Assembly (NCBI RefSeq): GCF_001654455.1
Contig: NZ_CP015772.1
Location: 5,332,001 to 5,396,000, forward strand
DNA: 64,000 bases
Origin: Niabella ginsenosidivorans
GTDB lineage: Bacteria > Bacteroidota > Bacteroidia > Chitinophagales > Chitinophagaceae
Reading direction: 5' to 3'
A program made the translations under genes and the position numbers. Below, in pieces: positions 1 through 64,000 of this stretch. Below the pieces are notes generated by a model, which saw only the letters and a program-made list of their open reading frames with translations, ran no database searches and was not told where the DNA came from. Position 1 is the first letter of the stretch. Each line of letters opens with the position of its first letter.

Positions 1-1016
1 TGGACCCTTCCGCACGGAAGACCAAAACGGGGCAATATCAGACCGGGGAAGATGTGCTGCTAAAACTGGCAGCAAGAGGGCATGTAATAGCCGATGAGAT
101 TATTGCGTTCAGGGAGCTTACCAAATTACGATCCACTTATGTAGATGCTTTGCCGCAACTGATCAACCCTAAAACAGGCAGGGTGCATACCACTTACGGA
201 CAGGCAGTAGCGGTTACCGGGCGCCTGGCAAGCAATAATCCCAACCTGCAGAATATTCCGGTACGCACGGAAAGAGGAAAAGAGATCCGCAAAGCATTTA
301 TTCCGCGCGATGAAAAGCATGTGCTGTTATCTGCTGACTACTCCCAGATCGAATTACGGATTGTTGCTGCAATAAGCGGCGATACCAATATGGTGAACGC
401 GTTTAAAAACGGTACAGACATTCATACGGCCACTGCGTCAAAAGTGTTTAATGTAGCCATGGAGGAGGTGACCAAAGAAATGCGGTACAAATCCAAAAGC
501 GTCAATTTCGGGATCATTTACGGGCAGGGCGCTTTTGGACTGGCAGACAACCTGGGTATTTCCCGTACAGAAGCAAAGGGAATCATTGAGAGCTATAAAA
601 AAGAATTTTCAGGTATTCAGAAGTATATGGATGACATGATCAATTTTGCAAGGGAGCATGGATATGTGCAAACACTTATGGGGCGTAAGCGCTGGTTAAA
701 GGACATTAATTCCAGCAATTTTACCGTGCGGGGGTTCGCTGAGCGGAATGCCATCAACTCACCCATACAGGGAACGGCTGCGGATATGATCAAACTGGCG
801 ATGCAGAAAGTATACACCGCCATGAAAAAAGAAAAGATGAAAAGCCGGATGATCCTGCAGGTGCATGATGAGCTGATCTTTGATGCGGTCCGTGATGAGG
901 TGCAGGAACTGAGGCCATTGATTCTGGAAAATATGGAAAGCGCATTACCACTGCCCTTTGGCGTACCCGTTGTGGCAGAATGCGGGGAGGGTAACAACTG
1001 GCTGGAGGCGCATTAG
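1..1016 (+). CDS. polA: DNA polymerase I, C-terminal part (cut by window edge)
   Basis: This is the polymerase domain of family A DNA polymerase I, which fills gaps in repair and replaces RNA primers during lagging-strand synthesis. The reading frame is open from base 3, giving KTKTGQYQTGEDVL before the first possible start codon, so the gene begins upstream of the window. Motif A (DYSQIELRI), motif B (KSKSVNFGIIYG) and motif C (QVHDELIFD) are all intact. The phenylalanine of NFG is the residue that makes E. coli-type enzymes accept dideoxynucleotides. The end is the usual PolA C-terminus. The exonuclease domains are not visible here. The gene is convergent with the response regulator at 1124. 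Confidence 0.97.
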   Translation, partial: DPSARKTKTGQYQTGEDVLLKLAARGHVIADEIIAFRELTKLRSTYVDALPQLINPKTGRVHTTYGQAVAVTGRLASNNPNLQNIPVRTERGKEIRKAFIPRDEKHVLLSADYSQIELRIVAAISGDTNMVNAFKNGTDIHTATASKVFNVAMEEVTKEMRYKSKSVNFGIIYGQGAFGLADNLGISRTEAKGIIESYKKEFSGIQKYMDDMINFAREHGYVQTLMGRKRWLKDINSSNFTVRGFAERNAINSPIQGTAADMIKLAMQKVYTAMKKEKMKSRMILQVHDELIFDAVRDEVQELRPLILENMESALPLPFGVPVVAECGEGNNWLEAH

Positions 1017-1020
1017 AGAG

Positions 1021-1058
1021 AGTTATCAGTGGTCAGTCTTCAGTTATCAGTTTTCAGA
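1021..1058. repeat. Short degenerate direct repeats
   Basis: The unit CAGTTATCAG or a close variant (AGTTATCAGT, GGTCAGTCTT, CAGTTATCAG, TTTTCAG) is iterated directly after the polA stop. It has no coding capacity. Repeats of this style are scattered in many Bacteroidota genomes; that statement rests on memory, not on a search. Confidence 0.45.
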
Positions 1059-1123
1059 ATTGAGATTGGAGACGCCCTTTCTTATTTGTTATTCCTTATT
1101 TATTATTTTACATTTTATATTTC

Positions 1124-1756
1124 TCAGATCCAGCCCTTTTTCATGGCTGTTAAAACAAGGCCCACGCGGTTCCTTACTTCCAGTTTTTCCATAATGCTGG
1201 TGGCATAGCTTTCCACGGTGCGTGCACTTAAAAAAACAGAGGCCGCAATCTCTTTGTAAGTAGCATCAGAGCACAGCCAGGGGATCAGTTCCCGTTCTTT
1301 GGCACTGAGCGCCTGTTGGGTCACTTCTTTCTTCAAATAATCATTTGCCAGAGCCTTGCTTACTTTTGCATCATAAAAGATGCCTTCCTTTACAATGGTG
1401 TTCAGTGCATGTGCCAGCTCTTTTTGCTGAATGCTCTTTAATAAATACCCTTTTGCACCGGAGCGGATCATTTTTATTATTTTTTCATCATCATCCTGCA
1501 TGCTCAGGGCCAGTATGATTACTTCCGGCTTATTTTCGGTAAGCCATTTTGCAACCGTATAACCGTCCATTACCGGCATCTGCACATCCAGGATCACTAC
1601 ATCCGGAATATTTTTAGGCTGCCTGAACCGCTCTATCATCTCTGTGCCGCTGCTGCAAACATATAATATGTCAAAATTCGGAATAGAGCTGATCATTGTT
1701 GCAAGCGCCTGGGCAATCAGGATATGATCATCCACAATAACGATGCTATGTCTCAT
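1124..1756 (-). CDS. LuxR/NarL-type response regulator
   Basis: A two-component response regulator of about 210 residues that controls transcription after phosphorylation. The receiver domain covers residues 1-120, with the acidic pair in VDDH and the phospho-acceptor Asp57 in LDVQMP, and a switch lysine in GYLLKS. A LuxR-type helix-turn-helix fills residues 140-205 (LSAKERELIPWL, TYKEIAASVFLSARTVESYATSIMEKL). The start at 1756 gives the usual MRHSIVIVDDH; another ATG lies three codons upstream at 1765. The gene overlaps the 3' end of the histidine kinase, so the two are translationally coupled and almost certainly partners. The palindrome at 4070-4087 upstream of this operon is a candidate binding site. 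Confidence 0.93.
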   Translation of the reverse strand: MRHSIVIVDDHILIAQALATMISSIPNFDILYVCSSGTEMIERFRQPKNIPDVVILDVQMPVMDGYTVAKWLTENKPEVIILALSMQDDDEKIIKMIRSGAKGYLLKSIQQKELAHALNTIVKEGIFYDAKVSKALANDYLKKEVTQQALSAKERELIPWLCSDATYKEIAASVFLSARTVESYATSIMEKLEVRNRVGLVLTAMKKGWI

Positions 1757-2555
1757 CTGCTGCAATTTTATTTAAAGGTAAATCAATGTGCAACTGCGTT
1801 CCGTTTTTATTTTCCCACCGGAAGCCGGCGCCGATACTATTGATCCTCCGTTCAATGGACTTCAAGCCGCTTCCGGATCCGATGCGGTATTCAGAAGCCT
1901 TTTCCCAGTCAATACCACGGCCATTGTCAATACAGACGATCCTTAAATTTTCATCCGTCAGGGTAATATGGATCTCCAGTTGCGCGCAGCCGCTGTGTTT
2001 TAAGCTGTTTTGAATAAACTCCTGGCAAATGCGCACAAGGGAAAGGTTTACCTTTTCATTCAGAAAATCAAAATGCTCATCAGGATAAGTAAAAACGGTC
2101 TTACAAAGACCACTTTCATTAATTCTTGCCATTTCTTTGAGAAGATAATGGACAAAATTAAAGTTGGAAAAATCCTGTGTGGTCAGCATTTTACTAATGC
2201 TCCGCAGTTCATTCAATGATTCCTGTATCAATGCGTTCTGCGCGCTGATCCTGGTTTTAATGTCATCAATATTGTCCGATTGCAGGGTATTTTCCATTTG
2301 CAGGTAGGTCAGTGTTAGTTTTTGCCCGATCGTATCATGCAGCTCGCTGCCAATGTTCTGCATCAGTTTCTGCTGCACTTCCTGGCGCGTTTCCAGCAGT
2401 TCCTGTTTATGCAGGATGGCGTTTGCCTCCCGCTCTCTTTTATAAAGGATATTACGGCGGCGGATACTGATAATGACAAAATAGACCGCCATTACCAAAA
2501 GCAGCACCGTTAAGATCACCGACAGGAAAAAAACGTTTATTTCTTTTTCGTACAT
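1746..2555 (-). CDS. Sensor histidine kinase (HisKA_3 type)
   Basis: A 269-residue histidine kinase, cognate to the overlapping LuxR-type regulator. One membrane segment spans about residues 7-31, followed by a coiled linker. The phosphorylation motif is ELHDTIGQ with His73 (HisKA_3 dimerisation domain), and the HATPase_c domain follows with the N box (CQEFIQNSLKH), DNGRGID and GSGSGLKSI. There is no periplasmic sensor domain of any size. Sensing may therefore fall to the overlapping membrane protein upstream or to the proline-rich protein that begins the operon; that link is inference. Confidence 0.92.
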   Translation of the reverse strand: MYEKEINVFFLSVILTVLLLVMAVYFVIISIRRRNILYKREREANAILHKQELLETRQEVQQKLMQNIGSELHDTIGQKLTLTYLQMENTLQSDNIDDIKTRISAQNALIQESLNELRSISKMLTTQDFSNFNFVHYLLKEMARINESGLCKTVFTYPDEHFDFLNEKVNLSLVRICQEFIQNSLKHSGCAQLEIHITLTDENLRIVCIDNGRGIDWEKASEYRIGSGSGLKSIERRINSIGAGFRWENKNGTQLHIDLPLNKIAADET

Positions 2556-3181
2556 ATTATTCCAACGGTTATAATTCCATAGAGAAAATAATTAAAGCCG
2601 AAGAAGAGGTAGTAATAAATATAGAAAATTTTGCGGTGTGCCTCCCATAAATAGGTTCTCATGGAACTAAAAGGAAGCGTGCCCAGGTAAAACAACAAAA
2701 GCCCGATGGAAAGATACATAAAAGGGTCTCCGGTTACTTCTCCTATTTCTTCGCTGTTCATCAGCTCAAACAGATAATGAAGGCTGCAGGCAGATATAAA
2801 AACGGCACTCAATGTATAATTAAAAGTATTTGACTGGGTTATTTTGCTAACAAAAAACTGAAGAAAGGTTATAAACAGAATAACACCAATAAAGCCCTGT
2901 ATACACCGTTTCCAGTAATTATAACGGGTCTTCCTGTAAAAAAACAGCAACAGGCTTATACATTGCACAGGAAGCATAATGTTCGTCCAAACGTAAATAA
3001 TCTTTACAAACGTTCCGGGGCCGGAATACATACGAAGCAAAATGCTTGTTGTTTCTGTTAAAACAACTGCAGCCAGAAAATAAATTACGAACCGGCCGGC
3101 GTTACCTAATTTTCTCCTGTTGAAAACAGCAGCTATAAAACTCATCCATTCAAGCAGTAATAAAAGGAACATGAGCGTCAT
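2537..3181 (-). CDS. Multi-pass membrane protein of a two-component operon
   Basis: A 214-residue protein with about six to seven hydrophobic segments and a short lysine tail (CTKKK). No family was recognised. Its 3' end overlaps the histidine kinase start by 19 bases, and it follows the proline-rich protein by 21 bases, so it sits in a four-gene minus-strand operon. Because the kinase has only one membrane helix and no sensor domain, this protein is a candidate signal-input partner. That role is inferred from position only. Confidence 0.75.
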   Translation of the reverse strand: MTLMFLLLLLEWMSFIAAVFNRRKLGNAGRFVIYFLAAVVLTETTSILLRMYSGPGTFVKIIYVWTNIMLPVQCISLLLFFYRKTRYNYWKRCIQGFIGVILFITFLQFFVSKITQSNTFNYTLSAVFISACSLHYLFELMNSEEIGEVTGDPFMYLSIGLLLFYLGTLPFSSMRTYLWEAHRKIFYIYYYLFFGFNYFLYGIITVGIICTKKK

Positions 3182-3202
3182 AGCCGCAAGTTACAAAGAT
3201 CC

Positions 3203-3913
3203 TTAGTTAGAACTTTCCGTGTTTGGAGGCGGGCAACCGCTCCCGTTGTTTAACCCCACAGAAGGATTTGGTGGGGGAGGAGGAGGTAAAAAGCTCATGG
3301 CTTTTACTTCTGCAACGCCTCTTTGCGGCCGGTCAAATAAATTATTTGGGTGTTGTCCTTTGTCCGGAACTTCTCCATTGAGATAAAAATCGTGGTAAAG
3401 CGCTGTACCGGCTTCTTTATAAGCAGGAACCAGAATAAGCGTATGACGCCCGTCGTGGCTATTGTATTTCGGGGGTGTTTTAAGCCCCGGATAAGCAGCG
3501 TAATACATTTTTATTCCCAGCTCAGAAGTGGTCACTTTTTTACCATTTGGTTTTACTACCTTTCCTTCCTTTACCAGCTCATCCATAGCATATACCAGTT
3601 GCTTAATGCTATCCAGCGAAAAAACGGTTAGTCTTGCATCATAAAAAGTACTGTCCCCTTTAAGCTTTAAAAAATTGTTGATCCCATCTGTTATATACTG
3701 GTATTGGTATTCCCTGAAGGTCTTTGTCATTTTTAAGGCCGTGTCTAAGGATACATAGTTCAGCTTAATATCCCTGGGATTAAGGCTCCCATCAGATACA
3801 TAAAAGCGGGTATCATTATCGCCTGATTCGCGCAGTTTCCTGTTTTCCAGAAATAAATAGATAAGGCCCGCGAGCATGATGAGGAACAGCAGGATAGAAG
3901 GAACTTGTTTCAT
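3203..3913 (-). CDS. Membrane-anchored protein with proline-rich tail, function unknown
   Basis: A 236-residue protein with one N-terminal hydrophobic segment (residues 5-22, probably a signal anchor) and a soluble, presumably periplasmic, remainder. The C-terminus holds a run of six to seven prolines (SFLPPPPPPNPSVG) and a second proline cluster near the end. No domain was recognised. It is the first gene of the operon with the membrane protein, kinase and regulator, so a role in the same signalling system is likely but not shown. Confidence 0.7.
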   Translation of the reverse strand: MKQVPSILLFLIMLAGLIYLFLENRKLRESGDNDTRFYVSDGSLNPRDIKLNYVSLDTALKMTKTFREYQYQYITDGINNFLKLKGDSTFYDARLTVFSLDSIKQLVYAMDELVKEGKVVKPNGKKVTTSELGIKMYYAAYPGLKTPPKYNSHDGRHTLILVPAYKEAGTALYHDFYLNGEVPDKGQHPNNLFDRPQRGVAEVKAMSFLPPPPPPNPSVGLNNGSGCPPPNTESSN

Positions 3914-4069
3914 AAAGAATGTTTTAGTTTTGTCTATATCTCTGTGTAAAGCTAAACCGCTGTGCTAAAGTTAGGAAAAATAATTATATATAGGCGTATA
4001 TTATATTCGTAACTGTCTGCAAATCAAAAATAATCGTTCCTTTTTATAAGAAGCTGCCTGCAATTGCCT

Positions 4070-4087
4070 TACCGTAAAAATACGGTA
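4070..4087. promoter_or_regulatory. Palindromic candidate operator upstream of the two-component operon
   Basis: TACCGTA and TACGGTA form a perfect 7-bp inverted repeat around AAAA. Fifteen or so bases on, TATCGTAAAAAA repeats most of the left half. The site lies about 160 bases upstream of the first gene of the minus-strand operon that ends with the LuxR-type regulator. Such dyads are typical of NarL/FixJ-family targets, so autoregulation is a reasonable guess. The rest of 3914-4587 holds no gene I can support. Confidence 0.4.
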
Positions 4088-4587
4088 GACCCTATCGTAA
4101 AAAACTCCCCAATATTAGGTATTACTGCTATTGATCCCCAACGGGCGTACAGGCATCTTTGTAAAGCGGTTGGCTAAGTAAATGTTGCCGGGCCTGTTCT
4201 GCCAGGTCCATAACAGCCGCTAAAAAAGGTATCAAACAATTGTAATGAGAAGAATTATAAAAAGATGGAATTTTCTGAAAAGACCAGCAGTGAAAGAGGA
4301 AGTGCAATTTTTTAAGCTGTTTAAATACAGTCGCATACTTGCAGGAGAAACCCGCTCGGAGCTGTATACAACACCCGGCAGGGAGGCCAACACGCCCGAT
4401 GAAATAAGAAAAAGAGAATTGCCTTTTTTCTATTGCTGGTACAAATACAATACCTCAGCTCCCGCAAAAATACTGATCAGCAAAACAGCGCCTATACATA
4501 ACTGACAGAATCGTTCACTGCTAAACGTTGCAAAGAGAAATGCAGCATTTGATCAATGCCATCCTGCAAACCGCAAACACCTTTAGG

Positions 4588-4619
4588 ATCGTCCGCCCGG
4601 AGGGCGGATGATTTTTTTT
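4588..4619 (+). terminator. Rho-independent terminator
   Basis: An 11-bp stem (ATCGTCCGCCC with GGGCGGATGAT, one G-T wobble) with a three-base loop is followed directly by eight T. No convincing coding gene ends just before it, so it may end a small RNA or an upstream transcript, or insulate the MerR gene from read-through. Confidence 0.7.
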
Positions 4620-4766
4620 ATCCTTATTTTCCAATCACAGGCCGAAACTCTTGGATTTGGCCTTATTAAAAGTTATATTGCACAAAAGGCGTTTTCTTTT
4701 TTTGATGATGCCTTAACATTTCATTGGTTATTTTTATTTTTTGTTAATTACCTATTTATACCACTC

Positions 4767-5426
4767 ATGTCAAAAACAGCACAACCCCAGGGCGCTTTTT
4801 CATTTCTGGATGAAGTGGAAAAGGTGGAGCCATTGCCCAAACCCAAAAAAAATACGCTGAAACCACCGGCCCAGATTGAGATAAGTGAAGAGGTAACCGG
4901 TATGGCTGAGGAAATAGCGGAAAAAGCAGCCACAGCAATAGCGGAGAACACAGAACCGGACATCGTTGAGCAGGAAACAGTTGCGCCCGGTACTGATAAC
5001 AGAGCGGTGGCAGAAACGTTTGAACGCCGTCCGGCTGGTACGAGGGGTCGCCGTTCGGTAAAAGAGAACGCCATTGCGGCAGATGCGGTGGAGATGCCGG
5101 ACGAGGAAGAACTGTTTAAAAAGCATTATTACAGTATGGGGGAGGTAACCAGCATGTTTAAAGAAAGCCATTCACTCATCCGGTACTGGGAATCTGAATT
5201 TGATATATTAAAACCCAAGAAGAACGGTAAAGGCGACCGCTTTTTCCGCCCGCAGGATGTAAAAAACCTGTTCCTGATCTATGACCTGCTGCGCCGCAGG
5301 AAGTTTACCATTGAAGGTGCCAAGGAATACCTGAAAAATAATAAAAAGGCCGATGAAAAATTTGCAGCAGTGCAATCCCTGCAACGGATAAAAGGTTTTT
5401 TGCTGGAATTAAAAGCCGGCATATAA
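4767..5426 (+). CDS. MerR family transcriptional regulator
   Basis: A 219-residue protein. Residues 1-110 are acidic, alanine-rich and probably disordered. The C-terminal part is a MerR winged helix: YYSMGEVTSMF, SLIRYWESEFDILKPKKN, RFFRPQDVKNL. This form, with DILKPKKN, is common in Bacteroidota. The start at 4767 (MSKTAQPQGAF) was chosen because the frame upstream, open to 4608, reads as an AT-rich hydrophobic stretch that begins inside the terminator. The gene is a single transcription unit, flanked by terminators on both sides. The ligand and targets are unknown. Confidence 0.88.
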   Translation: MSKTAQPQGAFSFLDEVEKVEPLPKPKKNTLKPPAQIEISEEVTGMAEEIAEKAATAIAENTEPDIVEQETVAPGTDNRAVAETFERRPAGTRGRRSVKENAIAADAVEMPDEEELFKKHYYSMGEVTSMFKESHSLIRYWESEFDILKPKKNGKGDRFFRPQDVKNLFLIYDLLRRRKFTIEGAKEYLKNNKKADEKFAAVQSLQRIKGFLLELKAGI

Positions 5427-5429
5427 TTG

Positions 5430-5458
5430 AAAAAAGGTTCGTACAGCGAGCCTTTTTT
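5430..5458 (+). terminator. Rho-independent terminator after the MerR gene
   Basis: AAAAAAGGTTCG and CGAGCCTTTTTT form a 12-bp stem with one wobble pair around a five-base loop. It starts three bases after the stop codon. The A/T ends make it work in both directions. Confidence 0.8.
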
Positions 5459-5521
5459 AGTGTACAACATAAAGGCATCTTCTTTTGTTACTGATACCGG
5501 TTAATTTTTGAAAACAAGACA

Positions 5522-6043
5522 ATGAAGCAACTACTATTGATCAGTGCGTTAATGACTTTATCCCTGACAAACTATGCCCAGGACTATGAAACAATGGTGG
5601 ATGAGCATAACGGCAAAACCCATAAAATGCTCACCGGCCATATTACAGATAACCTGCTAAAAACAGATACGGCCTTTGATTGGTTTGCCGGAGCACAACG
5701 GATCTATGAACCCAAGAAAGAGGTGGTAAAAACGCTCAGCGGTAAAAAGGATAAGGTTTCCTATACTGTTTTTATGGGTACCTGGTGCCCGGACTCCCAG
5801 TTTGTGATTCCCCGCTTTTTTAAGATACTGGATGCGGCAGGCATTGATGACAGTAAGGTAAGCATGACTGCTGTTGACCGCTCTAAGATTGACAAAAATA
5901 AAGAAGCAGAGCGTTTAAAGATCACTAATGTGCCCACCATTATTGTTTATAATAATGATACAGAACTGGGAAGGGTTGTGGAATATGGCACTACCGGCCG
6001 GTTTGATGAAGAGCTGGCTGCTATTGTAAAAAAAGCGAAATAG
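5522..6043 (+). CDS. Secreted thioredoxin-like protein
   Basis: A 173-residue protein with a signal peptide (residues 1-19, cut after NYA). It has a thioredoxin fold: the motif FMGTWCPDSQ at residues 84-93 and the cis-proline motif NVPTIIVY near residue 138. The motif is WCPDS, with a single cysteine (Cys89) instead of the CxxC of a classical redox-active thioredoxin. It may therefore act as a reductase of the one-cysteine kind or by binding rather than as a dithiol oxidoreductase. It stands alone between a terminator and a degenerate region. Confidence 0.82.
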   Translation: MKQLLLISALMTLSLTNYAQDYETMVDEHNGKTHKMLTGHITDNLLKTDTAFDWFAGAQRIYEPKKEVVKTLSGKKDKVSYTVFMGTWCPDSQFVIPRFFKILDAAGIDDSKVSMTAVDRSKIDKNKEAERLKITNVPTIIVYNNDTELGRVVEYGTTGRFDEELAAIVKKAK

Positions 6044-6404
6044 CTGTATTAGAATAACGTTTTCTTACGCAGTTGTGCTGGTATGAACCAGTTGGACAGG
6101 CGCCGCGGTTTTTGAAACCATTTTTGGAACCAGGAGCGATGGTGTTTCTCCCGCTACAACACATAGGCACTGATCTGCTTTGCCGGTTAGCGCTTTCGCA
6201 GCCCAGGTTGAGGTCATAAAATCCAGCAATACAGTTTCCGGGGTTACTTCCATTAGCCGGCTAACAGTAAAAACGGGTAGGGAAGTATACAATCAAAATG
6301 CGCATACCGTGTGTAATACGGAAGTGACATTTTAATCAGACTAAAAAGTTTTCCGCAAAAACGCAACCCTTTTATTGGGCTGTAATGAATCTTAGTCTCA
6401 TGTT
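6044..6404. other. Gene-poor stretch before the IS remnant
   Basis: The stretch holds one 75-codon minus-strand frame (6065-6292) with no recognised family and no promoter. With the neighbouring transposase remnant it looks like decayed sequence. No functional feature is supported. Confidence 0.4.
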
Positions 6405-6803
6405 ATGCCCCGCTGTTCCGAACCTTCGGAACGCAGCCTTCCGCCCAATAGCAGAAGCACAGATGTGCAATTATCAGCGTTATTCAGTGGTTTCTGTAGG
6501 AGCATTCGCCGCTTAGGAGACCGGTTTTTGATAGAAATGCCCTATTGCAATACTACTGATTGTTTCCAGGTATTTCTTAATGAATTTGCCTGCCACCACA
6601 GCTCTGAATACAAAATTATCGTATTGGATAATGGGGCTTTTCACAAAGCAGCAAAACTCATAGTGCAGCCAAACATAGCATTGTTTTTTCTACCGCCTTA
6701 CAGCCTCGGGTTAAATCCAGCTGAAAAAGCAGGGCAGTTCCTGAAAAGAAAATTACTGCCTGCTCATTCAGCTATCTTTTCCAATCTAAATTGGTCTAAT
6801 TAA
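6405..6803 (+). pseudogene. IS630-family transposase remnant (C-terminal part)
   Basis: From about 6525 the frame reads as the C-terminal half of an IS630/Tc1-type DDE transposase: EMPYCNTTDCFQ, then IIVLDNGAFHKA with the second catalytic Asp, then LFFLPPYSLGLNPAEK with the catalytic Glu. The N-terminal half with the helix-turn-helix and the first Asp is missing, and the residues before 6525 do not look like the family. The C-terminus is also cut short and runs 8 bases into the end of the convergent S41 peptidase gene. No terminal inverted repeats were found. It is non-functional. Confidence 0.82.
6415..6432. repeat. Palindrome GTTCCGAA-CC-TTCGGAAC
   Basis: Perfect 8-bp arms with a two-base spacer, flanked by CCGCT and GCAG. 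The same flanks and GTTCC/GGAAC arms occur at 59326-59343. It sits at the edge of the transposase remnant. Confidence 0.6.
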
Positions 6804-8460
6804 ATGTTAGCCCCGTATTATTAATTACTTCAATTGCTTTATCCAATACTTCGTCTTGCTTTAACCTTATTCCTTTTATTGTTGCTTTAACTTCAATGTC
6901 CGGCACAATCCCAATCCTTTGTGTTTCCCTGCCATCAGGATAAAATACGCCTATGCCCGTCATATAAGTTTTGTAATTGCCTGGAAGAGTAATTAAAGAA
7001 ACATTTCCATCTGCACCTGCAGTCTGGCTGCCAATACCAATAACATTTGGTGCGGTTTGTAACGCCATTAAGGTAAATTCGGCGTGGCTTTGAGACGTTT
7101 CATTAAAAAGCAGAATTACTTTTCCCGAATAAGGCGTTTTATTCTTTTTGCCACAAAAATAGGGTGCGGTGTAATGAAACAACCCCGGATATGATATGTC
7201 TGGTTGTGTAAATTTTACAAACGCTTTTCTGCCAATGTTCAAAAACTCAGCTATTTTATATAGCGTTCCTTTAGGGTAATTTCTTACATCAAAAATAATT
7301 GCTTTTGTGTCTTTGAGTTTAGCCAATATTTTATCAGTCTCTTTAAGTTCAAGTTCGCCCATATTTACATAGCCGATATTCCCATCCAAAATTTTATAAA
7401 CATCTTCTTTTTCTTCTTTCCGTTTATTTCCAAATTTATCAAAATCATACCGGTGAATAATTTTCTCTGCAACAACACCATTTCTTTCAAAAATTACATT
7501 AACAGAATCTGTTTGTCCATTAAGAATGACATAGCTCATATTGCGGAGTTTAGTTGGATAATTTGATGCTCCGATATATGCTGATTTTTCCTTGATTATA
7601 TCCTCAATGGTGCGGCCGTTGACTTTTAAGAAAACATCTCCGTATTGGATATCATCCCTCCCACAAAGAGAATCGTTATAAAACCCTGTAACTATAGCTT
7701 TGTTGTCAATAATTTTAAACCGGAAGGGTGCCCATTTTAAACCAAAATATTGATTTGTATATTTAGTTACAAAACCAGCGTGGCTGTCATTTATTTTAGT
7801 TATTAATTCGAGCATTGCTAAATGATAGGCAATGGTATCTTTAGAATCCCTGAATTTTGGAATCATCTCAATAAGAACACTGTCCCAGTTCTGCCCGATT
7901 CTATATTTATAAGGGTAGAAATAATTGATAATATTCCAGTAACGGGAAAGACTTAACAAACGTAGTTCCTTTGAAGGGAATGCAGAATCAGTATAGGTTT
8001 TTTCATTTTCAAACGCTGTGTTACCAATATACGGTTTCTGCTCAACGTAATAATTCTTTCCCTGATTTCGGTTTTGCTGAACATATAATAATTGATTAAT
8101 CAGGCTGTTAGTAAAGATACTGGTGTCTGTCAGCCAGCTTAAGTTAAGGTTGTATTTTATGCTATCTGTGATTGTGAAGGAGCACTCTTTGCATTTCTTT
8201 ACTTCTCCTAAGTCTTTAATCCAGGCTGAATAGTAATTGCTGATTTCCTTTTTTGAATGTAATAACCGAACGATTTTAATTCTTGTTGTAAATTCATTGT
8301 CCCAGTCAAATTTCCCGGTAGCAACTACAGGGTGGTAGTATTTAAGGAATCCCCATAACTTACAAAAGGTTGCAATTTTCTCTGAGTCATGTGCAGTTGA
8401 CTGAGAATAGGTTGAACAAGTAAATAAAAGAAAGATAAAAATTGAGATTGTTTTTTTCAT
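6796..8460 (-). CDS. S41 family (tail-specific protease-like) peptidase, secreted
   Basis: A 554-residue protein with a signal peptide (residues 1-19). Residues 25-110 hold the KIATFCKLWGFLKYYHP region typical of Bacteroidota S41 proteins, a PDZ-like region lies near 255-330, and the catalytic domain follows. The expected nucleophile motif is NETSQSHAEF around residues 453-462, followed by VIGIGSQTAGADG and the GIVPDIEV end. The base composition is clearly richer in A and T than the neighbours, and the gene abuts an IS630 remnant, so recent acquisition is likely. The substrate is unknown. Confidence 0.88.
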   Translation of the reverse strand: MKKTISIFIFLLFTCSTYSQSTAHDSEKIATFCKLWGFLKYYHPVVATGKFDWDNEFTTRIKIVRLLHSKKEISNYYSAWIKDLGEVKKCKECSFTITDSIKYNLNLSWLTDTSIFTNSLINQLLYVQQNRNQGKNYYVEQKPYIGNTAFENEKTYTDSAFPSKELRLLSLSRYWNIINYFYPYKYRIGQNWDSVLIEMIPKFRDSKDTIAYHLAMLELITKINDSHAGFVTKYTNQYFGLKWAPFRFKIIDNKAIVTGFYNDSLCGRDDIQYGDVFLKVNGRTIEDIIKEKSAYIGASNYPTKLRNMSYVILNGQTDSVNVIFERNGVVAEKIIHRYDFDKFGNKRKEEKEDVYKILDGNIGYVNMGELELKETDKILAKLKDTKAIIFDVRNYPKGTLYKIAEFLNIGRKAFVKFTQPDISYPGLFHYTAPYFCGKKNKTPYSGKVILLFNETSQSHAEFTLMALQTAPNVIGIGSQTAGADGNVSLITLPGNYKTYMTGIGVFYPDGRETQRIGIVPDIEVKATIKGIRLKQDEVLDKAIEVINNTGLTFN

Positions 8461-8883
8461 ATTGTTTTGAGTCGTCTTTACAATAGCCTACAACTCGCCG
8501 CTTACCGTAATTACTAAACTTTTATAGTCGTTTGTAAACGCTTAAAGGTAGCTTTATAAAGTTCTTACTGGTTAAAAATCTATTCTTTCTGCAACCGTTC
8601 CGGTATTCGTTTTTCAACAGTTTCAATTTCTCCAAAAGGTTGTATTGCTAATATACTTCTTTTTTGTAATTGTAAAAATAATATGCGGGTGGCATAACAT
8701 AAATGTGTGGGGCAAGACGACTTTGGGAGCAGGCAGACCTCCATACTATAAAACCGGCCATGCCTGCCCGAAAGGGTCAGCAACAGGTCGCCTGTCAGAC
8801 GGGCTTCGTACTTATTAGGAGATCTTCCAATTGCCTGCTTGTAGCGTGCCCGGCTGAGGATGACGGAGATTAATATTCAGCTA
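8461..8883. other. Intergenic region without a supported gene
   Basis: About 420 bases between the S41 and MscS genes. A 67-codon minus-strand frame (8580-8783) has no family resemblance. CGTTTGTAAACG near 8529 is a 12-bp palindrome close to the S41 promoter region. Nothing else is supported. Confidence 0.4.
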
Positions 8884-9993
8884 CTAAATAGCTGCCTGTG
8901 GTGGTGGCGCGCTTCCCTGTACAATTTTTATATCACTCACGCTTTGTGCTGTAGTGATGTTTAATTGTGCCATTAACGAAAGTATGGCCAGGGTACTGCG
9001 CTCCCGCACCTTGTTAAATGTTGTAATATCCGGCCCGGTAAAATAATCACAGGCAATAACAATGGCATTGGCGGTAATATTATTTACAAACGCTGTATAG
9101 GCAATAATGTCTTCCTTTGTAAGGATCTCGCGGATACCGGTCAATAATTTTTCAACAACATCCGCAGGGGTTGATGATGAAATTTCCAGCTTCAGCGATG
9201 CTTTACGCTGCGTATAATCCGATTGATTGTCCAGCACACTATCTACCATTTGCTTATTGGGAACAGTGATATACGATTTGGCATCTGAACGGATACGGGT
9301 GCTGCGCAACCCTATTTTTTCAACCGTGCCGGACACATCATTTAATTTTACGGCATCGCCGGTGGCAAAAGGCCTGTCAAAAAAGATAATAAAGGAGGCG
9401 ATCAGATTTTCCAGGCTTTCTTTTAATGCCAGTGCTACCGCAGCGCCCACAATGCTCAGTCCTGTCACCAGCCCTTTAATATCATATTTAAAAGTATATT
9501 TCAGAATAAATAATCCGCCAATGATGCCTATAATAACCTTTATAAGATCTTTAAAAAAGAACACCAGCTGATGGTTGCCCGGTTCATGTGTCTGCAGGTA
9601 ATGCCCCTGGATCATCAGCATGATAAAATCAATGCTTTTGATGATCAGCCTGAAAAACGTAAAAATGACGAGGAAAGAACCAATCATTCCCAGTAGCTCC
9701 TGAAAGGAGACCCGGTAGATATTAAAATCCAGCTCATCCGGCAGTTTCAGCTTGTCCAGCGCACCAACCGTAACCAGCACTGCCAGGAACAAACCCAGTG
9801 GTTTTGCCACCAGCGCCAGGAACGTAGGCAGGTTGATGTTCTTATAGCGCAGCCGAACCAGCTTAAAGATCCCCTTTGCCACATACAACGCTATGTACTT
9901 CTTAAAAAGAAAAACCACAAGGATCGTGATACCAACGATCAGGTATGCCCTTACGGAATTATTAAAATAGACCTGGTTTAAAAACTCGCTCAT
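8884..9993 (-). CDS. MscS-family mechanosensitive channel
   Basis: A small-conductance mechanosensitive channel of about 369 residues, which opens under membrane tension and releases solutes during osmotic downshock. Four to five membrane segments lie in residues 10-190. The pore-lining helix and beta domain follow: AAVALALKESLENLIASF, then FFDRPFATGDAVKL, GTVEKIGLRSTRIRS and VPNKQMVD, all typical of MscS. The start at 9993 (MSEFLNQVYF) is preferred to one ten codons upstream. It follows the propeller-like gene on the same strand by about 57 bases. Confidence 0.93.
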   Translation of the reverse strand: MSEFLNQVYFNNSVRAYLIVGITILVVFLFKKYIALYVAKGIFKLVRLRYKNINLPTFLALVAKPLGLFLAVLVTVGALDKLKLPDELDFNIYRVSFQELLGMIGSFLVIFTFFRLIIKSIDFIMLMIQGHYLQTHEPGNHQLVFFFKDLIKVIIGIIGGLFILKYTFKYDIKGLVTGLSIVGAAVALALKESLENLIASFIIFFDRPFATGDAVKLNDVSGTVEKIGLRSTRIRSDAKSYITVPNKQMVDSVLDNQSDYTQRKASLKLEISSSTPADVVEKLLTGIREILTKEDIIAYTAFVNNITANAIVIACDYFTGPDITTFNKVRERSTLAILSLMAQLNITTAQSVSDIKIVQGSAPPPQAAI

Positions 9994-10050
9994 AGGATTC
10001 AAAAGTAAAAAATTTATGGTCATACAGGCGGCCCTGTGTTTTATTCCGGG

Positions 10051-10863
10051 CTAATGCTTATAGGAATACAGGGTGAGCCCTGCTGCATCAAGCACATAAA
10101 GCCGGCCATCCTCAAAAATATACCGGTTCTTGGTTTTGAGCATATCCGGTATGGGCCACTCATCATATTTCATGGAACTGAAGGTATACCTGTAAAACCG
10201 GCTGTCATCATTACCAAAAATATATTTATCAGTAATACGGAGGTGCTGCCAGTTGGTAATAGCCAGCTTTCCTTTATAGGTGCCATAGTAATCAAATGTA
10301 TAAATGCCCTGCGCCGGGTCATAAAGATAAACCAGCTGGTTACGGTCAATTATCTGCTTCGGGCTGATGGTTTCGCTAAAGAGTTGCCTGAAGTCGGGTG
10401 TTTTCAGCAGCACGCTTCCGTCATCATTGATCTTTTTAAGCATACTTTCCATATTGTCATACAGCCATATTTTACCATCATAAGAAAGGCCGATTGCCTG
10501 TACATTAAAAATGTTCTGCTTCCTGAGGTCGATCGTGTTTACCGGGCTTAGCAGGCGGTCCAGCATTACCACCGTGGCAAAGCTCTGATAGTAAATAAGC
10601 ACCCGTAAGGGGTTTGAAACATCCAGCAAGGTAGCTTCGCCCAGCTTTTTTACATTGTTGTACACGGCTACGGAATCGCCGGTTTCACTTAATTTTTTCA
10701 GTTGGTTGGTAGCGCTGACCAGGTAGATATTTTCCAGGTTATCCACCGCAACCGTTGTGTAATTGCCCGGAATGGTTTTCTGTTGCTGCACCACCAGCTG
10801 TGCCTGGGCTGCGGTTACCAGCAACAATTTTAAAGCAAGTAATATAAAAATACGCCGCTTCAT
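10051..10863 (-). CDS. Secreted propeller-like protein, function unknown
   Basis: A 270-residue protein with a signal peptide (residues 1-21, ending AAQAQ). The rest alternates short strands with repeated elements such as VAVDNLENIYLVS, IGLSYDGKIWLYD and LVYLYDPAQGIYTFD. This suggests a beta-propeller of NHL or six-bladed type. Its start overlaps the stop of the LpxH-like gene by an ATGA, so the two are translationally coupled. No enzymatic motif was seen. Confidence 0.75.
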   Translation of the reverse strand: MKRRIFILLALKLLLVTAAQAQLVVQQQKTIPGNYTTVAVDNLENIYLVSATNQLKKLSETGDSVAVYNNVKKLGEATLLDVSNPLRVLIYYQSFATVVMLDRLLSPVNTIDLRKQNIFNVQAIGLSYDGKIWLYDNMESMLKKINDDGSVLLKTPDFRQLFSETISPKQIIDRNQLVYLYDPAQGIYTFDYYGTYKGKLAITNWQHLRITDKYIFGNDDSRFYRYTFSSMKYDEWPIPDMLKTKNRYIFEDGRLYVLDAAGLTLYSYKH

Positions 10864-11648
10864 CCCCGTACTATTTTTTCGTTTCTGTTTAAGTAGGAAA
10901 GCAGCTGCACATCATTGCCATCAAAAACAGCATAGGTAAAGAAGGTGATCCAGTCCCCCAGGTTGATATAACGGCTGGTATCCGTAAGCCGGAAGTCGAT
11001 GGGCAGATGCCGGTGCCCGAAAATAAAAAAATCATAATGCCTCTTTTGCAGCTGCTCCCGGCAATAAGTGATCAGCCATTCCCTGTCTGCCCCCAGGAAG
11101 GTTTCCTCGGATGTGCCGGTTTTTGCGCGGCTTTTACGGCTCATGTAATTGGCCGTGCCCATACCCACCACAGGAGGCAATATGCCAAACAGCCACTGGC
11201 AAACCGGATTTCGGAATATTTTTTTCAATCGTTTATAGCCATGATCGCCCGGGCCAAGCCCGTCTCCATGACCTATAAGAAACTGTTTGCCGTTCCATTC
11301 AAATTCCTTTGGTTCGAAATAAACCGGCATGTTCAGCTCCTGCTGAAAATAATCCTTCATCCACATGTCATGATTGCCTACAAAAAAATGCAGTTGTATA
11401 CCGCTATCTGACAGTTCGGCCAGCTTACCTAAAATGCGCACGAACCCCCTGGGCACTACATGGCGGTACTCATACCAGAAATCAAACAGATCGCCTACAA
11501 TAAAGATTTCCTGTGCCTTATCTTTTATTTCATCCAGGAATTTTACCAGTAATTTTTCCCGCTGAAGGCTTGCCTCATAAGTGGGAACACCCAAATGAAA
11601 ATCAGAAAGAAAATAAATATTTTTACCTGCCTGCAAAATGAAGTTCAA
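10860..11648 (-). CDS. UDP-2,3-diacylglucosamine diphosphatase (LpxH-like metallophosphoesterase)
   Basis: A calcineurin-type metallophosphoesterase close to the LpxH group, which removes UMP from UDP-diacylglucosamine to give lipid X in lipid A synthesis. The metal-binding motifs appear in order: SDFHLG, GDLFDFWYE, GNHDMWM, GHGDGLGPGD and GHRHLP. The frame is open to 11777, but the residues before 11648 do not resemble the family. A TTG at 11648 (MNFILQAGKNIYFLSDFHLG) fits family N-termini, and a TACCTTTG promoter element lies just upstream. The true start is uncertain. The gene is followed by the propeller protein with an ATGA overlap. Confidence 0.85.
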   Translation of the reverse strand: MNFILQAGKNIYFLSDFHLGVPTYEASLQREKLLVKFLDEIKDKAQEIFIVGDLFDFWYEYRHVVPRGFVRILGKLAELSDSGIQLHFFVGNHDMWMKDYFQQELNMPVYFEPKEFEWNGKQFLIGHGDGLGPGDHGYKRLKKIFRNPVCQWLFGILPPVVGMGTANYMSRKSRAKTGTSEETFLGADREWLITYCREQLQKRHYDFFIFGHRHLPIDFRLTDTSRYINLGDWITFFTYAVFDGNDVQLLSYLNRNEKIVRG

Positions 11649-11655
11649 ATTTGAG

Positions 11656-11663
11656 CAAAGGTA
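11656..11663 (-). promoter_or_regulatory. -7 promoter element TACCTTTG
   Basis: The minus strand reads TACCTTTG, an exact match to the Bacteroidota -7 consensus TAnnTTTG. It ends 8 bases before the proposed TTG start of the LpxH-like gene, which would make the mRNA nearly leaderless. Confidence 0.45.
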
Positions 11664-11925
11664 GAAGAAATCAGGTATTTTATTAACTGGCGTATGCACC
11701 ATGTGTATTTCAAAATGCTGTATGTGCTTTAAAATCCACCAGGGTTTTGTTATTTGCGTTGCAAAGCAGTAAGACAATCCGGTTTGTGTTTTGTTCCCGT
11801 GCCGCAGCTATTAATAGGGCAACATGGGGTTTGCTGTTTCTGAAAATTCCCCGGTTATGGAAGTTATTTTCCGGGTTTCGTAAATCAATTTTTAGATGCC
11901 GGGAGTAATTTCGCGCAAAAATTGA

Positions 11926-14337
11926 ATGGTAAAATATCTTTTAGCCGCGTTTTTGATCAGTTTAAGTAATTTTTTACAGGCACAGGATGCTACATTAAGA
12001 GGAACGATAACTACTGCAGATGGCAAGCCTGCTGAAGCCGTAACCGTTGTTTTGGAAGGAACATCGAAAGCCACTGCCGCCGGCAAAAAGGGAAATTATG
12101 AAATTAAAAATATTAAGCCCGGTTCTTATATTGTCCGGGTTTCTTTTGTAGGTGTAAATGAGCAGTCTCAACTTGTAGATTTTAAGGCGGGCGCTGTTGA
12201 GACCCTTGATTTTGTTTTAAAGGAAAACGAGCAACAGCTTCAGGAAGTAGTGATTGCCGCCAATAAAATGGGTACTAAAGGAGATGAGTTTGTAGCAAAA
12301 ATGCCGCTGAAAAACCTGGAAAACCCACAGGTGTATAGTGCTGTTTCAGCCGAAATAATGAAACAGCAGGTCATTAGTAATTATGATGACGCATTAAGGA
12401 ACGTTCCGGGTATTACAAGAGCCTGGGAATCGACAGGCAGGGGCGGTGATGGAGGGGCATATTTTTCGCTGAGAGGATTTGAGGCGCAACCGGCCCTGGT
12501 AAACGGTTTGCCTGCCCTGGTGAGCGGCAATTTAGACCCTGCAGATGTGGAAGAGATACAGGTAATAAAGGGGCCTTCCGGCACCTTATTCGGGGCCAGT
12601 TTTTACGGGTATGGAGGCATCATTAATACAATTACCAAAAAGCCGTTTTATCAGTTTGGCGGCGAGGCCAGTTACACTGTGGGCAGTTTTGGCCTGAACA
12701 GGCTGGCGGTTGATGTCAATACCCCCCTGAGCAAAACTAAAAAAATAGCGTTTCGTTTAAACGCCGCAGCACAGACCGAAAATAGTTTCCAGGATGCGGG
12801 CTTTAAAAAATCCTTTTTTATTGCCCCCGGTTTTGTTTACGAAGTCAATGATAAACTATCTTTTCATGTGCTGGCAGAACTACTGGAAGAAAAGAGGGCT
12901 GTGCCTCCCGTATTTTTTAATACCGACCGGGAAAGCCCAATGGATTTTAAAAATATTAAAGAGCTGAATTTAAACCCGGACCTGTCTTTTACCAACAATG
13001 ATCTGACGATAAGGAATCCCCGGAAGAACCTGCAGGCCCGGATGCTGTATAAATTTAATAGCCAATGGACCTCGCAAACCGTATTTTCCGCCGGGAATAT
13101 TAAATCAGATGGTATTTATACATATATATGGGGCGTGGATCCTGACAAGCCGGATGAAAGAAACTATTTTTATCAGTATTTCAACAACCAGGATTATAAT
13201 ACCAACACCGTCGATATCCAGCAAAATTTTAATGGCGATTTTAAAATAGGGCAACTCAGGAACCGGGTATTAATAGGACTGGATTATTTTAACAGGACGG
13301 AAAAAAATAACAGCTCCGGCTGGATCACCACCCGGCGGGTGAGCCCGCAGGGTGGCATATCAGACACTGACCCGTCCAACCCGGATGGTTTGAATAAGGA
13401 TGCCATAAAAGCAGCGCTTGCTGCAACGGAATACACCGATAGCAAATTAACCAAACGATCCTACAGTGCATATGCATCCGATGTGATCAATTTTACGCCG
13501 GCATTTTCAGCGATGTTGAGCTTACGGGCAGATTATTTTGATAATAAGGCGGGTGCTGCAACTGAAAGTTTTAATCAAATGACGTATTCCCCGAAATTCG
13601 GACTGGTTTACCAGCCGGTTTTGGATAAGGTATCCATTTTTGCCAACTATATGAATGCCTTTTTTAATGTCGGACCCGTTGATGTTTATGACAGTAGTAA
13701 TAATTATATCGGTTCAAAAGCGCTTAAACCGGAAAGGGCCAATCAAATAGAATTTGGGGTAAAAACCAATCTGTTTGAAGAGAAGCTGCAGGCAACGCTC
13801 TCCTTTTATAACACAAGGGTTGGAAACCGGGTTTATTCTACGGCTAACAATAACTCTGAGCAGGGTGGCAAAACCCAAAGCAGGGGTGTTGAGTTAGATG
13901 TTACCACTAACCCCGTACCGGGGTTAAACTTCATTGCTGGATTCAGCCATGGAAAAATCAAAGTGATCGAAGGAAATACCGCTACACCAACTGATTTTTA
14001 TAATGAGGTAGGCAGAAGCCCGGGCGGCCAGGGCCCGCAGACCCTTGCCAATTTGTGGGCTACCTATAAAATCATGGACGGAAAATTAAAGGATTTCGGG
14101 GTAAGTTTTGGAGGTAACTATGCCGGCGTTAACAAAGTCATTGACAACAGTGTAACCGGTGTTTTTGAGTTACCCGCCTATACTTTATTAAATGGGGGAT
14201 TATTTTATAATGGTAAAAAAATAAGAGTTACAGCTAATATAAACAATATAACCAATAAACAATATTATATCGGCTACTGGTCTGTAAATCCTCAAAAACG
14301 TAGAAACTTTGCTGCAAGTGTTGCATTTAAGTTTTAG
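11926..14337 (+). CDS. TonB-dependent siderophore receptor
   Basis: An 803-residue outer-membrane receptor for energised uptake, probably of ferric siderophores. A signal peptide covers residues 1-19, and a carboxypeptidase-regulatory-like beta-sandwich covers about 22-105 (LRGTITTADGKPAEAVTVVL). The plug domain follows at 125-245 (NVPGITRAWES, DVEEIQVIKGPSGTLFGA), and the 22-strand barrel ends in the aromatic FAASVAFKF. Unlike the two SusC proteins it has no STN domain and no SusD partner. It is a single-gene unit; no Fur box was recognised. Confidence 0.92.
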   Translation: MVKYLLAAFLISLSNFLQAQDATLRGTITTADGKPAEAVTVVLEGTSKATAAGKKGNYEIKNIKPGSYIVRVSFVGVNEQSQLVDFKAGAVETLDFVLKENEQQLQEVVIAANKMGTKGDEFVAKMPLKNLENPQVYSAVSAEIMKQQVISNYDDALRNVPGITRAWESTGRGGDGGAYFSLRGFEAQPALVNGLPALVSGNLDPADVEEIQVIKGPSGTLFGASFYGYGGIINTITKKPFYQFGGEASYTVGSFGLNRLAVDVNTPLSKTKKIAFRLNAAAQTENSFQDAGFKKSFFIAPGFVYEVNDKLSFHVLAELLEEKRAVPPVFFNTDRESPMDFKNIKELNLNPDLSFTNNDLTIRNPRKNLQARMLYKFNSQWTSQTVFSAGNIKSDGIYTYIWGVDPDKPDERNYFYQYFNNQDYNTNTVDIQQNFNGDFKIGQLRNRVLIGLDYFNRTEKNNSSGWITTRRVSPQGGISDTDPSNPDGLNKDAIKAALAATEYTDSKLTKRSYSAYASDVINFTPAFSAMLSLRADYFDNKAGAATESFNQMTYSPKFGLVYQPVLDKVSIFANYMNAFFNVGPVDVYDSSNNYIGSKALKPERANQIEFGVKTNLFEEKLQATLSFYNTRVGNRVYSTANNNSEQGGKTQSRGVELDVTTNPVPGLNFIAGFSHGKIKVIEGNTATPTDFYNEVGRSPGGQGPQTLANLWATYKIMDGKLKDFGVSFGGNYAGVNKVIDNSVTGVFELPAYTLLNGGLFYNGKKIRVTANINNITNKQYYIGYWSVNPQKRRNFAASVAFKF

Positions 14338-14486
14338 TGAACAATGGCTCTTTTAGTAAGCGCAGATCAGGGAAATACTGTTATATACCTGTGTAATAGC
14401 CCTTTGCAAGCAAACGGTTTGGCGGCCTGCCAGCATACCAGCTCTTTAAACTCCTATAATTTCCAACGGCTTTGCCGGAAGCCTGC

Positions 14487-14494
14487 TATATTTG
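14487..14494 (+). promoter_or_regulatory. -7 promoter element TATATTTG
   Basis: An exact TAnnTTTG octamer 43 bases upstream of the DUF3127 start. The same octamer precedes both ECF sigma genes and rpoN in this window. Confidence 0.6.
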
Positions 14495-14537
14495 TAGCAT
14501 AAATTTTGATTATTACTTAATAAGGAATTCAGTTATT

Positions 14538-14897
14538 ATGCAGTTAACAGCAACATTGGTTCAGATACTGCCCTTACAAAAGGGAACGGGAAGAAACGGA
14601 GAATGGAGAAAACAGGATATTATCGTAGAAACGCAGGCGCAATATCCTAAAAAAGTATGTATCTCTATATGGGGCGATAAAATAAACGAGAGTGTATTAA
14701 AAATAGGAAATCAGCTGAATATTTCCTTTGATGTTGAAAGCAGGGAATATAATGGTAGGTGGTATACGGATGTTAAGGCCTGGAAGGTAGAGTTGGCATC
14801 CGCCACAAACAACGGGGGCGCCAGCTATACAGATACCCCCCCACCCGATAATTATTCGGATCTGAATGAGGGTGGGGCAGATGATCTCCCTTTTTAA
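14538..14897 (+). CDS. DUF3127 protein, SSB-like OB-fold
   Basis: A 119-residue protein matching the DUF3127 family of Bacteroidota: VCISIWGDKI, IGNQLNISFDVESREYNGRWYTDV and AWKVE. The fold is expected to be an OB fold. The C-terminus is a flexible, proline- and asparagine-rich segment ending GGADDLPF. That closely resembles the acidic tip by which single-stranded DNA-binding proteins recruit partners. A role in DNA metabolism is plausible. The start at 14538 (MQLTATLVQ) is chosen over an upstream in-frame ATG at 14472, which lies before the promoter element. Confidence 0.85.
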   Translation: MQLTATLVQILPLQKGTGRNGEWRKQDIIVETQAQYPKKVCISIWGDKINESVLKIGNQLNISFDVESREYNGRWYTDVKAWKVELASATNNGGASYTDTPPPDNYSDLNEGGADDLPF

Positions 14898-15028
14898 GGA
14901 ATCTTTTGGTTCTTTCAATTATATGAAGTAACACAAAATGGAGGCGGTGAATCATTCTATAAACAATAAAAGTGTTTGCGTAATTTCCTGCCTGTGGCAG
15001 GTACCGGATAGATAAAGCCAATAAAAAT

Positions 15029-15748
15029 ATGCAGATGAAAAAACAGTTGACAGGCATTATAGGAATGGGAATTATTTTGGGAGGAATTATTGCAGGATGT
15101 AACGGCTGTAAGGGCAAAAATACATCCGGCAAAGGAGGTGAGGACGACACAACAGGAATTGACAGGAGCGAAAGGCATGATACATTAGTAACCCAGCCAC
15201 CTGCTGATTCCTTAAATACTTTTGTGATTACCCCGGCTAATAAGGATAGTGTATTGTCTGCCACAACAAAAGAAGTGCTGACCCTCTTTAAAAACAAGGA
15301 ATATGAAAAGCTGGACTCCTTTATCCATCCCGAAGAAGGCATCCGGTTTTCTCCTTACGGTACCGTGGATCCGAAAGACGATAAAAAATTCAGCAGGGAA
15401 GAATTTAAAGGCCTGATTACAACAGACAGGAACAAGAAAATAGAATGGGGGTCTTATGATGGAAGCGGCAACCCGATTTTATTAACCCCTGCAGAATACT
15501 TTGGCAGGTTTGTATACGATGGCAACTTTTTAAAACCACAGAAAGCCGGGGTGAATATACGGTTTGGGAAAGGCAACTCAATCAACAACCTGAAAACCGT
15601 TTATCCCGGTTCAGAATTTACAGAGAACTATTTAGACGGAACAAAAAAGAACGGTGGCATCGACTGGAGATCTGTACGGCTGGTGTACAAGCTCAAAAAC
15701 GGCCGGTACTACCTGGTAGGCATCATCCACGACCAGTGGACCATCTGA
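15029..15748 (+). CDS. Lipoprotein of unknown function
   Basis: A 239-residue protein with a lipoprotein signal (lipobox GIIAGC around residue 24) followed by a charged linker. The soluble part contains EVLTLFKNKEYEKLDSFIHP and a C-terminal RYYLVGIIHDQW, which recall NTF2-like or SnoaL-type folds. That resemblance is weak. Translation may start at 15029 or two codons later at 15035. It is likely anchored to a membrane and faces the periplasm or the surface. Confidence 0.72.
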   Translation: MQMKKQLTGIIGMGIILGGIIAGCNGCKGKNTSGKGGEDDTTGIDRSERHDTLVTQPPADSLNTFVITPANKDSVLSATTKEVLTLFKNKEYEKLDSFIHPEEGIRFSPYGTVDPKDDKKFSREEFKGLITTDRNKKIEWGSYDGSGNPILLTPAEYFGRFVYDGNFLKPQKAGVNIRFGKGNSINNLKTVYPGSEFTENYLDGTKKNGGIDWRSVRLVYKLKNGRYYLVGIIHDQWTI

Positions 15749-15919
15749 TAAGCGGATTTAAAAGAAACAATGCAAAGGTAGAAGCATTCAGTAAACCACT
15801 CTTTATAACAGAAACCGGATTTGTAAAAGAAGCAGTAAAACAGACCTTAAGATACTAAGTTACAGAGCGGTTAGCTTATAATTATAATATTGTACCTTTA
15901 AGTATTATGAACTGGTAAA
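15749..15919. other. Intergenic region before the toxin-antitoxin pair
   Basis: AT-rich region. TACCTTTA at about 15893-15900, one base off the -7 consensus, may be the promoter of the DUF433/DUF5615 pair. Confidence 0.35.
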
Positions 15920-16072
15920 ATGATTATTAAAAACACAAAGATTCCGGTTGAACTGGTCCTTGAAAAATTAGGTCACGGGTATTCTTTGGAAACACTTTTG
16001 GAAGCCTACCCCAATCTTACTACAGAGCAGATCCAGGCTTGTTTGCTTTTTGCTTCGGATAATGTAAAATAG
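15920..16072 (+). CDS. DUF433 protein, putative antitoxin (short form)
   Basis: A 50-residue open frame with the C-terminal signature of DUF433 antitoxin-like proteins: IPVELVLEKLGHGYSLETLL, EAYPNLTTEQIQACLLFAS. Family members are usually about 75 residues and carry a conserved N-terminal segment around a CxGKPxIxGTRIP motif. Here translation can begin only at the KNTKIP part, because a stop codon precedes it in frame. The gene stands 23 bases before the DUF5615 PIN-like gene, the classic order of this pair. It is too short for routine gene calling. Confidence 0.72.
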   Translation: MIIKNTKIPVELVLEKLGHGYSLETLLEAYPNLTTEQIQACLLFASDNVK

Positions 16073-16095
16073 GAGAAAATAGTTGCTGTTGCCTG

Positions 16096-16443
16096 ATGAA
16101 AGCACTATTCGTTGCAGATGAGCGTGTAGATTTCAGAATTGTAAAAGCGCTTCGTCTATATGGGGCTGAAGTTTTTGCTATTTGCGAAGAACAACCATCT
16201 ATAAATGATCAGGAAGTTTTACATATTGCAGTTTCTAAGAATGCGGTATTGATTACAGAAGATAAGGATTTTGGGGAATTGGTTTTTCGCCTGCGATTAC
16301 CGCACAAAGGGGTTATACTTGGGCGGATGAAAGATGTAAATTTCAAAATCGAAAACGTTGCAGCAGCAATTTATCAGAACTTTGAGCTATTACATAACAG
16401 GTTTTCGGTAATTAATGAACGAAGGCTTCGTATAAAAGAATGA
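16096..16443 (+). CDS. DUF5615 PIN-like protein, putative toxin
   Basis: A 115-residue PIN-like protein. It shows the family start FVADERVDFRIVKAL (usually ADEN), the central DQEVLHIAVSKNAVLITEDKDFGELVF with the conserved acidic residues, and the PHKGVILGR motif. PIN domains are Mg-dependent ribonucleases. With the DUF433 gene it forms a type II toxin-antitoxin-like module. The change of ADEN to ADER next to the first metal-binding Asp may reduce activity. Confidence 0.82.
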   Translation: MKALFVADERVDFRIVKALRLYGAEVFAICEEQPSINDQEVLHIAVSKNAVLITEDKDFGELVFRLRLPHKGVILGRMKDVNFKIENVAAAIYQNFELLHNRFSVINERRLRIKE

Positions 16444-16523
16444 ACTATAAACTGACGATGTAAGTTCTGTTTTTGCTTTAGCCTGTTTTATTTTGTATCC
16501 TTAAGCAAAAAGAATTTCAAGAT

Positions 16524-16904
16524 ATGTCTGTTATTAAGCTACCCTTACTGTTTGTAGGCTCAAAAGGAGAGAAACACCTGAATACGTTATTTGATAGTGG
16601 GGCAAATCTTTCTTGCATTGGGAAAGAGCGGTTACAGAAATTAGAAGATCCCATTAATCCGGGCCAGGTAAGACGATTATCAACAGCAAGTGAAGGGCAT
16701 TATATTGAAGTTAATGAAAGAGTTACGCTCGATTTTTATATAAACGACATATTGCTCTCTGATGAATTCCTGGTGGTGCCGGGCCTGAGTGAAGAAGCCA
16801 TTATTGGCGCCGCTACATTACAGAAATGGAGGATCAGACTGAACTTTGAGCACGATATAGTAGGAGAGGTAGACCCCAAAGTGGCTAAGCTACAATTGAT
16901 TTAA
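16524..16904 (+). CDS. Retropepsin-like aspartic protease domain protein
   Basis: A 126-residue protein that looks like one lobe of a retroviral-type aspartic protease. The catalytic motif is LFDSGANLSCI, with Asp24 and Ser in place of the usual Thr. The hydrophobic-hydrophobic-Gly motif is AIIGAATLQKWRIRLNFEHD near the C-terminus. There is no signal peptide, so a cytoplasmic homodimer is expected. The gene follows the PIN-like gene by 80 bases and is convergent with rpoN. Its substrate is unknown. Confidence 0.8.
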   Translation: MSVIKLPLLFVGSKGEKHLNTLFDSGANLSCIGKERLQKLEDPINPGQVRRLSTASEGHYIEVNERVTLDFYINDILLSDEFLVVPGLSEEAIIGAATLQKWRIRLNFEHDIVGEVDPKVAKLQLI

Positions 16905-16913
16905 ACCTGCTAC

Positions 16914-18398
16914 CTACACCAATTCTTTTCTCAACCTTGCCACCGGAATATTCAGCTGCTCCCGGTATTTGGCAACAGTACGGCGGGCAATATTATAGCC
17001 TTTTTCCTGCAGCAGCTCTGTAAGCTTTTCATCGCTGTAAGGATGTTTTTTACTTTCCGATTCGATCAGGTCCGTCAGGATCTTTTTCACTTCGCGGGTG
17101 GACACTTCTTCGCCGCTATCGGTGCTTAATGATTCGCTGAAGAAAAATTTCAGCCGGTAAGTGCCAAATTCGGTCTGTACAAATTTGCTGTTGGCCACAC
17201 GGCTTACGGTAGATATATCCAGGTTGGTTTTTTCGGCAATGTCTTTTAAGATCATTGGCTTCAGGGTGGTCTCATCCCCTGTAAGGAAAAATTCTTCCTG
17301 GTGCTCCATAATCGCAGACATCGTATCCAGCAAGGTATGCTGCCGTTGTCTGATGGCATCAATGAACCATTTGGCGGCGTCAATTTTTTGTTTTATGAAT
17401 AATACCGCTTCCTTCTGCTGTTTGTCTTTTTTGGATCCGCGGTCATATTCCTTCATCATATCCTTATAGCCTTCACTGATGCGGAGCTCCGGCGCGTTGC
17501 GGCTGTTTAATGTCAGTTCCAGCTTCCCATTGTGGTTCATAATAAAGAAATCCGGAACTACATAGCTTTCGGCTTTGTTTACAGCGCCTACATTGCCGCC
17601 CGGTTTGGGGTTCAGCCGTACGATCTGCTGCATTACGTCTTTCAGCTCTTCTTCTGTTAAACCCAGGCCGCGCTGAATTTTTTCGTAATGCTTCTTGGTA
17701 AATTCATCAAAGTATTTTTCAATTGCCAGGATGGCTTTATCAACTTCTTTTCCTTCCTGTTTTTGTCTTTTTAACTGCAGCAGCAAACATTCCGGCAGGT
17801 TCCGGGCGCCCACACCGGGAGGGTCAAACTGCTGGATCTTTTGAATGATCTTTTCCACTTCCTCTGTTGTGGTCTCAATATTCTGGCGAAACGCAAGGTC
17901 ATCTACCAGGGCCGGCGTGTCTCTCCTCAGGTATCCATCCTCGTCAATGCTTCCGATGATATGCTGCGCAATACGGTGCTCTTTTTCAGACAGGGAAAGG
18001 AGGCCCAGCTGGTTCTCCAAGGTATCATAAAAACTGGTTTCCGTTTTTATCGGCAGCTGCCGGTTTTCTTCTTCACCATAATGATCTTCACGGGTCTTAT
18101 AATCCGCAATATCATCATCACCATCGTGCACATAATCGCTTACATCAATCGTATCATACTCATCGTGTCCTGAATCTGAATCATCCAGAGAGTTTTCGCT
18201 ATCTGCAAATTCATCTTTCAGATCGCCTTCATCGCTGTGTTTTGCATCATCCAGCTCCAGTGCCGGGTTTTCTTCCATCTCTTCCTTGATCCTTTCTTCC
18301 AGGTTAGCAGTGGGCACCTGCAGCAATTTCATCAGCTGAATTTGCTGGGGCGATAGCTTTTGTAAAAGTTTCTGTTGTAATGATTGTCCTAAAGCCAT
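16914..18398 (-). CDS. rpoN: RNA polymerase sigma-54 factor
   Basis: A 494-residue sigma-54, which needs an AAA+ activator to melt -24/-12 promoters. Region I is QQKLLQKLSPQQIQLMKLLQVP, followed by a very acidic linker (residues 50-115). The core-binding and HTH parts follow, with LDISTVSRVANSKFVQT, and the RpoN box ARRTVAKYRE lies at the C-terminus. No bacterial enhancer-binding protein gene is present in this window. TATATTTG lies 46 bases upstream. Confidence 0.96.
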   Translation of the reverse strand: MALGQSLQQKLLQKLSPQQIQLMKLLQVPTANLEERIKEEMEENPALELDDAKHSDEGDLKDEFADSENSLDDSDSGHDEYDTIDVSDYVHDGDDDIADYKTREDHYGEEENRQLPIKTETSFYDTLENQLGLLSLSEKEHRIAQHIIGSIDEDGYLRRDTPALVDDLAFRQNIETTTEEVEKIIQKIQQFDPPGVGARNLPECLLLQLKRQKQEGKEVDKAILAIEKYFDEFTKKHYEKIQRGLGLTEEELKDVMQQIVRLNPKPGGNVGAVNKAESYVVPDFFIMNHNGKLELTLNSRNAPELRISEGYKDMMKEYDRGSKKDKQQKEAVLFIKQKIDAAKWFIDAIRQRQHTLLDTMSAIMEHQEEFFLTGDETTLKPMILKDIAEKTNLDISTVSRVANSKFVQTEFGTYRLKFFFSESLSTDSGEEVSTREVKKILTDLIESESKKHPYSDEKLTELLQEKGYNIARRTVAKYREQLNIPVARLRKELV

Positions 18399-18443
18399 TT
18401 TTTTAAAAAGTCCGTTTCATCTCAAAAACCGAGCCGCAAATTA

Positions 18444-18451
18444 CAAATATA
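18444..18451 (-). promoter_or_regulatory. -7 promoter element TATATTTG of rpoN
   Basis: The minus strand reads TTGCAAAACTTTATATTTG. The octamer matches TAnnTTTG and lies 46 bases before the rpoN start. Confidence 0.55.
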
Positions 18452-18628
18452 AAGTTTTGCAACACAAAATACTATTTTAAATACCGGCAACCTGTACCAG
18501 GTGGTCCTATAAATATTTGATTTATAAATAAGTGTAATAAAACCTGTGAAAAGAGAAGCAATGGGCAATCTGCATATTATAATGATTAAAAAATCAGCTG
18601 TTTTGTTAGAAATTTTATAAAAGTGTTT

Positions 18629-18659
18629 CTAACACATGTTAGCGCTTTTGCTATATTTG
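18629..18659 (+). promoter_or_regulatory. Promoter with palindromic operator before the first ECF sigma gene
   Basis: TATATTTG at 18652-18659 is an exact -7 element. Between the -7 and -33 positions lies CTAACA-CA-TGTTAG (18629-18642), a perfect 6-bp inverted repeat well placed for a repressor or activator. The sigma gene starts 40 bases downstream. Confidence 0.5.
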
Positions 18660-18699
18660 TAACAGCAGATTTTCAGAATTGCTGATCGGATTGAACCCT

Positions 18700-19290
18700 A
18701 TGGAAGAAGAATTACATACCATAAAAGCCGGAATTGCAGCCAATGACCAAAAAGCCTTTGGACAGTTATTTGCCTTATTTTATAAGCGGTTGTACCGGTT
18801 TTCTTTATCCATATTGCGGATTCCGGAGCTGGCCAATGAGGTGGTTGAGGATGTATTTCTAAAGCTATGGTCTAACCGGTCGGGTCTTTCCGCTATTAAC
18901 AACCTTTCGGTTTACCTCTATGTAGCTGTAAAGAACCAATCACTGAATAAGCTTTCCCTGAAAGCCAATGAATGGATTTCATCCGGATTAGATGAAATGA
19001 TGATGAATGTGGTAGCGGTTGACAATGATCCTTATACACAGATGATTACGGGGGAAATGTTGAACAAGGTAAACCGAGCAATAGAGGAACTGCCTCCCCG
19101 TTGTAAGATGATCTTTAAGCTGGTGAGGGAAGATGGCCTTAAATACAAAGAAGTGGCAGCAATACTGAATATATCCGTAAACACCATCGATGTCCAGATG
19201 GCTACTGCTGTTAAGCGCATCAGTGAGTCATTAGGTATTGCCAAAAATATTCCTGTGCATCCGTTTTCAAAAAAAATAAAAAAAAGCTGA
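18700..19290 (+). CDS. ECF RNA polymerase sigma factor of PUL 1
   Basis: A 196-residue ECF sigma-70 factor of the Bacteroidota FecI-like type. Region 2 covers about residues 20-85 (FGQLFALFYKRLYRFSLSI, EDVFLKLW) and region 4 about 120-175 (LPPRCKMIFKLVREDGLKYK, ISVNTIDVQM). It is expected to be held by the adjacent FecR protein until the SusC receptor signals substrate binding. Translation starts at ATG 18700; the frame extends to a TTG at 18679 that is less likely. Region 4 is nearly identical to that of the sigma factor of PUL 2, so the two arose by duplication. Confidence 0.93.
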   Translation: MEEELHTIKAGIAANDQKAFGQLFALFYKRLYRFSLSILRIPELANEVVEDVFLKLWSNRSGLSAINNLSVYLYVAVKNQSLNKLSLKANEWISSGLDEMMMNVVAVDNDPYTQMITGEMLNKVNRAIEELPPRCKMIFKLVREDGLKYKEVAAILNISVNTIDVQMATAVKRISESLGIAKNIPVHPFSKKIKKS

Positions 19291-19349
19291 AAAACAGATA
19301 GTAGATAACTGCTGATTCCCTGTCCTTTTATATATAGGCGACAGATTGC

Positions 19350-20438
19350 TTGTATTTGATCAGTAATGATGCTATATGGAAATTAATGGCCCGTAACATC
19401 TACGGGGAGGCCTCACCAGAAGAACAGGAGGCGTTGCATCAGTTCCTGAGCGAACATCCGCAGTTGCAGCAGCGATATGAATTAATGAAGTCATTAATTC
19501 ATCATATAAATGATACTACGCATTCTAAGGGTGCTGCCGGTCTTTCTGAAAGAGCAGCTGCGCTGATTGCGGGCAGGCAGGCATCCGTCCGGACAGCGGT
19601 TCCCAAAAGTAAAACAGTTGTCAGGAACTACCTGGTGTATGGTACGGCAATAGCGGCCCTGTTCCTTGTGTACCTGGGCATGCGCGGAGAGAGACATCAA
19701 TCCCCGGCGTCAGCCGGTAGTAATCAGCTACGGCCGGCATTGATCGTTCAAAATGGGAACCGAAGGCAACTGTTGTTGCCGGATGGCAGCAAGGTATGGC
19801 TCAATGGCGGATCAAAATTATATTATGTTACCAATTTTAAAGGAGCAACCAGGGAGGTACGCCTTGAGGGGGAAGGTTTTTTTGATGTAAACAAGATCAG
19901 CAATAAACCTTTTATTGTACATGCGGGAGCTATTGATATAAAAGTGCTGGGAACCGCGTTCAATGTAAAAGCGTATCCTGATGAAAATGCGGTTACCACT
20001 GCCTTATACAGGGGGCTGATCAGCATTACCAAACATGACGGAGCAAAAGGCTTTCAGCCTATTTTGCTTTATCCCAACCAAAAACTGGTTATTCCGGGCA
20101 ATATTATTTCGGGAGACAGTGTGACAGCGCCTTCGCCCCTGAATGCTGTTAAAATTGAAGCGCTGGACAGTACAAAACCCGAAACAGAGCGTTTAGAAAC
20201 CGCCTGGGTATATAACCGGCTTGAATTCCGTGGAGAGGATTTTATTACGCTTGCCCGAAAAATGGAGCACTGGTATAATGTAAGCATTCATTTCCGGGAT
20301 GAAAAAGTAAAGCACCTCAGCTTTTACGGTTCCTTTGAAAAAGAAACTATTGAGCAGGCAATGCATGCGTTGCAAACGGCCAATGCATTTAATTATACAA
20401 TCGAAAAAAATGATATATCGATCAGTTCAATCAATTAA
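19350..20438 (+). CDS. FecR-family anti-sigma factor of PUL 1
   Basis: A 362-residue inner-membrane anti-sigma factor. The cytoplasmic sigma-binding part (IWKLMARNIYGEASPEEQEAL) covers residues 8-85, one membrane helix spans about 92-108, the FecR domain covers about 125-235 (LLLPDGSKVWLNGGSKLYY, VLGTAFNVKAY), and a DUF4974 domain fills the end. No ATG precedes the conserved N-terminus. A TTG at 19350 or 19356 is the likely start, since the first in-frame ATG, 19386, would cut the sigma-binding domain. It receives the signal from the STN domain of the downstream SusC. Confidence 0.92.
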   Translation: MYLISNDAIWKLMARNIYGEASPEEQEALHQFLSEHPQLQQRYELMKSLIHHINDTTHSKGAAGLSERAAALIAGRQASVRTAVPKSKTVVRNYLVYGTAIAALFLVYLGMRGERHQSPASAGSNQLRPALIVQNGNRRQLLLPDGSKVWLNGGSKLYYVTNFKGATREVRLEGEGFFDVNKISNKPFIVHAGAIDIKVLGTAFNVKAYPDENAVTTALYRGLISITKHDGAKGFQPILLYPNQKLVIPGNIISGDSVTAPSPLNAVKIEALDSTKPETERLETAWVYNRLEFRGEDFITLARKMEHWYNVSIHFRDEKVKHLSFYGSFEKETIEQAMHALQTANAFNYTIEKNDISISSIN

Positions 20439-20552
20439 AAATTGCAGGAATGATTAAAAAAAGACGATACGTAAACCCATTTTGATCTGTTAACTTTACA
20501 TGAAGCCGATCGCTTGCTTCATGTGCTATCATTAAAAAATAATATTGATCAC

Positions 20553-23500
20553 ATGAAATGCTTAAAAAAGGGACATATTCCCCCCAAAACAAAAAAAGTT
20601 TTTCTTGCTATGAAATTGACGATGCTGTTCCTGCTGTTTTTTATAGTCAATGTCCATGCGAACGGATTCGGCCAGCAGCGCATCAATTTGAAAATGAAGA
20701 AAACAGCGCTTGCAGAAGTCCTTCATTCTATTGAACAGACAACATCCTACCGGTTCCTGTATAACAATGACCTGGAACAGCTGACATCAAAAGTGTCTGT
20801 AAGCGCAAAAGACGCCACAATTGATGAAGTGCTGCCGGTATTGCTGTTTTATACCAACCTTACTTTCCAGAAAATGGAGAACAACCTTATTGTACTGAAG
20901 GAAGATCCGCTGGGCAGGAAAGACATTACCGTAACCGGCAAGGTTACGGATAGCTCGGGAGCACCTTTATCAGGCGTTTCCGTACAGGTAAAAGGTACTA
21001 CCATAGGCACCACTACCAATGCCGAAGGCGCCTTTACGCTTTCCGTTCCGGACCCCAACAGCATCCTGGTCTTTTCAATTGTAGGATATGATGCGCAGGA
21101 ATATCCTTTAAACGGGAGTACGAGTATTACAGTTTCCATGAAAGGATCGCAACAGGTAATGGACCAGGTGGTGGTGATCGGGTATGGAACAGCCCGGAAG
21201 AGGGATTTAACAGGATCTGTAGCATCCGTTAAGGGTTCTGACTTAGCCAAACAGCCTGTTCAAACTCCTACACAGGCGCTCCAGGGTAAAGTATCCGGGG
21301 TTCAGGTTATAAGCTCTGGTCAGCCAAATGCAACTCCTTTAATAAGGATTAGAGGCGCTGGTTCTACATTAGCAGGAATTGAGCCTTTATATGTTGTTGA
21401 TGGTGTAATTACTACAGATATAAGAAATATTAATTCAAATGACATCGTGACTTTGGATATTTTAAAAGATGCGAGTGCGACAGCCATATATGGTATGCGG
21501 GCAGCTAATGGGGTAGTTCTTATTACAACAAAAAAAGGCCGTTCCGGAAAAATGAAGTTTGCTTATGATGCAAATGTTGGTTTAAGAGAAGCGACAAAAC
21601 TGGTGAATATGGCCGGTGAAAAACAGTATGCAGGGTATCTTAATGAAGGAAATATTTATTATGGGAGCGGGGATAGTCTTGTGAAAGCCTCGGCTCTTCA
21701 GGGATATAATACAGATTGGTATGATGCTATTCTAAGGAAAGGCTTCCAGCAAAATCATAATCTATCAATATCTGGCGGCAATGAAAGTGTCACGTATTTT
21801 TTAAGTGCAGGATACCTGACCGATGAGGGTATTCAGGTAGGCAATAATTTCAGCAGGTTTACTCTGCGTTCAAACAATGAATATAATCTTTCAAAGAAGC
21901 TAAAACTGGGAACTTTAATTTCATACGCATTTTCCGATGATAAGGGCGTAAACGCAGGAGCATTTAGCAGCGCTTATAGAGCAGCGCCAATTATACCTGC
22001 AAAAATCGGAGATAAATATGGAAATACATCACTTGTTGGAAATGTTTCAAACCCGCTTGTAAGTATTGACAAAACAGATGCCCGGTTTTTGACTAACAGG
22101 TTACAGGGAACGGGTTATCTCGAGTACAAACCAGTTACATGGCTGACGTTAAAATCAAGTATAGGGATTGACATGAGTTATCTAAAAAATACCACGTATG
22201 ATTATGCATTTCTCAGTGATGAAAGCACTTTTATTACCCCCGGAGGCAATCAGCAAAGGGCAAGAAGCCAGCTTACCCTTGTTAAAAACGATATAACACG
22301 CTATGTTTGGGATAATACAGCAACCTTCTCTAAACAATTTGATAAGCATCATTTTACATTTCTTGTAGGAACAACGGCGGAACAATATAAAGCCAATAAC
22401 TCTAATGGAACAGCCTTGGATGTTCCGGTGAATAAAGATCAATGGTATTTAAATGCCGGAGCGTCCGGAACACAAACGATTGATAATACAGGAGATAAAT
22501 GGACCAGAAATTCTTATTTGTCAAGGCTAAATTACAACTATGATAATCGCTACCTCCTGACTGCTTCTTTCAGGGCAGATGGAACATCAAGGTTTAGTTC
22601 CAGTAACAGATGGGGCTACTTTCCTTCTGTTGGAGCAGCATGGAATATCGGCAATGAGAATTTTATGAAAAATCAGGATATTTTTAAAGACATCAAACTC
22701 AGAGCCAGCTGGGGTAAAGTAGGCAATGATAATATACCTACAGGACTTTATTACTCTATTGCAAATATAACTAGACCGTATTATTTTGACGGCTCAAGAT
22801 ACAGTGTAATAACTTTTGATAACATAACTGATAAAAATATTCGATGGGAAATTACTGAAGAAACAGATCTTGGCATAGAATTTACAACTCTGAAACGCAG
22901 GTTAAATGTAGAGATTGACTACTATAATAAACGTACAAAAGACGCTTTAACTTATGTAAATCTGCCGGGAATTTTAGGAGATGCGGACAATAGGTATATA
23001 ACAAATGCAGCTACTTTTGAGAATAAAGGCTTTGAGCTGAACTTAAACTGGAATGATCATTTTAGCGATGAATGGACTTATTCTATAGGTGGTAATATAG
23101 CAGCAAATAAGAATCAGATTTTAAATTTAAACGGAGGCCAGGCGCTATTTGATGGAAATGTAAATGGTTTTACTACATTATCCGATAACGGGCATGCGAT
23201 TGGCAGCTTTTATCTTTTACAGATGGATGGAATTTTTCAAACAGAAGCTGAAATTGCTGCTTCAGCACAACCGAATGCTGTTCCCGGAGATATAAAGTAT
23301 AAGGATATAAATGGCGATAAAAAAATTGATAATAATGACAGGGTTTTTAGCGGTGCCTACTTGCCTAAATTAACTTATGGAGTTAACGGCAGCATAGGGT
23401 ATAAAAATTGGGATTTTAGCTTTACCAGTTACGGAACATCCGGCAGTAAAATATACAATGGGAAAAAGGCCCTTAGAGGAACTGATTCCAGGGATAATAT

Positions 23501-23858
23501 AGAAGCTGCTGTAGCTGTTGGACGATGGACTCCCAATAATCCAAGTAATACCATTCCCAGAGCTACACTTGGTCTTATGACTCCATCAACTTATTTTCTG
23601 GAGAATGGAAATTTCTTTAGAATCAATAATCTTACAATAGGATATAAATTGCCCGAAAAGCTCTTATCCCGCTATAAAATAAATACGCTGAGAGTATATT
23701 TTACAGGACAAAATCTCTTCACTTTTACCCATTATAGTGGGTTTACTCCTGAAATTATTGGTACAGCACCATATGATACTCCTTTAAATGCGGGAATTGA
23801 GATTAATACTTACCCAACTACAAGAACCTTTGCATTCGGTTTAAATCTTGGATTTTAA
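20553..23858 (+). CDS. SusC/RagA TonB-linked outer membrane transporter with STN domain (PUL 1)
   Basis: A 1101-residue SusC-like transporter that imports glycan fragments with its SusD lid. It holds a signal segment (about residues 18-36), an STN signalling domain (about 42-95, KKTALAEVLHSIEQTTSYRF), a carboxypeptidase-regulatory-like domain (about 117-200), the plug (VVVIGYGTARKRDLTGSVAS onward) and the barrel ending FAFGLNLGF. The STN domain is what contacts FecR. The frame can start earlier at a TTG (20514), but ATG 20553 is preferred. From about 21.3 kb the DNA becomes clearly richer in A and T than the N-terminal part, suggesting mosaic origin. Confidence 0.95.
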   Translation: MKCLKKGHIPPKTKKVFLAMKLTMLFLLFFIVNVHANGFGQQRINLKMKKTALAEVLHSIEQTTSYRFLYNNDLEQLTSKVSVSAKDATIDEVLPVLLFYTNLTFQKMENNLIVLKEDPLGRKDITVTGKVTDSSGAPLSGVSVQVKGTTIGTTTNAEGAFTLSVPDPNSILVFSIVGYDAQEYPLNGSTSITVSMKGSQQVMDQVVVIGYGTARKRDLTGSVASVKGSDLAKQPVQTPTQALQGKVSGVQVISSGQPNATPLIRIRGAGSTLAGIEPLYVVDGVITTDIRNINSNDIVTLDILKDASATAIYGMRAANGVVLITTKKGRSGKMKFAYDANVGLREATKLVNMAGEKQYAGYLNEGNIYYGSGDSLVKASALQGYNTDWYDAILRKGFQQNHNLSISGGNESVTYFLSAGYLTDEGIQVGNNFSRFTLRSNNEYNLSKKLKLGTLISYAFSDDKGVNAGAFSSAYRAAPIIPAKIGDKYGNTSLVGNVSNPLVSIDKTDARFLTNRLQGTGYLEYKPVTWLTLKSSIGIDMSYLKNTTYDYAFLSDESTFITPGGNQQRARSQLTLVKNDITRYVWDNTATFSKQFDKHHFTFLVGTTAEQYKANNSNGTALDVPVNKDQWYLNAGASGTQTIDNTGDKWTRNSYLSRLNYNYDNRYLLTASFRADGTSRFSSSNRWGYFPSVGAAWNIGNENFMKNQDIFKDIKLRASWGKVGNDNIPTGLYYSIANITRPYYFDGSRYSVITFDNITDKNIRWEITEETDLGIEFTTLKRRLNVEIDYYNKRTKDALTYVNLPGILGDADNRYITNAATFENKGFELNLNWNDHFSDEWTYSIGGNIAANKNQILNLNGGQALFDGNVNGFTTLSDNGHAIGSFYLLQMDGIFQTEAEIAASAQPNAVPGDIKYKDINGDKKIDNNDRVFSGAYLPKLTYGVNGSIGYKNWDFSFTSYGTSGSKIYNGKKALRGTDSRDNIEAAVAVGRWTPNNPSNTIPRATLGLMTPSTYFLENGNFFRINNLTIGYKLPEKLLSRYKINTLRVYFTGQNLFTFTHYSGFTPEIIGTAPYDTPLNAGIEINTYPTTRTFAFGLNLGF

Positions 23859-23880
23859 ATCATAGCTAAAAAAATATTAT

Positions 23881-25422
23881 ATGAAAAAAAGATATAATTA
23901 TATTCTGCCAGGGTTTATTACAATTCTTTTTATTAGCCTGAGTTGTAACAGGGACTTTCTGAATGTTCCGCCTCAAGGCCAGTTAACAGAAGAACAGGCA
24001 CTTATAGATCCTGATGCTGCTGACAAACTTGTTGGAGGCATTTACAATTCTTTATATTCTCAAAGCACATTGGGAGTAAACTGGATTGTGCTTGGCAGTA
24101 TTGCATCTGATGATGCGGACAAAGGGAGCACTCCCAGTGATAATGGATTCAATGTCAGCGATGTTGATAATTTTACCTTTGATGCAAATACCACAATTTT
24201 CAACAATATCTGGACCGGATATTATGGAGCCATCAGCCGTGCTAATAAAGCGCTTGCTATTTTGGATGCATCAAGCATTGATGAATCCATAAAGAAGCGT
24301 TTAACAGGAGAAGCTAAATTTTTAAGAGGACTGTTTTATTTTAACCTGGTCAGGGCATTTGGTGGAGTTCCTAAACTGATTGTTGTTCCAAAACCTGAAG
24401 AAGCGAATAATGATGAATATCAGACACGGGCGAGCAAAGAAGAGATTTATGATTTAATTACTGCTGATCTGCAAGAAGCAGTTACTGACCTTCCTGAAAA
24501 AGGAGAAACTGGAACTCAGGTAGGCCGGGCTAACAAAGGTGCTGCACAGGCGTTATTGGCAAAAGTGTATTTGTATTTGAAAGACTGGCAAAAAACGTAT
24601 GATTTGTCATTGGCTGTAATGACATCAGGTAAGTATGATCTTGCAACGGATTATACAAATATGTTTAGAGAAGTGGGTGCTAATAATATAGAATCTATAT
24701 TTGAAGTACAAACCGGCCCCAGCAAATCCACTACCGGTTCCTGTGATGGGATTAGTCCGAACTTCAGTAATTTCCAGGGCCCTAGAGCCAAATCAGGCTG
24801 GCCTAATAATATTATTGATGGGAAAGTATACAGCGGCGATTTAGGATTTGGGATGAACACTCCTTCTGAAGATTTAGCGAACGCTTATGAAGACGGTGAT
24901 AAACGAAGAGCAGGTACAATTATTTTTATAAGCCCTACCAGTACTACAACTTTGTGGGATGGCTTTCAGATCCCTTCGCAACCGTCGGTAGAAAATTCAC
25001 GATATAACTACAAAGGTTACCATAGCCCTTTTAAGGAAACACTGCCCTGTAGCGGTAGTGTGAACGATAAAGATAATAAGCCTAAAAATATACGGGTGAT
25101 CAGATTTGCAGAAGTTTTGCTGATGAATGCAGAAGCCGCCATTCATTTGGGTAAAGATGCCCAAACTCCATTGGACAGAGTGAGAAGCAGGGCGGGATTA
25201 ACCGTTGTTCCAGCCACTGAAGCAAATATCTGGAAGGAAAGAAGGATAGAGTTGGCCATGGAATCTGATCGTTTTTTTGATATAGTCAGAGAGGGTATAG
25301 CCGGAAGTGTGCTTAGAGCCCAGGGTAAAAATTTTGTTGATGGGAAAAATGAGGTTTTCCCAATACCCCAGGCCCAGATTGACCTTAGCGGAAAACGGCT
25401 TACACAGAATCCCAATTATTAA
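23881..25422 (+). CDS. SusD/RagB glycan-binding lipoprotein (PUL 1)
   Basis: A 513-residue SusD-type lipoprotein that forms the extracellular lid of the SusC channel. The lipobox is SLSC at residues 19-22. The SusD N-terminal pattern (FLNVPPQGQLTEEQAL), TPR-like helices (GEAKFLRGLFYFNLVRAFGG) and the C-terminal RagB part (LLMNAEAAIHLGK, ERRIELAMESDRFFDIVREG, NPNY end) are all present. It lies 22 bases after SusC. Like the SusC barrel it is AT-rich. The glycan bound cannot be told from sequence. Confidence 0.95.
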   Translation: MKKRYNYILPGFITILFISLSCNRDFLNVPPQGQLTEEQALIDPDAADKLVGGIYNSLYSQSTLGVNWIVLGSIASDDADKGSTPSDNGFNVSDVDNFTFDANTTIFNNIWTGYYGAISRANKALAILDASSIDESIKKRLTGEAKFLRGLFYFNLVRAFGGVPKLIVVPKPEEANNDEYQTRASKEEIYDLITADLQEAVTDLPEKGETGTQVGRANKGAAQALLAKVYLYLKDWQKTYDLSLAVMTSGKYDLATDYTNMFREVGANNIESIFEVQTGPSKSTTGSCDGISPNFSNFQGPRAKSGWPNNIIDGKVYSGDLGFGMNTPSEDLANAYEDGDKRRAGTIIFISPTSTTTLWDGFQIPSQPSVENSRYNYKGYHSPFKETLPCSGSVNDKDNKPKNIRVIRFAEVLLMNAEAAIHLGKDAQTPLDRVRSRAGLTVVPATEANIWKERRIELAMESDRFFDIVREGIAGSVLRAQGKNFVDGKNEVFPIPQAQIDLSGKRLTQNPNY

Positions 25423-25429
25423 CACTAAA

Positions 25430-26344
25430 ATGTCTGAGATGAAAACAAAAACTATCTTGTATATATACAGTGCTTTGTTACTTACTGGAACAACGCTCGC
25501 TTCATGCACTAAAGTCAACTATGACGATAATTTCCCTGAAGGAGATCCCCCTCCGGTTCCCGGAGGATATACAAACTCCAGCCAAATTGCCAAAGAGAAT
25601 CTGGTGGCATACTGGGCCTTTAATGGAAGCCTTATTGATAGTATTTCGGGCAAAAGCGCCACAAATTTCGGCGCTACATTTACGGATGGCAAAAAAGGCG
25701 AGGCATTTCAAGGAAGCACAACTGCATATGCCACTTTTGATCCGGATAATTCAATACAACAATTAAAAAGCTTTACTATCTCTTTCTGGATTAATTCACC
25801 TTTAAATACAGGGGCTATAGGGATCTTTACTCTGGCAAAAACAGATGATTTTTGGGGAAATCTTGATATATATCAGGATAATGGCGGAACGGGAAGTAAT
25901 GCAGTGTTTAAAGTACACCTCTTCAATAATGCTGTTCCATGGTCCGGGCAATTTACGGATACCCGTACCGGATTTGGTTCATGGCGTCAGATTACTATTA
26001 CTTACGATGCTGCTACATCAATATTTAATATTTTCCAGAATGGGGCTGCATTAGGTGTAAATTCAGCAGGAAACCCGGCAAATACTCTTGGCCCAAAACT
26101 TAATGGAAGCGATCCCAGTGTTCAACCGGTAAAACCTTACGGGGAGCTCAATTTTATTAATGCAACAAAGATTGCGTTTGGTGCATTTCAGTTCCAGACA
26201 AATCCCAGTCTTACAACTGGCGCAGGGCCTCAAAGCTGGGCCAATAATTTTACCGGACAAATTGACGAATTCAGAATATATAATAAAGCACTTTCTGGTT
26301 TAGAAGTTTCTGCTTTATATAAATTAGAGCAGCAGGGTAGATAG
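25430..26344 (+). CDS. LamG/concanavalin-like surface lipoprotein (PUL 1)
   Basis: A 304-residue lipoprotein with lipobox TLASC and then a short acidic, proline-rich spacer. A LamG_3 (concanavalin A-like) domain covers about residues 60-300: NLVAYWAFNGSLIDSISG, FTISFWINSP, GQIDEFRIYNKALSGLEV. In SusCD loci such proteins act as surface glycan-binding proteins beside SusD. The start at 25430 lies 8 bases after the SusD stop. The frame extends upstream inside susD, but that part is an overlap artefact. Confidence 0.88.
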   Translation: MSEMKTKTILYIYSALLLTGTTLASCTKVNYDDNFPEGDPPPVPGGYTNSSQIAKENLVAYWAFNGSLIDSISGKSATNFGATFTDGKKGEAFQGSTTAYATFDPDNSIQQLKSFTISFWINSPLNTGAIGIFTLAKTDDFWGNLDIYQDNGGTGSNAVFKVHLFNNAVPWSGQFTDTRTGFGSWRQITITYDAATSIFNIFQNGAALGVNSAGNPANTLGPKLNGSDPSVQPVKPYGELNFINATKIAFGAFQFQTNPSLTTGAGPQSWANNFTGQIDEFRIYNKALSGLEVSALYKLEQQGR

Positions 26345-26413
26345 GCTGGTTCTAATAGTTATAGTTGCCTAAAACAGCTATTCCTCTTAATTGAATTAAT
26401 AAGTAACAAAAGA

Positions 26414-28105
26414 GTGTCTCTTCAATTCTTTAAAAAATCATTTTTTCTTTGGTTATTTTTTGTGATAATCCAGTTTGGGAGTTGTAAGAAAAATGATCAG
26501 AATGGTGATAAGCCTCAGCCAGCTAAATCCCTGGCAATTGAAAATATAGTAATGAATGGGAAAGTTTTGGCATCAGGGTATTATGACGTAAATATCAGGT
26601 CTTACATCATACTGAAGTTTTCGGGGGCAATAAGCAGAACCTCTGTGAATGGAAATATAACGATAAAGGATCAGCAAGGGAAGCTGGTCCCGGTTTCTTT
26701 TAACTTTGAGAACGGCGACAGCATTATTTCCATAAAGACAAATCCGTTAACATTTTTAAATCGCTATACTGTTTCAATCAGTAGCAGTGTGCAATCTACA
26801 GAGCAGGTTAATTTTGATAGTGAAAAAGACTTTATTTTTGCTACTTCCATTGACTCTTCCCGCAAGTTCCCGCTCATTACAGACAGTGCGCTGCTGGATA
26901 CGGTTCAAAAAAGAACCTTCAAGTATTTCTGGGATTACGCCCACCCCGTTTCCGGCCTTGCAAGGGAACGAAGTAATGCTACACCGGAAATCGTAACAAC
27001 CGGCGGTTCTGGTTTTGGCATCATGGCCTTAATTGTTGGCATTGAAAGAGGATTTATTACAAAGGCACAGGGACTGGCACGCCTGCAAACAATCGTTGCT
27101 TTCTTAAAAAATAAAGCGTCTGAATTTCACGGGGCTTTTCCGCACTGGATGAACGGAAGTACCGGTGCCGTGATCCCTTTCAGCACCGACGACAATGGGG
27201 CAGACCTGGTAGAAACCTCTTATTTAATGATGGGACTGCTGACGGCACGCCAGTACTTTACAGGAACCGGTGCTTCAGAAACTGCATTAAGGAATGATAT
27301 TAACAGTTTATGGAACGGTGTTGAATGGAACTGGTTCCGTCAAAATAATCAGGATGTCCTGTACTGGCACTGGAGTCCCACGGCTAACTGGGCCATCAAT
27401 CAGAAGATCCGGGGATGGAATGAGTGCCTGATCACCTATGTGCTTGCAGCTTCTTCTTCAACGCATGCCATCACCAAAGACGTGTATGATAAAGGCTGGG
27501 CCGGTGACGGTGCTATTAAGAACGGGAACGATTATTTTGGATACCGGTTGCCATTAGGGACGGATTTTGGCGGCCCCCTGTTTTTTGAGCAGTATTCGTT
27601 TATGGGCATCAACCCTGTGAAGCTAAGCGATAGGTATGCCGATTATCAATTGCAGACAAAAAACCATACGCTCATTAATTATACCTATTGCCGTACCAAC
27701 CCCAAAAATTATTTTGGTTACAGCGATTCCGTATGGGGGCTTACGGCAAGTGATATAAAAGGCGGTTATACGGCCAGCTCGCCCACCAATGACCAGGGAT
27801 TTATTGCGCCAACCGCAGCCATCTCCTCCATTGCATACGCCCCTGCGCAATCCATGGCGGCGCTGAAATTCTATTATTATGTATTAGGAGACCGGCTCTT
27901 TAAAGAATATGGCTTTACGGATGCGTTCTCACTGGATGTGATAAAAAATAATGGTGCCTGGTTTGCTGATTCGTATCTTGCCATTGACCAGGGGCCCATT
28001 ATTGTTATGATTGAAAATTACAGGACAAAGCTGTTATGGAATTTATTTATGAGTTGTCCGGAAGTGCAAAATGGGCTGGGTAAACTGGGCTTTTCGGGTT
28101 TTTGA
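26414..28105 (+). CDS. GH144-type glucanase lipoprotein with Ig-like N-terminal domain
   Basis: A 563-residue lipoprotein. The signal ends in QFGSC, a Big_5-like immunoglobulin fold covers about 35-150 (YIILKFSGAISRTSVNGNITI), and a PF10091 glucoamylase-like domain covers 155-560. That domain includes GH144, whose founding member from Chitinophaga is an endo-beta-1,2-glucanase. All three copies here keep GADLVE and, about 70 residues later, NEC or NEA, matching acidic residues I recall as important in that enzyme. It probably starts at GTG 26414. It is likely surface exposed and cuts the polymer first. Other PF10091 activities remain possible. Confidence 0.85.
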   Translation: MSLQFFKKSFFLWLFFVIIQFGSCKKNDQNGDKPQPAKSLAIENIVMNGKVLASGYYDVNIRSYIILKFSGAISRTSVNGNITIKDQQGKLVPVSFNFENGDSIISIKTNPLTFLNRYTVSISSSVQSTEQVNFDSEKDFIFATSIDSSRKFPLITDSALLDTVQKRTFKYFWDYAHPVSGLARERSNATPEIVTTGGSGFGIMALIVGIERGFITKAQGLARLQTIVAFLKNKASEFHGAFPHWMNGSTGAVIPFSTDDNGADLVETSYLMMGLLTARQYFTGTGASETALRNDINSLWNGVEWNWFRQNNQDVLYWHWSPTANWAINQKIRGWNECLITYVLAASSSTHAITKDVYDKGWAGDGAIKNGNDYFGYRLPLGTDFGGPLFFEQYSFMGINPVKLSDRYADYQLQTKNHTLINYTYCRTNPKNYFGYSDSVWGLTASDIKGGYTASSPTNDQGFIAPTAAISSIAYAPAQSMAALKFYYYVLGDRLFKEYGFTDAFSLDVIKNNGAWFADSYLAIDQGPIIVMIENYRTKLLWNLFMSCPEVQNGLGKLGFSGF

Positions 28106-28153
28106 AAGCCTCGTGGGGAAAGGGAGACGCAGGAGTTCTTTGGAAAGAATTTA

Positions 28154-28405
28154 TTAATAATGAAAATGGCAGGAGTGAACAATAATATGACCATCGTTTA
28201 CTTTATAAATTAAACGGTGCTCTTCTGTGATACGTCTGCTCCAATACCCCTTAAAATCGCCTTTTAATGGTTCAGGTTTGCCGATGCCGGTAAAATGATG
28301 TCTTTTAATGTCTTCAATGATATCTAAGATCCGGACGGCTATTTTCCGGTTTTCAGAAATCCAGTAGCGCAGGTGTTCAATCGCGGTTAAAGAAAAACTA
28401 ATCAT
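28154..28405 (-). CDS. yoeB: YoeB/Txe family mRNA interferase toxin
   Basis: An 83-residue toxin that cleaves mRNA at the ribosome. It matches E. coli YoeB closely at PEPLKGDFKGYWSRRITEEH and at the HFHY end. Glu45, Arg64, His82 and Tyr83 correspond to the catalytic set of YoeB (Glu46, Arg65, His83, Tyr84). The gene overlaps the antitoxin by 8 bases. It lies on the strand opposite to the PUL, between two GH144-type genes. Confidence 0.93.
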   Translation of the reverse strand: MISFSLTAIEHLRYWISENRKIAVRILDIIEDIKRHHFTGIGKPEPLKGDFKGYWSRRITEEHRLIYKVNDGHIIVHSCHFHY

Positions 28406-28667
28406 TAATCATTTTTTTTACATCTTTTATGGGCATCGAAACAGTTTCACTATTCTCAATTTCTGCCTTCGCCTTATACATCATAGCTTTATTGGCTTCA
28501 GTGCTGGTAAGATATTCTGTTTCATCATAGCTGTTAAAATCATCCAGCGATATCATTACTACCGTTTTGCCATTACCCGTTATAATCAATATGTCATTAT
28601 TATCATGTACGCTGTCAATATATGATTTCAGATTTTTCCTAAATTGAGAAACGTTTGCTACTAACAT
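28398..28667 (-). CDS. yefM: YefM/Phd family antitoxin
   Basis: An 89-residue antitoxin: MLVANVSQFRKNLKSYIDSV, then NDILIITGNGKTVVMISLDDFNS, the DNA-binding Phd/YefM fold, and then a toxin-wrapping tail. The start at 28667 places the repeated GTACAA operator two bases upstream. The frame is open to 28766, but that extension crosses the operator and the neighbouring gene's start. Translation is coupled to yoeB. The pair should repress its own promoter through the sites at 28669-28698. Confidence 0.92.
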   Translation of the reverse strand: MLVANVSQFRKNLKSYIDSVHDNNDILIITGNGKTVVMISLDDFNSYDETEYLTSTEANKAMMYKAKAEIENSETVSMPIKDVKKMIND

Positions 28668-28668
28668 G

Positions 28669-28698
28669 GTACAATATTTTGTACAAAAATAAGTACAA
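28669..28698 (-). promoter_or_regulatory. yefM operator: three GTACAA sites at 12-bp spacing, overlapping the promoter
   Basis: GTACAA begins at 28669, 28681 and 28693, an exact 12-base period. The middle copy is the full palindrome TTGTACAA (core TGTACA), the motif known from the E. coli yefM-yoeB operator. The minus-strand TATTTTTG (28684-28691) is a -7 element lying inside the array. The transcript would start about 10 bases before the yefM start codon. Confidence 0.7.
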
Positions 28699-28722
28699 TT
28701 TTTTACTCTAAAAAACGTAAAA

Positions 28723-30072
28723 ATGAATGCCCGCAGTTTAATCATTGTCAGCCTTTTATTGGCCACTTATACCAGTACAGCCCAGAAAGTAATAAAAAAG
28801 AGTTATGGTATCCCTGTTAGTTCAAAGATCGATAAAAACATCTCCGACTCTGCCCTGGTCAACCTGGTACAGCAACAGACCCTCCGTTATTTCTGGGATT
28901 TTGCACACCCGGTAAGTGGTATGGCTCGGGAAAGAAGCAACCGGTCGTTCGACTATGGGCAGGAAGTGGTTACCACGGGTGGTACAGGTTTTGGAGCAAT
29001 GGCCATCCTTGTTGGTGTAAACCGCGGATGGATCGGGCGGGATACTGCCGCACGGTTTTTACTGAAAATGGTAAAATGGCTGGCAAAGGCAGATGCCTAT
29101 CATGGTGTATTTTCGCATTGGTACAATGGTGAAACAGGAAAGACCATTCCTTTCAGCCGGAAAGATGACGGGGCCGACCTAGTGGAGTCGTCTTTTTTGC
29201 TGCAAGGCTTGCTTTGCGTGCGCCAGTATTTTGACAGGGATGTACCGGTAGAGCAGGAACTGCGTAACCGTATTAACTGGCTCTGGAACGATGTGGAGTG
29301 GGATTGGTTTACGCGGGATGGAAGAGAGGTATTGTACTGGCACTGGAGCCCTAATAATGGCTGGGCAATGAACTTTCCCTTGCGTGGGTTTAACGAATGC
29401 CTGATCACCTATGTGCTGGCGGCTTCCGGACAGCGCTATCCTGTTCCCCGTACCGTGTATGATCGCGGCTGGGCGCAAAGCAGTTTTTTTAAGAACGGTA
29501 AAAAATTTTATAACTATTTGTTGCCTTTGGGATTTGATTACGGCGGCCCGCTCTTCTTTTCGCATTATTCTTTCCTGGGTTTAAGCCCAAAAGGGCTAAA
29601 AGATCAGTATGCAGATTACTGGCAACAAAATCAGAATCATACCCTGATCAATTATGCTTATTGTGTGGATAATCCAAAAGCATTTAAGGGATATGGTGAA
29701 AATTGCTGGGGCTTAACGGCCAGTGATGATCCTAACGGGTATGATGCGCATCAGCCCGCCAACGACAATGGTACTATTTCACCAACAGCGGCATTATCTT
29801 CCTTTCCTTATACGCCGGATCAATCCATGAAGGCGCTGCGGCATTTCTATAAAGACCTGGGCAGCAAAATATGGGGTGAATATGGCTTTACAGATGCTTT
29901 TAATGAAACAAAAGGCTGGTATGCAAAAAATTACCTGGCCATTGACCAGGGGCCTGTTGTAGTGATGATTGAAAATTACCGTACCGGGTTGCTTTGGAAT
30001 TTGTTTATGAGTTGCCCGGAAGTGCAGTATGGATTAAAGAAATTAGGGTTTGAAAGCGCTTATTTCAAATAA
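28723..30072 (+). CDS. GH144-type glucanase, secreted
   Basis: A 449-residue PF10091/GH144-type protein with a cleavable signal peptide (residues 1-20, ending STAQ) and no Ig-like domain. The catalytic domain covers about 45-445: YFWDFAHPVSGMARERSN, GADLVESSFL with Asp152 and Glu155, YWHWSPNNGWAMN, GFNECLITYVLAAS with Glu225, and YLAIDQGPVVVMIENYRTGL. It is expected to act in the periplasm on imported beta-1,2-linked oligosaccharides. Its start lies 55 bases from the divergent yefM start. Confidence 0.86.
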   Translation: MNARSLIIVSLLLATYTSTAQKVIKKSYGIPVSSKIDKNISDSALVNLVQQQTLRYFWDFAHPVSGMARERSNRSFDYGQEVVTTGGTGFGAMAILVGVNRGWIGRDTAARFLLKMVKWLAKADAYHGVFSHWYNGETGKTIPFSRKDDGADLVESSFLLQGLLCVRQYFDRDVPVEQELRNRINWLWNDVEWDWFTRDGREVLYWHWSPNNGWAMNFPLRGFNECLITYVLAASGQRYPVPRTVYDRGWAQSSFFKNGKKFYNYLLPLGFDYGGPLFFSHYSFLGLSPKGLKDQYADYWQQNQNHTLINYAYCVDNPKAFKGYGENCWGLTASDDPNGYDAHQPANDNGTISPTAALSSFPYTPDQSMKALRHFYKDLGSKIWGEYGFTDAFNETKGWYAKNYLAIDQGPVVVMIENYRTGLLWNLFMSCPEVQYGLKKLGFESAYFK

Positions 30073-30087
30073 TACAATTGTAAGCAG

Positions 30088-31362
30088 GTGAGGGGAGCTG
30101 GAAAAGAAAAAGCAGGAAGGTTATCCGATGCCGCATTGCTGGAACTGGTGCAGCGGCAGACCTTTGCCTATTTCTGGGATTTTGCGCATCCGGAATGCGG
30201 CATGCCAAAGGAACGGAATCATGAACATTATACCAATGTTATTACCACCGGCGGTACGGGTTTTGGAGTAATGGCCATAATTGTAGCCGTTGAACGGGGC
30301 TGGATCACAAGAGGGCAGGCCATAAAACGCTTATTAAAGATCCTCACCTTTTTAAAAACAGCGGAAAAACATCATGGCGCTTTTTCTCATTGGTTAGACG
30401 GCAACACAGGAAGAACGATCCCGTTTGGAAAAAAGGATAACGGGGCCGACCTGGTGGAAACGGCCTTTTTATTTCAGGGGCTGCTTACGGTGCGGCAGTA
30501 TTTTAAGCGGGAAACCCCCGGGGAACAAAAAATAAGAACAATGATCACCACACTGTGGGAAAATGTAGAATGGAGTTGGTTTACCCGGGAACGGGAAGTG
30601 CTGTACTGGCACTGGAGCCCTGATCATAAATGGGCCATGAACCTGAAAATAGAAGGCTATAATGAAGCGCTGATCACGTATATACTGGCCGCAGCTGCCC
30701 CAAGGTATTCCATTCACAAAAACGTATATGAGAAGGGCTGGACAAGAAATGGCGCGCTTAAAAACGGCAAACGGTTTTATAACACACTGCTGCCATTGGG
30801 CCCGGATTTTGGCGGCCCGTTGTTCTTTGCGCAGTATAGTTTTGTAGGGCTAAACCCTAATGGGCTGAAAGACCGGTTTGCCGATTACGGAAAGCAGAAC
30901 CGGGCACAGACAAAGATCAATTACCGCTATTGCGTAGCCAATCCCTTAAAATTTAAGAATTATGGGAAGCGGTCATGGGGATTGTCTGCCTGCGATTATA
31001 AAAGGAGATACAGGGAACATTCACCCACAAAAGATAACGGAACGATCTGCTGCTCAGCAGCTATTTCCAGCATTCCTTATCTGCCAAAGGAATCTATGGC
31101 TGCGCTCCGCTATTTTTATGAAGTGCTGGGTGATAAAATTTTTGGAAAATATGGCTTTACTGAAAGTTTTAACGAAACCCGTAACTGGTATGCAGCCTCG
31201 TATCTTGCCATTAACCAGGGGCCGGTCATTTTAATGATCGAAAACTACCGTACGGGCTTGCTCTGGAAATTATTCATGCAGGATAAAGATGTGCAGAAGG
31301 GGCTTCAAAAATTAGGCTTTGCTGTGTCCAAAAAGAGTACAACAAAAAGAGCGCAACAATAA
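30088..31362 (+). CDS. GH144-type glucanase without signal peptide
   Basis: A 424-residue third paralog with the same motifs (GADLVETAFLFQG, YWHWSPDHKWAMN, GYNEALITYILAAA, NQGPVILMIENYRTG). It has no signal sequence. It lies in the same frame as the previous gene, only 15 bases after its TAA. The only plausible start in that gap is GTG 30088, because the next ATG would remove the conserved WDFAHP motif. It may be cytoplasmic, or may be half of a former tandem protein split by a nonsense mutation. The C-terminus is lysine-rich (KKSTTKRAQQ). Confidence 0.82.
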   Translation: MRGAGKEKAGRLSDAALLELVQRQTFAYFWDFAHPECGMPKERNHEHYTNVITTGGTGFGVMAIIVAVERGWITRGQAIKRLLKILTFLKTAEKHHGAFSHWLDGNTGRTIPFGKKDNGADLVETAFLFQGLLTVRQYFKRETPGEQKIRTMITTLWENVEWSWFTREREVLYWHWSPDHKWAMNLKIEGYNEALITYILAAAAPRYSIHKNVYEKGWTRNGALKNGKRFYNTLLPLGPDFGGPLFFAQYSFVGLNPNGLKDRFADYGKQNRAQTKINYRYCVANPLKFKNYGKRSWGLSACDYKRRYREHSPTKDNGTICCSAAISSIPYLPKESMAALRYFYEVLGDKIFGKYGFTESFNETRNWYAASYLAINQGPVILMIENYRTGLLWKLFMQDKDVQKGLQKLGFAVSKKSTTKRAQQ

Positions 31363-31378
31363 CAATTAAAAAATAAAA

Positions 31379-32590
31379 ATGAAAATAGCGATTCTTGGCT
31401 CGGGGTTTATTGCCCGTTTTTATGCAGAATCCCTTGCCGCCCAAAGAAGGAGGGATGTGATCACAATGATCTGTGCACGGGATGCTCAGAAAGTAAAGGC
31501 TTTTGCCGCTCAATATAGAGTACCTTATACGGCTACAGATCTTAACGAGGCTGTTGCGCATCCGGAAGTAGATGTTGTGGTGGTAGCCCTGCCCAATGAT
31601 CTGCACCTGGAGGCAGTGCTAGCTTGTGCAAAAGCCGGCAAGCCTGTTTTGTGCACAAAACCTTTAGGGCGTAATGCTGCAGAGGCATTACAGATGCTGC
31701 AGGCGGTAGAAAAAGCCGGTATTGTTGGCGGCTACCTGGAAGATCTTTGTTATACGCCCAAATTTTTAAAATCGCTGGCCAGTGTAAAAAGAGGCGCTAT
31801 CGGGGAAGTGCTTTGGGCAAAGAGCAGGGAAACGCACCCGGGCCCGCACAGCGCCTGGTTTTGGAGCAAAGAAAAAGCCGGCGGAGGCTGCATGATCGAC
31901 CTGGGTTGCCATTGCGTGGAGATCAGCCGGAACTTTATCGGAAAAGAGGTGCTGCCTGTTGAGGTGATGTGCTGGGCAGACACCCGCGTGCACCCTATTG
32001 ATGCGGAGGATAATGCCATCGGGCTGGTAAAATATGCAAACGGTGCCATAGGCCAGTTTGAAGTGAGCTGGAGCTTCAGGGGCGGAATGGACCTGCGCGA
32101 TGAAGTAATGGGAACAGAAGGAACGATCTGGTTGAATAATTTTTTGAGAACAGGCTTTGAACTGTTCACAACCGGAAAAGGCGGTGATTATATTGCAGAA
32201 AAAGCCGAAAGTAATCGCGGCTGGCTCTTTCCGGTTGGAGACGAAGTGCATGAACTGGGATACAGCCATATGTTTACGGATATGTTTGAAGCGATTGACC
32301 AGGGAAAACAGCCTGCAGAAACCTTTTATGATGGGTATATTGTGAATGCCATCCTGGATGCGGCCTATGCGTCGGCTGCATCAAAACAATGGGAGCCCGT
32401 AAAAATTGAGGGATGGCGCGGTGCTAAAAACGATATACAAAAAAGAACCTATCCGAGTTATGATGAAAATTATTACCTTATAAAAGAAGAAATGTTACCC
32501 TCAGGAGAAAAGAAGCTGATCGTTAAGCACAAACAAACCGGCTCCATTGAAAAAAGAGAGCCGGCTGCTTCCGGAACACAGGGAGAGTAA
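31379..32590 (+). CDS. Gfo/Idh/MocA family oxidoreductase
   Basis: A 403-residue NAD(P)-dependent dehydrogenase-like protein. The Rossmann start is [16 protein letters not shown], and the conserved lysine lies in [11 protein letters not shown] (usually EKP). A substrate-binding alpha/beta domain follows from about residue 125, with [19 protein letters not shown]. Enzymes of this family oxidise or reduce sugars, often at C3. There is no signal peptide. It lies 16 bases after the third GH144-type gene and 20 before the NagB-like gene, within the PUL operon. The exact substrate is unknown. Confidence 0.88.
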
Positions 32591-32610
32591 AATGAAACTA
32601 AAGCAGGAAT

Positions 32611-33351
32611 ATGGAACTACGGGTTTTTAAAGATTACGGCCGGGCATCCGCAGTAGTGGCTGATATCATGAGCACTGTTCTGGCTGAAAAACCGGATGCG
32701 GTGCTTTGCATGGCTTCCGGCGACTCGCCCAGATTAGCCTGTGCCCTTTTCTGTGAACAGGTAAAAAAGGAAGCAACAGATTGCTCCCGGCTGTTTTTGG
32801 TGGGGTTAGATGAATGGGTGGGCGTACCGCCTGCAACACCCGGAGCCTGTAGCAATGACTTCCGGGAACGCCTGATTGAACCGCTTGGTTTAAAGAAAGA
32901 GCAATACCATTTTTTTAATGGTTTGGCCAGTGATCTCCGGGAGGAGTGTATAAAAATGGATACGGTCATTGCCCAAAAAGGAGGTATTGATCTGATGGTG
33001 GTGGGCGTTGGCATGAACGGGCATATCGGTTTTAATGAACCAGGCGTGGATGCAGGGCTAAAGTCGCATGTGATCGGCCTGGATGCGGTGACAAAAGAGG
33101 TAGGTCAGAAATATTTCCAGGTTGGCCGGGTGCTAAATAAAGGAATCACGTTGGGTCTTTCTTATTTAATGGAAGCAAAAAAAGTGGTGCTGATTGCCAG
33201 TGGAGCGCACAAGTCCGGTGTTATAAAAAAGGTGCTTACGGACGAAGTATCTTCCGCATTTCCCGCAACGCTGCTGCGCCGGCATGGAAATAGCGTTATC
33301 ATAACAGATGAGGATGCAACTGCTGAGATCCGGAACATAACCCATCTTTAA
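32611..33351 (+). CDS. NagB-type 6-phospho-amino-sugar isomerase/deaminase family protein
   Basis: A 246-residue protein of the glucosamine-6-phosphate deaminase / 6-phosphogluconolactonase fold. Key motifs are MASGDSPRLA (phosphate binding), GLDEWVG (catalytic Asp) and GVGMNGHIGFNEPG (His and Glu). The residue before GHIGF is Asn, as I recall for several Gram-positive NagB enzymes, instead of the Asp of E. coli. Whether it deaminates an amino sugar phosphate or isomerises another sugar phosphate cannot be told. It is cytosolic. Its presence hints that the released sugar is phosphorylated or carries an amino group. Confidence 0.84.
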   Translation: MELRVFKDYGRASAVVADIMSTVLAEKPDAVLCMASGDSPRLACALFCEQVKKEATDCSRLFLVGLDEWVGVPPATPGACSNDFRERLIEPLGLKKEQYHFFNGLASDLREECIKMDTVIAQKGGIDLMVVGVGMNGHIGFNEPGVDAGLKSHVIGLDAVTKEVGQKYFQVGRVLNKGITLGLSYLMEAKKVVLIASGAHKSGVIKKVLTDEVSSAFPATLLRRHGNSVIITDEDATAEIRNITHL

Positions 33352-33390
33352 AGAACCCGGAAGTTAAACAATACTTCAAATTCCAGAATT

Positions 33391-35109
33391 ATGTCAGATA
33401 CTTTACAGATCAATTCAGAAGGCAAAGAAACCCATACCTACGATGCCATTGTAATAGGCAGCGGCATCAGCGGCGGATGGGCAGCCAAAGAACTTTGTGA
33501 AAAAGGGTTAAAAACACTGGTGCTGGAGCGGGGCCGCAATGTGGAGCATTTAAAGGATTATCCTACTATGAACCTCAACCGCTGGGAACTGCCGCATCGC
33601 GGACAGATAACGGAAGCCCGGAAAAAACAAAATCCATTGATCTCAAAAGCTGCCGGTTATGATGAAGCTACGCAGCATTTTTTTATACAGGATAAAGAGC
33701 ATCCCTATATACAGGAAAAACCGTTCGACTGGATACGGGGCTACCAGGTAGGCGGAAAATCATTGACCTGGGGCAGGAGCTGCCAGCGCTGGAGCGACTG
33801 GGATTTTTCCGCACCCTTGCGATACGGGTATGCGGTAGACTGGCCGATCCGCTATAACGATATCGCGCCCTGGTACAGCCATGCCGAAAAATTTATCGGT
33901 GTTTGCGGCTCAGCCGAAAATATAGAATCCATGCCCGATGGCGAGTTTTTACCACCGATGGAATTCAATGCAGTGGAAAAGCATTTTAAGAAAATCATCT
34001 GGGATAGATACCGGCGCTACTATATTCCCGGCAGATGGGCGCATATAACAGAAGAGAAGGATATTTATAAACAGCAGGGCCGTACACAATGCCAGAACCG
34101 TGACCGTTGCATGCGCGGATGTCCCTTTGGGGGATACTTCAGCTCGGTAAGCTCCACGCTTCCCTGGGCAAAAAGAACAGGCAACCTCACTATCCGCCCG
34201 TTTTCAGTAGTGCATTCAGTGATCTATGATGAACAAAAACAAAAAGCCGTAGGCGTACGGGTGATCGATGCCCGAACCAAACAGGCCACTGAATTCTTTG
34301 CAGAGATCATCTTCGTAAATGCCTCTGCGCTGAACAGCAATCTTATCCTGCTGAATTCAACGTCCAACCGCTTTCCCGATGGATTGGGCAATGATAACGG
34401 TCTTATGGGAAAATACATTTGTTTTCATAATTACAGGGGCAGCATGAATGCCGATTTCCCGGGTATGGAAGATCAGTATTACAAAGTGCGCCGCATAACA
34501 GAATGCGTGATCCCCAATTACCGGAACCTGAAAACCCTGGAGACGGATTTTAAAGGCGGGTATGTTATTTTCAGCGGCGGCTATCGCAAAACAAAATATT
34601 ATGAAGCATCGGAAGGGGTCGGTGCCGCCTATAAGCAAAGCCTGGAAGAGCCGGGTGGCTGGGGTATGTATATGTATATGCAGGGAGAAACCATTCCAAA
34701 GGAAACCAATCATGTGCGGCTGAGCGATACTGAAAAAGACGCTTACGGCATGCCATTGCTGGTTACATCTGTTGACTATGATGAGAATGACGAGAAGATG
34801 GTCCATGATTTTTTAGAGCAGGGAAAAGAAATGTTTGAAGCCGCGGGGGCCGTCAATATCCAGACAAACGACAGCAAACAGCCGCCGGGGCTGGACATCC
34901 ATGAAATGGGGGGTATACGAATGGGCAGGGATCCCCAAACTTCATTGCTGAACGAATGGAACCAATTGCATCATTGTAAGAATGTTTTTGTAACAGACGG
35001 CGCCTGTATGACCAGCACCGGCAATCAAAGCCCCTCTGTTTTATATATGGCCTTTACGGCGCGCGCAGTTGATCATGCAGTACAGGAATTAAAAAAAGGA
35101 AATCTGTAA
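33391..35109 (+). CDS. GMC family oxidoreductase (FAD sugar dehydrogenase type)
   Basis: A 572-residue flavoprotein. The FAD-binding motif VIGSGISGGWAAKEL lies at residues 22-36. GKSLTWGRSCQRW, the cysteine cluster QCQNRDRCMRGCPFGGYF and the C-terminal HEMGGIRMG and NQSPSVLYMAF are typical of the gluconate/glucoside dehydrogenase branch of GMC enzymes. Members oxidise sugars, some to 3-keto glycosides. The usual small partner (gluconate 2-dehydrogenase subunit 3-like) is not seen here. There is no clear signal peptide. The stop codon touches the start of the next gene. Confidence 0.9.
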   Translation: MSDTLQINSEGKETHTYDAIVIGSGISGGWAAKELCEKGLKTLVLERGRNVEHLKDYPTMNLNRWELPHRGQITEARKKQNPLISKAAGYDEATQHFFIQDKEHPYIQEKPFDWIRGYQVGGKSLTWGRSCQRWSDWDFSAPLRYGYAVDWPIRYNDIAPWYSHAEKFIGVCGSAENIESMPDGEFLPPMEFNAVEKHFKKIIWDRYRRYYIPGRWAHITEEKDIYKQQGRTQCQNRDRCMRGCPFGGYFSSVSSTLPWAKRTGNLTIRPFSVVHSVIYDEQKQKAVGVRVIDARTKQATEFFAEIIFVNASALNSNLILLNSTSNRFPDGLGNDNGLMGKYICFHNYRGSMNADFPGMEDQYYKVRRITECVIPNYRNLKTLETDFKGGYVIFSGGYRKTKYYEASEGVGAAYKQSLEEPGGWGMYMYMQGETIPKETNHVRLSDTEKDAYGMPLLVTSVDYDENDEKMVHDFLEQGKEMFEAAGAVNIQTNDSKQPPGLDIHEMGGIRMGRDPQTSLLNEWNQLHHCKNVFVTDGACMTSTGNQSPSVLYMAFTARAVDHAVQELKKGNL

Positions 35110-36978
35110 ATGAGCAGGCTTAGTTTAAATTTTTGGAGACCAGCTGTAAGATATCTATTAAGTCTCCGTTTAACAGCATTATTATGCCTTTTGATGCTTA
35201 CTATTGTTGCTACGGCTCAATACCCCTCTCCGGCCGAAGAGGCGCAAGGGGTGAGGCACACCTATTGCAATCCCATCAATATAGATTATGGCTACACACC
35301 CATTCCCAATTTCAGCAAATGGGGAAGGCACCGCGCAACGGCAGATCCGGTGATCGTAAATTATAAGGGAGATTATTATTTGTTCAGCACCAACCAGTGG
35401 GGATATTGGTGGAGCAGTGACCTGCTGAACTGGAAGTTTATTTCAAAAAAATTCCTGCGGCCCTGGAACACCAATACCTATGATGAGCTCTGCGCCCCGG
35501 CAGTAGGGGTTGTGGGTGATACGATGCTGGTATTTGGTTCTACCTATACCCGGAATTTTACGCTCTGGATGAGCACCAATCCCAAAGCCAATGAGTGGAA
35601 ACCATTAGTGGATTCCTTTGAAATTGGCGGCTGGGACCCGGCATTTTTTACGGATGAAGATGCCCGCCCGGATGCTTCGGCTGGACGGGGACGGGTTTAT
35701 ATGTACAACGGCAGCAGTAATGTGTATCCCATTTATGGAATTGAGCTGAACCGGAAAACCTTTCAGCCCATTGGCACACGCAAGGAACTCTATTTTCTGC
35801 AAAGCTGGCGCTACGGCTGGCAGCGGTTTGGAGAATATTCAGATAATACCTTTTTAGACCCTTTTATTGAAGGTGCGTGGATGACCCGGCATAATGGAAA
35901 GTATTATTTACAATATGGCGCGCCAGGCACTGAGTTCAGCGGTTATGCCGATGGTGTGGTGGTGGGTGATACACCGTTGGGGCCCTTTACGCCACAATCG
36001 GATCCTTATAGCATGAAGGTGGGCGGCTTTATAAGAGGCGCGGGGCATGGCGCTACCTTCCAGGACAATTTTAAAAATTACTGGCATGTTTCTACGGGCA
36101 TCATTTCCGTAAAAAATACTTTTGAGCGCCGTATCGGTATCTGGCCGGCAGGGTTTGATAAAGACGGGCTGATGTACTGCAATACATCGTTCGGAGATTA
36201 CCCTACTTACCTGCCTTCCTCGCTGGATGGTGAAACGGGAGATACCATGCGCTCCCTTTTTACCGGATGGATGCTGCTGAACTATAACAAACCGGTACAG
36301 GTTTCTTCTACCCTGGGCGATTATACGCCCAACAATGCGGTGGATGAGCTGATAAAGACCTACTGGAGCGCAAAAACCGGCAAGAAAGGAGAGTGGATCC
36401 AGTCGGATCTGGGTACTGTGTCAACAATAAACGCGGTACAGATCAATTATGCAGACCAGGATGTGGCTCCCTATCACTTAGGAAAGATCAACAACCAGTA
36501 TCATCAGTATATGCTGTACTATTCAAAGGATGGCAGAAAGTGGACCGTGCTGGTTAATAAAAGCGCCAACAAAACAGATGTGCCCCATGATTATGTAGAA
36601 CTTGAAAAACCGGTACAGGCGCGTTTTATAAAGCTGGAGAACATCCATATGCCCACCGGTAAGTTTGCCATCAGCGGCCTGCGCGTTTTTGGCAATGGGA
36701 ACGGGGAAAAGCCCGGAGCCATAAAGGATTTTATCGTATTGCGTACAGAAAAGGATAAGCGCAGCGCCTATATAAAATGGCGGCCGGTTGATGATGCTTA
36801 TGCGTACAATATTTATTATGGTATTGCCCCGGATAAGCTGTACAACTGCATTATGGTGCATTCCAGTAATGAATACTGGATGAAAGCAATGGATGCGCAA
36901 AAAACCTATTATTATTGCATAGAAGCAATAAATGAGAACGGGGTAAGTGAAAGGAGTAAAGTCATTAAAGTAGAGTAA
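35110..36978 (+). CDS. GH43-like glycosidase with discoidin and fibronectin III domains
   Basis: A 622-residue secreted protein with a signal peptide (about residues 18-37, ending ATAQ). A five-bladed GH43-type propeller covers about 48-370, with the acidic triad Asp79 in ATADPVIV, Asp176 in GGWDPAFF and Glu254 in PFIEGAW. An F5/8-type C (CBM32-like) domain covers about 390-535, and a fibronectin III domain fills the end (SAYIKWRPVDDAYAYNIYYG). GH43 enzymes usually release arabinose, xylose or galactose, so this may trim side chains, or be a glucan-adapted member. It directly follows the GMC gene with no gap. Confidence 0.84.
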   Translation: MSRLSLNFWRPAVRYLLSLRLTALLCLLMLTIVATAQYPSPAEEAQGVRHTYCNPINIDYGYTPIPNFSKWGRHRATADPVIVNYKGDYYLFSTNQWGYWWSSDLLNWKFISKKFLRPWNTNTYDELCAPAVGVVGDTMLVFGSTYTRNFTLWMSTNPKANEWKPLVDSFEIGGWDPAFFTDEDARPDASAGRGRVYMYNGSSNVYPIYGIELNRKTFQPIGTRKELYFLQSWRYGWQRFGEYSDNTFLDPFIEGAWMTRHNGKYYLQYGAPGTEFSGYADGVVVGDTPLGPFTPQSDPYSMKVGGFIRGAGHGATFQDNFKNYWHVSTGIISVKNTFERRIGIWPAGFDKDGLMYCNTSFGDYPTYLPSSLDGETGDTMRSLFTGWMLLNYNKPVQVSSTLGDYTPNNAVDELIKTYWSAKTGKKGEWIQSDLGTVSTINAVQINYADQDVAPYHLGKINNQYHQYMLYYSKDGRKWTVLVNKSANKTDVPHDYVELEKPVQARFIKLENIHMPTGKFAISGLRVFGNGNGEKPGAIKDFIVLRTEKDKRSAYIKWRPVDDAYAYNIYYGIAPDKLYNCIMVHSSNEYWMKAMDAQKTYYYCIEAINENGVSERSKVIKVE

Positions 36979-36990
36979 ATTCGCTATAAC

Positions 36991-37070
36991 AGCACACAGA
37001 TTGCATGGGTTGTCACAGCATATTTTAGATCTGTGCAGGTCTGCGAAACCTGTGAGCAAAAATCATGGAG
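36991..37070. repeat. Degenerate CACAG/CTGCG intergenic repeat
   Basis: Short words such as CACAGATTG, TCACAGCA, GATCTGTGCAG, GTCTGCGAAACCTGTGAG form an imperfect dyad-rich element in the gap between two PUL genes. Similar sequence occurs at 52255-52420. It is non-coding. Confidence 0.35.
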
Positions 37071-37104
37071 ACTTAGTCAATTAATTTGAAAATTAAAATC
37101 GGAT

Positions 37105-37761
37105 ATGAAGAAAATCTACCTGTTTGTTTTATTGTTTTTTATTCCTGTAACCATACTATTGGCACAGGAAGCGCCTTTTTATAAAGATATCCAGCATTTT
37201 AAAGAACTGGACCGGCAAAATCCTCCTCCTAAAAATGCAATACTGTTCATAGGCAGCTCCTCCTTTACCAAGTGGACGGATGTAAGCGATTATTTTCCCG
37301 GTTATACCATTATTAACCGTGGTTTCGGAGGGTCTACATTAAAAGACCTGCTGTATTATTTTAATGACCTGGTGCCTGTTTATAAGCCCCGGCAAATTGT
37401 AATTTACTGCGGCGAAAATGACCTGGCCAATGATCAGACACCGGCGGATACTGTTGTCAGCCGTTTTAAACAATTATATGATCTTATCCGTAATTACAGC
37501 AAAAATGTGCCGGTGGCATATATTTCCATGAAGCCAAGCCCCAGCCGCGCACGGTTTTTACCAAAGTTTATAGCTGCCAATGCTGCTATAAAAGCATGTA
37601 TTCAGAAAGAAAAAAAGATCCGCTATATTGACGTATATGATCATATGCTGGGCCCCGATGGCGCTCCCGTACCGGGTATTTTTGTTAACGACAGCCTGCA
37701 TATGAACGCGGGGGGATACCATATCTGGCAGCAGGTTATTCAGCCCTATCTGAAAAAGTAG
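37105..37761 (+). CDS. SGNH/GDSL-family esterase, secreted
   Basis: A 218-residue SGNH hydrolase with a signal peptide (residues 1-20). The four family blocks are complete: Ser in ILFIGSSSFTKW, Gly in NRGFGGST, Asn in YCGENDLAND, and the Asp-His pair in NDSLHMNAGGYH. Such enzymes remove acyl groups, for example acetyl, from glycans. Between GH43-like and GH3 genes, it probably strips ester substituents from the PUL substrate in the periplasm. Confidence 0.88.
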   Translation: MKKIYLFVLLFFIPVTILLAQEAPFYKDIQHFKELDRQNPPPKNAILFIGSSSFTKWTDVSDYFPGYTIINRGFGGSTLKDLLYYFNDLVPVYKPRQIVIYCGENDLANDQTPADTVVSRFKQLYDLIRNYSKNVPVAYISMKPSPSRARFLPKFIAANAAIKACIQKEKKIRYIDVYDHMLGPDGAPVPGIFVNDSLHMNAGGYHIWQQVIQPYLKK

Positions 37762-37820
37762 GCAAATGTGCAAAACGGTATTCTAATGAACGATCCCCTG
37801 TAAAATAAAAAATCAAAATC

Positions 37821-40121
37821 ATGCGATACAAAAGATTGCTGCTTGTTCCTTTGGTGATAGCCATAGCGGTTGTAAGTGTTTATGCACAGCCCGGCGATGC
37901 AAAGATGAAGGGTTTCGTTAGCTCTTTAATGAGCAGGATGACCCTGGAGGAAAAAATAGGGCAATTAAATTTGCCAAGTGCAGGCGAGTTTACAACAGGA
38001 ACCGCTACCAATTCAGATATCGGTAAAAATGTGAAAGAAGGAAAAGTGGGCGGCCTTTTTAATATAAAAGGGGTCGCAAAAATAAAAGCCATCCAGAAAG
38101 TGGCGGTAGAAGAAAGCCGTATGAAAATTCCGCTGCTGTTTGGTATGGATGTAATCCATGGTTATGAAACTACTTTCCCGATCCCTTTAGGTCTTTCCTG
38201 TACCTGGAATATGCAATCTATAGAACAATCGGCACGCATTGCCGCTACGGAAGCCAGTGCCGATGGTATTTGCTGGACCTTCAGCCCGATGGTGGATCTT
38301 ACCCGTGATCCGCGCTGGGGAAGGGTTTCAGAAGGCAACGGGGAAGATCCCTACCTGGGAGCACAGATCGCCAAAGCTATGGTAACGGGTTACCAGGGAA
38401 ATTATGCGTCTAATACCAATATCATGGCCTGTGTAAAGCATTTTGCGTTATACGGAGCTGCGGAAGCCGGCAGGGATTATAACACGGTAGACATGAGCCA
38501 CCTGCGGATGTATAACGATTATTTTCCTCCTTACAAGGCAGCGGTGGATGCCGGCGCAGGAAGTGTTATGGCTTCCTTCAATGTGGTGGATGGCATACCC
38601 GCAACCGGCAACCGCTGGTTGCTGACAGATGTGCTGCGGAAGCAATGGGGCTTTAAAGGTTTTGTAGTAAGCGATTATACGGGTATCAATGAAATGATCG
38701 ATCATGGAATGGGCGATCTGCAGGCGGTTTCTGCACTGGCATTAAAGGCAGGTGTGGATATGGATATGGTGGGGGAAGGATTCCTGAAAACATTGAAAAA
38801 ATCCCTTGACGAAAAAAAGATCACACTGGCTGAAATAGAAGCTGCCTGCAGAAGCGTGCTGGAGGCAAAATATAAATTAGGTTTATTTGCGGATCCTTAT
38901 AAATATTGTAATGAAGAGCGCGCCAAAACAGAAATTTTTACCCCGGAGCACCGGAAAATAGCCCGGCAGGTTGCAGCAGAAAGTTTCGTGCTGTTAAAAA
39001 ATACTCCTGCCCCTGAAGGGGATGGGATATTACCTTTAAAGAAAGCAGGCAGGATAGCGCTCATTGGTCCCCTGGCCGATGCAGCCAACAATATGGCCGG
39101 AACCTGGAGCGTGGCAACGGTACAGGACCGGTCGGTTTCCGTTTTGGCCGGGTTAAAAGAAGTGCTGGGGAGTAAGGGCGAGATCTTATATGCAAAAGGA
39201 TGCAATCTGGATGCTGATCCGGCAATGGAAGAAAGGGCTACACTGTTTGGCAAGACGCTGAACCGCGACAGCCGCTCACCGGAAGCAATGAAGGCCGAAG
39301 CGCTGCAAATTGCAGGCAATGCCGATGTGATCATAGCAGCCATGGGAGAATCTGCAGAGATGAGCGGGGAAAGCAGCAGCCGGTCCGATCTGAATATCCC
39401 GGAAATTCAGCAGGATCTTTTGGCCGCGCTGGTAAAAACAGGAAAACCGGTAGTGTTGGTTTTATTTACAGGGCGCCCGCTGACACTGGGCTGGGAAGAT
39501 AAAAATGTGCCGGCTATTTTGAATGTATGGTTCGGCGGCTCTGAAGCGGGAACAGCCATTGCGGATGTTTTGTTTGGGGATGTAACCCCTTCAGGAAAAC
39601 TGACCATGACCTTCCCGCAGAATGTTGGGCAGGTTCCGTTGTACTACGCGCATCTGAATACAGGGCGTCCGCTGGGAGAGGGCAAATGGTTCCAGAAATT
39701 CCGCTCCAATTACCTGGATGTATCCAATGACCCGCTATATCCTTTTGGGTACGGATTAAGCTATACCTCCTTCAATTATAGCGATCTTCAGTTAAGCAGC
39801 ACTTCACTCAAAGGCAACCAAACTCTGCAGGCAAGCGTTACACTGACCAATAAAGGTAAATACGATGGTGCAGAAGTGGTGCAATTGTATATTCGCGATA
39901 AAGTGGGAAGTATTTCAAGACCCGTAAAGGAATTAAAAGGATTTCAGAAGGTGCTGCTCAAAGCAGGAGAAGCAAAAACAATTACGTTCAGGATTACACC
40001 AGAGGACCTGAAATTTTACAACAGCCGGCTGAAATATGATTGGGAAACCGGGGATTTTGAAATAATGATCGGCGGCAACTCAAGGGATGTAAAAACGGCA
40101 ACGGTGCATTGGGAACGGTAA
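37821..40121 (+). CDS. GH3 beta-glucosidase (BglX type)
   Basis: A 766-residue periplasmic beta-glucosidase with a signal peptide (residues 1-22). It has the GH3 N-terminal barrel (GMDVIHGYETTFPIPLGLS, nucleophile Asp285 in VVSDYTGINEM), the GH3 C-terminal domain with the likely acid/base glutamate in GESAEMSGESSSRSDL, and the fibronectin-like C-terminal domain (YPFGYGLSYTSFNY onward). It would turn short beta-gluco-oligosaccharides into glucose. GH3 next to GH144 enzymes is the known arrangement for beta-1,2-glucan use in Bacteroides, as I recall. It is the last PUL 1 gene. Confidence 0.95.
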   Translation: MRYKRLLLVPLVIAIAVVSVYAQPGDAKMKGFVSSLMSRMTLEEKIGQLNLPSAGEFTTGTATNSDIGKNVKEGKVGGLFNIKGVAKIKAIQKVAVEESRMKIPLLFGMDVIHGYETTFPIPLGLSCTWNMQSIEQSARIAATEASADGICWTFSPMVDLTRDPRWGRVSEGNGEDPYLGAQIAKAMVTGYQGNYASNTNIMACVKHFALYGAAEAGRDYNTVDMSHLRMYNDYFPPYKAAVDAGAGSVMASFNVVDGIPATGNRWLLTDVLRKQWGFKGFVVSDYTGINEMIDHGMGDLQAVSALALKAGVDMDMVGEGFLKTLKKSLDEKKITLAEIEAACRSVLEAKYKLGLFADPYKYCNEERAKTEIFTPEHRKIARQVAAESFVLLKNTPAPEGDGILPLKKAGRIALIGPLADAANNMAGTWSVATVQDRSVSVLAGLKEVLGSKGEILYAKGCNLDADPAMEERATLFGKTLNRDSRSPEAMKAEALQIAGNADVIIAAMGESAEMSGESSSRSDLNIPEIQQDLLAALVKTGKPVVLVLFTGRPLTLGWEDKNVPAILNVWFGGSEAGTAIADVLFGDVTPSGKLTMTFPQNVGQVPLYYAHLNTGRPLGEGKWFQKFRSNYLDVSNDPLYPFGYGLSYTSFNYSDLQLSSTSLKGNQTLQASVTLTNKGKYDGAEVVQLYIRDKVGSISRPVKELKGFQKVLLKAGEAKTITFRITPEDLKFYNSRLKYDWETGDFEIMIGGNSRDVKTATVHWER

Positions 40122-40324
40122 ATACAACGTGTTGACTATTTTTATCAGCAGCATTTTTATAATATTACCTGACCTGTTTTAATGCTTGGTTATTCTTATA
40201 TTTATTAAATTATTTTTTTATATGGCCTTTCAATAAATTTTCTGGATATATTATCATAAAATAACTGCCAGTAAGAGATAATAAGGCTGAATTCATTTTC
40301 TTAAAGTAACCCGGGTTGCTGTAA

Positions 40325-41185
40325 TTACAGGGTAGGTTTTAACCGGTCAATAAGCTCTCTGGTAACGGGCCTGGAATAGCGGACTTCTTTAAAACCGCCG
40401 TTATCATCTCTGGCCAGGGATGTGGTGTTATAGGTGTGTTTGTATATATATTCTAAATTTTTCCTGAAAATGTCATGCAATTGATTATAGCTGTAATGGA
40501 CATTGTTATTGATTTCATAAACGGCGGTGGTCAATCCGGTATAGGCTGCATTTAACCGCTGGCCGGGAGTACCGTGATGATTGGGGGAGGAAAAAGCATA
40601 ATCACCGGAACTGTAAATAGCCGTATAATAGGTCTGAATCTGTTTCCAATACCATTGTTTTTCCAGTCCCATGTAATACCCGGAGAAGAAATCAGCTTCC
40701 AGTTCCCGTTCCGTATTGTTGGCGTAATTTGCCCAGCCCAGCCTGAACTGAACTTCATGCCCCCATTCATGAGCCAGCACACCGTCAACAGGTAAAGGAG
40801 ATACTTCATTGGGAGAAATGACGCTGAACCGGTTAACCATATAGTAGAATAAATAATATCCAAAATAAATATTGCCATTGGCAAGCGCATAAGCATTACG
40901 GTAAGCGTCTGAAGGCTCAAAAAGCAGCGAAACAGTAGCCGGAACCTGGTTCCAGAAATTCCGTTGTATGGATACCTCCTGGGCAAGAAATTTATTATTC
41001 TGCGCTTCCTTAAAGGTGAACGTGCCCGGGGAGCCAACAGTACCTGAATTTTTGTAGCCGGCCGCATAACCCAGGCAACCATTAAAGTCTTTCTCGTTGT
41101 CTGATGCCGGGTGCTCTTTGGAACAATTTAAACAAGCAAAAGTAATTAAGAACAGCAACCAATAGGTAGTGGAACTTTTCTTCAT
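40325..41185 (-). CDS. Putative zinc metallopeptidase lipoprotein
   Basis: A 286-residue lipoprotein with lipobox ACLNC. The zinc motif HEWGHEVQF (HExxH form) stands near residue 140, with a downstream ERELEADFFSGYYMG that may give the third ligand, as in neutral zinc metallopeptidases. It lies alone on the minus strand between the two PULs. Substrate unknown. Its membrane anchor places it in the periplasm or at the surface. Confidence 0.75.
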   Translation of the reverse strand: MKKSSTTYWLLFLITFACLNCSKEHPASDNEKDFNGCLGYAAGYKNSGTVGSPGTFTFKEAQNNKFLAQEVSIQRNFWNQVPATVSLLFEPSDAYRNAYALANGNIYFGYYLFYYMVNRFSVISPNEVSPLPVDGVLAHEWGHEVQFRLGWANYANNTERELEADFFSGYYMGLEKQWYWKQIQTYYTAIYSSGDYAFSSPNHHGTPGQRLNAAYTGLTTAVYEINNNVHYSYNQLHDIFRKNLEYIYKHTYNTTSLARDDNGGFKEVRYSRPVTRELIDRLKPTL

Positions 41186-41542
41186 AAAACTATTTTAATT
41201 GTAAAGAATAAATGGTGTCCGGAAACCAGCCTGCCCTTTTGCAGGATACTTCAGGTACCAAAAATAACGGGGAACTTGTCAAAACAGTCTGTTGTATGCG
41301 TTACAAATAGTAACAGGAATGGAGTACAAAAGGTATACAATGCCCATTCGGTCTACTTTTATAGGAGCATGCTAACCGGGCCGGTAAAAATGTCAGGCCC
41401 GGGCTGTCAATATAGTAATCGAAATAAAGCTTGTATTGCTGTGTATTTATCCAGCTTGCGGACCCGGGAAAATTGCACCTGTTCCGGCTAAAGGATATTA
41501 CCTGTATCGGAGCACTCGCTTTCTACTTCCCCTTTTACTATA

Positions 41543-41550
41543 TATATTTG
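41543..41550 (+). promoter_or_regulatory. -7 promoter element TATATTTG of PUL 2
   Basis: Same octamer as in front of the PUL 1 sigma gene, here only 11 bases before the ATG at 41562, so the leader is very short. Confidence 0.55.
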
Positions 41551-41561
41551 TGTGCGATTGT

Positions 41562-42161
41562 ATGTTTGAGCAAAAACAACTGGACGGATCGGCCATTGAA
41601 AAATGGAAACTGCTGATTGCAAAGGATGACCAGCGGGCCTTCAGGGACCTGTTCAATCTGTTTGCGGAACGCCTCACTGCATTTTCCTATTCTATTACAA
41701 GAAACAGGGATGCTGCATCAGAAGTGCTGGATACGGTATTTATCAAACTTTGGAAAAACAGAAGATCGCTTGCGGATGTTCAAAACCTTACGATTTATCT
41801 TTATGCCGCGGTAAAGAACGCCTCATTGAATTATCTGGCACGTAAGGCAAATGAAAACCAGACCCAACCTTTCGATTTTATCAATATACAGCTAACCCAT
41901 GACGAGCTGCCCGATCAAAAGCTTATTTCTGCGGAAATATTTGAGAAAATAAAAAAAGCGGTGGACGAATTACCCACCCGGTGTAAAATGATCTTTAAGC
42001 TGGTAAGAGAAGATGGATTGAAATATAAGGAGGTAGCCCGGGTGCTGAATATTTCTGAAAATACCGTAGATGCACAAATGGTTATTGCTGTTAAAAGGAT
42101 CGGAGCAAGCGTAAGGCATTATTTCGATTATTTTCCGGGGCGGTTTCAAAAAAAACAATAA
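41562..42161 (+). CDS. ECF RNA polymerase sigma factor of PUL 2
   Basis: A 199-residue ECF sigma factor. Region 2 (FRDLFNLFAERLTAFSYSI, DTVFIKLWKNR) and region 4 (LPTRCKMIFKLVREDGLKYK, ISENTVDAQM) are complete. Region 4 is almost the same as in the PUL 1 sigma factor. The frame extends to 41436, but that part contains the promoter, so ATG 41562 is chosen. FecR, SusC and SusD genes follow in order. Confidence 0.93.
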   Translation: MFEQKQLDGSAIEKWKLLIAKDDQRAFRDLFNLFAERLTAFSYSITRNRDAASEVLDTVFIKLWKNRRSLADVQNLTIYLYAAVKNASLNYLARKANENQTQPFDFINIQLTHDELPDQKLISAEIFEKIKKAVDELPTRCKMIFKLVREDGLKYKEVARVLNISENTVDAQMVIAVKRIGASVRHYFDYFPGRFQKKQ

Positions 42162-42216
42162 TTCTTTTAGGGTGTAATTTCATTCTGACTGTCTTTATGG
42201 TTAGCAAAGCCATAGA

Positions 42217-43323
42217 GTGAGGGACCGGTTGGCCATATTATTATCAAGAAAATTATCTGGGGAAGCCAGTAATGAAGAACTAAAGGAGCTCGAGGACTGG
42301 ATCAGGGAGCACCCGGAAGATCATTACTGGATCGATACAATGGAGCTGTTCTGGTACAATCCTACCAGTTCCGATTTTTCAGATCTGAACCTGGAAGCGC
42401 ATATCCGGTATATTTTCAACCAGGCAGAAAAAGAAAGCGCTGAATTGCCGGAACAGGAAGGGGTGGTCTCAAAAAAGAAAAGATCCTATTCGGCAACGTG
42501 GATAAAATGGTCTGCTGTGGCAGCAACCCTTATCATCCTTGCAACAGGCGGGCTCTACCTGGCAGGAAAGCAAGGCTTCCTGTTTAACCGTACTAAAAAT
42601 ACAGAAAGTGAAATAGCAACTACTGGCGGTACCCGGTCACAAATAGTATTACCGGATGGCTCAAAAGTATGGTTAAATGCTTCCAGTAAGCTGCTGTATA
42701 ATAAAAAATTCAATGACACTTTAAGAGAAGTTTTTCTGGATGGCGAGGCCTTTTTTGATGTCCGTAAAGACCCGGCAAGACCGTTCATTGTACATACGGC
42801 AGATATAGACATCAGGGTGCTGGGCACGGCATTTAATGTAAAATCGTATAAAGAGGATGCCACAGTGGAAACGACCCTGATCCATGGGTTGGTAAGGGTC
42901 ATTAACAAAACAGAGCAGAATGCTTCAGAGGTCATCCTGCATCCCAAAGAAAAGCTGGTATTCCGCAAACCCGGCACAAAAGATCCTGTACCGGAAAGCA
43001 GTGCATCCACTGCACCGGTCACCCGTCCTTTACCGGATTATACGGTTTCCAGGATCTTACCGGTAAATTCGGATTCTGTTTTTGCAGAAACTGCCTGGGT
43101 CAACAACCAGCTTTTGTTTGACGGGGACCGGTTTAAAGATCTTGCCGTGAAAATGGAGCGCTGGTTTGATGTAACCATCTCTTTTGAAGACAGCAGCGTT
43201 GCCAGCTATCGCCTGAGCGGGGCCTTTGAAGATGAAACCATTAACCAGGCGCTTGGCGCGTTACAGCAGATCGCATCCTTTCATTATAAAATAAAAGACA
43301 AACATGTAATAATAAGTAAATAA
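42217..43323 (+). CDS. FecR-family anti-sigma factor of PUL 2
   Basis: A 368-residue anti-sigma factor with the cytoplasmic part (LLSRKLSGEASNEELKEL) at residues 8-60, a membrane helix at about 93-110, the FecR domain at about 130-235 (VLPDGSKVWLNASSKLLY, VLGTAFNVKSY) and DUF4974 at the end. GTG 42217 is the likely start. Same architecture as the PUL 1 copy, but the sequences have diverged more than the sigma factors. Confidence 0.92.
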   Translation: MRDRLAILLSRKLSGEASNEELKELEDWIREHPEDHYWIDTMELFWYNPTSSDFSDLNLEAHIRYIFNQAEKESAELPEQEGVVSKKKRSYSATWIKWSAVAATLIILATGGLYLAGKQGFLFNRTKNTESEIATTGGTRSQIVLPDGSKVWLNASSKLLYNKKFNDTLREVFLDGEAFFDVRKDPARPFIVHTADIDIRVLGTAFNVKSYKEDATVETTLIHGLVRVINKTEQNASEVILHPKEKLVFRKPGTKDPVPESSASTAPVTRPLPDYTVSRILPVNSDSVFAETAWVNNQLLFDGDRFKDLAVKMERWFDVTISFEDSSVASYRLSGAFEDETINQALGALQQIASFHYKIKDKHVIISK

Positions 43324-43417
43324 AAGCCGGAAAATGCTGCAACATTAACCGGCTGTAAGATAAACGGAACGCCGTTAGAGAACGGGTTCCTATTTGTTTA
43401 ACTCTAAAAGTAAATGT

Positions 43418-46400
43418 ATGAAAAAAAACGTACCTGAGGAGCTTTTGCCTTCTTACAGGGTGCTTGTTAAAACATTGCTTATCATGAAGCTGGCAATTGC
43501 ACTTATTTTCTTTACCGCAATACAGGTAAAAGCCGGTACAGCAGCAGGCCAGAACATTTCTGTAAATGTAAAAAATGCCGAAGTGAAGAGCGTATTGAAA
43601 GCAATTGAAAAAAGCTCAAAATACCGGTTCCTGTATAACTATGAGTTAAAAGGGCTGAAGAACAGGGTTGATTTCAGGGCGGAGGAGGCCTCTTTGGAAA
43701 ACACGCTTAATAAATTGCTGGATGCCAACGGGCTTACCTATAAAATGGTCAGTAAAAATCTTATTGCGGTGGTTTCAAAAGACCCGGAGGAGAATGCTGA
43801 GATCAGGATAACCGGTAAGGTTACATCCCAGGCCGGCGATCCTGTTTCCGGGGCATCTGTACAGGAAAAAGGTACCAGCAACGGAACAATAACCAATAAT
43901 AACGGGGAATATACGCTTACGGTTGGCAATAATGCGGTGCTGCAGATCAGCGCCATTGGGTATCAGTCCCAGGAAGTTCCTGTTGCCGGCAAAAATATAG
44001 TAGATGTACAGCTTGTTGCAGCCGTAACACAGATGGACCAGGTGGTGGTCATTGGTTATGGTACACAAACAAAAAAAGACCTGACAGGCGCAGTATCCGT
44101 CATTTCTGAAAAAGATATTAAAGACAGGCCTTTGGTAAATGCCGCAGAGGCCTTACAGGGTAAGGCTTCGGGGGTCAGCGTTGTTTCCAACTCGGGTAAG
44201 CCCGGTGCCGGTTTATCAATCCGGGTGCGGGGCTCCTCATCCATAAGCGCCGGGAACGATCCGTTATATGTTGTAGACGGAGTTCCGATGACAGATATTT
44301 CTTCGTTTTCAGCAACCGATATAGCCTCTATTTCTATTTTAAAAGATGCAGCATCCACTGCTATTTATGGTACACGTGCCGCCAATGGCGTGGTAATTAT
44401 TACCACAAAAAAAGGGTCAGGAAAGGGAAAATTAGATGCAAATGTATATTACGGAATCAGCCGGCCAACAAAAATGCTCTCTGTTTTAAATGCCCGGCAA
44501 TACCAGGCATATGCCAATCAGCTGACACCGGGGCTTATTACAGACTCCGCTGTAAATGCTACTAATATTAACTGGCCCAAAGAGGTGATCGGGAACGGGC
44601 ATCAGGAAAATTACCAGCTAACCTATTCTAAAGGTGGCAAAGTGTTACAAAGCTTCGTCTCTTTAAATTATTTAAATCAAACGGGTATTATTGAGCCTGC
44701 CAAGTTCAACAGGTTCACTGCAAGAGGCAACTTTAATATCATTGCAACGAAATGGCTCACTATAAACTGGAATAATATTTATACCTATGATTATACAAAT
44801 GATGTAACCGATAATCAAAGCGTGGCAAGAGGCGGTGTTGTATTGTCAGCACTTGAAACCCCGCCTATTATTCCCAAGTTTAATCCGGATGGAACGATCG
44901 GCTTTAACCCATATGGCAATAACTGGGAAAATCCCTTAGGCGCTATTTTAGGGCAATACAATAGAACCTATGCAAACAGGCTGGTATCAAATCTCGGTAT
45001 TAATATCAAAATTGGCAAAAACCTCACTTTTGATTCAAAGTTTGCCATTGATTACCTCGATCAGAAGTATAACCATTTTCTTGATCCCTTCCTTACTACA
45101 TATGGCCGGCAAACAAGAGGCCAGACGAATCAGACCAAAACAAAAAATCCCGTTTGGTTAAATGAAGAAACGCTGAACTTTACAAAAACCTGGAACAGCA
45201 AGCATCATTTCAGCGCACTGGGCGGGTGGACAGTACAGAAATCGTACAAGCGGGACTCTGTTCGCAGCGGCTCGGTTCTGGATCCTTCGCTCAATTATAA
45301 TGATTATACCTGGGAAGCCATATACCAGATGGATTCTATTAAAAATCCTTCTGTCCGTAATATAGATGAGTGGGGGTTGATATCCATGCTGGGCAGGGTC
45401 ATGTACGATTATGAAGGGAAATACCTGTTTCAGGCAAATATCAGATCAGATCAATCCTCAAAATTTGCAAAAGGCTACAGAACGGCAACCTTTCCTTCAT
45501 TTTCAGCAGGATGGCGGATCTCAGAGGAGCCGTTTATGAAAGATTCAAAAATATTCAGCGATTTGAAGTTGCGGGTTAGCTGGGGTAAAAATGGTAACCA
45601 GGAAGGAATTGGGAGTTACAGCTATTTAAATACTTCCACTGTTGACCCGGTAACGGGAGGCCTGACCATCAATAATATTGCTCCTCAAAATCTGACATGG
45701 GAAACCACAACCCAATCCAATATAGGATTAGATGCAGGCTTCTTTAATAACCGGTTGAGTTTTACCGGAGATTTTTATGTTAAAAAGACCAAAAACATTC
45801 TGGTAAATATTCCGGTTTCTTCACAGGTAGTAGCTGTGGTACCTGTGAACGCCGGTGCCATGCAAAATACAGGAGCCGAGTTTTTATTATCCAGTAAAAA
45901 CATAGCTGGAAAAGATTTTACATGGAATACAGATTTTAATATATCTTTTAACAGGAACAAAGTAACCGAAATAGGCCTGGGAATAAATACGTTAAATGTA
46001 TTCGGCGGTATTTATGAAAGAGACAATGCCATTACATTAAGGACAGGGTATGGTTTGGGTGAGTTTTATATGTACAGGGCTGCGGGAGTAGATCCTCAAA
46101 CCGGTTTACAGCTCTACTATACCAAAGATGGGCAAACAACATCAAACCCCGCTCCAAGCGACAGGGCATTGGTAGGAAGCGCCCAGCCTGATTTTCTGTA
46201 TGGTTTGAATAATACGTTTTCTTATAAAAACTTTGACCTGGTCATCTTCCTGCAAGGTTCCCAGGGAAATAAAATATTTAATGCCGGCCGGTTAGAGTTA
46301 GAGTCTATGCGTAATGCGATCAATCAGAGCTCGGCAATTTTAAACCGGTGGATGAACCCGGGAGACGTAACAGACATTCCGGCCGTAAGCATCAATCAAA

Positions 46401-46711
46401 GTACCGCTAATACGCTTACCTCTACCCGGTTTTTAGAGAACGGGTCTTATTTACGCTTTAAGACCATTACACTTTCGTACAGGGTAGGGCCTAAAGTGCT
46501 TTCATCATTAGGGTTGAGGGCTGCCAGCATATATGTCTCCTGCAATAATTTAATAACATTTACAAAATATAAAGGGTTCGATCCTGAAGTGAGTTCTTAT
46601 GGTAGCCCCACCAATACTACAGACAACAGGAATATCTCTATTGGTATCGATAACGGAGCGTACCCGCAAACAAAAATGGTACTGCTTGGAGTTAATATAG
46701 GCATACTATAA
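43418..46711 (+). CDS. SusC/RagA TonB-linked outer membrane transporter with STN domain (PUL 2)
   Basis: A 1097-residue SusC-like transporter. It has a signal segment (about residues 22-40), an STN domain (45-100, NAEVKSVLKAIEKSSKYRF), a carboxypeptidase-regulatory-like domain (115-200), a plug starting at VVVIGYGTQTKKDLTGAVSV, and a barrel. ATG 43418 (MKKNVPEELLPS) is the likely start. The base composition is close to that of its neighbours throughout, unlike the PUL 1 copy. It pairs with the SusD gene 39 bases downstream. Confidence 0.95.
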   Translation: MKKNVPEELLPSYRVLVKTLLIMKLAIALIFFTAIQVKAGTAAGQNISVNVKNAEVKSVLKAIEKSSKYRFLYNYELKGLKNRVDFRAEEASLENTLNKLLDANGLTYKMVSKNLIAVVSKDPEENAEIRITGKVTSQAGDPVSGASVQEKGTSNGTITNNNGEYTLTVGNNAVLQISAIGYQSQEVPVAGKNIVDVQLVAAVTQMDQVVVIGYGTQTKKDLTGAVSVISEKDIKDRPLVNAAEALQGKASGVSVVSNSGKPGAGLSIRVRGSSSISAGNDPLYVVDGVPMTDISSFSATDIASISILKDAASTAIYGTRAANGVVIITTKKGSGKGKLDANVYYGISRPTKMLSVLNARQYQAYANQLTPGLITDSAVNATNINWPKEVIGNGHQENYQLTYSKGGKVLQSFVSLNYLNQTGIIEPAKFNRFTARGNFNIIATKWLTINWNNIYTYDYTNDVTDNQSVARGGVVLSALETPPIIPKFNPDGTIGFNPYGNNWENPLGAILGQYNRTYANRLVSNLGINIKIGKNLTFDSKFAIDYLDQKYNHFLDPFLTTYGRQTRGQTNQTKTKNPVWLNEETLNFTKTWNSKHHFSALGGWTVQKSYKRDSVRSGSVLDPSLNYNDYTWEAIYQMDSIKNPSVRNIDEWGLISMLGRVMYDYEGKYLFQANIRSDQSSKFAKGYRTATFPSFSAGWRISEEPFMKDSKIFSDLKLRVSWGKNGNQEGIGSYSYLNTSTVDPVTGGLTINNIAPQNLTWETTTQSNIGLDAGFFNNRLSFTGDFYVKKTKNILVNIPVSSQVVAVVPVNAGAMQNTGAEFLLSSKNIAGKDFTWNTDFNISFNRNKVTEIGLGINTLNVFGGIYERDNAITLRTGYGLGEFYMYRAAGVDPQTGLQLYYTKDGQTTSNPAPSDRALVGSAQPDFLYGLNNTFSYKNFDLVIFLQGSQGNKIFNAGRLELESMRNAINQSSAILNRWMNPGDVTDIPAVSINQSTANTLTSTRFLENGSYLRFKTITLSYRVGPKVLSSLGLRAASIYVSCNNLITFTKYKGFDPEVSSYGSPTNTTDNRNISIGIDNGAYPQTKMVLLGVNIGIL

Positions 46712-46750
46712 ATGATTATTAAAGAAGCCGATTCTTTTAAAATAATTTTT

Positions 46751-48217
46751 ATGAAACAAACTATTCAATTTAGATATATATCCATTGTTCTGGGAGCCTT
46801 TATCATAATGGCCGGGTGCAATAAGATTCTGGATCTTGAACCGAAACCTCCGTTGGTAAAAACGCCGGTAGAAAATGTTAATGTAACTGCCACTGATGCC
46901 GAAAATTTATTACAGGGCATATATGATGCAGAAACAGGGTATGACAATGGATTGGAGTTTAACGTGCTGGACCGGATCACCAACGGAGATGTATGGGCAG
47001 ATAATTGTTACGCCGGTGGAGATAATGCAGCTAATATTACGATTGATTTGTTCACCGCAAATGCGTTGAATGATAATATCAGGAGAGACTGGGTGGATGC
47101 CTATGCGATCATCGGTAAGGCAAATAATGCACTGGCACAGATAAGCAACAGTACCGATGCGTCTCTTGTCAGCCCTCGAAAAGAACAGATATTAGGTGAA
47201 ATAAGGTTTATGCGGGCATTCACTTATTTTGATATGTTGCGTTTATATGGAAATATTCCGCTTTTACTGCAGCCAGCAGATAACAGCAGCTCTGAGGCAT
47301 TGATTCAATCCACGATAGTGCCGCCAGCTGCACCCGATACGGTATACAATGCTATTCTTAATGATTTATGGTATGCAAGGGCAAATGTTAGAAATGACAA
47401 TACGCAAAAAACAAAAATGATCGTGACCAAAGGAGCAGCCAATGCCATGCTTGCAAAAGTGCATGCTACTATGCCTGAACCCAACTGGGATTCGGTGGCT
47501 TATTATTGCGATCAGGTAATTCCTAATTACAGCCTGTTGCCCGATTATACTTTTTTATGGGATAATGCACACAAAAATAATAGTGAAGCCATCTGGGAAT
47601 TTTATTATCAGGGGTACTCTGTTGTTGGCAATTGGATACCCAGCCAGTTTATCGGGGAAGGGTGGAAGAAATTTTCAACACCTACCAATGACCTGGTAAA
47701 TACCTTTAGAGCAGAAGGCGATTCCATCCGCTTGCATGCATCTGTAACATTTGTGACTTACGGATGGAGCGACAACTACTGGAAAAATCCATTCAACTAT
47801 CCTGTTTTGTCGAAGTATAATGATCCAACTAACGGCACCAATGACTTTTACCCGATCAGGCTGGCCGATATCTTATTGCTAAGGGCGGAAGCCTATAATG
47901 CCAAAAATAATACAGGCCAGGCCGCCGCGTTATTAAACCGGGTCAGGAACAGGGTGCACCTTCCAAACACCACAGCCAATACACAGCAGGATATGGCAAA
48001 TGCAATAGCAAAAGAAAGGCGGCTTGAACTGGCGTTTGAGGGACATAGAAGATTTGATTTATTAAGAACAGGGACGGCAATTACGGTTATGAATGCGCAA
48101 CAGGATGGCAGCGGTAAAAGCCTTAACTATAATGTGCAGTCTACCCAGCTTATATACCCTATACCCCAGCAGCAACTGGATCTCAACCCTAAACTGGTAC
48201 AAAACCCCGGGTATTAA
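46751..48217 (+). CDS. SusD/RagB glycan-binding lipoprotein (PUL 2)
   Basis: A 488-residue SusD-type lipoprotein with lipobox IIMAGC. It shows the helical SusD fold (EILGEIRFMRAFTYFDMLRLYG-like segment near residue 150, ILLLRAEAYNAKNN, ERRLELAFEGHRRFDLLRTG) and ends NPGY. The start at 46751 was chosen because it gives a proper lipoprotein signal; the frame extends 13 codons upstream. It partners the preceding SusC. Confidence 0.95.
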   Translation: MKQTIQFRYISIVLGAFIIMAGCNKILDLEPKPPLVKTPVENVNVTATDAENLLQGIYDAETGYDNGLEFNVLDRITNGDVWADNCYAGGDNAANITIDLFTANALNDNIRRDWVDAYAIIGKANNALAQISNSTDASLVSPRKEQILGEIRFMRAFTYFDMLRLYGNIPLLLQPADNSSSEALIQSTIVPPAAPDTVYNAILNDLWYARANVRNDNTQKTKMIVTKGAANAMLAKVHATMPEPNWDSVAYYCDQVIPNYSLLPDYTFLWDNAHKNNSEAIWEFYYQGYSVVGNWIPSQFIGEGWKKFSTPTNDLVNTFRAEGDSIRLHASVTFVTYGWSDNYWKNPFNYPVLSKYNDPTNGTNDFYPIRLADILLLRAEAYNAKNNTGQAAALLNRVRNRVHLPNTTANTQQDMANAIAKERRLELAFEGHRRFDLLRTGTAITVMNAQQDGSGKSLNYNVQSTQLIYPIPQQQLDLNPKLVQNPGY

Positions 48218-49660
48218 ATGTATGTTATGATGAAAAAACGCTTATGGAGCTTACCGGCCATCGGATTGGCGCTTTTATTTATCCAATGTAATAAAAAAGC
48301 CAGCCCCGGCAAGACCAATGGGCCGGCAGAATATGATATACTCCATCCGGACGCATGGATCACCAAAGCAGACCAGTCTGCTTTGTTACAAAAAACAGAT
48401 CTGAGCACTGCGGAGGTAGCAGGCAATAGCCCGGTGATCACTATAGATACGTCCCGGCAATATCAAACGGTAGACGGGTTTGGTTATACGCTTACGGGCG
48501 GCAGCGCAGTGCTGATCAACCAATTGCCTGCGGAAAAAAAACAGGCATTGCTGGAAGAATTGTTTGGTAATAATGCCAATGCTATTGGCGTCAGTTATCT
48601 GCGGTTAAGCGTCGGCGCTTCTGACCTGGATTCTGTTACTTTTTCCTATAATGATCTTCCCGCGGGGGAAACAGATGTTGATCAGTCAAAATTCAGCCTG
48701 GCGCCGGATCAATCCAATCTGATCCCCGTTTTAAAGAGGATCCTGGCCATTAATCCCGCTATAAAGATCATTGCAGCGCCCTGGAGCGCCCCTGCCTGGA
48801 TGAAAGATAATAACAGTACCAAAGGCGGATCACTCAAGCCGGATTATTATGATGCGTATGCCACCTATTTTGTAAAATACATTCAGGCAATGCAGGCAGA
48901 AGGAATTACTATTAATGCCATTACCCCGCAGAATGAGCCGTACCATCCCGGTAATAATCCAAGCCTTTATATGACGGCTACGATGCAACGGGACTTTATA
49001 AAGAACCACCTCGGACCTGCCTTTGCAAAAAATAATATCCGGACAAAGATTGTGGTATATGATCATAACCTGGATAAACCTCTGTATGCGGATACGATAT
49101 ACCAGGACCCGGGTGCATCAAAATATGTAGACGGCGCGGCCTTTCATTTATATGCCGGGGAGGTAAGCGCCATGGGGCAGCTGCATGACCGGCATCCGGA
49201 TAAGCAGCTGTATTTTACGGAACAATGGACCGGCAGCCGGGAACCATTTAACACCACTTTGCTGTGGCATATAAAAAATGTGATCATCGGCACCCTGCAT
49301 AACTGGAGCAAAATAGCATTGGAATGGAACCTGGCAAATGACCCTTCCTTCCGGCCTCATACGCCCGGGGGCTGTACAGAATGCAAAGGCGCTGTTACCA
49401 TAAACGGGAACTCCTTTACACGCAATGTTTCCTATTATATCATAGCCCATGCGTCAAAATTTATTCCGCCGGGGGCCAGAAGAATTGAAAGCGCACAGGT
49501 GAACGGCCTCTCCAATGTGGCGTTTATAACCCCGGCCGGTAAAAAAGTATTGCTGGTGCTGAACGAAAATGTAACCCCTGTTTCCTTTAAGTTGCAGGAT
49601 GGAAAGGCCGGTGCTCCTATCAGCCTTCCGGCGGGTTCCGTAGCCACGCTTGTCTGGTAG
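48218..49660 (+). CDS. GH30 family glucanase (beta-1,6-glucanase-like lipoprotein)
   Basis: A 480-residue GH30 enzyme with a lipoprotein signal (LLFIQC). The acid/base Glu243 is in TPQNEPYHPG and the nucleophile Glu335 in LYFTEQWTG, with the C-terminal beta domain intact. The sequence style (PWSAPAWMKDNN, ALEWNLANDPSFRPHTPGGC) is that of subfamily 3, whose known members are endo-beta-1,6-glucanases. ATGs at 48218, 48227 and 48230 are all possible starts. It follows SusD with no gap, so it is probably the surface endo-enzyme of PUL 2. Confidence 0.9.
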   Translation: MYVMMKKRLWSLPAIGLALLFIQCNKKASPGKTNGPAEYDILHPDAWITKADQSALLQKTDLSTAEVAGNSPVITIDTSRQYQTVDGFGYTLTGGSAVLINQLPAEKKQALLEELFGNNANAIGVSYLRLSVGASDLDSVTFSYNDLPAGETDVDQSKFSLAPDQSNLIPVLKRILAINPAIKIIAAPWSAPAWMKDNNSTKGGSLKPDYYDAYATYFVKYIQAMQAEGITINAITPQNEPYHPGNNPSLYMTATMQRDFIKNHLGPAFAKNNIRTKIVVYDHNLDKPLYADTIYQDPGASKYVDGAAFHLYAGEVSAMGQLHDRHPDKQLYFTEQWTGSREPFNTTLLWHIKNVIIGTLHNWSKIALEWNLANDPSFRPHTPGGCTECKGAVTINGNSFTRNVSYYIIAHASKFIPPGARRIESAQVNGLSNVAFITPAGKKVLLVLNENVTPVSFKLQDGKAGAPISLPAGSVATLVW

Positions 49661-49871
49661 GGTATCTGGCAAACAGGATGAAAAGTTCATTACAATGACG
49701 GCCTTTTGTGCTGCTGTCCTGTATATGTCGTTTGGTGCAGGACCATTGCCGGGGCAACAAAGCCCAAATAGTGTATTTTTACGATGTGCAGCCTTCTGAA
49801 AGGATCAATTTAAAAAAGCGGAACCTGTTTAGTAATTGCCGGTTGCACAAAACATACAATGATTGCTTAAA

Positions 49872-50813
49872 ATGAACAACATGGATCAGAGCAGAAGAAA
49901 TTTCTTAAAATCATCATCCGCAGCAGTGGCAGGTTTGCTGACCCCGTTTACAGCAGTTACAGCAAACCCGGATCTCCTGAAGATGCCTGCCGGCGCAGGG
50001 TTTCAATTACTGGTAATGGCAACCAACTGGGGCTTTAACGGAACGGCCACAGCGTTTTGTGAAAAAGCAAAACAGGATGGATATGATGGGGTAGAAGTGC
50101 TGTGGCCCGCAGACCGGCAACAGCAGGAGGCGATCTTAACAGCCGCAAAAAAGCAGGGGCTGAAAATTGCTTTTCTTTGCCGGGGCGATGAGCCGGATTG
50201 GAAGCAGCAACTGGAAACCTTCAGAACGGTTACCGCAGGGGCGGCTGCTAATACAATACTACAACCCCTCTATATCAACTGCCATTCCGGGCGTGATTTT
50301 TTTGAAGAAGAGCAGAACCAGTCGTTTATTGATGTTGCCGCAGGTCTTGAAAAACAAACGGGCGTAAAGATGTACCATGAAACGCATCGCTCACGCATGC
50401 TATTTGCAGCCCATATCACAAAAAAATTTATTAATAAAAATCCGTCATTAAAATTAACATTGGATATTTCTCACTGGTGCAATGTGCATGAGAGCATGCT
50501 GGAAGACCAGGCCGGAGCAGTAGCTGCCGCCTTAGAGCATACAGCACATTTTCATGCCCGCATCGGGCACCCGGAAGGGCCGCAGATCAATGACCCCCGC
50601 GCCCCGGAATGGGAAGCAACAATAAAACAGCATTTTGCATGGTGGGATAAAATTGCTGAACGAAAACGCCGGAACGGGGAGGTAATGACCGTGCTTACAG
50701 AGTTTGGCCCGCCTACCTATATGCCTGCACAGCCCTATACACAGCAACCGGTGGTAGACCAGTGGGCTGTAAACCTGTATATGATGAAAATGCTGCGGCA
50801 GCGGTATCAGTAA
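49872..50813 (+). CDS. Tat-exported TIM-barrel isomerase/epimerase-like protein
   Basis: About 313 residues. The N-terminus carries a twin-arginine signal (SRRNFLKSS followed by a hydrophobic AAVAGLLTPFTAV). The remainder is an AP-endonuclease-2 type TIM barrel of the hydroxypyruvate isomerase / sugar epimerase group (GYDGVEVLWPA, MYHETHRSRML, LTLDISHWCNVHES, FHARIGHPEGPQI), with acidic and histidine ligands for a divalent metal. Export of a folded metal enzyme fits Tat use. It may act on oxidised sugars in the periplasm. Starts at 49872 or 49881. Confidence 0.87.
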   Translation: MNNMDQSRRNFLKSSSAAVAGLLTPFTAVTANPDLLKMPAGAGFQLLVMATNWGFNGTATAFCEKAKQDGYDGVEVLWPADRQQQEAILTAAKKQGLKIAFLCRGDEPDWKQQLETFRTVTAGAAANTILQPLYINCHSGRDFFEEEQNQSFIDVAAGLEKQTGVKMYHETHRSRMLFAAHITKKFINKNPSLKLTLDISHWCNVHESMLEDQAGAVAAALEHTAHFHARIGHPEGPQINDPRAPEWEATIKQHFAWWDKIAERKRRNGEVMTVLTEFGPPTYMPAQPYTQQPVVDQWAVNLYMMKMLRQRYQ

Positions 50814-51180
50814 CAGGTACCAGAAAAGCGCTGCATGTAAGCCTGCCTGCGGTAGCAGGTTCATGGAATCCGATCATTCGGATGACGATCTCTATGATGT
50901 TCATCGGGCGCATTAATTTTTGAAATTTGTGACAGTTATTTCCGGGTCAGAACCAGGAACACGATAAACCGGCACAGCCTGTAAAAAGGGAATGTAATAA
51001 ATAGTACCGGAAAACATTATTCACTGGCACGAAATAATAACAGCAATTGTACAATGCATTCCGTATATTGGTTTCCCCAATGGAATGAATGCAGTGAACA
51101 GCATTATAGAAACTTTGATGAGCTGCGCATTAAAAAAGGAGCATAAAGAATAAAATAATAAATTTTAAAACAGATATACA
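50814..51180. other. Intergenic region with hairpins before the alcohol dehydrogenase
   Basis: No gene is supported. It holds CCTGCCTGCGGTAGCAGG (near 50842), ATCCGATCATTCGGAT (near 50870) and a longer hairpin at 51057-51087. Confidence 0.4.
51057..51087. promoter_or_regulatory. Inverted repeat upstream of the alcohol dehydrogenase
   Basis: CATTCC pairs with GGAATG, and inside them ATTGG pairs with CCAAT, leaving a short bulge and loop. It lies about 95 bases before the dehydrogenase start. It could be an operator or an mRNA leader hairpin. Confidence 0.35.
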
Positions 51181-52236
51181 ATGGAAACATTTTCAGCAAA
51201 AGCATATGGCACGCAGGCAGCAACAGTACCGCTGGCTGCATTAAATATTCAGCGCAGAACCGTTACACCGCATGATGTGGAGATCGAGATCCTCTATTGC
51301 GGTGTATGCCATTCCGACCTGCATACGGTAAGGAACGAATGGCACAATACCGTTTACCCTGTTGTTCCGGGTCATGAGATCGTAGGAAAGATAGTAGCCG
51401 TGGGCGATCATGTAAAGAAATTTAAGGTGGGCGACCTGGCCGCGATCGGCTGTATGGTAGACTCCTGCCGGGAGTGTGCTCATTGCCAGGAAGGATTGGA
51501 ACAATACTGCGAAAATGGGAATACCTTAACCTATAACGACCCGGATAAATTCCTGGGCGGCCAGACCTATGGCGGCTATTCAGAACGTATTGTGGCCGAT
51601 GAGCACTTTGTGCTGCGGGTTCCGGAAAATCTTGAGCTGGCTGCAACGGCGCCCCTGCTTTGTGCCGGAATCACAACCTGGTCTCCTTTAAGGCACTGGC
51701 AGGCAGGGCCGGGGAAAAAGGTAGGTATTGTTGGCATTGGTGGGCTGGGGCATATGGGCATTAAGCTGGCAAAGGCCCTGGGGGCTGAGGTAGTGGTATT
51801 TACAACTTCTGAATCAAAGTTTGAAGATGCCAGGCGCCTGGGCGCGGATGAAGTGGTGCTATCCAAAGACCCGGAACAAATGAAAGCCTATAACGGATCG
51901 CTGCATTTTATCCTGGATTGTGTTTCCGCAGCGCATGATATTAATGCATACCTGGCCTTGCTTAGGATAGATGGCACATTAGCATTAGTGGGCGCACCGG
52001 AAAATCCCCTGCCGGTCCAGGCCTTCAGCCTGATACCGGGCAGGAAAAGTTTTTCCGGCTCCACCATTGGAGGCATTGCCGAAACCCAGGAAATGCTAGA
52101 TTTCTGTGGAGAGCACAACATTGTAGCCGACATTGAGCGCATCAATATCCAGCAGATCAATGAGGCATATGAACGCCTGCTCAAAGGCGATGTGAAATAC
52201 CGCTTTGTTATTGATATGGCGTCCTTAAAAAAATAG
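51181..52236 (+). CDS. Zinc-dependent NAD(P) alcohol dehydrogenase (CAD/YahK-like)
   Basis: A 351-residue medium-chain alcohol dehydrogenase that reduces aldehydes or oxidises alcohols. The catalytic zinc ligands are in GVCHSDLHT and PGHEIVG. The structural zinc cysteines are in CRECAHCQEGLEQYC, and the Rossmann motif is VGIVGIGGLGHMGIKLAKALGA split over residues 177-198. The HNT-type pocket (EWHNTVYP) is that of the cinnamyl-alcohol / YahK group. Cytosolic. Whether it belongs to the PUL is uncertain; gaps of more than 300 bases on both sides suggest an independent unit. Confidence 0.92.
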   Translation: METFSAKAYGTQAATVPLAALNIQRRTVTPHDVEIEILYCGVCHSDLHTVRNEWHNTVYPVVPGHEIVGKIVAVGDHVKKFKVGDLAAIGCMVDSCRECAHCQEGLEQYCENGNTLTYNDPDKFLGGQTYGGYSERIVADEHFVLRVPENLELAATAPLLCAGITTWSPLRHWQAGPGKKVGIVGIGGLGHMGIKLAKALGAEVVVFTTSESKFEDARRLGADEVVLSKDPEQMKAYNGSLHFILDCVSAAHDINAYLALLRIDGTLALVGAPENPLPVQAFSLIPGRKSFSGSTIGGIAETQEMLDFCGEHNIVADIERINIQQINEAYERLLKGDVKYRFVIDMASLKK

Positions 52237-52556
52237 AGCAAGGTTTCCGCAGCACATTTCGCAGAAAAGTCAATGGAAAACCCTGCATAAGTCTGCGCAT
52301 TCAGCGGGAGACAAGTCTTTGGAAAGGCCCGATGAATACGCGCCTGCCGGCGAGGCAGGAGTTTCACAGAAAAGTAAATCAGGAATCCCGCGTAAGTCAG
52401 GGCAATCTGAGGAGAACAAGAATTAATTGGTGTACTGAAGAGCGCGCAGCATTATCATCAGTGTTATTCTGGGGATGCTGCACAACCCTGAGCCAATGAT
52501 TTTTACCAGGCGCAATACTGCTGATTTATTTGTAGCTTAGAAGCCAAATTGCTGAA
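52237..52556. repeat. Intergenic region with a degenerate tandem of CGCAG-type repeats
   Basis: Two imperfect copies of about 55 bases begin near 52260 and 52363; both share CAGAAAAGT, a CCCTGC/CCCGC-TAAGTC core and an AGACAAG or AGAACAAG end. A CCTGCCGGCGAGGCAGG hairpin lies between them. No gene is present. Similar sequence occurs at 36991-37070. Confidence 0.45.
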
Positions 52557-53831
52557 ATGAAAAAATGGGGCTTGCTAAGTGTTGGAATGGTGCTGCAGTT
52601 GACCATAGCTGCACAATCCAAAGTATTAATGCCAGGGCCTGCAGCATCCAACGGATTTTCTGACGAACGCCTGCAGCGCATTGATGCGGTCATTAAAGAA
52701 TATATCCGGCATGGCTGGATCAAAGGCGCCACCGCCTTTATTGCACATGATGGCGTTATTGTTTATAACAAAGCGTTTGGCACCGGCAATGCGCAAACCA
52801 ATGCTTCTTTAAAAACGGATGACATTTTCCGCATTGCTTCCCAAACAAAGGCCATTACCAGTGTGGCGGTGATGATGCTGTTTGAGGAAGGAAAATTCCT
52901 GCTGGATGATCCCATTTCAAAGTACATTCCGTCCTTCGCTCATCCCGGAGTGCTGGATCAGTTTAATGAAAAGGACAGCAGTTATACAACCGTTCCTGCA
53001 AAACGGGAAATAACGATCCGGGATCTGCTTACCCATACTTCCGGGCTGGATTATGCGCAGATCGGCTCGCCGAAAATGAAGGCGATTTATGCAAAGGCGG
53101 GTATACCTGCAGGTTTTTTGCCACATCCTCAGAAACTGGCAGATGCCATTGATAAGCTGGGCACCCTGCCATTAGTGCACCAGCCGGGTGATGGCTTTAC
53201 TTATAGTTTAAGCGTGGATGTTTTGGGCAGGCTGGTAGAAGTGGTCTCCGGCATGAGCCTGAATGATTTCTTCCGTAAACGGATCTTTGAGCCGCTGGGA
53301 ATGAAAGATACCTATTTTCATTTGCCTGATGCAAAACGCTCCCGGCTGGTAAGCGTTTATACAGAAGATAAAATAACAAAAGCACTCATTCCATGGGCAG
53401 ATACCACATTCCGTGGCATATCCGTTGATTACCCGGTAAACAATAACGGGTATTTTTCCGGAGGAGCAGGCTTGGTATCCACCACTGCAGACTATGCCGC
53501 CTTTCTGCAAATGATGGTGAACAAGGGAGAATATAACGGCAAACGCCTGCTGTCAAGACATACTGTGGAAATGATGACGCAAAACCAGATCGGGGAGTTG
53601 CCCTTTGGCGCCAATAAATTCGGATTGGGGTTTGAAATAACCACGGATAAAGGGTTCCTCAAGCTGGGCCAGTCTGCCGGAAGCTTTGCCTGGGGCGGTT
53701 TCTTTGGCACAACCTATTGGGGAGACCCCCGGGAACATATAGTGGCGCTGCTGTTTGTGCAGCAATGGCCGTTCAGCCATGGTGAACTGGGCGATAAATT
53801 TAAAGCCCTGGTCTACCAGGCATTACAGTAA
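52557..53831 (+). CDS. Serine hydrolase, class C beta-lactamase fold, secreted
   Basis: A 424-residue protein with a signal peptide (residues 1-19, ending IAAQ). It has the beta-lactamase/esterase fold with the SxxK motif SQTK in FRIASQTKAITS, a Tyr motif (YSLS) near residue 220, and a WGG motif (SFAWGGFFGTTYW) in place of the KTG triad. Members act as esterases, D-aminopeptidases or amidases rather than antibiotic-resistance enzymes. Placed inside PUL 2, it may remove ester groups from the glycan; that is inference. Confidence 0.88.
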   Translation: MKKWGLLSVGMVLQLTIAAQSKVLMPGPAASNGFSDERLQRIDAVIKEYIRHGWIKGATAFIAHDGVIVYNKAFGTGNAQTNASLKTDDIFRIASQTKAITSVAVMMLFEEGKFLLDDPISKYIPSFAHPGVLDQFNEKDSSYTTVPAKREITIRDLLTHTSGLDYAQIGSPKMKAIYAKAGIPAGFLPHPQKLADAIDKLGTLPLVHQPGDGFTYSLSVDVLGRLVEVVSGMSLNDFFRKRIFEPLGMKDTYFHLPDAKRSRLVSVYTEDKITKALIPWADTTFRGISVDYPVNNNGYFSGGAGLVSTTADYAAFLQMMVNKGEYNGKRLLSRHTVEMMTQNQIGELPFGANKFGLGFEITTDKGFLKLGQSAGSFAWGGFFGTTYWGDPREHIVALLFVQQWPFSHGELGDKFKALVYQALQ

Positions 53832-53900
53832 TAGGCAGGAAAACAGGCCTTTTCTTCCGGTAAAGGATTTCCGGACCCGCCGGCATAAAAAAATATACAG

Positions 53901-55382
53901 ATGAAAAAAGTTTTTAATCTTGCTTTTGCAATAGCCCTGTTGGGCTGTAATAATCCGCAAACGACGATGAACGCATTAACAAAAGAAGAAAGCAACGCTC
54001 CGTCTTTTTCTCTTGAGGGGAGAACTGCATCCATTTATACCTCCGCAGATACAGCCGGTTACCGGCTTTTGGAAACAGACAGTGGGAAAGGGTTTACTGA
54101 TATGGGGCAGCCCAAAGAAACCCAGGTCTGCGTTTTTGCAGATCCGTCAAAAGCATTTCAGACCATTGTGGGCATTGGCGGAGCCATTACAGATGCTGCA
54201 GCTGAAACATTGGCAAAACTGCCGGCTGCTACCCAGGACTCTTTATTAAATGCCTATTATGACCCGGCAGCAGGAATCGGGTATACATTAGCCAGAACCA
54301 ACATCAATAGCTGCGACTTTTCCAGCGATACTTATAATTACGTGGCCGATAATGATTCACTCTTAAATTCATTCAATATTGCGCACGATGAAAAATATAA
54401 GCTCCCGTTCATTAAACGGGCTATGGCAATTGCCAAAGGAAAGCTGAAGTTGTTTGTAAGCCCCTGGAGCCCTCCTGCATGGATGAAGGATAATAATGAT
54501 ATGCTGCACGGAGGCAGCCTGAAAAAAGATTTTTATCATTCCTGGGCGGAGTATTATATAAAATACATCAACGCACTTGAAAAACAGGCAATACCTGTTT
54601 GGGGGCTTTCTGTACAAAATGAGCCTATGGCAACCCAAAAATGGGAATCCTGTATTTATACAGCAGAACAGGAGGCGGATTTTATAAAAACAGCCCTTGG
54701 GCCGGCCCTGGAAAAAGCGGGCATACAGGATAAAAAACTGATCATATGGGACCATAACCGCGATCTGATCTATCAGCGTGCAAGCACCACATTAGCAGAT
54801 CCTGATGTTGCAAAGTATGTTTGGGGAATTGGTTATCATTGGTATGAAACCTGGACCGGCAGCGATATGATGTTTGAAAATCTTAGAAGGACCGCTGAAG
54901 CGTTCCCCGGTAAACAGTTGCTGTTTACGGAAGGCTGCAGGGAAAAGTTTTCAATGGACAGCATTCATAACTGGAATCTCGGAGAAAAGTATGGCATGTC
55001 TATGATCAACGACTTTAATGCCGGTGCCGCAGGCTGGACAGACTGGAATGTGTTGCTTGATGAAACCGGTGGCCCCAATCATGTTGGTAATTTCTGTTTT
55101 GCGCCGGTGCATGCCGATACCAGGACCGGCCGGCTCATTTATACCAGCGCCTATTACTACCTGGGGCATTTTTCAAAATTTGTCCGCCCGGGCGCAAGGC
55201 GCATTGCAGTAGCTACCAATCGTACCGATCTGCTGGGAACAGGGTTTCTCAATACTGATGGCAGAATAGCCGTTATAGTAATGAATAAAGGCGGTCATGA
55301 CCTGCAATACAATCTTTGGATAAAAGGCAAAGCAGTTGCAATAAATGCCTTAAAACATTCAATACAAACAATTCTGATATAG
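53901..55382 (+). CDS. GH30 family glucosidase/glucanase lipoprotein
   Basis: A 493-residue GH30 enzyme with lipobox ALLGC. Acid/base Glu241 is in SVQNEPMATQ and nucleophile Glu344 in LLFTEGCRE, with the barrel start GIGGAITDAAAETL and a complete beta domain. The pattern resembles subfamily 1 (glucosylceramidase-type), which in Bacteroidota includes beta-1,6-glucosidases that trim branches of laminarin-type glucans. It differs clearly from the other GH30 here, so the two are not a recent duplicate. It lies 21 bases before the fusion gene. Confidence 0.9.
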   Translation: MKKVFNLAFAIALLGCNNPQTTMNALTKEESNAPSFSLEGRTASIYTSADTAGYRLLETDSGKGFTDMGQPKETQVCVFADPSKAFQTIVGIGGAITDAAAETLAKLPAATQDSLLNAYYDPAAGIGYTLARTNINSCDFSSDTYNYVADNDSLLNSFNIAHDEKYKLPFIKRAMAIAKGKLKLFVSPWSPPAWMKDNNDMLHGGSLKKDFYHSWAEYYIKYINALEKQAIPVWGLSVQNEPMATQKWESCIYTAEQEADFIKTALGPALEKAGIQDKKLIIWDHNRDLIYQRASTTLADPDVAKYVWGIGYHWYETWTGSDMMFENLRRTAEAFPGKQLLFTEGCREKFSMDSIHNWNLGEKYGMSMINDFNAGAAGWTDWNVLLDETGGPNHVGNFCFAPVHADTRTGRLIYTSAYYYLGHFSKFVRPGARRIAVATNRTDLLGTGFLNTDGRIAVIVMNKGGHDLQYNLWIKGKAVAINALKHSIQTILI

Positions 55383-55403
55383 CGATTATAAAACTGGAGA
55401 ATC

Positions 55404-56930
55404 ATGTTGAAATTAATTACAGGCACAGGAATTTTATGTTTATTGGCCGCACTGGCATTTGCGAACCCGGTTACTGATAAAGACAAACCTTCCGGCAATG
55501 GTATAGTGGCCCATCGCGGGGCATTTAAAAAGAACGGACTGCCGGAAAATTCGATAGCCTCTTTAAAACAGGCCATTGCATTACAATGCGCCGGTTCAGA
55601 GTTTGATGTGCAAATGACATCCGACGATTCACTGGTTATCAATCATGATCCGCATTATAATAAACAGACCATTGAAAAAACCACGTATGCAGTGTTAGAA
55701 CAGACCCCTTTGTCAAATGGAGAAAGACTGCCAACATTGCGCGAATATCTTTTGGCCGGTTTACAGGATAACCGGTCTACAAAGCTGGTGCTGGAAATAA
55801 AACCATCTGTGGTCAGTAAGGAGCGGGGGCAGCAGGTTGCAGAGCGCGTGGTAAAGATGGTACACCAGCTGTACGCTGCGCCTAAAACCATTTACATCAG
55901 TTTTGATTATGAGATCTGTAAAAAAGTAAAACAACTGGATCCCCAAGCGCACGTACAATATCTGAATGGAGATAAATCCCCAGCAGCGCTGAAACAGGAT
56001 AACATTGACGGGGCCGATTACCATTTCTCTGTATTTCAAAAGAATCCGGAATGGATTGCACAGGCAAAGAAGAACCATATTGCCTTAAATGCCTGGACGG
56101 TGAATGATGCCGCGGAAATGGACTGGCTCCTGGCCAATGGCTTTGATTTTATTACTACTAATGAACCGGAGCTGTTAGCAGAGCGTATGAAGACCGCGCC
56201 TGTTTCAAAAGGATGGAAGCTGGTATGGAGCGATGAGTTTAATAAAGATGGATTGCCGGATGCTGCCAGATGGGGCTATGATGTAGGAGGAAATGGCTGG
56301 GGTAATAACGAGCTGGAATACTATACAAAGGCAGACTCTAATAATGCGGTCATAAAAAACGGGAAGCTGTTGATTATTGCAAAAAAGGAGAAGAGGGGGA
56401 AAAATACGTATACATCAGCGAGGCTGGTTACCAAAGGCAAGGGCGATTGGCTGTATGGCCGGGTGGAAGTCAGCGCTAAACTGCCTGCCGGTAAAGGTAC
56501 CTGGCCTGCAATATGGATGCTGCCAACAAACTGGAAATACGGAGGCTGGCCAGCAAGCGGTGAAATTGATATAATGGAAAATGTAGGATTTAATTCTGAT
56601 ACTGTTTATAGCAGTGTGCATACAAAAACATTTAACCACGTTATTGGTACGCAAAAAACAAAAGGCTTTTATCTGAACGATGCAGATAAAACATTCCATG
56701 TGTACGCTATGGAATGGAATAAGGACCGGATTGATTTTTTTGTAGATGATCAACGCTTTTTTTCGTTCAGCAATACCCGTAAAGGCTTTGCCGAATGGCC
56801 GTTTGATCAGCAATTTCACCTGATCTTAAATGTTGCAATGGGCGGTAACTGGGGAGGCGCACATGGTATGGATGAAAACCTCAGCAAGGCTGTTATGGAG
56901 GTAGACTATGTACGGGTATTTCAGAGATAA
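55404..56930 (+). CDS. Fusion: glycerophosphodiester phosphodiesterase plus GH16 laminarinase-type glucanase
   Basis: A 508-residue secreted two-enzyme protein. A signal peptide covers residues 1-20. Residues 32-270 are a GDPD domain with every key motif: His37-Arg38-Gly39, LPENS, Glu66 and Asp68 in EFDVQ, His81 in NHDPH, LEIK, NAWTVN and TTNEP. Residues 275-507 are GH16 of the laminarinase type with Glu387, Asp389 and Glu392 in GEIDIMEN. Both active sites look intact, so the protein should cut a phosphodiester and a beta-1,3-glucan bond. It is the last gene of PUL 2. The link suggests a glucan carrying glycerophosphoryl or phosphocholine groups; this is inference. Confidence 0.93.
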   Translation: MLKLITGTGILCLLAALAFANPVTDKDKPSGNGIVAHRGAFKKNGLPENSIASLKQAIALQCAGSEFDVQMTSDDSLVINHDPHYNKQTIEKTTYAVLEQTPLSNGERLPTLREYLLAGLQDNRSTKLVLEIKPSVVSKERGQQVAERVVKMVHQLYAAPKTIYISFDYEICKKVKQLDPQAHVQYLNGDKSPAALKQDNIDGADYHFSVFQKNPEWIAQAKKNHIALNAWTVNDAAEMDWLLANGFDFITTNEPELLAERMKTAPVSKGWKLVWSDEFNKDGLPDAARWGYDVGGNGWGNNELEYYTKADSNNAVIKNGKLLIIAKKEKRGKNTYTSARLVTKGKGDWLYGRVEVSAKLPAGKGTWPAIWMLPTNWKYGGWPASGEIDIMENVGFNSDTVYSSVHTKTFNHVIGTQKTKGFYLNDADKTFHVYAMEWNKDRIDFFVDDQRFFSFSNTRKGFAEWPFDQQFHLILNVAMGGNWGGAHGMDENLSKAVMEVDYVRVFQR

Positions 56931-57202
56931 AACGGGAGAAATGAAAAAGCAGGGTGGTTAATAAACATTTGCCATAAAGAAAACTTAATTTTAACAGGGT
57001 CCCCAACAATTGAAATTCATCTGTGTTAAGTTATTATGAATTAGCAATAGCTTATATAGTTATTGGCAGGTTCATAAATAGATTTGTGTACAGATAGAGG
57101 TAATGGCGGCTAACGTTCATTTGTTTTAAAACAAGGAAAAAACTGCATAAATTTTGCCATTTATTTCATATCTTACACTTATGAAAGAGTAAATTTTGAG
57201 TG

Positions 57203-57424
57203 ATGAAGAAATCGTATCGTTTAATAGGTTTTGTGCTATTAGGAGTTGCAGCATCGGCTGTAACAGGTGCTATTTGTGAGGTGCGCAGGAGGAACGCTAT
57301 GAGGCGTTTACTGGAAACGTCTAACGAGGGATACGAAACTGCTCATGATATTATTTATCCTGAAAAGGGTTCCTATCGTCGCACCAAAAAACTCCGTTAT
57401 GGTCCCATTTATCCCGGTATGTAA
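57203..57424 (+). CDS. Small membrane-anchored protein, function unknown
   Basis: A 73-residue protein with one hydrophobic segment (residues 7-24, GFVLLGVAASAVTGAIC) and then a basic stretch (EVRRRNAMRRLL) and a conserved-looking end (SNEGYETAHDIIYPEKG). Short proteins of this form are common in Chitinophagaceae, by memory. ATG 57203 follows an in-frame GTG at 57200. Confidence 0.65.
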   Translation: MKKSYRLIGFVLLGVAASAVTGAICEVRRRNAMRRLLETSNEGYETAHDIIYPEKGSYRRTKKLRYGPIYPGM

Positions 57425-57703
57425 TTTTTACCGGTAGGTATTCTTAAGCTCCTTCAATACACATTTAAGTTGCAAAAATCATTGCAATGTTTTTTCTGGG
57501 CAGTCCTACAGGAATGGACTGTACGCCTGGTTGGTTCGCTTTGGCAGAAAAACCGGGTAAAATTGAAAAAGTGTTGTTTCGCCGGGCGGCTGCAGAACCT
57601 TTGTCAAACGGATCGTGCCTGCCTGACCCGGGATTGGTTTGCACCATTCTGAAAATAGAGAAGCCGTCAGCGGAATTTTAGGATTTCTGAATCTCAAATG
57701 CAG

Positions 57704-57711
57704 TATTTTTG
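57704..57711 (+). promoter_or_regulatory. -7 promoter element TATTTTTG
   Basis: An exact TAnnTTTG octamer whose last base is 6 bases before the ATG at 57717, so transcripts should be nearly leaderless. The stretch 57425-57703 before it holds overlapping short frames but no supported gene. Confidence 0.45.
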
Positions 57712-57716
57712 AAACC

Positions 57717-58817
57717 ATGCGTCGCTTTCTCCGGTTCCTGCTGCTAAAACCCGTTCTATGGGCCGCCAAAAAATTTGATTCAGATCCTGATAAAATAAAA
57801 GTATTTGATGCACTCACCAAATTGTTCAACCGCATATCAGACCATCAGAGTAAGCTGGGCCTGCTGATTGATTTTGATTTACAGAAAGATAAATACATCA
57901 TTTTCTCAGATCAGCACAAAGGCGCGCGTAATGGTGCCGACGATTTCCGGCTGGCCGCACCTGCCTATGTGGCTGCATTGAACTATTATAATACCAGCCT
58001 TTTTTCTTTTATAAACCTGGGCGATTGTGAAGAGCTGTGGGAAAACCCGCTGTTCAGGGTAAAAAAATTTAATGGTGAGCCATTTGAGGCGGAGAAAGCA
58101 TTTGTGCAAAGAGATGCTTTTATAAAAGTTATTGGCAATCATGATCTGTATTGGGGCAATGATCCCCTGGCCGGGCTGGAGCTGGAAGCCGTGTTCGGGA
58201 AAAAAATAAAGGCTTATGAAGGCGTGATCCTGCAAACCATCATTAACGGAAGGCCGCTCCGTATATTCTGTACCCATGGCCATCAGGGCGACGCAAACAG
58301 CGATGGTAACTGGTTCTCTAAATTCTTTATATCAAAGATCTGGGGACCGCTGCAGGCCTGCCTGCAGATCAACCCCAATGAACCTTCCAACAATGATTAT
58401 AAAAAAACATTGCATAATGAAATTATGTATGAATGGTCTTCAGAGCAGGATGCTATTCTTTTAATTACGGGGCATACCCACCAGCCGGTCTTTGAATCGC
58501 TCACCCATATTGAACGTCTGTACCGGCAGATGGAAATTGCAAAATTAAAGAGTGATGCAGTCACTATTGAAAGGATAAAAGAGGAAACCATTGCTTTCCG
58601 GAAACGGTTCGATACATTGTTACTTGATTATAACAGGATTTTGCCCACTTATTTTAATTCAGGCTGCTGCTGCTTCTCAGACGGGGACATCACCGGTATT
58701 GAAATTGAGGGAGGCTTTATCAGGCTCATAAAATGGGAAACAAAAGGAGGCCGGCCGGAAAGAATCGTTCTGGAAGAAACTTCATTAGGTGTAATAATGG
58801 AAGCCGTTAAAAAATAA
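57717..58817 (+). CDS. Metallophosphoesterase
   Basis: A 366-residue calcineurin-like phosphoesterase. Motifs in order: IFSDQHKG, INLGDCEELWE, VIGNHDLYWG, IFCTHGHQGD and ITGHTHQP, all with the metal ligands expected. An arginine-rich N-terminus (MRRFLRFLLLKP) could associate with the membrane; there is no cleavage site. Between the fourth and last parts lies a helical insert (residues 255-305). The natural substrate is unknown. It differs from the LpxH-like protein at 10860. ATG 57717 was chosen over 57639 because of the promoter element just upstream. Confidence 0.87.
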   Translation: MRRFLRFLLLKPVLWAAKKFDSDPDKIKVFDALTKLFNRISDHQSKLGLLIDFDLQKDKYIIFSDQHKGARNGADDFRLAAPAYVAALNYYNTSLFSFINLGDCEELWENPLFRVKKFNGEPFEAEKAFVQRDAFIKVIGNHDLYWGNDPLAGLELEAVFGKKIKAYEGVILQTIINGRPLRIFCTHGHQGDANSDGNWFSKFFISKIWGPLQACLQINPNEPSNNDYKKTLHNEIMYEWSSEQDAILLITGHTHQPVFESLTHIERLYRQMEIAKLKSDAVTIERIKEETIAFRKRFDTLLLDYNRILPTYFNSGCCCFSDGDITGIEIEGGFIRLIKWETKGGRPERIVLEETSLGVIMEAVKK

Positions 58818-58885
58818 AGTGTCGCGGGATTCAGGTATAGGAAATCGTTTTTTACAAAACTACCTTCATGGCCTGAGCAAGAACA

Positions 58886-59280
58886 ATGCACCGCCGCCGT
58901 TTTATTTATCAGGGTATGCTGTCTGCAGGAGCGTTGGCTCTGCCCGGTGTGATCCCCGCCCGCCCGTATCCTTCTAAAAAACCGGGAGTCATTATTATTG
59001 GCGCTGGCCTTGCAGGGCTGGCGGCCGCTTACCGGTTAAAAAAGAAAGACACACCCATTACTATTATCGAAAGCAGGTCAATTATTACTGGGGTAACGAT
59101 GCTTATTCTTACGGTGCGTATGCAGTCTATAAGCCAGGGCAATGGTTTGGGGTGCAGCCGGAATTAAAAAAGTCCTTTCGGGATGTATATTTTGCAGGAG
59201 AGCACCTTGCAGACTAGCAGGAGTTTATGGAAGGCGCCATAGAAACAGGAGAAGCAGCAGCCGGCGCAATAGCTGGCTGA
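58886..59280 (+). pseudogene. Flavin amine oxidase pseudogene (internal deletion, frameshift, premature stop)
   Basis: The first 65 codons give a Tat-like start (HRRRFIYQG) and the FAD-binding motif VIIIGAGLAGLAAAYRL ending in TIIESRS. At about 59075-59082 the frame shifts and the sequence continues as the C-terminus of the same family: NYYWGNDAYSYGAY, then SFRDVYFAGEHLAD, where a TAG (59215) interrupts, then EFMEGAIETGEAAAGAIAG to the stop at 59278. The middle 300 or so residues of a normal amine oxidase are missing. It is non-functional. Confidence 0.85.
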
Positions 59281-59325
59281 TTCTGTTGCCCTGTTAACCA
59301 TAAGTGGTTATTTATTTTTACCGCA

Positions 59326-59343
59326 GTTCCAAAGCTTTGGAAC
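59326..59343. repeat. Palindrome GTTCCAAAGCTTTGGAAC
   Basis: A perfect 18-base palindrome with flanks CCGCA and GCAG. The flanks and outer arms match the element at 6415-6432, so the two are copies of one repeat. Confidence 0.6.
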
Positions 59344-59467
59344 GCAGATTGCTGTAGATGATCAATGCGGATCCGCGTCCGAAAACCTGCGGGAATCATA
59401 CGATGATCTTTTCTGGGGCTGACCAAAAAGTAATGTCAGCCTGATTTTTCATTTGCGGCGCAAAAAC

Positions 59468-59483
59468 ATCCGAACGTTCGGAT
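59468..59483. repeat. Palindrome ATCCGAACGTTCGGAT
   Basis: A perfect 16-base palindrome. A related ATCCGATCATTCGGAT lies near 50870. Confidence 0.5.
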
Positions 59484-59504
59484 GAGGCTATGACACGTTT
59501 TTAC

Positions 59505-59573
59505 CGTCACCTCGACCGAAGCGGAGAGGTCTCTTCATGGGTTAGAGATGCCTCGGCTGTGCTCGGCATGACG
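59505..59573. repeat. Dispersed REP-like element bounded by CGTCA/TGACG
   Basis: About 69 bases starting CGTCACCTCGACCGAAGCGG and ending TGCTCGGCATGACG. Similar elements (CGTCA-CTCGACC-GAGAGGTCTC, GAGATGCCTCGGC) are common in Bacteroidota intergenic DNA, by memory. The ends are inverted repeats. Confidence 0.55.
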
Positions 59574-59720
59574 ATAAGTGTGATTGATCTCTGATATATA
59601 AAGTAACATATCATTGGCTGCTTGACGATGTCTATATTTCGTCAAGCTCTTCCAAAGTTTCGGGGTGACAATCAAGACGCCGTTTAGTCACCACCAGTAT
59701 AACCCTGTTCTCCCAAAAGG

Positions 59721-60274
59721 TTACCAGATGTATTTTGCCAGGAATTTTCCTGCCTTGGCATATGCTTCCGAGATCCGCCAGCTTCTACCATAATCAACGC
59801 CCATAACATCTCTGTTCGGCGCATTATCTACATTCAGAACAGCGATAATATGATTCCTGTTGGCGGTTGCTACGATGGTAACGGTAGCGTCAATATAAGC
59901 GTTCCTTCTCCATGCGCCTGCGTTAAAGCCCGGCTCAATAAAGGTAGTGTGGAAGATGAGCATGTATGGGCCCTCTTTTTCATTTTTAAGGTTGCTGGTC
60001 TTTAAAAAGAGCTCAAGGAACTTGGGTTCATAGGCATGGGAACGGTCATCTTTCCAGGAAGCAGCCCATTTATCCCCGCAACCCGGTTCTTTTTGTTGTA
60101 TTCCTCGGTTTTCTTGGCTACATGATCCTCTTCATTTTTAAATTTACCTACGGAAAGATAATCATAGATGAGCTCAACGTTTGTAGCGGATATTGATTTT
60201 AACGGAGCCGGATTACCCCGGAAGGTTTTGATCTTTTGAGAATAAGCAAGTGTGATCAGGAAAGGTAAACTTAT
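59721..60274 (-). pseudogene. Frameshifted secreted protein, function unknown
   Basis: Minus-strand reading begins with a signal-like ISLPFLITLAYSQ and continues NPAPLKSISATNVELIYDYL to about 60095. At a run of A (TTTTT on the plus strand near 60090) the frame shifts, and the remainder continues as EPGCGDKWAASWKDDRSHAYEP, then IFHTTFIEPGFNAGAWRRNA and YGRSWRISEAYAKAGKFLAKYIW. No ATG is present at the start, where it overlaps the stop of the ketosynthase-like gene. No family was recognised. Several lesions make a working gene unlikely, though programmed frameshifting is not excluded. Confidence 0.7.
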
Positions 60275-61296
60275 TTTTCAGAAATAATGATAAAACTATG
60301 CTGCTGACCGTGGTACTGATTATAGAGAATGACCCGGTCCGCTTTCTGCAGGGAAGCTCCTTTTTTAAACAGGTGATCCGGTAACTGCAGATCCTGGAAA
60401 GCCTGTGCGGCAAGCCATACCGCAAAGGACGCGGCTGTTGGGTATTCCCCCGTCAGGTGCTTAAAGCGGATAACGGGCGCAGTACCGGCGTACTTTTCAA
60501 ACGCATCATAAAAGAATTGGTAACGGCGGTCTCCGTTTTCCCCCGAAATTAATAGGGTAGTGGCAGTTACAGGATATGCCTCCAACAAGGCTTCTAAGTG
60601 CCGGGCAATTGCTGACACTTCTGTTGTATGCAGGGTGCTCACAGATTCAATTTTTGCAATAGCGCCGGTTGCGGTTCCGCTTAATAAGAACATTGCAGCT
60701 CCTTCACCGGCAATGGTTGCGCTATGACCGGCGGTATAAAGGTCTGTGTTGGTCAGCAGGGGATCGTACCACCCCGCCAGGCGGTCAATATTATAATTGT
60801 AGGTAGATATTTCATCTACTGCACCTGTAAGGTAGCTGTTTCCCGGGTGCTCACTAAGAAACATTTTTGCATCAGTAAGGGCATTCTCAAAAGCCAGCCC
60901 CAGGTGTACATGCGTGGCATTGTAATTCCGGTTCTTTTTTATAAGGCTTAACTGGCCGGCAATGGCATTAGGAGTACTTTGTACAAAATTGCCGGGGGTC
61001 AGCATGCCTTCATTATAATCAATGATCTGGTTGAGGAATTTAATGCAATCTTCCATTCCCCCGTTGGCGGTTCCTATAATGATTCCATCCGGAACCACCT
61101 CTTTCAGTAAGGGAAGGCCGGCTCCAATGCCCATACGCACCGCTTTGCTCATTCTGCGCAGCATGCCCGGAGGCACGCCTTCCAGTGCGGGCTCAATGGC
61201 AACCAGCTTACCTTCGGAGGATGTGATGACTTTTTCAAGATCAGGGCTACCGGCGGTGCGCTGCGGAGAAATACAAAACTGCTGATGGATATACAC
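60271..61296 (-). CDS. Beta-ketoacyl synthase-like protein lacking the active-site cysteine
   Basis: A 341-residue thiolase-fold protein similar to the ketosynthases of Bacteroidota (IIIGTANGGMEDCIKFLNQI, TPGNFVQSTPNAIAGQLSLI). Where a ketosynthase has a cysteine (AC.TG) this protein reads THVHLGLAFENALTDA, with no cysteine. The family C-terminal half is present but diverged, with AGHSATIAGEGAAMFLLS. It may act as a chain-length-factor-like partner, as in aryl-polyene or flexirubin clusters, but no other such genes are nearby. GTG 61296 is the likely start. It is divergent from the SDR gene at 61460. Confidence 0.78.
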   Translation of the reverse strand: MYIHQQFCISPQRTAGSPDLEKVITSSEGKLVAIEPALEGVPPGMLRRMSKAVRMGIGAGLPLLKEVVPDGIIIGTANGGMEDCIKFLNQIIDYNEGMLTPGNFVQSTPNAIAGQLSLIKKNRNYNATHVHLGLAFENALTDAKMFLSEHPGNSYLTGAVDEISTYNYNIDRLAGWYDPLLTNTDLYTAGHSATIAGEGAAMFLLSGTATGAIAKIESVSTLHTTEVSAIARHLEALLEAYPVTATTLLISGENGDRRYQFFYDAFEKYAGTAPVIRFKHLTGEYPTAASFAVWLAAQAFQDLQLPDHLFKKGASLQKADRVILYNQYHGQQHSFIIISEK

Positions 61297-61459
61297 GGAT
61301 CAATTTTGAGGCTAAGATAATAAAAACAATGCAGGCAATTAAGGGAAGCTGGCTGATCACTAACAGTTATGGATACCTTCAAAAAAACAGTGCGCCCCGC
61401 GCTTTAACGAAACCATAAAAAAAATTATGCTTACTTCGCAGAAGTAAACAAAGCAGTAT

Positions 61460-62158
61460 ATGCATATTTTAATTACCGGCGCATCGCAGGGGATAGGACT
61501 GGCTATTGCAGAAGTGTTTGCAAAACAAGGAAACACACTCCTGCTTTCATCAAGAAACGATCTGAAGTTGTATAAAACAATGGAAACCCTGCAAACTCAT
61601 TACCCGGATGCGGTGTTTTATGCAAAAGCATTTGATCTTTCTGTAAAAGAAGAAGCCATTGCCCTGGGTAAATGGGCGTTGGAGAAGGGCACCCCGGATA
61701 TACTGGTTAATAATGCCGGTTTATTTGAGCCTGGTAACATCAGCGATGAGGCAGAAGGCGTACTGGAAAGCCAGATGGCGGTAAACCTGTACAGCGCCTA
61801 CCATCTTACAAGAACAGTGTTGCCGGCCATGAAAAAGAACGCAAGGGGGTTTATTTTTAATATCTGTTCGGTTGCCGGCCTGCAGGCCTATCCAAACGGG
61901 GGTTCTTACAGTATCAGTAAATTTGCAATGAATGGCTTTAGCCAGAACCTGCGGCAGGAGCTAAAGCCATATGGTATTAAGGTAAGTGCCTTTTTTCCCG
62001 GGGCGGTGATGACAGCGTCCTGGGGCGACTTTGACAACAGCGAAAAACGGATCATGGAAGCGGGTGATATTGCTAAGCTGATTGAAGCGACTACACAACT
62101 TTCTGCTGCAGCCTGTGTTGAAGATATTATTATACGGCCGCAATTGGGCGATTTATAA
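61460..62158 (+). CDS. Short-chain dehydrogenase/reductase
   Basis: A 232-residue SDR with TGASQGIG cofactor binding (residues 6-13), NNAGLF, the catalytic Ser in NICSVAGLQ and the YxxxK motif in GSYSISKFAM. The closest functional groups are 3-ketoacyl-ACP reductases and sorbitol/sepiapterin-type reductases; the substrate is unclear. Only 3 bases separate it from the BatD gene, so the two share a transcript. Confidence 0.9.
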   Translation: MHILITGASQGIGLAIAEVFAKQGNTLLLSSRNDLKLYKTMETLQTHYPDAVFYAKAFDLSVKEEAIALGKWALEKGTPDILVNNAGLFEPGNISDEAEGVLESQMAVNLYSAYHLTRTVLPAMKKNARGFIFNICSVAGLQAYPNGGSYSISKFAMNGFSQNLRQELKPYGIKVSAFFPGAVMTASWGDFDNSEKRIMEAGDIAKLIEATTQLSAAACVEDIIIRPQLGDL

Positions 62159-62161
62159 AAA

Positions 62162-63583
62162 ATGATGAAGATTTTTCAGAAAGGTATAAAACAGTTGGTC
62201 TTATGGGCGCTGGCATTAATGGCATCCCCAATTGTTTTTGCGCAGAACAGCACGCTGGACGCACGCATAAAAAACAATCTTTACCTGAACGTTTATGTGA
62301 ATAAAACCAATTGCTATGTAGGAGAGCCCATCGTGGTTACCTATAAACTGTATTCATCCCTGGAATCTGTTTCAGAGGTAATTAAAGACCCGGATTTTGC
62401 CGGTTTTGAATTGCGTGACCTGATCGCTTCGGGTGATGATATTGTAAACCGACAGACCATTGACGGCAAAAGTTTTGATGTGCATACCCTGCGAAAGATT
62501 CAGCTAACTCCCCTGGAGGCCGGCAGGTTGGTGCTGGATCCTATGATATTGAGTAACCGGATCAGGCTGATAGATGCCTCCGGGAACCGCAGCTCTTTAC
62601 TGGACGGTATTGATGACAGCTTCCTGAAAAATGGAGAATACCGCGTTTCTATAGCATCCGTTCCTATTACGGTCAATGTGCAGGAGGCGCCGGCCAACGC
62701 AAAGCCCGCAGTTTATAATGGCGCAGTTGGTGATTTTAAAATGAATGTGCGGCTTTCTAAGGTAAACCTTAATCCGGGGGAACAGGGCAGCTTGCTGATA
62801 ACGATTTCCGGTACGGGCGACTTTTCTCGGGTAACACAACCCGTTGTGCAATGGCCCTCAGGCGTAACTGCAGCAACAGCAACCGTACAGGAACAATATG
62901 ACCGTAATGATAAAAACGCACCGGGTGTAAAGATCTTTACTTTTCCTTTTTCCTCGTCAAAAGTAGGTGCTTACACCATTATGCCGGTACAGTTCTCTTA
63001 TTTTGATGCTGTCCGGAACAGGTATAATACCGTCAGTAATCCTCCGGTAACTTTTTATGTACGGGAAGGGGCTGTAAATGCACCTGCAGGCGCAGTGAAC
63101 ACACAGGCAGAGCGCAACGATCACTACGGCGCCTTGCTGCTGGGTATTGGCATTGTTGCATTATTGCTGCTGATCCTCCTGTTAAGGAAAATGTTCCGCA
63201 ATAAAGGGCAGCAGCAACCGATGCGCCAGGTAATGTTAAAGCAGCAGGTACAACCTGTTCAGACGGATCAGCCTGGTTCCGGTGTGGAAGAGCTGTTGCA
63301 GCCGGCGGAAGATGCGGTAACAAAACCCGGAAGTCTTTTTTACACCACATTAAGACAGGGAATGATCCGTTTCTTTGAGCAGAAATACCAGGTTCCGGCC
63401 AAGCTTTTTTATAAATCTACGTTGAAAGAAACTATGACGCAAAGAAAAGTCCCGGTACCGCTGCAGGATGAGGTCTTTCACATGCTTACAGAAATTGAAA
63501 TGAATATTTATTCTGCCGGCGGAATGGAAGGAGACCGCGTCCGGCTGCTTGAAAAAACAAAGGCAATACTGAAAAAGTTGTGA
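62162..63583 (+). CDS. batD: BatD family protein
   Basis: A 473-residue membrane-anchored protein of the Bacteroides aerotolerance family. It has a signal peptide (ending VFAQ), several beta-sandwich domains (YLNVYVNKTNCYVGEPIVVTY, MNVRLSKVNLNPGEQGSLLI), one C-terminal membrane helix (residues 322-342) and a cytoplasmic helical tail (KLFYKSTLKETMTQRKVPVP). BatD normally sits next to MoxR and BatA/B/C genes; here only an SDR precedes it. The other Bat genes may lie elsewhere. Function: oxidative stress or envelope protein complex, not fully understood. Confidence 0.88.
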   Translation: MMKIFQKGIKQLVLWALALMASPIVFAQNSTLDARIKNNLYLNVYVNKTNCYVGEPIVVTYKLYSSLESVSEVIKDPDFAGFELRDLIASGDDIVNRQTIDGKSFDVHTLRKIQLTPLEAGRLVLDPMILSNRIRLIDASGNRSSLLDGIDDSFLKNGEYRVSIASVPITVNVQEAPANAKPAVYNGAVGDFKMNVRLSKVNLNPGEQGSLLITISGTGDFSRVTQPVVQWPSGVTAATATVQEQYDRNDKNAPGVKIFTFPFSSSKVGAYTIMPVQFSYFDAVRNRYNTVSNPPVTFYVREGAVNAPAGAVNTQAERNDHYGALLLGIGIVALLLLILLLRKMFRNKGQQQPMRQVMLKQQVQPVQTDQPGSGVEELLQPAEDAVTKPGSLFYTTLRQGMIRFFEQKYQVPAKLFYKSTLKETMTQRKVPVPLQDEVFHMLTEIEMNIYSAGGMEGDRVRLLEKTKAILKKL

Positions 63584-63618
63584 TCAGCATTGCCTTATAT
63601 CAGGAAGGGAAATCGCCT

Positions 63619-64000
63619 TTAATCCCTGCGTCCGGTCAATATGGAAATGTATTGCAACAGCATTACAACCGCTGCCAGGGCAGCAACTACATAAGTGGTA
63701 GCGGCCCATTTTAATGCATCTTTAGCCATCGGATATTCCCGGTTGTTAGTAATATTGGTATGGTTCAGCCAGGCTAAGGCTCTTTTGCTGGCATCAAATT
63801 CCACCGGCAGCGTTATCAGTGAAAACAATACAGTAATGGCCATCAGAACGATCCCGATAAGAAGCAATGTATAGCTTCCGGATGCTGCCATAATTAAGCC
63901 CGCCAGCAATACCCAGTTTACAATTGCCGAGCTGAACTGTACAGCCGGCACCAGCCTGCTACGCAGTTGTAAGGGGGCATATTGGGCAGCATGCTGTACG
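63619..64000 (-). CDS. YugP-type zinc metallopeptidase, C-terminal part (cut by window edge)
   Basis: The last 127 codons of a membrane zinc metallopeptidase of the YugP (PF04298) family. The frame is open to the window end (QHAAQYAPLQLRSRLVPAVQFSS). Two membrane helices follow, then LITLPVEFDASKRALAWL, which is the family hallmark, and a last helix. The HExxH site should lie upstream, beyond base 64000. The gene is convergent with batD. Confidence 0.9.
   Translation of the reverse strand, partial: VQHAAQYAPLQLRSRLVPAVQFSSAIVNWVLLAGLIMAASGSYTLLLIGIVLMAITVLFSLITLPVEFDASKRALAWLNHTNITNNREYPMAKDALKWAATTYVVAALAAVVMLLQYISILTGRRD

Follow-up and report, generated by a model that had tools for sequence, protein, structure and literature searches.

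An open reading frame with an ATG start in the window (the whole 64,000-nucleotide stretch of Niabella ginsenosidivorans DNA that we analysed) encodes a 508-residue protein in which a GDPD domain is followed by a GH16 laminarinase domain (Table 1). The 5.63 Mb genome contains a single copy of this fusion. The preliminary description of this DNA had placed the two enzymes together in one secreted protein, and the domain searches agree with it for a product that we predict to be secreted: the PF03009 (GDPD) match covers residues 37-256 with 92.2 bits against a gathering score of 23.6, and the PF00722 (Glyco_hydro_16) match covers residues 307-488 with 85.2 bits against a cut-off of 22, so that both Pfam domains lie above their curated cut-offs within one reading frame.

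Table 1. Features of the window, with positions counted from its first nucleotide.
Feature	Position	Strand	Basis and remarks
Beta-1,2-glucan-type locus	20514..40121	+	SusC, SusD, LamG protein, three GH144, Gfo/Idh, sugar isomerase-like protein, GMC oxidoreductase, GH43, GDSL, GH3
Sigma-70-type sigma factor (ECF by context) and FecR anti-sigma factor	41436..43323	+	
SusC-SusD pair	43394..48217	+	Same locus as fusion
GH30, closest to BT3312-type endo-beta-1,6-glucanase	48218..49660	+	PDB 5ngk 5.4e-88
Beta-lactamase-fold serine hydrolase	52557..53831	+	PF00144 7.4e-69; ends 69 bp upstream of GH30
GH30, possibly beta-1,6-glucanase-like	53901..55382	+	PF02055 1.4e-76; ends 21 bp before fusion
GDPD-GH16 fusion	55404..56930	+	508 aa; N-terminus hydrophobic by eye, predicted secreted
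GDPD domain, residues 31-262	55494..56189	+	PF03009 7.3e-26; PDB 3no3 1.3e-49, 2pz0 1.2e-18
GH16 laminarinase domain, residues 267-508	56202..56927	+	PF00722 4.8e-24; PDB 3iln laminarinase 7.6e-87

The same two-domain order is found along the whole chain of two solved structures, PDB 7wwc and 7ww4, which phmmer aligned to residues 32-508 (E = 1.8e-186). Because this alignment runs across both domains, the fusion is not a product of a frameshift or of the assembly. Chance was ruled out as well, and the case in which the fusion would exist as an assembly artefact in one genome only, which the preliminary description had raised against itself, is excluded because the fusion recurs in genomes other than this one and in a protein of solved structure. 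The GDPD-GH16 architecture is already known, being represented in the PDB and frequent in certain genera. The 7WW4 entry is titled as a multidomain beta-1,3(4)-glucanase and the 7WWC entry as a complex with laminaritriose, and neither title gives a function for the GDPD. According to passages of PMC12448869, 7WWC is a Pedobacter terrae glucanase (A0A1G7XNR7) with no accompanying publication; one sentence there gives the 7WWC code to another enzyme, apparently a slip. That paper, which models 7WWC, was the only one on GDPD-GH16 fusions, and none was found on the role of the GDPD half, in a literature search that covered titles and the starts of abstracts and had bioRxiv and most subscription journals outside its range. 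A model of the window protein built from 28 related sequences (pLDDT 88.7, pTM 0.62) matched 7WW4/7WWC over 479 columns at 58% identity with a TM-score of 0.73; an alignment-free fold (pLDDT 38.6) was useless.

The preliminary description also held that the active-site motifs of both enzymes are complete, and comparison among fusions upholds this. The GDPD residues H37, R38, E66, D68, H81, E131 and K133 and the GH16 residues E387, D389 and E392 are unchanged in all 52 fusion rows, 48 of them distinct (one further fusion, L008, gave no open reading frame and was dropped); the GH16 residues lie in the ExDxxE motif, EIDIME at 387-392. Variation was seen at E48 of the PEN motif, which is Q in 30 rows, E in 19 and K in 3. 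The motif reads PQN in 7WW4/7WWC, unlike in the window protein. The active-site residues of Bacillus subtilis GlpQ include His-43, Arg-44, Glu-70, Asp-72, His-85 and Glu-152 (PMC7086022), and in our reading, which follows motif order, the window GDPD residues correspond to them. Both halves of the fusion look active on these grounds. Excerpts of the same paper describe a GlpQ mechanism in which the glycerol C2-OH participates, with sn-glycero-3-phosphoryl groups the only ones accepted, and list glycerophosphocholine, -ethanolamine and -glycerol as canonical substrates (PMC7086022). The fold and catalytic motifs of the window GDPD are common to the GDPD family at large (for example Parabacteroides 3no3, T. 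tengcongensis 2pz0 and GlpQ), but unlike those members it is fused to a glucanase and sits in a glucan locus. Similarly, the laminarinase of Rhodothermus marinus (3iln) has 54% identity to the window protein over the GH16 domain and has the EIDIME motif in common with it, but has no N-terminal GDPD like that of the window protein.

The region from 41436 to 56930 contains a SusC/SusD pair, glycoside hydrolases and a regulator, the combination that identifies a polysaccharide utilisation locus, and we read it as a locus of the beta-1,3/1,6-glucan type. Both of its GH30 genes match NF053856 (endo-1,6-beta-glucanase) below the cut-off of 700 bits: the gene next to the SusC-SusD pair with 397.4 bits (E = 7.6e-119), and the gene next to the fusion with 234.5 bits (E = 2e-69), the latter having 2wnw and glucosylceramidase 1ogs as its best PDB matches. 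BT3312-type beta-1,6-glucan loci have a fungal target; the GH30 neighbours of the fusion resemble BT3312, but fusion loci differ from that type in having the GDPD-GH16 protein and, elsewhere, an EEP gene. A homologue of the serine hydrolase adjoins the fusion in all seven other Niabella-type loci read for it (L032-L038). Downstream of the fusion lies a calcineurin-like phosphoesterase (57639-58817), probably a separate gene, with a homologue of 72-79% identity in 8/8 other Niabella-type loci read, contig-edge L050 among them. A scan for promoters and terminators gave as many matches as in shuffled sequence.

A second glucan locus, of the beta-1,2 type, precedes this one in the window, and between the two is a minus-strand ORF of 286 aa (40325-41185) with zero Pfam matches. 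One of the three GH144 proteins of the beta-1,2 locus matches the endo-beta-1,2-glucanase 5gzh (E = 2.3e-162), and no GDPD gene is present among the ORFs of this locus that we scanned. It resembles a locus in another genome (L047 of G095), minus the GDPD gene of the latter. GH144 loci for beta-1,2-glucan (PMC6499787) house some of the closest free (unfused) GDPDs, and one such locus adjoins the fusion locus here; unlike those free GDPDs, the fusion is not within 10 kb of GH144 loci. The distance between GH144 and the fusion is 14-28 kb in all eight Niabella-type fusion genomes, which may be inherited synteny.

To describe the distribution of the family, we searched several sets of genomes. In a set of 196, close GDPDs (E up to 1e-45) are present in 36 genomes, that of N. 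ginsenosidivorans included, at 37 places, and 11 of them are fused; full-length fusion matches were found in those same 11 genomes, with G016 having just a piece at a contig edge. An even sample of the class gave close GDPDs (E up to 1e-60) in 23 of 395 genomes, eight of them fused, with two genomes (G000 and G158) common to both samples. Two families were picked for holding fusions, so their rates are not general: the family of G273 has full-length fusions in 39 of 251 genomes (37 in genus g216, three genera in total), and the family of G502 has them in 5 of 249, from five genera. Close fusions are also present in Niabella drilacis and N. aurantiaca, and it is by kinship with such named records that loci are called Niabella-type here.

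Judged by sequence comparison, the GDPD-GH16 pairing is recurrent, in fused and unfused form. The two genes are separate and adjoining in Pricia (L056) and Larkinella (L071, L073), and the genes of G158 and Pricia cluster together in both domain trees. On the GDPD tree (59 rows) the fused label requires five changes, at least four of them on well-supported branches, and on the GH16 tree (46 rows) three, at least two of them forced; these counts do not distinguish fusion from fission, and the trees predate, and are without, most fusions of the 395-genome sample and of the G273 and G502 families. A single clade of the fused rows alone was rejected on both trees (12 GDPD rows, AU p = 1.1e-5; 13 GH16 rows, AU p = 7.3e-5). 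A clade of fused plus split rows was not rejected on the GH16 tree (p = 0.056).

Phosphoesterase genes lie beside many of the fusions. In two families an EEP gene directly follows the fusion on the same strand, nearly touching it, in 7/7 loci (G158; and G502, G522, G860, G943, G962 and G987), one of them on a contig of just 7.9 kb. EEP genes occur in 7 of 26 fusion loci, as against 1 of 34 free-GH16 and 1 of 66 free-GDPD loci. The best PDB matches of the one EEP neighbour tested are 3mpr and mannosyl-6-phosphatase 4c1r (E = 9e-51 for 4c1r). An example of the gene order is L220: SusC, SusD, GH16, GH2, fusion, EEP, two GH30, a sugar porter and GH3. Separately, at 8771-10376 in L181 (G234) a GDPD gene adjoins an EEP phosphatase gene, with zero GH16 matches in the locus, so the GDPD-EEP link is independent of the glucanase. 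Of the 30 loci retrieved, out of 39, from the G273 family, 27 have a phosphocholine-specific phospholipase C gene adjoining the fusion, although 29 of these 30 are from one genus with conserved flanks and amount to about one event; the three phospholipases tested are all TIGR03396 above cut-off, and the 1.5-kb flanks contain a SusD match in one of the 30 loci. On the 20-kb scale the phospholipase is present in 3/26 fusion loci, all three from genus g216, and in none of the 34 free-GH16 or 66 free-GDPD loci. Fusion loci of other families, among them L039, L040, L055, L170 and L226, have neither gene.

Regulators beside some fusions are of the glycan type. Among eight large neighbours scanned, four (L041, L222, L223 and L226) are Y_Y_Y/propeller/LuxR-type sensors, and none is a PhoB-like regulator; the Y_Y_Y match in L041 scored below cut-off, as did the LuxR matches in L041, L222 and L223. 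GlpT was absent from the ten neighbours scanned for it; an ATG22-like transporter of the MFS type occurs in two Larkinella loci. A candidate glycerol kinase near L222 precedes a xylose isomerase and is best read as a xylulokinase (below cut-off); it is probably unrelated.

Free GDPDs related to the window domain are linked to GH144 in a number of loci. The two occur together in L042, L044, L047, L051, L058, L166 and L167. Six of these seven loci have a SusC/D pair (the exception, L047, is truncated), and five have GH3 or GH43 (not L044 or L051). Two other loci have a SusC/D pair and a GDPD with a LamG protein (L126) or with a 293-aa ORF (L049). Within about 10 kb, GH144 is present in 8 of 66 loci with a free GDPD, in 1 of 34 with a free GH16 and in none of the 26 with a fusion, in a comparison of loci that are mostly 20 kb long, some shorter, several of them of common ancestry; GH3 counts from this comparison include GH30 and are set aside. 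Across 36 genomes, 4 of 37 close GDPDs have GH144 within 10 kb, compared to none of the 51 other GDPDs (Fisher p = 0.028, with loci treated as independent). At 5 kb the counts are 3 and 0 (p = 0.07), and at 30 kb they are 12 and 1 (p = 8e-5), with eight of the 12 being Niabella-type fusions that may count as one event. Since 35 of the 36 genomes that have a close GDPD also have GH144 at some position, co-occurrence in a genome is by itself not very informative. Most free GDPDs have no nearby match to the glucan genes of the window. The sulfatase superfamily also includes phosphoglycerol-handling enzymes, so some sulfatases of GH144 loci may act on phosphate groups. In marine GH144 loci, sulfatases have been taken as a sign of sulfation (PMC6499787). 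GH144 loci are common in Bacteroidetes and target beta-1,2-glucans (PMC6499787), and the osmoregulated glucans of Escherichia coli, which have a beta-1,2 main chain, can carry phosphoglycerol (PMC10514313).

The best reading of these observations, which we hold tentatively and at not quite an even chance, is that the fusion is a bifunctional enzyme for phosphodiester-substituted beta-glucans. As a secreted member of a beta-glucan utilisation locus, it would cut beta-1,3-linked glucan with its GH16 half, as suggested by the family and by the structure of the homologue 7WWC with laminaritriose, the sole ligand observed so far. Its GDPD half would strip a phosphodiester-linked substituent, most likely glycerophosphate, off the same glucan or its fragments. 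The stripped glucan would then be processed by exo-enzymes (GH30, GH3) and SusC/D, and in other families the adjoining EEP phosphatase may free the phosphate. We favour a glucan substituent because of the GH144-linked GDPDs and the loci that join SusC/D, fusion and EEP. Of the substituents named in the preliminary description, glucan-linked phosphocholine is disfavoured because the GlpQ mechanism uses the glycerol C2-OH. The phosphoglycerol of osmoregulated glucans is sn-1, which makes it an awkward substrate for an enzyme with the sn-glycero-3-phosphoryl specificity of GlpQ. Phytophthora makes a beta-1,3/1,6-glucan (mycolaminarin). Phosphoglucans of Phytophthora appear in PMC5618555 as just a reference-list title and a table row. 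The literature consulted does not establish any natural beta-1,3-glucan that carries glycerophosphate.

The main alternative is phosphorus scavenging from glucan-walled prey, in which the GH16 half would open the walls of fungi, oomycetes or algae and the GDPD tethered to it would cut glycerophosphodiesters derived from membrane phospholipids. The canonical substrates of GlpQ are glycerophosphodiesters (PMC7086022), SusCD-like loci of Flavobacterium scavenge phosphodiesters (PMC8115612), and lipid-derived substrates are favoured by the phospholipase C beside the fusions of the G273 family. However, this explanation leaves the GDPDs within beta-1,2-glucan loci unaccounted for, the regulators beside some fusions are of the glycan type, and the phospholipase is confined to genus g216 among the fusion loci compared; we consider scavenging unlikely, though by no means negligible. 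The earlier proposal of a phosphodiesterase that takes part in glucan breakdown stands in part: the comparative loci, with their GH144, SusC/D and phosphoesterase genes, speak for it, but lipid scavenging also fits.

In yeast walls, an ethanolamine-phosphate-mannose diester joins beta-1,6-glucan to GPI-anchored proteins. Cleavage of this bridge by the GDPD, with the EEP enzyme dephosphorylating mannose 6-phosphate, would suit the GH30 beta-1,6-glucanase-like neighbours (all below the NCBIfam cut-off) and the homology of the EEP neighbour to mannosyl-6-phosphatase 4c1r. We regard it as very improbable: the bridge is without a free vicinal hydroxyl of the kind used in the GlpQ mechanism, and no alpha-mannosidase family scored above cut-off in the subset of neighbours scanned, where the lone GH76 match (0.00062, below cut-off) lies in a thioredoxin-like protein. 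It is also improbable that the GDPD half is idle toward phosphodiesters and acts as a scaffold or a glucan-binding module. The description of the solved homologue as just a multidomain glucanase with laminaritriose and the variable E48 are consistent with an idle domain, but such a domain would be expected to lose some of the seven residues that are invariant in 48/48 distinct fusions.

If the preferred reading of a bifunctional enzyme for substituted beta-glucans is extended to the free GDPDs, there could be a Bacteroidota-wide family of loci for phosphodiester-decorated beta-glucans, in which this GDPD lineage acts on beta-1,2-glucans alongside GH144 and, where it is fused to GH16 with EEP as a partner, on a beta-1,3/1,6-glucan with an undescribed decoration. 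We put this forward as possible but doubtful. If it is true, the fusion predicts an undescribed natural glycan. If the GDPD acts on glucan, these loci would predict phosphate-decorated beta-glucans as food for bacteria and supply enzymes for stripping them. They would also reveal how the osmoregulated glucans of other bacteria are recycled, including the removal of their phosphoglycerol, a step for which our literature search (titles and starts of abstracts) found no described enzyme.

Two minor observations concern relatives of the protein. A Paludibacter MAG (L078) has a more distant GDPD together with GH144 on a 15.7-kb contig. In the two named Niabella fusions (L052 and L053) the N-terminus carries a lipobox-like LSGC or LGGC, which the window protein lacks, so the enzyme may be located differently in different species.
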